Source of the DNA: a virus
Virus record (IMG/VR): IMGVR_UViG_3300004770_000100
Location: 1-25,879 of that record
Direction: 5' to 3' (one strand)
DNA: 25,879 nt
In this document: piece by piece, positions 1 through 25,879 of the stretch
Position numbering within the stretch: position 1 is the first letter of the stretch
How the letters are laid out: each line of letters starts with the position of its first letter
Made by a program: the position numbers and the translations under genes
The notes under the pieces: generated by a model
What the model was told of the DNA's origin: nothing
Database searches by the model: none
Seen by the model: only the letters and a program-made list of their open reading frames with translations

Positions 1-141
1 TGAATAGTATGATTTTCTGAGCTGACTTGATGCGTAAAAATTAGTCAAATCAAAATTTTGACCGTATACGTCATCCAAAGTTATGGAAGTTGAAAATGTA
101 GTTCCTTGTTCGATATACAAGTCTGTGTATGCAGCAGCCAT
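1..141 (-). CDS. Fibre/baseplate-attached structural protein, N-terminus only (partial)
   Basis: Only the first 47 codons lie in the window; the gene continues past base 1. The start is ATG at 141-139, preceded by a good Shine-Dalgarno (AGAGGA). The peptide begins MAAAYTDLYIEQGTTFSTSI and continues with a 'DLTNFYASSQLRKSYYS' stretch. An opening of the form 'IEQGxTFS...DLTxYxxxxQIRKSY' is typical of small beta-sandwich structural proteins in marine T4-like phages and resembles the BppU-type N-terminal domain of baseplate upper proteins. It follows the S74 tail fibre gene by 72 bases and has its own late-promoter-like element at 170-177, so it may be an adsorption-apparatus component made as a separate transcript. 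The family assignment rests on pattern memory of a short fragment. Confidence 0.6.
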   Translation of the reverse strand, partial: MAAAYTDLYIEQGTTFSTSITLDDVYGQNFDLTNFYASSQLRKSYYS

Positions 142-169
142 ATTAGTCCTCTAGATTATTCTTCTGGTA

Positions 170-177
170 TATTTATG
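170..177 (-). promoter_or_regulatory. Probable T4-type late promoter (CATAAATA)
   Basis: The minus strand reads CATAAATA, one mismatch from the T4 late -10 element TATAAATA. It lies in the 72-base gap between the tail fibre gene and the partial gene at 1-141. It sits exactly 28 nt before that gene's ATG, the same distance as the perfect element at 23333-23340 from its gene, with a Shine-Dalgarno in between. This is the widest gap in the leftward operon, which supports a promoter. Confidence 0.55.
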
Positions 178-213
178 ACAACACCTATCTCAGGTTTGAG
201 AATACCGAAAATA

Positions 214-2250
214 TTACTTTTTCTTGAGTTCTTCAACTTCCTTGCGTAACTCACTAATGGCAGCAAAAGCTAAAGCAGCTAATTTTTCATAGTCAACTGC
301 CAATGTACCATCTTTTTTCGTTCTAACTGCTCTTGGGAATGAAGCAAGTACATCTTGAGCAATAACACCAAAGTCTTGTTTCTGCATAAAGTAATCATCA
401 GGACCACCATGATCTGCAATATATTCATCAGTCCAGTCAAATAATTTACCACCAATAGCATCTACTGTATCTAATGCGTTTTCGATTGGTTGAATATTTT
501 CTTTGAATTTTCTATCAGATGAATAATAAGCAGTAATATTGTTATAAGAATACAACGCACCGCTCGATGGATTTACAAATAAGTAGTCTGTTCCGTATGC
601 GTTAGTTCCTGAACCCCACAATAATTGATAATTAGCATTAGTGTGATTAGAATATGCAATTGCATAAGTGGCAGCATATGTAGCATTTTGAATCGCTCCT
701 GACGACGTTAAATATCCGGAGTCATTACCAAATTGTGATACAAGAGTCGGCCTACCAGAAACACCAGTCCAAGCAACAGAACTAGCAACTGCAGCAGTTC
801 CAGTTATATTAATTCCCCAATTACCAGAAGCGCCAGTACCCGTTAATGTTGGTGTATATGTGTTATAGTTTGCCGCAGTAACAACTTGTGAACTATTAAT
901 AGTCAAATTGGTGAAATTAGTTTGTGTTGTTGTGGATGCGTTGCCGGAGATATTAATACCAAAAGTTCCACCTGAACTTAATTCGTTTAATACAAAACCT
1001 GTAGTAGCAATTTGTGTATTACTTGTTCCATTTACTGCTGTTGGTGCTGTTGGGAATCCACTTAATGTCAATCCTGAGAAACTTGGTGATGCAGTTGTTC
1101 TAAGGTCTTGTGCATTGCTAATATATAATGTGTTTGCTACTCCAGATATGACCACACCATTATTACTTGCGTAAGTGATTACTCCATTATTTGATATTGC
1201 TTGTCCGGTTGTTCCATTGAACGTTCCAGTACCAGTATTTGCTCTATTAAAGGCAGCCTGAGAAAATGAAGTTAATGTACCTGAATTGGATGTAAGTTGT
1301 GATTGTAATGAAGCTACATTTGCTTGTAAGTATGTGTATACTGTGTTTACCGCAGTTTGTGATGCCAAACCATTTGAATTAACAGTAGTAATCGAATCAC
1401 TAATTAGGTTAGCAGTAAGAATCTTAGAATAACTTGTTGAATTGTTTACGTCACGAATATCCCAATAAGTATTTGCTTCATTCCAACGAATTGTTGCAAG
1501 CGGTAAAGCCCCACGATTTACATTAAATGAACTAATTGCACCCACCGAACTATTGGCATTAATTGTAAATGTATTTGTATTGTATACTGTTGTTCCATTT
1601 AAAACAAAGTTTCCACTAACGGAAAGTTGTCCACCGATGGCAGCATTATTAAAAATATTTAATGATGAACCAATAAATGATTGTGAAGCAACAAAGTCGG
1701 TAGCATTAACGTCATTAGTTACGGTAATATATTTACCTGCATTAATATTACCCGAAAATGAAGCATCTTGCAAAACACTTAATGTATTTTGTAATGTGAC
1801 GGCACCAGTAGTGAGTAGTGTACCACCTATGTTAGCATTACCTACAATTGTACCACTTTGATAGACAATAACGTTTCCACCAATTGTAGCATTATTTGAT
1901 ACCTGTAAACCATTACCTGAACCCATGGCCAACAAAGGACCACCAATATTTGCTTGGCCTGAATTGACTAAACCTAATGTTGTGTTTGTAAAATATACTT
2001 GAGTATCGACACGAAGATTATTTTGAATGTAAGCAGAAGAACCAACACCTTGTACTTGTAATTGACCAGCAATAACAGCGTTATTGGCAACCTGTAATCC
2101 CAAGTAAGGTGAATTTAGGTAAAGAGTTCCTGATGGCTTAATATAATTACTAAGTGCCAAATTGTTATTTTCTAATGCCAAATTGTTAATGGTGACCATT
2201 TGATCACCAAAGGTATTGGCATAACTTAAAAAGTTTACTGTATTGGCCAT
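214..2250 (-). CDS. Tail fibre with C-terminal S74 intramolecular chaperone
   Basis: A 678-aa trimeric fibre-type protein. Residues about 1-280 are short beta repeats of the form 'NNAxIGGxLxVxG', expected of an elongated trimeric stalk. Residues about 320-345 carry an 'SQAAFNRANTG' repeat and about 400-430 a 'PTAP...NTQIATTGFV' segment, both usual in phage fibres. The last 102 residues (577-678) are a Peptidase_S74 domain: the S-D-x-x-x-K dyad is visible as S578, D579 and K583 in SSDRKFKENI, followed by 'FGVIAQDVLASFPRAV', 'VDYEKLAALAFAAI' and a short terminal coiled coil. Known family behaviour is that this domain trimerises and folds the fibre, then cleaves itself off before the catalytic serine, so the mature fibre should end near residue 577. 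It follows the 72-aa gene by 7 bases. It probably binds the host surface. Confidence 0.9.
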   Translation of the reverse strand: MANTVNFLSYANTFGDQMVTINNLALENNNLALSNYIKPSGTLYLNSPYLGLQVANNAVIAGQLQVQGVGSSAYIQNNLRVDTQVYFTNTTLGLVNSGQANIGGPLLAMGSGNGLQVSNNATIGGNVIVYQSGTIVGNANIGGTLLTTGAVTLQNTLSVLQDASFSGNINAGKYITVTNDVNATDFVASQSFIGSSLNIFNNAAIGGQLSVSGNFVLNGTTVYNTNTFTINANSSVGAISSFNVNRGALPLATIRWNEANTYWDIRDVNNSTSYSKILTANLISDSITTVNSNGLASQTAVNTVYTYLQANVASLQSQLTSNSGTLTSFSQAAFNRANTGTGTFNGTTGQAISNNGVITYASNNGVVISGVANTLYISNAQDLRTTASPSFSGLTLSGFPTAPTAVNGTSNTQIATTGFVLNELSSGGTFGINISGNASTTTQTNFTNLTINSSQVVTAANYNTYTPTLTGTGASGNWGINITGTAAVASSVAWTGVSGRPTLVSQFGNDSGYLTSSGAIQNATYAATYAIAYSNHTNANYQLLWGSGTNAYGTDYLFVNPSSGALYSYNNITAYYSSDRKFKENIQPIENALDTVDAIGGKLFDWTDEYIADHGGPDDYFMQKQDFGVIAQDVLASFPRAVRTKKDGTLAVDYEKLAALAFAAISELRKEVEELKKK

Positions 2251-2257
2251 GTGTTAA

Positions 2258-2476
2258 TTACTCTTTTCCGATTAGTTGCAACATCAATTGTTTAATTTCT
2301 TGTACATCACCTTTAATACAATTGATTTCTGCTTTAAGTGTATTTATTTCTTCTTTTTGGGCGGCCATCATATTTCTTTTACGATAATACTCTTGCAACC
2401 CATTTTTATCACTATTAATAAGAGCCATAGAGTTGGTATCTCGAACCAATGTAGTATTAGGTATTTGAACTAACAT
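2258..2476 (-). CDS. Small conserved coiled-coil protein between DUF4815 protein and tail fibre
   Basis: A 72-aa protein. Residues 1-35 include 'LVQIPNTTLVRDTNSMALIN', an opening I associate with small proteins in the same place in other marine T4-like phages. Residues about 38-70 form a strong heptad-repeat coiled coil (EEINTLKAEINCIKGDVQEIKQ). There is no signal peptide or membrane segment. It is packed between the giant DUF4815 gene (2-base gap) and the S74 fibre (7-base gap), so it is made with them. It may be a small virion component or an assembly helper for the adjacent fibre; nothing in the sequence decides between these. An overlapping antisense frame is a shadow. Confidence 0.6.
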   Translation of the reverse strand: MLVQIPNTTLVRDTNSMALINSDKNGLQEYYRKRNMMAAQKEEINTLKAEINCIKGDVQEIKQLMLQLIGKE

Positions 2477-2478
2477 AA

Positions 2479-5400
2479 TTAATTAGTTGTATTAACGTTT
2501 GACGGCAAAGCAATAGCTTGTAAACTATTGACAACAGGAACTGCCGTTTTATCTGTGGTAGTTAATACAACTTTAATCGCAAATTGACTAAATGAATTGT
2601 ATTTTTGACCATTCAAACTTGTGTATGATATAAAACCTTGATCAACACCTGTAGTTCCTGGAGCAAAAGTGTAATCATTAATGTCTGTTCTAAATTGTGA
2701 ATAAAGATTGTCTGAACTACTTGTTTTAGTCATTAATTGCCAAATACCACTCTCAAATGTTTGAGTATCATTGCGACTTAAAATCTTGTAGTAAACATTA
2801 ATATCCGTATTAACAGGTCGATATGCACTTATGGTCACATTCAAGTCACCAGAATCGTTTCCAGGTGCCAATACAACTTTCTTAGTAACGTACTTAGTGA
2901 GTGCAGGTCCACCAGAGGATGATGTTTCTCCTGTAATGTTTGCGGTTGCACCAGTACCAGAACCGGATGAAATATTGATGGTTGGTGTGGTAATATAACC
3001 TTGACCACCCGAAGTAATATAAATCGAAGTAACATTGCCATTTACCACATTAGCAGCAGCATATGCTTGTACTCCATTTTTACCTGTAGGAGCAGAAATC
3101 GTTACGACTGTATTTGCAATGTTATAAAATGCACCAGGAGTAACCAAGTTAATTAGGTTATTTGATAATGAGCAATTACCAATGGTCCAGTTAATAGCAA
3201 AGGTTGATAATCCAGCATCTGACAAAACTGGACTTACATACGGATCAGCACTAGACAATACGGCAGTTAAAATAAATGAAGCGTTAGCATTAGCATTAAG
3301 AACACGCTCGCCATTGCCATCATTCAAATAAAGGTTATCAGCCATCGATGTTCCATATTTTCCTGGAGTAACACCACTAAAGGCAGACATTGAACCTGAA
3401 GCCAGTGTTGCACTATATTGATATGAAATACCAGCAGTTGTTGGAACAAAATCAGTCGTTGTAATATTAAAAGCATCAACTAAGGCAGATGTTGATGATA
3501 TTGTCGTTACTGTATTTGGAACATTATTTGCACCATTGAAATAATTTAATGACTGTTCTACTAAAGAACGCCTTGGTAATTTAGCAGGAACAATAAATGC
3601 AATTGTAGGTGTTGTAGAAATATTGAAAACACAGCAATCAGCAACAAACATTAATCCTTGATTTTGGTCTGCTGTCCAAGTTTGTGAATTTTGTGATAAA
3701 AACAATGCACCAACATAAGGAGCTGAACCAATTTTAGTTACAACCGATGGTGTAGCATCAGTAGGTTTATTTTTAACTGAAGATGATACTGCTATATCTC
3801 CTGATGAAGCTGTCCACAAATTATAATCACTTGAATTTGTTTTAACAATAAACGCATACAAAGTATTAGGTTGAATGTATACAGGAGCATTAAATTCAAA
3901 TTGAGTATATGCTGTTGAATCTAAAAATTGTGGAGTTCCTGATACCTTAACCATATCTGGAGTCATAGTAACAATAGAGTGATCTAATGTTTGCCCATTT
4001 GGATAACCATTAAGTGTACCAACAATTGATACTGTAATTGGAGAATTTCCAGTAGGTTTTGTTTTAAAGAACAATTTAATGGCATTTAAAAATAAACCAT
4101 TTGGATAATTAGCAGAAGATATTATAAATGTTTGCGCAACAGGATCGTAAGGACTATATGTTGTTACAACATTAGTTGATGATTGTTGACTTGTTTGTGT
4201 GAATGTATTTTTTGCGCCAGCAGGAGAAGCACCAAAGTCAACAGACTGTGAAGTTGTTTGTAAACCTTCAGCATAAAATGTTGCTTGAGCAAATGTTGTC
4301 CAACTTGCCGGATTAAAATTACTACCGTTATCTAATTGTAATACTCTTTGGCCTGTATGGAAAATGCCAGCAGGAATATTAAAAATGCCGTAGAACGAAC
4401 CATATTCATCAGTATTCATATTACCAATAGAATATACAATATTTGTATCAACATCTAAGGCAGGAGATATTGTTGCGGTTTTTGTTGAACCCACATATCC
4501 TGTAATTATTGCTGAAGTTCCAATCGCAGCAGAATCACCGGTACAGAAATAAATTGTATTGCCTGTATAGTAATTATCGGTTGCAGAAGCTAAAGGTGAA
4601 AGTTGAACAGTAGTTGTACCATTACCTCCAACTACACGAGCACCAAAATGACTTTGACTTACAAATAAACCACTAGCACTAGATGAAACATAATTTCCAT
4701 TTTGGTCAAAATAACCATTTTGTATAGTTTCTCCAACTGAATTAGTACCCGAATATGAAGTTGAGTAAGGATCAGAAGCAACATACAATCTTGTGTTGGT
4801 TGTTCCTGGATAATTCTGAACACCAATAATTCGTGCGGTACCTGTAAACACACCGGCGATACGATAACCAATAATATCATTTACATTAAAGATACCAGTA
4901 ACACCAGACAATTCAACCACGTTAGTTTTACGAATATATTGTTGAATATTTTGATTATCAAAAGAAGCTTCTAATTGTGTATTAAACAATAAATTTTGTG
5001 CAGATACAATTATTTCTTGTGACTGAATGTATGGTAAAACCGAAATGTCTGTGATATAACCATTATTCAATGCGTATGTGTTTCCAAGACTATCATAGTT
5101 ACCCATGATATTAGTTTGTTGTTGTACTTGACTAGAATAGGTTGTAGTAGCGGTATAACCAACAGCAGAACCAAATGGACTTTGTACATTAGGATTACCG
5201 TGATTAACAACTGATAGGCTTGAAGAATATGATGTTCCTGAAATTGTTTGCCAATCTCCTGCCGATAATACATTGACTACGGCTGGATTGGATTGAAACA
5301 CTTGTAAATTAGGATCAGTAATCAATAGACCAGGAGCTTGTGTGTTGTCAACCCAATTATCTACGTTAGGTGTTAATGATAACTCACCTTGTTCGGTCAC

Positions 5401-8400
5401 AAAAGAAAACGGATTAGCATTAACAGTTCGTGAAGCAAATTGTTGAACAATTGCATTAGATGTTGTAAAAGGCAAACTAAAGTAATTTACTAATCCATCG
5501 GTGCCAATATTATAACCCAATGAACCTGATTGAGCACCTGAAGATAATCCCATATTGTATGCTAAAGCTAAAGCTTTCAATGGATAATTATTGACTTGTT
5601 GTAAAGCCGTCATTTGATTTGTACGTTTATTGATTGATACTGAATAATCAGGATTTGCAGTATCAGCAGTTGCATAACTAGAAAAGTTATCAACCATAAT
5701 ACCATTTTTAAACCTGTTTAATCCATAAGCATCTGTTATTTGCAAAGATTGTGCATTTTGTTCCAATAAACTCAATGATGTATAAGATTCAATATTACTA
5801 ACACGGGTATCCAATGCACCAATATCAGCCATTGTATAACGTTTGTGTGAAACCGGAACAACAGATAAATCTGAAACATAACCTGCTGGAGCTTCAGTTG
5901 TAATATATCCTGTGTATGGTTTTAATGTTAATTGAGCAAGAATTAAAGAACCATCAGGATTTGCCGGCAATACAGGATTAACAGAAGGCGTTCCTTCTAT
6001 AACTTTAAAACTTCTGTCTTTACTTAAAACGAGATAATCTTGACGACCCAAATAATGTGAATAACTACCTTCAAATAAAGTTGAATCTATAGGTATATAC
6101 AAACCAGCATTTGGATTACCACTAGAATACCGAAATGCGAATGTGGCTTGACCATTTATTCGAGCAGGCCTAAAATCAATAGAATCTCTGAGTGAATATA
6201 ATGTGCCAGTTGCACTAGTATATTTTGGAATATTTTGATAAGTTGTAGGCAATGCAGAATTTAGGTATGACCTAATATTGAAATAACCATCACCACCACT
6301 ATGTTGATAATAGTTTACTACAACCAAAAGATTACCTGAAGGTTTAGGTGCACCTGCATTTAATGTAATAGATGCGTGATCATAAAAACCATCACGTTGG
6401 CCATTATCAAAACTGAAATTTGAAGTTACATCATATGAAGATCCTGCACCCAACATACCAACAGTAGGTAATGTGCCAGGAGCTCCTGTATCTATAATCT
6501 GTTTAATACTTATTACGTCAGCTAGATATAAAGATTGTTTTTGACCTGGATTAACCAATCCAGCATTTTGAATGTATACTTGACCAGATGAAGTTAATGC
6601 AGTAATATCCACATATGTGGTTGTACTACCAGTAACTTGTGTAAGTGGACTTCCAAATCCAACATTAACCGCACTGGTGTTTGCAGAAATAAAGTTTTTA
6701 CTTTTAAGTGTATAGTTTGTGTCGTCAGCATTTTCAATAAAAACATTTTCAACAATAGTTGCATTAAAAGAATAAGCAATGTCGGAATTGTTAACGGCTA
6801 GTGTGGAAACTGAAGCATCAGAATTTAAACTAACTGTTCGTGTAGCTGTTGTCCAAGGCAATACATCACCAACATTAATATTTGAATTTGAACCTTTATT
6901 TGTAACAATGATCGAATAATTTTGTTTTACTAAAGAGGAACTAAGTGTCGAAGATGGTGCACCAAAGTGAATTAATTTTCCATATTGGCCACCAGTATAA
7001 CTTAATTGTGTACTAAAACCAGAACCCGAAGCAGTAAATGCTACGTTTCTCCACAACTGTTGGGTTGTATAGTTTGTGCTGGTCAATGAAGCGATATACG
7101 GAGCACCTAAAGAAAAGATTAATTCTGGCGCACCTGGATTTTGTAAAAGTGTATTTCCAAAAGAATCTTTGCCACTAGCTGAATTAATATTGGCTGAACC
7201 AACAATAGTTGCTGGATAAGAAGATTTTGTTGCAGCAACTATTGTATTAGCTTGTGCAATTGTAAAATTGAGTGAGAACACCGAAGTAGTATCTGGTATT
7301 ACTGTCCAATTTTGATTAACTGTTGCAGTCTTATTCACACCATTATATGATGTGATTGTTCTAAAATCGCCTGCATCAGTACCAGAATTAATAGTAATGC
7401 TAATATTATTATAAGCATTATTTGATGAAGAAAAATAACTTGGAAACGTAATTGAGTTTGCTGTTGCAGAAATTGCAGTATTACTTAATGTTGAATTCTG
7501 TAAATTACTTACAAAGAATTTATAAACATATGTATTGGCGATTAACCCATTAGATGTATCATGGTCATATAAAAGACTACGAACATTACCTGTGGCCACC
7601 AAGGTAGAAGAATATGCCAAAGAAGATGATACATTTACACTAGCCAAAGGTACACAATGTAAATCAACACCTTGTTGTGTTGTTGTGTCAAAGAACGAAC
7701 TATTGGCACCACGAACTGTATCAGTATACAAATAATTACCATATGCCAAATAAACAGGTGCATTATTTTGTGAAGCCGTTGTTCTAGCACGATCAGTAAC
7801 TAAATCAACGTTAGTTGTACTTTCGATACGCTTTCCGTGAACATATGCTATACCTTTACCAATACTCATTGTGTAAGTATTGTTGGAAGAATCGGCTGTA
7901 TTTGTTTTAGGTGTTAATTTGAAATTATTAACAACATAATCTCCGTTTGTTTCATAATCACGCTTAGCAAAATAGTCATCAATTACCGAATAAACAGAAC
8001 CGTCAACTAATTTAGCAATTTGGCCATTTGTAATACGAATCAACTCAATAAATCCATCATCATCACCAAATGATAATCCACGGGTTTCTAATGTTAGGGT
8101 AATTTGATATCTATCTGCGCCTGGTGCTTGATAGTTTGACGCACCAACAGCAGGATCTAATAATGAAGCATCATCAATGGAATCATGAATTGTTTCGGTA
8201 ATGTTTAAACCAACTCGTAAATTAGGAGCAGCATCATACTTGCTTAATACAATAGTTTGTGGATTAACTTGAACAAAGGTTCCTGTTGAAATAGTTTCAC
8301 CAGAAGAACTAACATAACTTCCTGCAATATAAAAAACACCTTGAGCAATCGATGCAACGGAAGAAGTTCCTGTTGCTCCGGTCAATTGAGCTTGTGCCGC

Positions 8401-8844
8401 TAAATTTGATAATGTGGCATAAATTACAGCACCATTGGTAAATTGGTTACCTGAAATATAAGATACAATAAGCGTAGGCGGATCACCTACACCTGCGGTT
8501 CCTGTTCCTGGTATTGCTACAAGCACTTTAGCTAAAACTGTACCAGTAGAATCTTGAATCAGTAAACCATTAAATTGTGAAATATCAACAAGAGCATTAT
8601 TGTATGTTGGTTGTAATTGAATGTAATAGCAACCCAAATTGGTTGTTACTTGGCCGCCAGTAACCGGTGAATTAGGTGCAAAAATATTATCTGCAAAATT
8701 AGTAATTTGATTTTGTAATATGGATTGAGATTGAGTTAATTCACGAGCTTGAACCGCAGCACCTGGTTTAAATAAAATCCGATGGTAGTTTTTAGCCGGA
8801 TCAAAATCATCGTAATAAGGGGAAACATTGAAATTCAGGGACAT
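2479..8844 (-). CDS. Giant DUF4815-type virion structural protein (baseplate/fibre)
   Basis: At 2121 aa this is the largest gene in the window. The N-terminus, with 'YYDDFDPAKNYHRILFKPG' then 'AVQARELTQSQSILQNQI', is the signature of the DUF4815 family of T4-like marine phage structural proteins. The rest is long, beta-rich and full of Ser/Thr/Asn/Gly, with no membrane segment or recognised enzyme motif. A GxGY beta-module sits near residues 1930-1972, and the last about 150 residues contain 'DNLYSQFRTDINDYTFAPG', which may be a terminal attachment domain. The start follows a clear AAAGGA ribosome site 9 bases after gp8. Its position after gp8 and before the fibre genes suggests a peripheral baseplate protein or fibre connector, roughly where T4 has genes 9 to 12. 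That placement is inference; the structural role is well supported. Confidence 0.8.
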   Translation of the reverse strand: MSLNFNVSPYYDDFDPAKNYHRILFKPGAAVQARELTQSQSILQNQITNFADNIFAPNSPVTGGQVTTNLGCYYIQLQPTYNNALVDISQFNGLLIQDSTGTVLAKVLVAIPGTGTAGVGDPPTLIVSYISGNQFTNGAVIYATLSNLAAQAQLTGATGTSSVASIAQGVFYIAGSYVSSSGETISTGTFVQVNPQTIVLSKYDAAPNLRVGLNITETIHDSIDDASLLDPAVGASNYQAPGADRYQITLTLETRGLSFGDDDGFIELIRITNGQIAKLVDGSVYSVIDDYFAKRDYETNGDYVVNNFKLTPKTNTADSSNNTYTMSIGKGIAYVHGKRIESTTNVDLVTDRARTTASQNNAPVYLAYGNYLYTDTVRGANSSFFDTTTQQGVDLHCVPLASVNVSSSLAYSSTLVATGNVRSLLYDHDTSNGLIANTYVYKFFVSNLQNSTLSNTAISATANSITFPSYFSSSNNAYNNISITINSGTDAGDFRTITSYNGVNKTATVNQNWTVIPDTTSVFSLNFTIAQANTIVAATKSSYPATIVGSANINSASGKDSFGNTLLQNPGAPELIFSLGAPYIASLTSTNYTTQQLWRNVAFTASGSGFSTQLSYTGGQYGKLIHFGAPSSTLSSSLVKQNYSIIVTNKGSNSNINVGDVLPWTTATRTVSLNSDASVSTLAVNNSDIAYSFNATIVENVFIENADDTNYTLKSKNFISANTSAVNVGFGSPLTQVTGSTTTYVDITALTSSGQVYIQNAGLVNPGQKQSLYLADVISIKQIIDTGAPGTLPTVGMLGAGSSYDVTSNFSFDNGQRDGFYDHASITLNAGAPKPSGNLLVVVNYYQHSGGDGYFNIRSYLNSALPTTYQNIPKYTSATGTLYSLRDSIDFRPARINGQATFAFRYSSGNPNAGLYIPIDSTLFEGSYSHYLGRQDYLVLSKDRSFKVIEGTPSVNPVLPANPDGSLILAQLTLKPYTGYITTEAPAGYVSDLSVVPVSHKRYTMADIGALDTRVSNIESYTSLSLLEQNAQSLQITDAYGLNRFKNGIMVDNFSSYATADTANPDYSVSINKRTNQMTALQQVNNYPLKALALAYNMGLSSGAQSGSLGYNIGTDGLVNYFSLPFTTSNAIVQQFASRTVNANPFSFVTEQGELSLTPNVDNWVDNTQAPGLLITDPNLQVFQSNPAVVNVLSAGDWQTISGTSYSSSLSVVNHGNPNVQSPFGSAVGYTATTTYSSQVQQQTNIMGNYDSLGNTYALNNGYITDISVLPYIQSQEIIVSAQNLLFNTQLEASFDNQNIQQYIRKTNVVELSGVTGIFNVNDIIGYRIAGVFTGTARIIGVQNYPGTTNTRLYVASDPYSTSYSGTNSVGETIQNGYFDQNGNYVSSSASGLFVSQSHFGARVVGGNGTTTVQLSPLASATDNYYTGNTIYFCTGDSAAIGTSAIITGYVGSTKTATISPALDVDTNIVYSIGNMNTDEYGSFYGIFNIPAGIFHTGQRVLQLDNGSNFNPASWTTFAQATFYAEGLQTTSQSVDFGASPAGAKNTFTQTSQQSSTNVVTTYSPYDPVAQTFIISSANYPNGLFLNAIKLFFKTKPTGNSPITVSIVGTLNGYPNGQTLDHSIVTMTPDMVKVSGTPQFLDSTAYTQFEFNAPVYIQPNTLYAFIVKTNSSDYNLWTASSGDIAVSSSVKNKPTDATPSVVTKIGSAPYVGALFLSQNSQTWTADQNQGLMFVADCCVFNISTTPTIAFIVPAKLPRRSLVEQSLNYFNGANNVPNTVTTISSTSALVDAFNITTTDFVPTTAGISYQYSATLASGSMSAFSGVTPGKYGTSMADNLYLNDGNGERVLNANANASFILTAVLSSADPYVSPVLSDAGLSTFAINWTIGNCSLSNNLINLVTPGAFYNIANTVVTISAPTGKNGVQAYAAANVVNGNVTSIYITSGGQGYITTPTINISSGSGTGATANITGETSSSGGPALTKYVTKKVVLAPGNDSGDLNVTISAYRPVNTDINVYYKILSRNDTQTFESGIWQLMTKTSSSDNLYSQFRTDINDYTFAPGTTGVDQGFISYTSLNGQKYNSFSQFAIKVVLTTTDKTAVPVVNSLQAIALPSNVNTTN

Positions 8845-8853
8845 TTTTTTCCT

Positions 8854-10218
8854 TTAAAATCCTAATACAAATTTGTATTGTTCTATACCATCAAAACTTC
8901 TTGTGATACCAGTTCTATTTTCGATGACCGACATATAACCAGAAAAACTAATAAAATCTGGCTGATTAACCGTTAATAATGTTCTTGCTGTTGCCGAACT
9001 ATTTCCATAAACAGTTGCGTTCAATATTGGAGTACCTGTTATATTTATGATGTGAACCACATTGGTTGCTGGATCAAAACTTAAAACTGTTCCAACATAT
9101 GTTGCAGTTTCTAATGATGATCCTTGATATACCAATTCATCGGAAACAAAAGAACCAAAACCTGAAGCCACAATTAAATCAGTAGATACTTTATATATTG
9201 ATCCATTAGCAAAACCAGGATATGTACTTTGTGCCATTGGATTAATTAATATACCAATTTGACGATAATCAATATCGGTGGGAATTACACCACCTTCAGA
9301 ACCACTAAATTCACAAGTAACCATTACATGCGAACAACCTAATTCCGAAATAGGATCGAAACCATGGCCACCAATAGGCGAAGAAGCCGTTTTTAATACA
9401 ACACCAGAACCTAAGGAACTAACAGCAGTAACTCCATAATTAATATAATTACTTCCTGGATTAGTTACAACAACCTCAGTAATTGCACCATTAGAAACTA
9501 CTGCTCTAGCAGCAGCGCCTGTGCCATTACCTGTAACTACAATAGAAACTGATGCGTTAGCTGGATCATATCCTGTTCCACCACTAACTACATTGATTAC
9601 CTCAATATCACCTGATCCAGCAGTAGTTTGCATTGGATTAGGAGTGTTATATCCAACTGGTATAGGCATCCAATCAACATCCATAAAATTCTTTTTTGTT
9701 CCGGCGTCAATGGTATACATGTATTTCCACTTATATCCATCGGCCCCAATATAAATGTTATCTGTTCCGTAACTTCCTGGTTGAAAGAAAGGTTCGTTTA
9801 CTGTACTAGCACGATTAGCATTCCATAAACACTTGAATACTTGGTCATATCTATTTCGAACATAAAATTGTAATACTATAAAACCATTTTGATCGAGTGC
9901 AAACATATCAATATCATCATCATAATAATCATATATTTGACTTGATTTCCAATCAATTCTTTGAATTACTGGAGAAATATCATTTGATGTAACATGCTTA
10001 GCAACAAAAATATTATTAAAAACGGATTTAATATATGCTTGATCTTGTGTTGGTGTTGGGGGAGTCAATTCATTGTCCCACGCATCAACTTTAGCTAAGA
10101 AAACGTATATGCTAGCGATTGTAGTACCTGAAACAGGCAATACCGCTGCGGGTGAATAATAAGTTTGCTCTACTTGAGCAACTCTTGATGCGTATGTTAG
10201 AAGGTCTTTATTTGCCAT
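8854..10218 (-). CDS. gp8: Baseplate wedge protein gp8
   Basis: A 454-aa protein; T4 gp8 is about 334 aa and forms a dimer in the baseplate wedge with gp7, gp10 and gp6. Visible gp8 features are the early 'IYVFLAKVDAWDNE' with 'PPTPTQDQ' (residues 37-60), 'VIQRIDWKSSQIYDYYDDD' (84-102), the 'DGYKWKYMYTI' strand (160-170), 'PIGGHGFDPISELG' (281-294), and the C-terminus 'ENRTGITRSFDGIEQYKFVL', which matches the usual gp8 ending. The extra length comes from inserted modules: a GxGY beta-module at about 203-262 and a 'VYQGSSLETATYVGTV' module at about 360-412, both also found in the 957-aa protein. It follows the 610-aa fibre-like gene by 10 bases. The AATAAATA before the start overlaps the upstream stop codon and is probably not a promoter. 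Confidence 0.9.
   Translation of the reverse strand: MANKDLLTYASRVAQVEQTYYSPAAVLPVSGTTIASIYVFLAKVDAWDNELTPPTPTQDQAYIKSVFNNIFVAKHVTSNDISPVIQRIDWKSSQIYDYYDDDIDMFALDQNGFIVLQFYVRNRYDQVFKCLWNANRASTVNEPFFQPGSYGTDNIYIGADGYKWKYMYTIDAGTKKNFMDVDWMPIPVGYNTPNPMQTTAGSGDIEVINVVSGGTGYDPANASVSIVVTGNGTGAAARAVVSNGAITEVVVTNPGSNYINYGVTAVSSLGSGVVLKTASSPIGGHGFDPISELGCSHVMVTCEFSGSEGGVIPTDIDYRQIGILINPMAQSTYPGFANGSIYKVSTDLIVASGFGSFVSDELVYQGSSLETATYVGTVLSFDPATNVVHIINITGTPILNATVYGNSSATARTLLTVNQPDFISFSGYMSVIENRTGITRSFDGIEQYKFVLGF
8983..9141 (-). other. 'VYQG' beta-module inside gp8
   Basis: Residues about 360-412 of gp8 read D-E-LVYQGSSLETATYVGTV and continue to a 'TGTPILNATVYGNSS' turn. The same order of elements (VYQGTSLSNTSYIATV and so on) occurs in the 957-aa protein at residues about 556-612. 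T4 gp8 is not known to have such an insert. Confidence 0.55.
9433..9612 (-). other. GxGY beta-module inside gp8
   Basis: Residues about 203-262 of gp8 carry 'VVSGGTGYDPA', 'VTGNGTGAAARAVV' and 'VVVTNPGSNYIN': a Gly-x-Gly-Tyr turn, a small-residue-rich strand, a central 'NGAIT' turn and a return to a second G-x-x-Y turn. The same plan recurs in gp6, the 957-aa protein and the DUF4815 protein. Confidence 0.6.
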
Positions 10219-10228
10219 GGTCTATTTA

Positions 10229-12061
10229 TTAAGCGTGGATGACAGAAACTAAAGTATTAGCTAACGTACCGTCAACACAGAAATACCTCGCACAAATAGT
10301 TGATGTACCTGGTATACTATAAGTAGTAGCATTTATTGTAGAATTAATAGCAGAAACGCCAGATGTATAGGTTTGATTAGTGCCTGCCGTATTTGTGATC
10401 CATAATTCAACTACTTTACCAATAGTATAATTAGTCATCGATACAACTAATCCTGTCGATGTTTGTGCTCTTAAAACTGAATTGTTTGCAAAATCAATAG
10501 TAATTGCTGTTTGAGCAGCAGGATAAACCAACGGAGTGTAAATGAACCCTTTAGCTGGATTAACATTACCCACAAAGGTGGCGGTTTCTCCGTTAAATAC
10601 TGCAATTTGAGATAATGTATTTGAGCCAATTCTAGTATTCCAGAATTGCAGCTGGGTACCTTTGGTGGTATCTGTAAAATTCTCGGCAGCAACAAAATCG
10701 ATTCTTGATTGGCCAAATTGACTAAAATTATTTGACCAACCGTTGCCAGACAATCTTAATAATATATCACCGTTTGCAGTTGCTAATGGAGAAACAGCAG
10801 AACCTCTAGCCGAACGACCTACATACACTGGATATGAATTTGCACCAAAAGCATCATTAACAATACGTGAAGATGTATTTGCAAATCCTGTGATTTGCAT
10901 CATATATCCTTGGTTCAAAGGTGATTGTGAATAACCTGTATTTGCTGATCCTGTAATTTTAAATGCTGGTGTGTTAGCAACATAGGGTACAGCGTTAATT
11001 GTAAATAATCCAGCAGCACCAACACCAAGTACTTGTATGTTACCGGAAATAGTTATATCTCCAGCAGTAATAACTCCATTGGTATTTGCCAAAGCATTAT
11101 TTGCTTTTAGGAAAGATGCTTGTGTAAAGGCTGAATTGGAACTAATCCAGGTATTTTGAGTTGTATTAATACCTGATAATAAAATAGTATTTGCACTAGC
11201 TGAATTGGCTTGAGCAAAAGCTGCTTGTGAAAAGGCTGAATTGGAACTAATCCAGGTATTTTGTGTAGCATCTACACCTTGAGTAACTACTGTATTTGCT
11301 TGTGATGAAGTAATTTGAGCATTAAATATTAATGCTTGAGTTTGAATTGTTGATACATTTGATTGTAATACACCTACTTGTGAATTTAGTGTTGTTATAC
11401 TAGAATTTCCAGTATTTGCTAATGCAAAAGCAGCTTGTGAATAAGAATTGGAAGCCGCAGCGGTTCTTTGTGTTGTTCCGTCACCGAAGGTAATACTTGT
11501 ACCTGTGTTCATTGACAAACCAGAGTAAGTCATTTTTACAACAACGTTTTGCGCTTGGCCACCACCAACCATAAATCTTAATTGTGTGCCTGTTGTTGTT
11601 GTGCCAATGGTTAAATTTCCACCATTTGCTCCCGGAGTACCCTGAACATATAAGTATCCATCAAGTGGATTAATTGCAGTGCCTATATTATTATATTCTA
11701 ATCCAGGTTGATAAAATTTGTTTGCATAACCCATATCAATGAAATTAGCTGAATCTGTACCACCAGAACCAGTATTGGCGGTTATGACTATATCCGCAGT
11801 ACCACCATCATTAATGTTTACTAAATTAGTTTGAACATATCCATCAGCAGCTGCTGAAAATTGAGCAATTGTATTGGGTAGATTTTGTTGAATTGCACCA
11901 ACATTAAGAATTTCATTCGAGTAAAGACCTTGAGCAATTGCGTGAGCGCTCATTCGGAAAGTTGTTTGACTTGGTATATCTACCCCTGCAAATACAGTAT
12001 TTGAAGTATTTGCATTAATTGTAGCTGCTAAAGGTAGTTGTGATATTTTTATTGTGGACAT
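10229..12061 (-). CDS. Fibre-like virion structural protein with SQAAFxxAN repeats
   Basis: A 610-aa protein. The N-terminus 'MSTIKISQLPLAATINANTS' resembles the baseplate- or virion-attachment segment of marine T4-like fibre proteins. Residues about 75-195 contain 'NINDGGTADIVITANTGSG', 'FIDMGY', 'DGYLYVQG' and 'GGNLTIGT', a beta-domain common in cyanophage fibres. Residues about 204-330 hold three 'AFxQAxFxxAN' repeats, two of them inside a long direct nucleotide repeat with 'QNTWISSNSAF'. The C-terminus ends 'CARYFCVDGTLANTLVSVI'. There is no S74 domain, so it is not self-cleaving in that way. It lies between the gene-7-position gene and gp8, unlike T4, where gene 8 follows gene 7 directly. 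It is probably a wedge-attached short fibre or whisker-like protein. The structural role is likely; the exact location in the virion is inferred. Confidence 0.7.
   Translation of the reverse strand: MSTIKISQLPLAATINANTSNTVFAGVDIPSQTTFRMSAHAIAQGLYSNEILNVGAIQQNLPNTIAQFSAAADGYVQTNLVNINDGGTADIVITANTGSGGTDSANFIDMGYANKFYQPGLEYNNIGTAINPLDGYLYVQGTPGANGGNLTIGTTTTGTQLRFMVGGGQAQNVVVKMTYSGLSMNTGTSITFGDGTTQRTAAASNSYSQAAFALANTGNSSITTLNSQVGVLQSNVSTIQTQALIFNAQITSSQANTVVTQGVDATQNTWISSNSAFSQAAFAQANSASANTILLSGINTTQNTWISSNSAFTQASFLKANNALANTNGVITAGDITISGNIQVLGVGAAGLFTINAVPYVANTPAFKITGSANTGYSQSPLNQGYMMQITGFANTSSRIVNDAFGANSYPVYVGRSARGSAVSPLATANGDILLRLSGNGWSNNFSQFGQSRIDFVAAENFTDTTKGTQLQFWNTRIGSNTLSQIAVFNGETATFVGNVNPAKGFIYTPLVYPAAQTAITIDFANNSVLRAQTSTGLVVSMTNYTIGKVVELWITNTAGTNQTYTSGVSAINSTINATTYSIPGTSTICARYFCVDGTLANTLVSVIHA
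11117..11158 (-). repeat. 42-bp direct repeat, copy 1
   Basis: This copy matches 11222-11263 with one mismatch at its ninth base; the last 33 bases are identical. On the minus strand it encodes QNTWISSNSAFTQAS in the 610-aa fibre-like protein. Confidence 0.9.
11222..11263 (-). repeat. 42-bp direct repeat, copy 2
   Basis: This copy starts 105 bases (35 codons) from copy 1, so recombination between copies would remove or add exactly 35 residues in frame. It encodes QNTWISSNSAFSQAA. Confidence 0.9.
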
Positions 12062-12069
12062 TTATTAAC

Positions 12070-14943
12070 CTAATCTAAAATGATTTGTGTTTCATCTTCT
12101 GTTGTAAGTGTGTTTCCGTTTTCATCAGTTAATACCGGTATGTTTACTTCACCTGTGGCACCAAATATTACTACTTTACCATCATCAGCAAAAAACGTTC
12201 TACTTACCGACATTAATGAATTTACTGAATTTGATAATGCGCCAGACAAATAAACAATATTATTATTATAATCAACCCCAGCTACCGTTTGTACTGAATT
12301 ATTTGCAATTAAAATTGTATCTGTGGCATATAAAATATCCTGTAACGGAATGTTAGGATTTTTATAGTTACCATTATTTACAATATTATATGAACCGGTT
12401 AGACTCGTTATATTTATATATGAATCTCCTGCATTAGCCGTAACATAGGCCACATTCGCAAAAGATAACCAAACGTTATCTCTTAAAGTAACCGTATTTG
12501 CACCAGGAGTGTTACCAATATGCGATGAGAGTATTTCAGAATAAACCTTTTGGCCTGTTGCCGTTGAGGTCATTTGTAAAGTATCTCCTACTAACATTAT
12601 CGCTTGTAAATTAGCAGAAGCAAGACCATTAAAGGTAACAATATTGGTACTGGTATTCACAAAATCGGATATCATTGTACCTGAAGAATAATTTGTTCCG
12701 GTATAATGTGGTAATGTATGAGCTTGTTTTAAATCACCAAAAACATTAAAGTTTGTAGACGCATTGGCTTTCATAGCATATCGACCAATTACTTGCATGC
12801 CCGTAGGATGTAACAAATCTAATAATGTGTTTCTATATTTGGAAATTTCTCTTTCTAATGTAAGTTCATATGTGTATTTGTTATATATTGTACTTTGTAA
12901 TACATCATATGAACTGAGTTGACCTGATGAATCCAAGTATTGACCAGAACTAATAGCCAAACCATTCAAGAAGGTTGTATTTGCCCTAGCACTACCATCA
13001 CCATAGGTAATTACACCAGTTGAATCATATCTTGCATTAGGGTTAATTGAAGTATATAAATTGGTTAAATTTAAATTAATATTCTTTGAAACTGATGCAG
13101 ATGAAACTACATGAAGTTGTTTTGCATATTGTGGCAAATTATTGTAATTGTAAACTCTAATATTGTAAATACTTTGTGTAGGATCAGAAAAACCTTGAAG
13201 AACTGTAATTGAATCTACTGTAGCAATATAACTTGTATTAGATAAACTTGTTCCTTGATAAACAATATCACCACGACTAGGTAAATTAGATACAGATACA
13301 TTACTCACAGCAATATCTTGAATCTTCAATGAAATAGTAGGGTTTGATATATAATCTGTTCCGAAATCACTAACAGAAATAGTACTAATAGTACCAATAC
13401 GATTGGTAATTGATGTAAATTTAGCTCCATCACCTAAAACACCCGGCACGTAAATTGAAGCATTTGATCCTGATACAGAATTTATTGTAACTACAGGCAA
13501 AGAGTTTAAGTTGTAACCTAAACCACCTAAAGGATACGGATGAGGTAATTGGCCATTGTTAGGATAAACATATCCTACTGTGGAAATTGCACCAGCAAAA
13601 TTAACTGAAGTTACATTAGCGTATGCGCCATATCCTGATCCTCCAGCAAAAACAATTTTATCACCTAGAGCGTATCCTGTTCCAGCATTAACGATTTGTA
13701 TCGGTGCCAACATTCCTAAAGTGTTTAAGTTTGAAGTTGATAGATCATCAACAGGAAATTGTGATAATGCAGTAATTCCAGGAGGTACACTTAAACCACC
13801 GCCACCATTTTGTAACAATATTGATGAAATTGGATATGTGGTTAATGAAGTAAAAGTAAAAGCATTTGCAAAAGAGGTATTTGCATTTGCTGAAAGATTA
13901 GTAGAGAAATAATAATTTGAATTTCCTAATGGAATGTTCTTTTTTATACCAATTGTATCAGTAGGGATAAGAGTAGCAACGGCAACTCCACTAGGAGATA
14001 ATGTTCCTACTACTGCAATAGGTGAAGCTCCACCTGGAGTAATATCAGAAAAAGAAATTATTGTATTGGGATAATTAGTATATCCATAACCACCATTATC
14101 AACAGTAATACGCTGAACCGAACCTGTAGTTGTTGTTCCTACAACCGCAGAGGCACCATGACCTGTATTGGAATTTAATCCTCCAATGAATACTAAAGGA
14201 TCACCCGGTTGGTAATAATTTCCTCGGTTACTTGGATCAATTTTAACTTGGCTAATCTGACCAATAACTTTTGCTCGTAACGGATTTCCATTAAAAAGAA
14301 CATCTTGATTGTTTGAATCTACCACACGAACATATTCACCAGATTCAAACAGTCTTTCAATATTGGAAATAAACACTTCCGTTTTTGCACCATCAAAAGT
14401 AGTTGCTTCTATGGTAGCGATTGATTTTGTGGATTCACCAACAATTCGATAATTAGCAATTAATAAGAAATTAGGATCATTTGTATTTAAATTCAAACTT
14501 TTAGCAACATACCAAGTACCAGCTGAAGCTTTTAGTACAGCAGATTCCGTAAAAAAGAAATCTACATCAGTATTATATAAAATACGAAATAAGAATTTAA
14601 ATGATGCGGGTGTACCTTTTGTTTGATATAGTTGTTTTGCTATTTTTATGACTTTAGATTTATCGGCCAGAATATCTGCTGGAAAGTAAGGCATAAAATC
14701 ATTATAAAAATAATCTATAAATTGATTAACAACTGAACTAGAACCTTGAGCTGCTTGCAATTCATCAATATCTTTATAACTTAATAGATTTTTTGATAAA
14801 TCCATTACACCATCTTGTTGTTCCATCCATTCATAATATGCTTGTAAAAACAAGACAAAATTGGCGTAATTAGGATCTTCTCGAACAAACGCAGGAAGTT
14901 GTGATGGTACTAAAAGCGAAGTTTTTTGATTACTTAGAATCAT
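12070..14943 (-). CDS. Large baseplate wedge protein in the gene 7 position
   Basis: A 957-aa protein encoded directly between gp6 (ATGA overlap) and the 610-aa gene that precedes gp8, that is, where T4 has gene 7 (1032 aa). The N-terminus with 'QLPAFVREDPNYANFVLFLQ', 'AYYEWMEQQDG' and 'TKGTPASFKFLFRILYNT' (residues 15-125) is a recognisable conserved domain of marine T4-like phages. The middle (about 232-541) contains at least three GxGY-type beta-modules, and residues 556-612 a 'VYQG' module. Residues 690-725, 'EISKYRNTLLDLLHPTGMQV', look like a conserved helical domain. I see no sequence match to T4 gp7 itself. I infer that it takes gp7's place in wedge assembly because of position and size. 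The baseplate role is well supported; equivalence to gp7 is not shown. Confidence 0.7.
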   Translation of the reverse strand: MILSNQKTSLLVPSQLPAFVREDPNYANFVLFLQAYYEWMEQQDGVMDLSKNLLSYKDIDELQAAQGSSSVVNQFIDYFYNDFMPYFPADILADKSKVIKIAKQLYQTKGTPASFKFLFRILYNTDVDFFFTESAVLKASAGTWYVAKSLNLNTNDPNFLLIANYRIVGESTKSIATIEATTFDGAKTEVFISNIERLFESGEYVRVVDSNNQDVLFNGNPLRAKVIGQISQVKIDPSNRGNYYQPGDPLVFIGGLNSNTGHGASAVVGTTTTGSVQRITVDNGGYGYTNYPNTIISFSDITPGGASPIAVVGTLSPSGVAVATLIPTDTIGIKKNIPLGNSNYYFSTNLSANANTSFANAFTFTSLTTYPISSILLQNGGGGLSVPPGITALSQFPVDDLSTSNLNTLGMLAPIQIVNAGTGYALGDKIVFAGGSGYGAYANVTSVNFAGAISTVGYVYPNNGQLPHPYPLGGLGYNLNSLPVVTINSVSGSNASIYVPGVLGDGAKFTSITNRIGTISTISVSDFGTDYISNPTISLKIQDIAVSNVSVSNLPSRGDIVYQGTSLSNTSYIATVDSITVLQGFSDPTQSIYNIRVYNYNNLPQYAKQLHVVSSASVSKNINLNLTNLYTSINPNARYDSTGVITYGDGSARANTTFLNGLAISSGQYLDSSGQLSSYDVLQSTIYNKYTYELTLEREISKYRNTLLDLLHPTGMQVIGRYAMKANASTNFNVFGDLKQAHTLPHYTGTNYSSGTMISDFVNTSTNIVTFNGLASANLQAIMLVGDTLQMTSTATGQKVYSEILSSHIGNTPGANTVTLRDNVWLSFANVAYVTANAGDSYINITSLTGSYNIVNNGNYKNPNIPLQDILYATDTILIANNSVQTVAGVDYNNNIVYLSGALSNSVNSLMSVSRTFFADDGKVVIFGATGEVNIPVLTDENGNTLTTEDETQIILD
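12411..12418 (-). promoter_or_regulatory. Possible internal late promoter (TATAAATA)
   Basis: A perfect minus-strand TATAAATA inside the 957-aa gene, about 350 bases before the start of the 610-aa fibre-like gene. It could raise expression of the fibre-like gene and those after it, but in AT-rich coding DNA such an octamer can arise by chance. Confidence 0.25.
13108..13278 (-). other. 'VYQG' beta-module inside the 957-aa protein
   Basis: Residues about 556-612 read 'SRGDIVYQGTSLSNTSYIAT' and continue through a 'VYNYNNLPQYAKQLHVVSS' segment. The order of elements parallels gp8 residues 360-412. Confidence 0.5.
13321..14250 (-). other. GxGY beta-module cluster inside the 957-aa protein
   Basis: Residues about 232-541. 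Units include 'VDNGGYGYTNYPNTIISF', 'IQIVNAGTGYALGDKIVF' followed by 'GGSGYGAYANVT', 'GGLGYNLNSLPVVTI', and 'VSDFGTDYISNPTISL'. Each pairs a G-x-G-Y turn with an alternating hydrophobic strand. Confidence 0.6.
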
Positions 14944-17021
14944 GAATTTATTTTAGCAATAACAGTAGCAACAACGGAAGCAGGATCAAAAGGATCAATT
15001 GTAATGATTCCGTCAAACGTTGATGAAATGATAGAAGTTGGGGCTGGTGTTGCTATAATAGATAATTGCCCTAGTGGATTATCGAGACCAACTGGATTAA
15101 AGTTGGCCAATGTAATAATTCCATTAAGGTAGTCAACTGTACCAATATTTGGATTTAATACTGTTTTCGCCTGTTCGGAATTATAATAATAGGTTCTTAG
15201 TGTGCCATATTGACCCTGTAATTTTACAGTAGCTGCGCCGTTTTGACCAGTCGTATCACCTGGTTGAGGTGCGATTGATATAACTGCGCTGGTGTAATTA
15301 TTACCCGAACTAATAACTTTGATGCCCGATAATGATCCACCACTAACAATAGCCGTTGCAACTGCACCAGAACCGTCACCTGAAATTTTAATTATTGGTG
15401 GATATTGATAACCAAACCCCGGATTAATAATTGAAATCGTATCAATACCAAAAGTAGATTGAGCAATTTCATCAATATACACTCCGGAAATTGTATTAGC
15501 TAAATTAGCTGGATTTAAAAAGCTCATACTAGGAGAATTTGAAATACCACTTAATATAGAACCTCTTTGTAAAGGAGTATTATAATATAAGTTGTAGGTA
15601 CTTGATGTTACTAGATTAGGATAGAACCTTTTTGATAATTGAACATTATATTGAGTTGATACAATAGATTGGTCATAATTGGTTACAGCAGTCAATAATT
15701 TATATGGTGAGAAACTCGAATTAAAACCATTGAGTGTGTTTATACCAAAGCTTTGAACTGCCGTAACAATACCAGACTGAATTTGTGAGGATGTTTGTGT
15801 AGTTTTACTAGGATCAAAAACTGCATTAATATTCAAATTAATATAAGTATAATCCGGATCTACAATATTAGGATTAACAGTTAATACTGAAATTGGTTGA
15901 ATAACTTCAGAAATTATTCTTTGTTTTTGTGATTGCGTTAAACTGTAGGCACCAGTTGGTTTTAAACAAATAAACGCTTGGCCATAAACAGGAGGATTAT
16001 TTTCTTCCCCACCCCATACATTAACCGCATCAAATGAAATTCCCAACGAATTCTGTTGAATTGCTGTGATGTAATCACTCTTAGTTACTGCACGGCCTTG
16101 TGATGCGTAGTTTTTAGGAGCTTGAAATTTAATAGAATCAATGGATTCTTTATTACCACCTGTTGTTGCTGGTGTTACTGAAATGACTGCTGACGGAGCA
16201 TGACCCGAAACCGTATTCATCAGAACAAAAGAATTTGCTCCGGCACCAGAGGTTCCCTCGGTGGAAAGATAACTAACAATTACAATGTTTCCATCTGATA
16301 GTTGTTGTCCTAGTATACCATCACCAAAATATATTTTGTAATTTCCATTCAAAGCTTCTTCCAAGAAATAAACTTGTGAGGTTGAAGTTAATGTTAACTC
16401 ATTAATTGCTGGATTAAAAACATTATATGAAGAATTGGTTAAAGAAGCTTGTACAATAACCTGTAATGTTGTGGTATCAATTGAAGCATCTGGTATTTCA
16501 AAAGTATATGTTGGATTTGTCGATGAAGCAACAGTAAAGTTGTATGTTGCCGGAACACCCTGTTTAATTGCTATATTATTAAATGTTGCAGTATTTGAAA
16601 TTACAGGTACCGTACAAGCATCGGGATTAACAAAAGTATAGTTTACTCCTTTAATTGATGCTGATGCAAAATTTTGATATGCTGGTAATGTAAAAGACCC
16701 TGGTGCAACATTTTTGAATATAATATTAACGGTTGCAGTAGGTGTAATTGCTGATTTTGGTGTATATCCCAGTATTTTTGCTTGAGAAACAACAGAACTT
16801 CTTTGAGTAGCCGAATCCAAAAACATCTCATTGGCAACCATATTTAAATAATAAGCATTATATTGTGTATTATATGCTAAAAGGTCAATAAGTGTGTTTA
16901 ATGTAGAACCTTCAAAATTATAATCTTTAAAGGTGTCTTGGCTTTTCAGAAAAGTAGTAAAACTACCTTTGAGTGTATCAAAATCTAGATTTGTGACTTG
17001 TGTATTGGTATTAGCGGCCAT
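14940..17021 (-). CDS. gp6: Baseplate wedge protein gp6 (baseplate J family)
   Basis: A 693-aa protein (T4 gp6 is 660 aa). gp6 dimers form the ring that ties wedges together around the hub and transmits the trigger for sheath contraction. The N-terminus 'LKGSFTTFLKSQDTFKDYNF' with 'LIDLLAYNTQYNAYYLNM' and 'FLDSATQRSSVVSQAKILGY' is diagnostic of gp6 in this phage group. 'YFGDGILGQQLSDGNIV' (residues 231-247), followed by a Gly/Ala-rich turn, is the baseplate J (gpJ/gp6) core motif. A GxGY beta-module sits at about 526-602, before the C-terminal 'GTVDYLNGIITLANF' domain. The start overlaps the gp25 stop as TAATG and its end overlaps the next gene as ATGA, so gp25, gp6 and the gene-7-position protein are translationally coupled. 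Confidence 0.93.
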   Translation of the reverse strand: MAANTNTQVTNLDFDTLKGSFTTFLKSQDTFKDYNFEGSTLNTLIDLLAYNTQYNAYYLNMVANEMFLDSATQRSSVVSQAKILGYTPKSAITPTATVNIIFKNVAPGSFTLPAYQNFASASIKGVNYTFVNPDACTVPVISNTATFNNIAIKQGVPATYNFTVASSTNPTYTFEIPDASIDTTTLQVIVQASLTNSSYNVFNPAINELTLTSTSQVYFLEEALNGNYKIYFGDGILGQQLSDGNIVIVSYLSTEGTSGAGANSFVLMNTVSGHAPSAVISVTPATTGGNKESIDSIKFQAPKNYASQGRAVTKSDYITAIQQNSLGISFDAVNVWGGEENNPPVYGQAFICLKPTGAYSLTQSQKQRIISEVIQPISVLTVNPNIVDPDYTYINLNINAVFDPSKTTQTSSQIQSGIVTAVQSFGINTLNGFNSSFSPYKLLTAVTNYDQSIVSTQYNVQLSKRFYPNLVTSSTYNLYYNTPLQRGSILSGISNSPSMSFLNPANLANTISGVYIDEIAQSTFGIDTISIINPGFGYQYPPIIKISGDGSGAVATAIVSGGSLSGIKVISSGNNYTSAVISIAPQPGDTTGQNGAATVKLQGQYGTLRTYYYNSEQAKTVLNPNIGTVDYLNGIITLANFNPVGLDNPLGQLSIIATPAPTSIISSTFDGIITIDPFDPASVVATVIAKINS
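15216..15446 (-). other. GxGY beta-module inside gp6
   Basis: Residues about 526-602: 'ISIINPGFGYQYPPIIKI' then 'SGDGSGAVATAIVSGGSLSG' then 'IKVISSGNNYTSAVISI'. This is the clearest single copy of the module in the window and shows one full period. Confidence 0.65.
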
Positions 17022-17413
17022 TATCTGGTCCTTTGTAATATTAAGCTAAAAGACGTAGGTTGTGTCTGGTTACCCACCAAAACAGATAAAGAAACGTTAA
17101 ATTGGTTACTAGCAGGCGAAGCTGTTACAGTAATTGTAGTAATCGTAACTCTTGGTTCATAATTAGTTATTGTTCTAACAATTTCATTTTGAATCATTGT
17201 TGCGGTTAATGATGAGATTGGCTCAAATAATAATTGATTTAGTGTGCTTCCAACATCCGGCTGAAATAATCTGTCGTATATATTAGTATTCAAAAGATTA
17301 CGAATTGAACGTATTACCGCTTGTTCGTCATATTTCATAGCCACATCACCCGTTGCCGGTATGGGCAAAAAGGTCATATCTAGGTCTGAGTAAATGTGAT
17401 TGTTGATTGCCAT
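17021..17413 (-). CDS. gp25: Baseplate wedge protein gp25
   Basis: A 130-aa protein, almost the same length as T4 gp25 (132 aa). Family features are the N-terminal 'YSDLDMTF', 'IRSIRNLLNTNIYDRLFQPD' followed by 'VGSTLNQLLFE' (residues 34-63), and 'TNYEPRVTI' (83-91) with the conserved Glu-Pro-Arg. gp25-like proteins form part of the inner wedge core with gp6 and gp53 and contact the first sheath ring, acting in sheath assembly initiation. The stop overlaps the gp6 start in a TAATG, matching their joint role in the core. A CATAAATA 4 bases before the start overlaps the stop codon of the upstream gene and is unlikely to be a promoter for this coupled gene. Confidence 0.95.
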   Translation of the reverse strand: MAINNHIYSDLDMTFLPIPATGDVAMKYDEQAVIRSIRNLLNTNIYDRLFQPDVGSTLNQLLFEPISSLTATMIQNEIVRTITNYEPRVTITTITVTASPASNQFNVSLSVLVGNQTQPTSFSLILQRTR

Positions 17414-17420
17414 TCTTTAT

Positions 17421-18230
17421 TTATGAGTTTATTCTGGAGATAAGTTTAGGTGTTCCAACTAAATTATTGCACAAATATGTTTCGGTATCACCCATATTGG
17501 AAAATTGTTGCGTTGAGTTGTAATTACTAACTAAAGTTTCAAGTTTTTGAAAAAAAGTAACATCATTAGATTGTCTAGTAGTCATCAAACTATCCGTACC
17601 AGTTAAATCCGTAGTAATTTGAGTAACTTGTGCATTTGAAAGGTTATTGGCAGACATACCATTAGTTAAAATAACTAAATCATTTGTAAGAGCTGTAACA
17701 TAAGAGTTTAACTGTGGTCCAATTAATATACTAGTCATACAACCCAAAATTGGAGAATTGTTGGTTATACCGTCCGTCTGGTTTGTAATCATTATTGCTT
17801 GTTTTCCATAAGCTACGGCTGTTTGGTAATATGGATTTGTCTGTGTATCGGTTTGGCCGGTCATGGAAGTTACACCAGAAATCTTATTAGTGTGAATTAT
17901 AAAACTTCCGCTATCGTTGATTAAGTTATTTGCAGCTGTAATAATTCCAAAAACATTTGCAGAGCCACTATAACTATTGGAATTAGCTAAAACAAACATT
18001 TGGCCAGCCAGAGTGATAATTGTATTCACATAACCAACAACAGGATTCTGAAAATAACCCCCTACAGAATTACTGGCAATATCTTGAGCCTGCCAAGATT
18101 GAATAATGGCTGGAAATTGTACTAGGTTGTTCTGCGTATTTGCATCAAAGGTTTGAATATTATTATTTGGGTCACTATAATTGTAACCCAATGTTGCATA
18201 TACCCCTGTTGCATTATTAACTACTGCCAT
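17421..18230 (-). CDS. Unrecognised structural protein between spike and gp25
   Basis: A 269-aa protein I do not recognise as any T4 gene product. It is rich in Asn, Thr, Ser and Gln, has no membrane segment, signal peptide or enzyme motif, and mixes predicted helices in the middle and C-terminal thirds ('PQLNSYVTALTNDLVILTNG', 'SNDVTFFQKLETLVSNYNS'). The start follows an AAGGGAT ribosome site 9 bases after the spike gene, and it ends 7 bases before gp25. Its place between the spike and wedge-core genes makes a hub, spike-base or hub-wedge connector role plausible. It could equally be a tail-tube chaperone or a minor tail protein; the sequence alone cannot separate these. Confidence 0.65.
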   Translation of the reverse strand: MAVVNNATGVYATLGYNYSDPNNNIQTFDANTQNNLVQFPAIIQSWQAQDIASNSVGGYFQNPVVGYVNTIITLAGQMFVLANSNSYSGSANVFGIITAANNLINDSGSFIIHTNKISGVTSMTGQTDTQTNPYYQTAVAYGKQAIMITNQTDGITNNSPILGCMTSILIGPQLNSYVTALTNDLVILTNGMSANNLSNAQVTQITTDLTGTDSLMTTRQSNDVTFFQKLETLVSNYNSTQQFSNMGDTETYLCNNLVGTPKLISRINS

Positions 18231-18239
18231 TATAATCCC

Positions 18240-19037
18240 TTAAATAAACGGTATGTTGGGTGGACTTGTTGGATATCCTTTGTTCCCAATGTGTGTATGG
18301 TTACTATAAATCTTACTATTAACTGTATCTCGCATCCAAGTAGCATCCATTAAACCTGTTATTGTCGCAACTGGAATATTAGCAATTGGCGCATTAACTG
18401 ATACTAGTGAAGTAATTAATCCTAACGAATATATTCCTAATGTTCCAGCATATACACCGGTTCCAGCATTAACTCTTGTTTTAGCGGTTATAACATCACC
18501 AGAAACGACACCAGCAACTTCTAAATCAGAAGAAACATATGTATGATCGTCAGAATTAAGATAAATGTTACTAGGATTTGCATCAGGAGAATTGCTGTGT
18601 GCAGAAAGGTTCATATCATTATCGGAGATTAAGTTTAATCCTTTGACTCCAGCAACTCTGGCCACCAAACCACCACCAACAATAAGATTGTAATTTCCAT
18701 CAATCTGTTCGGTTTTATCACCCTTTACATGCATATTACAATCACCATTTATTGTGATATTACAAGATCCAGTAATTGATACATTTTTTCCACCAACAAC
18801 AATTTCATAACCATCACCATAAATTTTGTGAACTTCATCACCATTCGGTTGCAATTCAATAAAGGTACCCGATTTTCCGTGTTGTAATCGAATGCGTTCA
18901 CGGGTTGGTGTATCATCCAATTCAAAAGAATGGCCACTTTTACTTTGAGTTACATTATTATAAGGATACTGTGGCTGATAATCGGTGTTAGCTGCCGATT
19001 CTGGTTGAGTAAAACCACTATTTAAAGGATTTGCCAT
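18240..19037 (-). CDS. gp5C: Central spike beta-helix protein (gp5 C-terminal domain as a separate gene)
   Basis: A 265-aa protein matching the C-terminal part of T4 gp5. Residues 24-60 'YPYNNVTQSKSGHSFELDDT', then 'RERIRLQHGKSGTFIELQPN', parallel the T4 segment that begins the needle (YPYVHTMETESGHIQEFDDT). Residues 62-130 then give repeats of the form 'GDxxxxVxG' ('GDGYEIVVGGKNVSITGS', 'GDCNMHVKGDKTEQIDGN'), the intertwined trimeric beta-helix that pierces the outer membrane. The C-terminus has 'SNHTHIGNKGYPTSPP', with H247 and H249 in an HxH pattern that in P2 gpV and similar spikes binds a metal ion at the tip. The lysozyme and OB domains that precede this part in T4 gp5 are missing from this gene; the OB domain is encoded two genes upstream. 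The start overlaps the previous stop as TAATG. Confidence 0.9.
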   Translation of the reverse strand: MANPLNSGFTQPESAANTDYQPQYPYNNVTQSKSGHSFELDDTPTRERIRLQHGKSGTFIELQPNGDEVHKIYGDGYEIVVGGKNVSITGSCNITINGDCNMHVKGDKTEQIDGNYNLIVGGGLVARVAGVKGLNLISDNDMNLSAHSNSPDANPSNIYLNSDDHTYVSSDLEVAGVVSGDVITAKTRVNAGTGVYAGTLGIYSLGLITSLVSVNAPIANIPVATITGLMDATWMRDTVNSKIYSNHTHIGNKGYPTSPPNIPFI

Positions 19038-19732
19038 TATGGTAATTTCTTATTAGGTAACATAGCAGGAATAGCAGTCACAACACCAGCAATTGCTACG
19101 GCTGTGCCTGCGGCCGTTACTGTTTGTTGTATAGTTTGTTGTAATGTTGTTGCCACTTCTTTAGTTGCTGCAATTACTTCACTAAGGCCACTTGGCCCGG
19201 TATTAAATGTATCTGAAAGTACATTTGCAATAGATTTATATAAATTGGCCAAACAATCTTTTAGTATTTTTAAAATTCTGGCTGGCAGAGTTAAAATATA
19301 AGCTATAATTTGTTCTAATTTTTGAATATATTTAATGACTAATTTTTCAAAATCTAAAATAGGTTGAATAACTGTTTTTTGTATATATTTTAAAGCTCTA
19401 GTAACTGCTTTCAAGTCATCAACCAACCATTGATATGTTCCAGTAACATCAGAGTAACCCAAAGCTAACATGACTGCTCGCTTGGCATCTTTGATGTTTT
19501 GATTTTGAGCAATTATAAATTGTCTGAGCTCAGTATTCTTTTGAATGTCCATGGAAAAGTCACAGACATGGGTTAAATCGGAATTAGTAAATGAAATCCA
19601 GGTATTAGCAACTAAACCACCAGATATTGATGGAAACGTAGTACCTCCATCACCCGCAAGTAAATTTACGGGAGCATTAGTTTGTTTTCCATCAGCGTCT
19701 ACTGGAGCATCATTTGGTAAATTGTCAGCCAT
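19037..19732 (-). CDS. Unrecognised helical protein lying where T4 gp5 has its lysozyme
   Basis: A 231-aa protein. Residues 1-55 are loop-like; residues about 60-175 are almost entirely helical and amphipathic ('LVDDLKAVTRALKYIQKTVI', 'LVIKYIQKLEQIIAYILTLP', 'RILKILKDCLANLYKS'). Residues about 203-224 form an Ala/Val/Thr-rich hydrophobic stretch ('TAAGTAVAIAGVVTAIPAM') before a short basic tail. The stretch is long enough for a membrane-interacting helix but not strongly hydrophobic. There is no lysozyme motif: I cannot find the E-(x8)-D-(x5)-T arrangement of T4 gp5 lysozyme. It is joined by TAATG on both sides, to the OB-domain gene and to the spike gene, so it lies exactly between two pieces of one T4 protein. 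A hub, spike or membrane-active role is a positional inference. Confidence 0.65.
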   Translation of the reverse strand: MADNLPNDAPVDADGKQTNAPVNLLAGDGGTTFPSISGGLVANTWISFTNSDLTHVCDFSMDIQKNTELRQFIIAQNQNIKDAKRAVMLALGYSDVTGTYQWLVDDLKAVTRALKYIQKTVIQPILDFEKLVIKYIQKLEQIIAYILTLPARILKILKDCLANLYKSIANVLSDTFNTGPSGLSEVIAATKEVATTLQQTIQQTVTAAGTAVAIAGVVTAIPAMLPNKKLP

Positions 19733-20037
19733 TATTTACTCTTTCTAAGTGATGGTAAAATTCCCATCATAATTGGATATTGTCCGGACTCACCATCCAT
19801 GAAGAATCCAACGACCCACTCACCTTCATTTGGAATTTGAAATGACTGTGAATTGTTTATTGATACCATTGGATGTGCCCATGGTAAATCTTTTGTCGGT
19901 AAGGCAGAGGTATCTTCGGTATGCCAGCCAAATATTCTAACTTGGCAACGACCAACACCCAAAGGATCAACTATAGTTTCAATTACACCTACCCACCAAA
20001 CGAAACCAGAAAGTCCAAGAAAATTATTACGATTCAT
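19732..20037 (-). CDS. gp5N: gp5 N-terminal OB-fold domain as a separate gene
   Basis: A 101-aa protein matching the OB-fold that begins T4 gp5. 'WWVGVIETIVDPLGVGRCQV' then 'RIFGWHTEDTSALPTKDLPW' (residues 14-53) parallel 'WFVGVVEDRMDPLKLGRVRV' with '...IPTEKLPW' of T4 gp5. 'GEWVVGFFMDGESGQYPIMM' (72-91) is the second conserved part of the fold. In T4 and in VgrG-type spikes this domain trimerises and seats the spike under the hub trimer. Here the gene stops right after the fold; the rest of gp5 is absent or encoded in the following two genes. TAATG overlaps link it to the hub gene before and the 231-aa gene after. It is complete, with no sign of frameshift or decay around its stop codon. Confidence 0.88.
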   Translation of the reverse strand: MNRNNFLGLSGFVWWVGVIETIVDPLGVGRCQVRIFGWHTEDTSALPTKDLPWAHPMVSINNSQSFQIPNEGEWVVGFFMDGESGQYPIMMGILPSLRKSK

Positions 20038-21479
20038 TATATTTGTGCACCATTAACATATTGCGATTGTGATGAACTATTATATGCAGGATAAGAAGTT
20101 ATTGCACTATCTTTTGCTAGTTCTAATACAGTTATATATGTGCTATTTTTTACGACATGACGCACTGCGGTTATTAGATAATTACCTGAGTATGTTGGAT
20201 CTAAAGGCCTAGTGGCATCATATCCACCTTGATGGAAGGTGGTAGGATTTACTGCAAAAGAATTAAAAGTAACAGTTCTTCCAGCAACCAACAATGGATC
20301 ACCAGAAACCGTAATTTTTATTCTTGTATAATTTGCTAAAGCTAGTTGTGCTACCCGATTCGGCATATATTCTTCAACCATAATATCATTTGTAACCGAA
20401 TCTGGTTTTTGTGCAATGTAACCATTTTTCTTTTGGCTTGCATTTGTTGGTGACAATCTAAGTGAACCTATTTCTAAACCAGGAGTTGTTGTTGGTATTG
20501 GGTCGTACATAGATTGACCAAACCGGTTTTGATAATTATTTGTTACTGGTGATTTATTTAAATTTTTAGATGTGCCAAAGTAAGTATTATAATTAAAAAT
20601 TCCAACATTGGAAGTTCTTGTTAGTGGATCAATCGTAATAACTTTATTTGCAAAAGTTCCATTCGAAATTGCCGATAGTGTGTCGAATAGATTTAATATT
20701 TCAAAATCCATTGCATTTTGTACTTGTTGTTGAAGATTTACACCTTGTGTATTTGGATTAGTATTTTCAAGATTTAATGGATCATAACGATATGTTTGAT
20801 ATATTGGATTTGCATATAATGTTTGCAAGGAGTTAAAATTATATCCTTGGCCATTTTCAAAGAACAACATATCTGCACCAGTATTTTTTGCTGAAAGAGC
20901 ATAGGTGGCTAACCAATTAATAGTTTCAAACAACTTTTTATTGGGTAATATAAAATCATAAACACCCAAAGTAGGTTCGACATATACCTTTTTGGTTTTA
21001 TTATTACCAACTTTTACATAATTGTTTAATATATTTGTAACAATGTCCGATATCATCATACCTTTCATGGATTTTGATATTCTATATTGTTCAGATAATA
21101 AAAATTCTTCAGAACAAAAATTTAGTACATAATTTTCATAAGCATTACTTGAACTAGCAACTCGTTTTGAAATTTTGTATATTCTATAATTTCTGGAAAT
21201 GTATTGGTTGTCTGCTGATGTTTTTTGTAATTGCACCTGAATAAATTCGGTACCATTTAATAAAAAACTAGAAATCAAACCCATAGCGTCAGATAAGACC
21301 AATTCACCTGATATGGTTGAACTGTAAATATCTTCAAATAAATTTAATTCAACCATCATAGGCATTAAATTTACATTACCACCACCTGTCATAGATGTTA
21401 CTAAAGTTAATGTTTTTAAATTATAATCGGTTGAATAGTTAATATTCTGAGTGCCGGTATTTAAACCGTTTGTTGCCAT
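20037..21479 (-). CDS. gp27-like: Baseplate hub protein (gp27-like)
   Basis: A 480-aa protein placed directly before the gp5 OB domain. The N-terminal half carries 'MMVELNLFEDIYSSTISGEL' and 'LNGTEFIQVQLQK' (residues about 40-86), 'LNFCSEEFLLSEQYRISKSM' (119-138), and 'FILPNKKLFETINWLATYAL' (176-195), all conserved in hub proteins of marine T4-like phages. The C-terminal part ends with 'YSGNYLITAVRHVVKNSTYI', a beta-strand pair typical of gp27/gpD-type hubs. gp27 trimers form the cup between tail tube and gp5 spike; the next-door OB gene would sit on it. T4 gp27 is shorter (391 aa). The alternative is a gp29/gp27-type hub family member specific to marine phages; a hub role is supported either way. 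Confidence 0.8.
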   Translation of the reverse strand: MATNGLNTGTQNINYSTDYNLKTLTLVTSMTGGGNVNLMPMMVELNLFEDIYSSTISGELVLSDAMGLISSFLLNGTEFIQVQLQKTSADNQYISRNYRIYKISKRVASSSNAYENYVLNFCSEEFLLSEQYRISKSMKGMMISDIVTNILNNYVKVGNNKTKKVYVEPTLGVYDFILPNKKLFETINWLATYALSAKNTGADMLFFENGQGYNFNSLQTLYANPIYQTYRYDPLNLENTNPNTQGVNLQQQVQNAMDFEILNLFDTLSAISNGTFANKVITIDPLTRTSNVGIFNYNTYFGTSKNLNKSPVTNNYQNRFGQSMYDPIPTTTPGLEIGSLRLSPTNASQKKNGYIAQKPDSVTNDIMVEEYMPNRVAQLALANYTRIKITVSGDPLLVAGRTVTFNSFAVNPTTFHQGGYDATRPLDPTYSGNYLITAVRHVVKNSTYITVLELAKDSAITSYPAYNSSSQSQYVNGAQI

Positions 21480-21480
21480 A

Positions 21481-22113
21481 TTAAGCGCTCACTAATGTTT
21501 GATATTGTGTTTCTACTTGAGTTGCAAATGATGAATTGATCAAATTAATATTTCTTTTTGCTTCATTTGTGTTATTCTCATAATCATAGATGGAAACTAC
21601 ATTGGTTGATATTGTGTATGTAATTGAACTTCCATTAGGAAACTGTGATGTATTTGTTGAAGATACAATCGAATTATATGTGGTTTGATCCACATCGATT
21701 ACTTTAATAGCTGTTGTTTGTGTTGCACTATCAACAGTCGTTATAATTTTTTCGTAATGATGAATTGTTGATTGTGTATATGATAGTACATTTTGAACTC
21801 CGTTAGCCACTGCGGTATACTTATCATTGAGATATAATACAAATTGTTGTGAGGATAACGGCCAATCGGATTGTGGATCCATTATATTTGGATTTCCATA
21901 CATCGTAATCCAATACCGAAATGAACTACCATAATACTTATGAGCAACAATCTCTGGTGTATCACCGTCACGAATTTCATACTGATACATCAATAATGGA
22001 TTCGTAGCAAGTTGAGGTATTAATCCTGTACGAATTAATATATTCCTGAGAACAATAGAGTTTCCTTTTCCATCATTTGTTGTAAGATAAGGTAAAGAGC
22101 TAAAATATTCCAT
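21481..22113 (-). CDS. gp53: Baseplate wedge protein gp53
   Basis: A 210-aa protein (T4 gp53 is 196 aa). Residues 42-95 contain 'MYQYEIRDGDTPEIVAHKYY', then 'GSSFRYWITMYGNPNIMDP', then 'DWPLSSQQF', which follow the T4 pattern of '...RPEELANAIYGNPQLYWVLL' and '...YGWITSQE'. This part resembles a LysM-like fold. gp53 wraps the inner wedge core and joins neighbouring wedges with gp6 and gp25. The second half (about 105-210) is more variable, with a Thr/Ser-rich stretch and a final helix. It sits between the tube cap gene (3-base gap) and the hub gene (1-base gap), so the wedge and hub parts are made from one message. Confidence 0.88.
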   Translation of the reverse strand: MEYFSSLPYLTTNDGKGNSIVLRNILIRTGLIPQLATNPLLMYQYEIRDGDTPEIVAHKYYGSSFRYWITMYGNPNIMDPQSDWPLSSQQFVLYLNDKYTAVANGVQNVLSYTQSTIHHYEKIITTVDSATQTTAIKVIDVDQTTYNSIVSSTNTSQFPNGSSITYTISTNVVSIYDYENNTNEAKRNINLINSSFATQVETQYQTLVSA

Positions 22114-22116
22114 TTT

Positions 22117-23304
22117 CTATTTTCCCCATTTATCTACATTAGATACAGAATTAACTTGTTGTGTGTCTGTAAAATTGGATGATAATGAACTATTTTTAAA
22201 TTGATTTTTTGTAATCATTGTTGTTTCTTTGAACTGTAGTGTTAAACGGGTTTGAACTGGATAACCATCTTGATATGCTGCCCAACCATTTGGTGCATAA
22301 TCCACATTAACAGATTCTAATACACAATCATTTACTGAGAATGTTTTCGCTGGAGTTCCACCAGTAATACCACCATTACTGAATAACGTGTTTAATCCTG
22401 TAGTATTCAAAGCAGATTGTAGTGTATTTGATATTTGACCTAACATTCCACTATTACCCAGGAATTGAAATTGAACTGAGAATATTTGTGGTGGGGTTAA
22501 GAATTGACCAGCTTGACCTTGTTGAGCGCCAGCAATACCAGGTAAAGAATAGAAAGCAAACGAATCACAAATATTTTTAACGGTTTGTGCTTCATTTGAA
22601 GATTTTGGTGTTAACATAAACTCCAATTGAAATGTTCTGAGTGAAACCGAATTAAACAACAATTGAATTTGTGGATTTTGAACAATACCTGCACCCTGAG
22701 CAGCTAATTTTCCTAATGATTCTGCATTTCCACCACCAACTAATCCCGCTAAAGTTCCACCTATACCAGATAATGTAGATGTAGCATATCCTGCACCAGT
22801 ATTTTTTAATTGACCGGATTTCATGTCTGACCATGCGTGTGCTAACATACCAGGAATACCTAATTCTTTGGTAAGACTAACTTCTTCATAATGTGTTTCA
22901 TAATTTATTGCTTGTGTGTCTGGCATATACAATGAAATGGTTGCATATGGTGTTTGTTGTTTTTGTGGTTCGTATGCAGCCGCTTCTAAAATAAGTGATG
23001 ATTCTGGACCAAGTGATTTGACAACAGCTGCTATTCCCGATACTCCAGCTGATACTTCATTGGTAGAAGATGAAACTGCGGTCGTAAAAGCTTGGCCTGC
23101 TTGTTTGACAGCCAATCCAAGTTTAGTTGTATAATCGTAGGCTTGAATAATGACAGCATGACCCAACGCTGGGTTTGAACCCAAATCTGATGGAAAAATG
23201 AGGTTATTGATTGGACTAGTTCCACCTAACAAAGCAGCTAATGGACTCGCTATTGAGTTTAGACTTACTCCGCCAATATTTGTGGGTATGACTGTGAATC
23301 CCAT
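22117..23304 (-). CDS. gp48-like: Baseplate tail-tube cap protein (gp48-like)
   Basis: A 395-aa protein and the first gene of the leftward operon. Residues 118-146 'TPYATISLYMPDTQAINYET' are a conserved piece of marine T4-like gp48. The core 'FNSVSLRTFQLEFMLTPKSS' with 'EAQTVKNICDSF' (217-249), then 'VNDCVLESVNVDYAPNGW' and 'DGYPVQTRLTLQFKETTM' (324-363), is the tube-type fold shared by gp48 and gp54, with a C-terminal strand ending in '(K/R)E'. In T4, gp48 (364 aa) binds the hub and begins the tail tube with gp54. Residues 60-110 and 165-205 are Ala/Gly-rich linkers. The start codon lies 28 nt from a perfect late promoter, with GAGAG as the ribosome site. gp54 is the main alternative. Confidence 0.8.
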   Translation of the reverse strand: MGFTVIPTNIGGVSLNSIASPLAALLGGTSPINNLIFPSDLGSNPALGHAVIIQAYDYTTKLGLAVKQAGQAFTTAVSSSTNEVSAGVSGIAAVVKSLGPESSLILEAAAYEPQKQQTPYATISLYMPDTQAINYETHYEEVSLTKELGIPGMLAHAWSDMKSGQLKNTGAGYATSTLSGIGGTLAGLVGGGNAESLGKLAAQGAGIVQNPQIQLLFNSVSLRTFQLEFMLTPKSSNEAQTVKNICDSFAFYSLPGIAGAQQGQAGQFLTPPQIFSVQFQFLGNSGMLGQISNTLQSALNTTGLNTLFSNGGITGGTPAKTFSVNDCVLESVNVDYAPNGWAAYQDGYPVQTRLTLQFKETTMITKNQFKNSSLSSNFTDTQQVNSVSNVDKWGK

Positions 23305-23357
23305 GGTACTCTCTTTTATATTGAATATATACTATTTATAGACATTCATGGACAGAT
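23305..23357. promoter_or_regulatory. Divergent late control region
   Basis: A 53-base AT-rich gap between the leftward gp48-like gene and rightward gp4. It holds one perfect minus-strand late element at 23333-23340. On the plus strand no clear TATAAATA is seen; gp4 has at best a weak GGAC ribosome site (23349-23352). This is the only divergent junction in the window and so the natural start of the long leftward transcript. Confidence 0.75.
23333..23340 (-). promoter_or_regulatory. T4-type late promoter (TATAAATA)
   Basis: The minus strand carries a perfect T4 late -10 octamer, 28 nt before the ATG of the gp48-like gene. Transcription would begin about 6 bases past the motif, leaving a leader of about 22-23 nt with the ribosome site AAAGAGAG. 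In T4 such promoters need gp55 and the gp45 sliding clamp. It probably drives much of the leftward operon. Confidence 0.8.
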
Positions 23358-23795
23358 ATGGCATATTCAGGACGATTTTTACCCACCAACCCACACAAAT
23401 ATGTAGGAGACCACAAAAACATCATTTATAGAAGTTCTTGGGAATGTCGTTTTATGCACAAATTTGATATATCAGATTGGGTTATTAGTTGGGCCAGTGA
23501 AGAATTGGTAATTCCATACATTTCACCGGTTGATGGTAAATGGCATAGATATTTTGTTGATTTTGTTATAAAGGTTAAAGATAAAGATGGAAAATTGAAA
23601 ACTTGGATGATAGAAGTTAAACCAAAAAAACAAACAAAAGCACCAGAAGTTAAGAAACGAATCACTAAACAATATATCACGGAAGTTACAACTTGGGGTG
23701 TAAATCAAGCAAAATGGAAAGCGGCTACTGAATATTGTTTAGATCGTGGTTGGGAATTTGTTATATTTACAGAAGATCATTTACCTACAATTTAA
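23358..23795 (+). CDS. gp4: Head completion nuclease gp4
   Basis: A 145-aa protein (T4 gp4, also called gp50, is about 150 aa). The N-terminus 'MAYSGRFLPTNPHKYVGD' and 'IIYRSSWECRFMHKFD' (residues 22-37), then 'WASEELVIPYISPVDGKWHR' (45-64), closely match the T4 gp4 pattern. A PD-(D/E)xK nuclease-like core is visible: E29, D68 in 'YFVDFVIKV', and E86-V-K88 in 'WMIEVKPKKQ'. gp4 finishes the packaged head before tail joining, and its nuclease fold may trim DNA at the portal. It is transcribed away from the baseplate operon. Its stop is at 23793-23795; an antisense remnant ends at the same place. The start has no strong ribosome site. Confidence 0.93.
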   Translation: MAYSGRFLPTNPHKYVGDHKNIIYRSSWECRFMHKFDISDWVISWASEELVIPYISPVDGKWHRYFVDFVIKVKDKDGKLKTWMIEVKPKKQTKAPEVKKRITKQYITEVTTWGVNQAKWKAATEYCLDRGWEFVIFTEDHLPTI

Positions 23796-23893
23796 GAATT
23801 CCACCTTTTTAGTGCACTTTCTTTCATTTTTTGTTTAGTTTCTTCGCTATGCCTCGGAAAGAGATTTATTGGTTTTATCAAACTGATCTGGTG
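23792..23893 (-). pseudogene. NUMOD3-like homing endonuclease remnant (antisense)
   Basis: Reading the minus strand gives 33 open codons with no good start, ending at TAA (23794-23792). They contain 'PRHSEETKQKMKESALKRW', which matches the NUMOD3 DNA-binding motif (of the form 'K/RHSEETKxKxxxS') found in GIY-YIG and HNH homing endonucleases. No nuclease domain remains. A second frame at 23912-23847 encodes a 21-aa peptide (MITFTITPDQFDKTNKSLSEA) with a nearby AAGG; removing one base would join it to the NUMOD3 stretch, so the frame looks broken. This is probably the eroded tail of a homing gene. A chance or functional short peptide is the alternative. Confidence 0.5.
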
Positions 23894-23942
23894 TTATTGT
23901 GAAAGTAATCATACCTTTTATATATCTCAACTAAATACTCAC
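23796..23942. other. 147-base gap between gp4 and gp2-like genes
   Basis: This is the longest gap in the window. It contains the antisense NUMOD3-like remnant and, at its right end, a late-promoter-like ACTAAATA. I see no stable hairpin followed by a T-run on the plus strand, so no terminator for gp4 is called. Confidence 0.7.
23930..23937 (+). promoter_or_regulatory. Possible late promoter giving a leaderless transcript
   Basis: ACTAAATA differs from TATAAATA at two places. Exactly 5 bases separate it from the ATG at 23943. With T4 late spacing (octamer at about -13 to -6) the first transcribed base would be the A of the start codon. There is no Shine-Dalgarno before this ATG, which agrees with a leaderless start but does not prove it. 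Confidence 0.35.
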
Positions 23943-24569
23943 ATGGCATATCAATCTAAACTTACACAACTTGCATTGCAGCGATCCGCTACGGATCAAG
24001 CTATTCTTTCCCGTGATTCAATGAAATGGATGAAAGAAAAGATCGAGGAGATTCGTAATCCGTCATCTATTCCTAGGGGTATTGCTCAGGAAGCATTTAG
24101 AAAAGATAAACGATTTGTTTTAGGTCGTTTATATTGTTTTTATTACGATCCACTCGGCAAAGCCGAAATGGATTATTATGATCGTTTCCCTATGGTTCTG
24201 GCATTGGAGAAGTATAATGATGGATTTTTAGGGTTAAACCTTCATTACTTACCATATAAGTACAGACTGGCATTCCTGAGCAAACTTATGGATTACACCG
24301 TTAGGAACGATGATAATGATGTAATGAAAGTCCGTATCACTTATGATATTTTGAACGCCTCCAAGCGTTTTAAAGAGTTTCGGCCATGTATTAAGCGATA
24401 CTTGACCAGTCAAATTAAGTCAAAAGTACTGGCAATTGAGCCAAGTGAATGGGAAATTGCTTCATTCTTACCAATTCACCAGTTTAAAGGTGCTAAAGCA
24501 TCGGAAGTATGGAAAGATTCGATTAACGAGATTAAAGATGCCAATAAAACTTTTGGTTCAATATCTTAA
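23943..24569 (+). CDS. gp2-like: gp2-like DNA end protector
   Basis: A 208-aa protein. Its core 'YYDRFPMVLALEKYNDGFLG' then 'LNLHYLPYKYRLAFLSKLMD' (residues 78-117), followed by 'RITYDILNASKRFKEFRPCI' with 'KRYLTSQIKSKV' (131-162) and 'EPSEWEIASFLP' (166-177), is a family I know from marine T4-like phages, where it is usually annotated as the DNA end protector. In T4, gp2 binds the ends of packaged DNA, shields them from host RecBCD and is needed for head-tail joining. Its location next to gp4 matches T4, where genes 2 and 4 are adjacent. I see no clear similarity to T4 gp2 by eye. The N-terminal 40 residues are helical and basic. There is no ribosome site before the ATG. Confidence 0.65.
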   Translation: MAYQSKLTQLALQRSATDQAILSRDSMKWMKEKIEEIRNPSSIPRGIAQEAFRKDKRFVLGRLYCFYYDPLGKAEMDYYDRFPMVLALEKYNDGFLGLNLHYLPYKYRLAFLSKLMDYTVRNDDNDVMKVRITYDILNASKRFKEFRPCIKRYLTSQIKSKVLAIEPSEWEIASFLPIHQFKGAKASEVWKDSINEIKDANKTFGSIS

Positions 24570-24583
24570 AAAGGAAGAATTAA

Positions 24584-25168
24584 ATGGCCGGTGGTATAAG
24601 TAATTTTAGGAGTAGTTTTAAAGTTGATGTTGCTCGTCCATCAAGATTTGATGTAACTATTCCTATTCCATTGTCATTAGGTAACTATATTACTTCTGCT
24701 AGAAATTTGACTTATCGTTGTGAAATGACTTCATTGCCAGGAAGAACTTTTGAAACAACTGAAAAGAAAATTGGTTCTGCCCCAGTAGAAAAGTTTCCAT
24801 ACCACACCAATTACCAAGATGTTACGATGGAATTTATTGTTTCGGATGACATGAACGAAAAGATTTTCTTTGATGCGTGGATGGATCTGATTAATCCGTC
24901 ATCAAATTATAATTTTCAGTATAAAGCAAATTATGCTGTCGATATTAGTATTAATCAGTATGATGTACAAGGCAACTTGACATACGCTGGTGTATTACAA
25001 GAAGCTTGGCCAATTGATATTAACCAATTGGATTTGGATTGGTCCACCGATTCATATCATAAATTAGCAGTAGTGTTTTGTTACAGACAATGGAGTAATA
25101 ATACAATTACTTCACTTAAACAGAATGTTATTGCATCTGGTCTATCAGGATTAATTAATTCATTATAA
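24584..25168 (+). CDS. Tail tube-fold protein (gp19/gp54-like)
   Basis: A 194-aa protein. 'ARPSRFDVTI' (17-26), 'YRCEMTSLPGRTFET' (44-58) and 'EAWPIDINQLDLDWSTDSYH' with 'KLAVVFCYRQW' (140-170) match the T4 gp19 tube plan ('ARPNLFQVEI', 'FQCKATALPA', 'GLWPTNVGELQLDWDSNN', 'VTLALDYW'). The protein is about 30 residues longer than gp19 (163 aa). Its neighbours are baseplate and head-completion genes rather than sheath and portal, so it may be the baseplate tube initiator (gp54-like) or a second tube protein, with the main tube gene elsewhere. It has a strong ribosome site (AAGGAAG, 24571-24577), consistent with high expression. It follows the gp2-like gene by 14 bases. Confidence 0.8.
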   Translation: MAGGISNFRSSFKVDVARPSRFDVTIPIPLSLGNYITSARNLTYRCEMTSLPGRTFETTEKKIGSAPVEKFPYHTNYQDVTMEFIVSDDMNEKIFFDAWMDLINPSSNYNFQYKANYAVDISINQYDVQGNLTYAGVLQEAWPIDINQLDLDWSTDSYHKLAVVFCYRQWSNNTITSLKQNVIASGLSGLINSL

Positions 25169-25193
25169 ATTGATTTGAAAAAGGGGTTTTAAA

Positions 25194-25879
25194 ATGGCTT
25201 TACCAAAAATTGATGTTCCGGTTTACGAACTGGATTTACCACTTTCTAAGAAACATATCCGATTTAGACCATTCTTGGTCAAAGAGCAAAAGAATTTAAT
25301 GATGGCTCTTGAAGCGGATGATAAAGAAACTATCGAAAGAAACATTCGACAAGTTTTAACTAATTGCACAGTAACAGAAGATATTGACATTGATAAATTA
25401 CCTGTTGTTGATGTTGAATATTATTTTATCAATCTCCGAGCAAGATCAGTTGGTGAGATTGTTGAAAATGAATACATCTGTACCAATACATCAAATGAAG
25501 GTACACAATGTGGTGGTAAAATGAAGGGTACTTTAAACCTTCTCGATATTAAAGTTGATATTGATCCTAATAGAACCGATATTATTCAATTAACGGATAA
25601 AATTAGCATTAAGATGAAGTATCCAGAATTTTCTTTAGTTGAAAAATTAAAGAACAAATCTTCAGCTGTTGATGTTGCATTTGAAGTTGTTGTTGATTCT
25701 ATTGAATACATTTTTGATGGCGAACAATATTACTATGCTTATGAATCATCTAAAGAAGAATTGTTACAATTTGTTGAATCTTTGAACCAAGACCAATTTA
25801 CTAAATTAGAAGGATTCTTTGAAAGTCTTCCAGTAATACAAAAGAAAATGGAAATTAAATGTGGTAAATGTGGATTTAA
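25194..25879 (+). CDS. gp26-like: Baseplate hub assembly protein, gp26-like (3' end cut by window)
   Basis: 228 codons are in the window with no stop, so the gene runs off the end. The start is ATG at 25194 after AAGGGG. 'VPVYELDLPLSKKHIRFRPF' with 'LVKEQKNLMMALEADDKE' (residues 8-45) and 'LPVVDVEYYFINLRARSVGE' (70-89) match the gp26 baseplate-hub family (T4 gp26 is 208 aa). Four cysteines form an apparent zinc-ribbon: C97 and C107 in 'YICTNTSNEGTQCGG', and C223 and C226 in 'KCGKCGF' at the window edge. T4 gp26 is an assembly factor for the hub rather than a major virion part. It lies after the tube-fold gene on the same strand. Only a few C-terminal residues are probably missing, judging by family length. 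Confidence 0.85.
   Translation, partial: MALPKIDVPVYELDLPLSKKHIRFRPFLVKEQKNLMMALEADDKETIERNIRQVLTNCTVTEDIDIDKLPVVDVEYYFINLRARSVGEIVENEYICTNTSNEGTQCGGKMKGTLNLLDIKVDIDPNRTDIIQLTDKISIKMKYPEFSLVEKLKNKSSAVDVAFEVVVDSIEYIFDGEQYYYAYESSKEELLQFVESLNQDQFTKLEGFFESLPVIQKKMEIKCGKCGF

Follow-up and report, generated by a model that had tools for sequence, protein, structure and literature searches.

Why should one short beta motif, built on glycine- and tyrosine-bearing turns, recur in several different structural genes of a single phage? The question is raised by a 25.9-kb virus record (25,879 nt, referred to here as the window, that is, the whole stretch of DNA analysed), where the genes for the baseplate of a T4-like phage are found. 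These lie mostly on the minus strand and comprise gp25, gp6, a 957-aa wedge protein at the gp7 position (p957), a 610-aa protein, gp8, a DUF4815 protein and a fibre-like protein. The gp6 and gp8 of the window are orthologs of T4 gp6 and gp8, as seen by profile-profile alignment (hhalign) for the former and by matching of a predicted model for the latter, and p957 bears a weak match to gp7 of a T4-like phage. An original prediction, made from the sequence alone, held that gp6, p957, gp8 and the DUF4815 protein contain the same ‘GxGY’ module, as a mobile, in-frame domain of the baseplate.

One homologous module in four baseplate genes

A profile was built from the gp6 module of the window aligned with 80 orthologs from viral contigs (81 sequences in total) and was searched against the other proteins of the window. 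It matched gp8 at residues 205-264 (32.2 bits, E 4e-11), p957 at residues 239-304 (15.1 bits, E 9e-6, for the best copy in that protein) and the DUF4815 protein at residues 1938-1970 (13.4 bits, E 3e-5), against a best domain of no more than 9.3 bits when each window protein tested was shuffled 200 times with its local composition preserved. A second search program returned the same cross-matches, with E-values of 1.6e-10 for gp8 and 1.7e-5 for p957. The same gp6-only profile found no match in the other low-complexity beta proteins of the window, namely p610 and p678, which are just as rich in G, S, T and N, and the gp5-like protein. Module limits were then set by iteration of the profile, giving three copies in p957, of which b and c have one half unit in common, and a full copy in the DUF4815 protein (Table 1). 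The predicted sharing of a module among the four proteins is borne out by this search, which links the copies above the background of low-complexity beta sequence; the predicted sites were also right, but their limits required correction, and the interval given for the DUF4815 protein (2931-3081) takes in mainly the second half of the module only.

Table 1. Host genes and GxGY modules in the window (positions in nt; residues refer to the host protein).
Feature	Positions	Strand	Evidence
gp6, baseplate wedge; hosts one module	14940..17021	-	PHROG 219 E 5e-149; Pfam Gp6-like; hhalign vs T4 gp6 E 6e-45
957-aa baseplate wedge protein (p957), gp7 position; hosts three modules	12070..14943	-	PHROG 17744 baseplate wedge E 1e-43
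gp8, baseplate wedge; hosts one module	8854..10218	-	model matches T4 gp8 1n7z, Z 20, 264 residues
DUF4815 protein, 2121 aa; hosts one module	2479..8844	-	Pfam PF16075 E 3e-57
GxGY module in gp6, residues 526-603	15213..15446	-	profile and alignment of 81 orthologs
GxGY module in gp8, residues 205-274	9397..9606	-	gp6-only profile E 4e-11; insertion relative to T4 gp8
GxGY module a in p957, residues 234-306	14026..14244	-	gp6-only profile 15.1 bits; iterated E 6.6e-16
GxGY module b in p957, residues 414-495	13459..13704	-	iterated E 7.5e-11
GxGY module c in p957, residues 473-542	13318..13527	-	iterated E 9.5e-9
GxGY module in DUF4815 protein, residues 1898-1976	2917..3153	-	gp6-only profile 13.4 bits; iterated E 7.8e-12; kept in 38 orthologs

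The profile is also specific: with the two seed genomes excluded, 7 of 117 bacterial genomes from two phyla were matched at E<=1e-6 (4/58 in the phylum of a Verrucomicrobia metagenome-assembled genome, or MAG, and 3/59 in that of a Microbacterium genome). Given that the host proteins are compositionally of low complexity (G, S, T, A, N), the copies might be thought convergent stretches of beta sequence, rich in glycine and small residues, rather than homologues. We regard this as scarcely credible, and as already contradicted by the margin over composition-matched shuffles, the lack of matches in fibre proteins of the window that are just as biased in composition, the specificity over the 117 bacterial genomes, a collinear alignment of some 70 residues, and the matches to structures of other viral proteins (see below). 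The four baseplate genes carry one homologous domain of common origin.

Anatomy and predicted fold of the module

The module, of about 75 residues, consists of a 38-residue half that occurs twice in tandem, each time on the plan IxVxNxGxGY - strand - GxGxGA - AxAxV, in which three strands are joined first by the GxGY and then by the GxGxGA turn. The two halves align with each other at E 2.9e-10, with a score of 39.9 versus no more than 13.1 in 200 column shuffles; this, along with the half that modules b and c of p957 share, identifies the module as a tandem of halves. Over 49 diverse copies, the first glycine (G10) and the glycine and tyrosine of the second GxxY (G48 and Y51) are invariant, and Y13, G25, A28 and G37 are nearly so. 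Conservation is confined to turn glycines, alanine and tyrosine, and the 49 copies have no conserved exposed aromatic or charged site in common; such a pattern suits a scaffold whose surfaces vary, and does not of itself separate docking from glycan binding as a function. A calcium-binding role, suggested by the GDGTGA turn, was considered and dropped, as the DUF4815 and p957 copies do not retain the aspartate.

AlphaFold2 modelling of gp6 residues 465-693 (from 56 sequences) predicts six strands for the module (62-69, 79-84, 87-96, 99-110, 115-120 and 132-137 in the model) at a pLDDT of about 90; the corresponding region of the gp8 model is likewise all-beta (pLDDT of about 93). As modelled in the context of these two hosts, the module is a compact all-beta fold, six-stranded in gp6. 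The gp6 model found no confident match in the PDB by Foldseek, and VIA, run with the module model, returned only general beta-sandwiches (Z<=3.5, and about 3.3 at best over the range of the module), so that we claim no known fold for it. Among the predicted viral structures of BFVD, matches at 1.1-2.6 Å over 76-85 columns were found in fibre proteins, YHYH-domain proteins and a Sylvanvirus protein.

Insertion points and history

In gp6, the module sits in the C-terminal part of the protein, between a GVYIDEI strand and a GTLRTYY strand; the gp6 proteins of S-PM2 (602 aa), HTVC008M (618 aa) and Melnitz (612 aa) have only a short stretch at this site, and the module is a clean insertion. In gp8, comparison with T4 gp8 (1n7z for the structure) shows the module to be inserted: it is extra sequence, with far fewer T4 residues at that place. 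It could be aligned in every marine T4-like gp8 examined, though diverged in places. The picture of an in-frame domain inserted at different points is supported for gp6 and gp8, by its absence from the gp6 of other lineages and from T4 gp8, and also by the many unrelated proteins that carry it.

Once in place, the modules have been kept. That of gp6 is retained in all 81 orthologs, and a targeted search found the whole DUF4815 module in 38 of 38; those DUF4815 orthologs that had seemed to be without it lie on contigs that end before the C-terminus. The protein at the gp7 position is the most variable host, with 0 to 13 copies, the largest number being that of an 8573-aa protein in cyanophage P-RSM6.

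A tree was built from 102 copies, in rows too short to resolve the deeper branching order. Same-position copies cluster in it with starred support (gp6 98/98, gp8 97/95, DUF4815 98/98, p957a 100/99, p957b 100/99, p957c 99/94), apart from a few misplaced rows that are long or mislabelled. There are 9 label changes over the six position labels. As copies cluster by position, the insertions are old and inherited in place: the copy tree indicates that the module spread in the past and that each copy has since descended at its own site. ‘Mobile’ is thus an apt description of the history of the module, but not of any recent shuttling among the four genes, of which the position clades show no sign.

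These data also bear on whether the module might be simple structural filler, i.e. a stable beta domain, easily inserted and tolerated, that thickens or stiffens wedge proteins with no selected binding function common to its copies. The swings in copy number at the gp7 position (0 to 13), the occurrence in unrelated cellular proteins and the restriction of conservation to turns would all sit comfortably with this; but each position is kept in nearly the whole clade (81/81 for gp6, 38/38 for DUF4815, and gp8 in all those read), which suggests selection at each place and makes filler, to our minds, quite improbable.

Distribution beyond the baseplate

Searches of whole genomes, including marine T4-like phages as the original prediction had proposed, gave 18 matches in S-PM2 (in gp5, the gp7-position protein, a DUF4815-type protein, fibres and gp18) and 23 in P-RSM6. 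HTVC008M and Melnitz had 3 apiece, BUCT-ZZ01 had 2 and T4 a single one. PHROG profiles that contain the module include those of wedge proteins of the baseplate, hub/lysozyme and tail-fibre proteins, virion structural proteins and head-closure Hc2 proteins (gp14-type). In a wider collection scan a single P-RSM6 copy served as the query, the broad module alignment being too diverse. The module is rare in bacterial proteins, where its hosts include leucine-rich repeat (LRR)- and Ig-containing ones. In Verrucomicrobia it occurs in BspA-LRR and RCC1 proteins, and in Microbacterium and a deltaproteobacterial MAG it lies inside a CrtC lipocalin domain, parting it in two, and the first of the two parts is matched only weakly. 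Restriction to the baseplate, as had been envisaged, is accordingly too narrow, with fibre, hub, sheath and cellular proteins also carrying the module.

No model in Pfam or NCBIfam covers the module, either in the phage copies or in the modules of five cellular proteins, none of the Pfam Ig-like families matches its sequence, and our search of the literature on the motif did not find a named family. A PDB sequence search with the gp6 copy alone returned only chance-like matches, to BurrH repeats, which were set aside. The module falls in a promiscuous family, so far without a name, whose carriers are structural proteins of phages and secreted proteins of bacteria. Families of this kind, that is, inserted beta domains of phage virion proteins, are already known, and the GxGY module is a real, added member. 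The promiscuous Ig-like domains of tailed phages (I-set, FN3 and Big_2, including those of Hoc) are likewise small beta-sandwiches added to many virion proteins, for which surface adhesion or decoration has been suggested. The GxGY module differs from them in consisting of two tandem GxGY halves and in being inserted internally and in-frame; Hoc, as a carrier of such Ig-like domains, has been reviewed (PMC10385173). The BACON domain, found as tandem repeats in crAss-like phages (PMC6949934), is another small beta module that recurs within a phage structural protein and is present in bacteria too, but the GxGY module belongs to a different sequence family and has no Pfam BACON match. There is now one profile for this domain, which many virion proteins that lack annotation, from abundant aquatic phages, and certain surface proteins of bacteria have in common.

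Similarity to domain I of the T4 sheath protein

Of the T4 baseplate and neck proteins tested, gp6, gp7 and gp8 among them, none gave a convincing match to the module; for gp6 and gp8 this had been anticipated. T4 probably does have one copy, however, in domain I of its sheath protein, gp18. The sole match in the T4 genome is to gp18 residues 102-158 (E 4.6e-5, for that genome), and T4-type sheath proteins are the top match among all PDB sequences, yet with an E-value of 0.043; in single-sequence searches the gp18 match is weak. Profile-profile alignment by hhalign joins module residues 3-78 to gp18 100-186, with a score of 27.9 (E 7.4e-5), as compared with at most 18.3 in 200 column shuffles, 10.9 in gp18 segments outside domain I, and 13.3 in 147 segments taken from other proteins of T4 and of the window.

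Domain I of gp18 (residues 98-188) is a six-stranded barrel with a helix, inserted and protruding; it lies outside the sheath-sheath contacts and, in T4, binds both the baseplate and, when they are retracted, the long tail fibres, retraction being inhibited by the mutations G106S, S175F and A178V (PMC3004832). The span aligned with the module has the same limits as this domain. Published gp18 numbers fit the gene only if Met1 is left out, so the mutated residues are G107, S176 and A179 of the gene product; of these, G107 aligns with the invariant first glycine of the module and A179 with the alanine of the second GxGA turn, and S176 sits just ahead of that turn.

We consider that gp18 domain I is probably a diverged member of the module family, and the best solved relative of it, on the strength of this profile alignment. 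Like the module, domain I (3FO8, 3FOA) has six strands and is inserted in another domain, there over about 90 residues; the two align end to end, with the fibre-retraction mutations on or beside the conserved turns. Unlike the module, it has a longer, different segment in place of the second GxGY turn, and, unlike the wedge copies, it is on the sheath rather than the baseplate. It is lacking from gp18 of the clade to which the window belongs, where sheaths are of 562-570 aa (659 in T4), and the T4 contacts are for this reason not directly transferable. 3FO8 and 3FOA are absent among the structural matches listed for the module model, an absence that the tool counts neither for nor against a match.

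Docking or glycan binding?

Drawing on the gp18 link, for which reason it is favoured, our best guess is that the module has a docking role. In the model that we propose, the module, set in-frame in loops of otherwise unrelated proteins, would most likely stand out from the core of its host as a ‘knob’, one end of which would be made up of the two conserved glycine turns; this turn-bearing end might then dock fibres, neighbouring wedge proteins and sheath on to the baseplate, much as gp18 domain I holds the T4 baseplate and retracted long tail fibres. Both the protrusion in the virion and the docking are what we infer. Against this account, no solved structure confidently matches the module model; secreted bacterial proteins carry the module, and the docking of virion parts cannot be its role there; and the domain matched in a marine tailspike was compared with sugar-binding domains (PMC13317679). 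Taken as a whole, the account of a single homologous, inserted knob domain, akin to gp18 domain I and docking virion parts, seems to us evenly balanced between right and wrong.

The tailspike in question, Dpo31 of the marine podovirus Carin-1 (PDB 28LX, 8CK1), has an inserted, protruding Ig-like domain, D3*, at residues 434-536, which is proposed to lie near the depolymerase site (PMC13317679) and which bears two GxGY-type turns at 451-505. It raises the alternative that the module binds glycans, with the baseplate copies giving weak, multivalent adhesion to polysaccharide of the host surface or to an environmental polymer; the frequency of the module in tail fibres, and its presence in bacterial LRR and Ig-containing proteins, point the same way. 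The match to Dpo31 reaches only E 3.2 in the PDB-wide profile search (over 451-505), however, and a DALI Z of 2.9, the conserved residues described above offer no shared exposed site of a sugar-binding kind, aromatic or charged, and copies also occur in hub and sheath proteins, away from the host-facing fibre tips. We see glycan binding as a possibility, albeit on the unlikely side.

Returning to docking, a broader form of the idea can be put forward, which we judge unlikely as it stands, and a little more so than glycan binding: that the module is a general docking knob of contractile-tailed phages, with domain I of the T4 sheath as one example, and that marine and freshwater T4-like phages, having it in gp6 and gp8, in the protein at the gp7 position and in fibre proteins, would use many similar turn-based contacts to hold fibres or neighbouring parts on the baseplate instead of the sheath. 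If the gp18 link is true, the fibre-gripping knob of the T4 sheath belongs to a wider family, and the first glycine of GxGY becomes a testable site for the holding of fibres by the baseplates of marine phages.

In cyanophage P-RSM6, CPXG_00128, immediately preceded by gp6, carries 13 copies of the GxGY module. In two bacterial proteins, from Microbacterium sp. Leaf151 and a deltaproteobacterial MAG, the module interrupts a CrtC lipocalin domain, such that one part (the first weakly matched) lies on each side. Tail sheath proteins in the window's relatives (loci L138-L142) are 562-570 aa long, shorter than T4 gp18 by ~91 aa, the size of its domain I.

We also observed a second domain common to gp8 and p957, separate from the GxGY module and with the signature 'VYQGSS...ATVLSFD'; its gp8 profile matches p957 and S-PM2 gp14. 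In structure comparison, gp8 346-420 resembles T4 gp7 768-845 (5iv5_BJ; Z 8.2, rmsd 1.7, 69 residues), and the gp8 domain is an EF-Tu-domain-like barrel.

From sequence reading alone, gp5 of the window appears to be split into OB-like and beta-helix-like ORFs, and no sign of a lysozyme domain is seen in the stretch that separates the two; on the same basis, the SDRKFKENI... tail at the end of the fibre-like protein looks like an intramolecular chaperone of Peptidase_S74 type.

Coordinates of the features discussed
Feature	Location	Strand	Remarks
CPXG_00128, P-RSM6	L086:15908-41629		8573 aa, annotated hypothetical
Module within CrtC lipocalin protein	L159:3236-4921		Microbacterium sp. Leaf151
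Module within CrtC lipocalin protein	L164:533-1921		deltaproteobacterial MAG
Second domain, gp8	window 8953-9189	-	residues 344-422
Second domain, p957	window 13207-13320		residues 542-579, profile match
gp5 piece, beta-helix-like	window 18240-19037	-	265 aa
gp5 piece, OB-like	window 19732-20037	-	101 aa
Fibre-like protein	window 214-2250	-	678 aa

Follow-up and report, generated by a model that had tools for sequence, protein, structure and literature searches.

A probable pseudogene of a nuclease-less NUMOD3 gene between the gp4 and gp2-like genes of an uncultured T4-like phage

Introduction

The closest described parallels to the locus reported here are the seg and mob genes of phage T4, which are inserted between essential virion genes; segD, for example, occupies the antisense strand between capsid genes 23 and 24, and segG is found in T4 in the region of gene 32 (PMC2988022). 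The leaders of I-TevI, segB and mobE are hairpin-regulated and combine a late promoter with a hairpin near the ribosome binding site, whereas the hairpin of seg43 from Aeromonas phage 25 is placed upstream of that site and leaves it uncovered. I-TevI is in addition an autorepressor, a role that it performs through DNA binding (PMC2988022).

Here, we describe an antisense NUMOD3 remnant between two virion genes of an uncultured T4-like phage, found in a stretch of 25,879 nucleotides (IMG/VR record IMGVR_UViG_3300004770_000100, positions 1 to 25,879; hereafter the window). Like the seg and mob genes, it is an insertion between essential virion genes of a T4-type phage and, like segD, it is antisense, with a late-type promoter in some relatives. 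Unlike the seg and mob genes, its intact relatives lack GIY-YIG and HNH domains, and the window copy is dead.

Results

The remnant lies in the 147-base gap (23796-23942) between genes that had been named gp4 and gp2-like from sequence alone, names that profile searches bear out (Table 1); the gp19 tail tube gene was also identified in the window by PHROG profile search. Minus-strand positions 23792-23881 translate to MIKPINLFPRHSEETKQKMKESALKRWNS followed by a stop codon (23792-23794), which overlaps the gp4 stop (23793-23795) as originally described, and 23847-23912 translate to MITFTITPDQFDKTNKSLSEA and a stop, one frame off from the first.

Table 1. Features of the gp4/gp2 locus in the window
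Feature	Position	Strand	Basis
Left neighbour: gp4-like protein of head completion/closure with a TnsA-like nuclease fold	23358..23795	+	phrog_218 E=6e-59, PF08722 E=2e-25
3′ remnant, encoding the final NUMOD3 unit and the C-terminus (HSEETKQKMKESALKRWNS, then stop)	23792..23851	-	NUMOD3 matches; DNA homology to L004 and L018
5′ remnant, the opening 21 codons of the antisense NUMOD3 gene (MITFTITPDQFDKTNKSLSEA)	23847..23912	-	DNA homology to L003 and L004; protein homology to L003/L004/L343
Deletion junction, frame shifted by one	23851..23854	-	Two collinear BLAST blocks, gap in subject only
TATATAAA, at the position of the late-promoter consensus TATAAATA of L003	23917..23924	-	Alignment, consensus only
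Probable late promoter (CTAAATA) of the gp2-like gene, beside the gp2 start	23931..23937	+	Sequence comparison
gp2-like DNA end protector (right neighbour)	23943..24569	+	phrog_429 E=8e-48

The original prediction took the antisense peptide for a NUMOD3 motif, and the profile search that it called for gave a match to Pfam NUMOD3 (PF07460) with E=0.0028 and 18.0 bits, just below the curated cut-off of 20.4 and covering half of the motif. The remnant also matched phrog_314 (homing endonuclease; E=0.006), and a six-frame search found it to be the sole NUMOD3 match in the whole window (E=7.9e-4). A repeat HMM trained only on the repeats of relatives scored it at 29.8 bits, against 4.2 bits for the next frame of the window and 15.8 bits for the best of 300 windows simulated with first-order Markov models of the window. 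The chance-peptide explanation is thereby rejected, and 23792-23851 encodes a genuine NUMOD3 unit. Pfam finds no nuclease domain in the remnant.

The two frames derive from the ends of one gene, and the proposed frame break is real: the 21-residue frame is the start of the same gene that supplies the NUMOD3 peptide, and its product resembles the conserved start of the L003, L004 and L343 proteins. At the DNA level, the 5′ block matches the start of the intact L003 gene over 84 nt (76% identity; E=7e-13) and L004 over 50 nt (also 76%), and the 3′ block matches 21/21 nt of an L003 repeat, 29/32 nt of the last L004 repeat and 37/47 nt of the last L018 repeat. These blocks fall at 14-96 then 274-294 of L003 and at 62-111 then 402-433 of L004, so that a middle section of ~170 bp relative to L003, or ~270 bp relative to L004, is missing from the window. 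Just past the junction, a premature TAG ends the 5′ remnant. The sequence TATATAAA is probably the decayed promoter of the lost gene, judging from its alignment, and either window frame could in principle still yield a short peptide.

Two further contigs are identical to the window across 4.9 and 5.5 kb, junction included, and an assembly artefact is rejected since three metagenome assemblies carry the identical allele. A scan located the exact 3′ end only in those two contigs, by which a conserved non-coding element is also rejected; conservation of the same short sequence as non-coding DNA, which had been proposed as a refutation, was not seen outside this population. The homologous gene of L006/L007 carries an independent frame-shifting internal deletion relative to L004, so the repeat array has been lost repeatedly, and the sequences point to a possible 7-nt microhomology (TTTTTCT) at its breakpoints. 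An intact allele with near-identical flanks was not found among relatives fetched by gp4 and gp2 or by family-profile and protein searches. The distant family-profile search and protein searches with L008 and L343 brought up no intact copy that was closer, their matches being mostly ordinary GIY-YIG and HNH genes that bear NUMOD3, and tblastn against sequenced phages gave zero matches.

Relatives were collected by gp4 and by gp2, and the gp4-gp2 gap was then measured. The site is empty in about 90 distinct relatives, in which the two genes are ~20-50 bp apart and the gp2 promoter CTAAATA adjoins the gp4 stop or overlaps with it. The spacing is 151 in the window and 260-500 in L003, L004/L005, L006/L007, L008/L010, L016 and L018, where an antisense gene fills the gap; further carriers at this site are L017/L289/L326/L340-L342, L343 and L327/L331. 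The antisense gene is thus present in eight lineages other than that of the window (L003, L004, L008, L016, L017/L289, L018, L343 and L327). An insert that separates two conserved genes in some phages and is missing from the site in others, as here, is the pattern of a free-standing homing endonuclease gene. In L016, L018 and L343, the CTAAATA of gp2 seems to be missing on the promoter side of the insert, and gp2 may depend there on read-through. In two more distant contigs, a sense thermonuclease-like gene lies between gp4 and the gp2-like gene (L132 2275-2718 and L133 1200-1655).

The intact genes at gp4/gp2, which belong to related uncultured T4-like phages, encode proteins of 88-141 aa, each with a short N-terminal domain (e.g., MNIYILTQEQFNKTNKALSEYFGVEYTYI) followed by one to four NUMOD3 units that score 31-60 bits with Pfam, over the cut-off of 20.4. 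In 21 intact nuclease-less proteins, Pfam recognized NUMOD3 and not a single nuclease domain. Estimates of dN/dS were ~0.33 (L343/L018), 0.27 (L343/L004) and 0.16 (L280/L293), with synonymous sites near saturation in several other pairs, and from these values the nuclease-less genes are judged to be, or to have recently been, under purifying selection. Because the intact genes lack GIY-YIG and HNH domains and are under such selection, the absence of a nuclease is inherited rather than a product of decay. The original statement that the remnant has no nuclease domain thus holds as description, but it reports a property of the family, and the idea that the window copy itself lost such a domain is rejected. 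Likewise, a search of the same gap in relatives for a full-length GIY-YIG or HNH gene, as first suggested, does uncover an intact NUMOD3 gene, but one in which Pfam detects no nuclease domain.

The family profile matches structures of the DNA-binding domain of I-TevI (1I3J and 1T2T; E=0.0013), with which the NUMOD3-type helix region aligns. Unlike I-TevI, the family has one to four NUMOD3 units, no recognized catalytic domain and a different N-terminal domain. AlphaFold predicts for an intact protein a confident beta-alpha-beta head (residues 2-38) followed by separate helices (mean pLDDT 79), and the low pTM of 0.27 is as would be expected for an elongated protein.

Some of the relatives share a leader with true homing endonuclease genes. 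It consists of a TATAAATA late promoter, a hairpin and a Shine-Dalgarno sequence, with CTCTAACATTGTAAAGGAATGYCAGC before the start, and is common to L016, L018 and an HNH gene of L011. The latter (L011 2237-2800, minus strand) sits antisense in the gp2-gp19 gap and encodes an HNH homing endonuclease with NUMOD3. A scan for the leader pattern found at least 120 stretches in viral contigs but a single match in prokaryote genomes totalling 257 billion bases. The hairpin is formed in 96% of pair cells over 46 leader sequences, and it covaries strongly: double-sided changes number 135, whereas shuffles gave 41 and slid versions no more than 13. Among the matches listed, 66 non-redundant ORFs behind the leader include 21 with GIY-YIG, 3 with HNH, 2 with HNH_3 and 31 with NUMOD3, and 17 leader ORFs appear by reading to have no recognizable nuclease domain. 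Loci with leader and cargo span L217-L336 (e.g., L245, L251, L240 and L270). Gene names at these sites (gp59, gp32, phoH and uvsW) were assigned by reading the sequences and not by profile search; so named, gp59/gp32 and phoH are the sites of many leader-bearing genes. Related gp59/gp32 flanks enclose GIY-YIG cargo in L251, HNH cargo in L240 and nuclease-less cargo in L270 and L300, and beside phoH the cargo is of GIY-YIG type in L249 and nuclease-less in L247.

At gp4/gp2 itself, a covariance model places the leader in L016, L018 and L341/L342 and does not detect it in the window, L003, L004, L008 or L343. The leader in five loci gave no Rfam match, and blastn of the leader against sequenced phages gave none. 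As in I-TevI, segB and mobE, a late promoter is joined to a hairpin near the ribosome binding site, and the nearest case found is that of seg43, in which the hairpin is likewise upstream of an uncovered site (PMC2988022). Unlike any of those leaders, a single conserved and covarying leader here serves genes of GIY-YIG, HNH and nuclease-less type at several loci, although this multi-site set does not include the window copy. A literature search, which covered few subscription journals, found no report of a common leader or of nuclease-less homing genes. The viral contig L251, which bears one of the leader cassettes, also encodes a permuted betaproteobacteria-type tmRNA (3717-4076, minus strand; tag ANDEKFALAA), which hints at a betaproteobacterial host for that phage.

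Over the last 150 nt of gp4, compared among 98 distinct genes, the four nearest to that of the window (81-85% identical) all belong to insert carriers, and the best non-carrier reaches 77%. The gp2 genes of those four carriers are only ~51-54% identical to that of the window, and the best gp2 matches to the window (90%) have empty sites. Insert and gp4 thus tend to travel together, and co-conversion of gp4 with the insert is suggested by this pattern. Identity along gp4 toward the insert rises no more steeply than in non-carriers, and the linkage could instead come from shared gp4 ancestry.

Discussion

We conclude that the sequence at 23792-23912 is very probably a pseudogene, comprising the two ends of a free-standing antisense nuclease-less NUMOD3 gene fused by a frame-breaking deletion. 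The gene was inserted antisense between gp4 and gp2, and an internal deletion joined its two ends and broke the frame, leaving the gene dead in this phage population. The original prediction of a homing-gene scar survives in that relatives have a longer antisense NUMOD3 gene in exactly this gap, of which both ends persist in the window. Pfam finds no GIY-YIG or HNH domain in the intact relatives, however, and the remnant is better described as the scar of a nuclease-less NUMOD3 gene of homing-cassette type than as that of a homing endonuclease. Its intact product was most likely an elongated DNA-binding protein resembling the DNA-binding half of I-TevI. Such a gene appears to occupy slots that are also used by homing endonuclease cassettes, and it may have spread by recombination with neighbouring sequence or by means of a nuclease supplied in trans.

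The leader that some relatives share with true homing endonuclease genes suggests that the mobile cassettes are interchangeable. A broader reading, which we advance tentatively and consider somewhat less probable than its negation, is that uncultured T4-like phages share a common mobile socket with swapped cargo, and that the nuclease-less genes are functional DNA-binding elements. The socket would comprise a late promoter, the covarying 5′ hairpin and a Shine-Dalgarno sequence reading into M-x-I-Y, and would accept GIY-YIG, HNH or nuclease-less NUMOD3 cargo at gp59/gp32, phoH, gp4/gp2 and other sites. The nuclease-less genes would then act as repressors, site blockers or trans-homing passengers rather than being homing endonucleases in decay, and the window would be one such slot after deletion.

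Alternatively, the parent may have been a conventional GIY-YIG or HNH homing endonuclease, with the window copy and the nuclease-less relatives as stages of its decay. NUMOD3 arrays normally come after GIY-YIG or HNH domains, and the same leader, even the same site, holds GIY-YIG, HNH or nuclease-less genes, both of which speak for this explanation. We nevertheless regard it as unlikely. In the leader-bearing relatives, the nuclease-less frame opens directly at the start codon of the leader, which argues that the 5′ end is intact and not truncated; moreover, several divergent lineages have in common one N-terminal domain, not a broken nuclease, and that domain is under purifying selection. Less probable still is the idea that the N-terminal 40-60 residues form an unrecognized minimal nuclease, which would make the intact genes homing endonucleases of a new catalytic type. 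The genes do occupy homing-endonuclease sites, some with the leader, but in addition to the missing Pfam nuclease match in all 21 proteins, the predicted beta-alpha-beta fold of ~38 residues found nothing significant in a fold search, and only M1, L18 and K84 are invariant in the alignment, with no invariant acidic, His or Arg set. That the sequence is regulatory DNA without a coding role, or a peptide arising by chance, as its intergenic position beside a late promoter might suggest, can practically be set aside given a score far above those of the 300 simulated windows and a homology with intact genes that is seen to either side of the junction.

The probable pseudogene belongs to a locus that displays an empty site, an intact gene and two independent decayed forms, and so makes visible one stage in the life of a mobile gene. 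Although the remnant alone is ordinary, the nuclease-less family and the leader extend what is described for free-standing homing cassettes. They expose a class of homing-type genes without a recognized nuclease, and the leader, which spans homing genes of unrelated catalytic families, offers a sequence handle by which cassettes can be catalogued. The role of nuclease-less homing genes thereby becomes a directly testable question.
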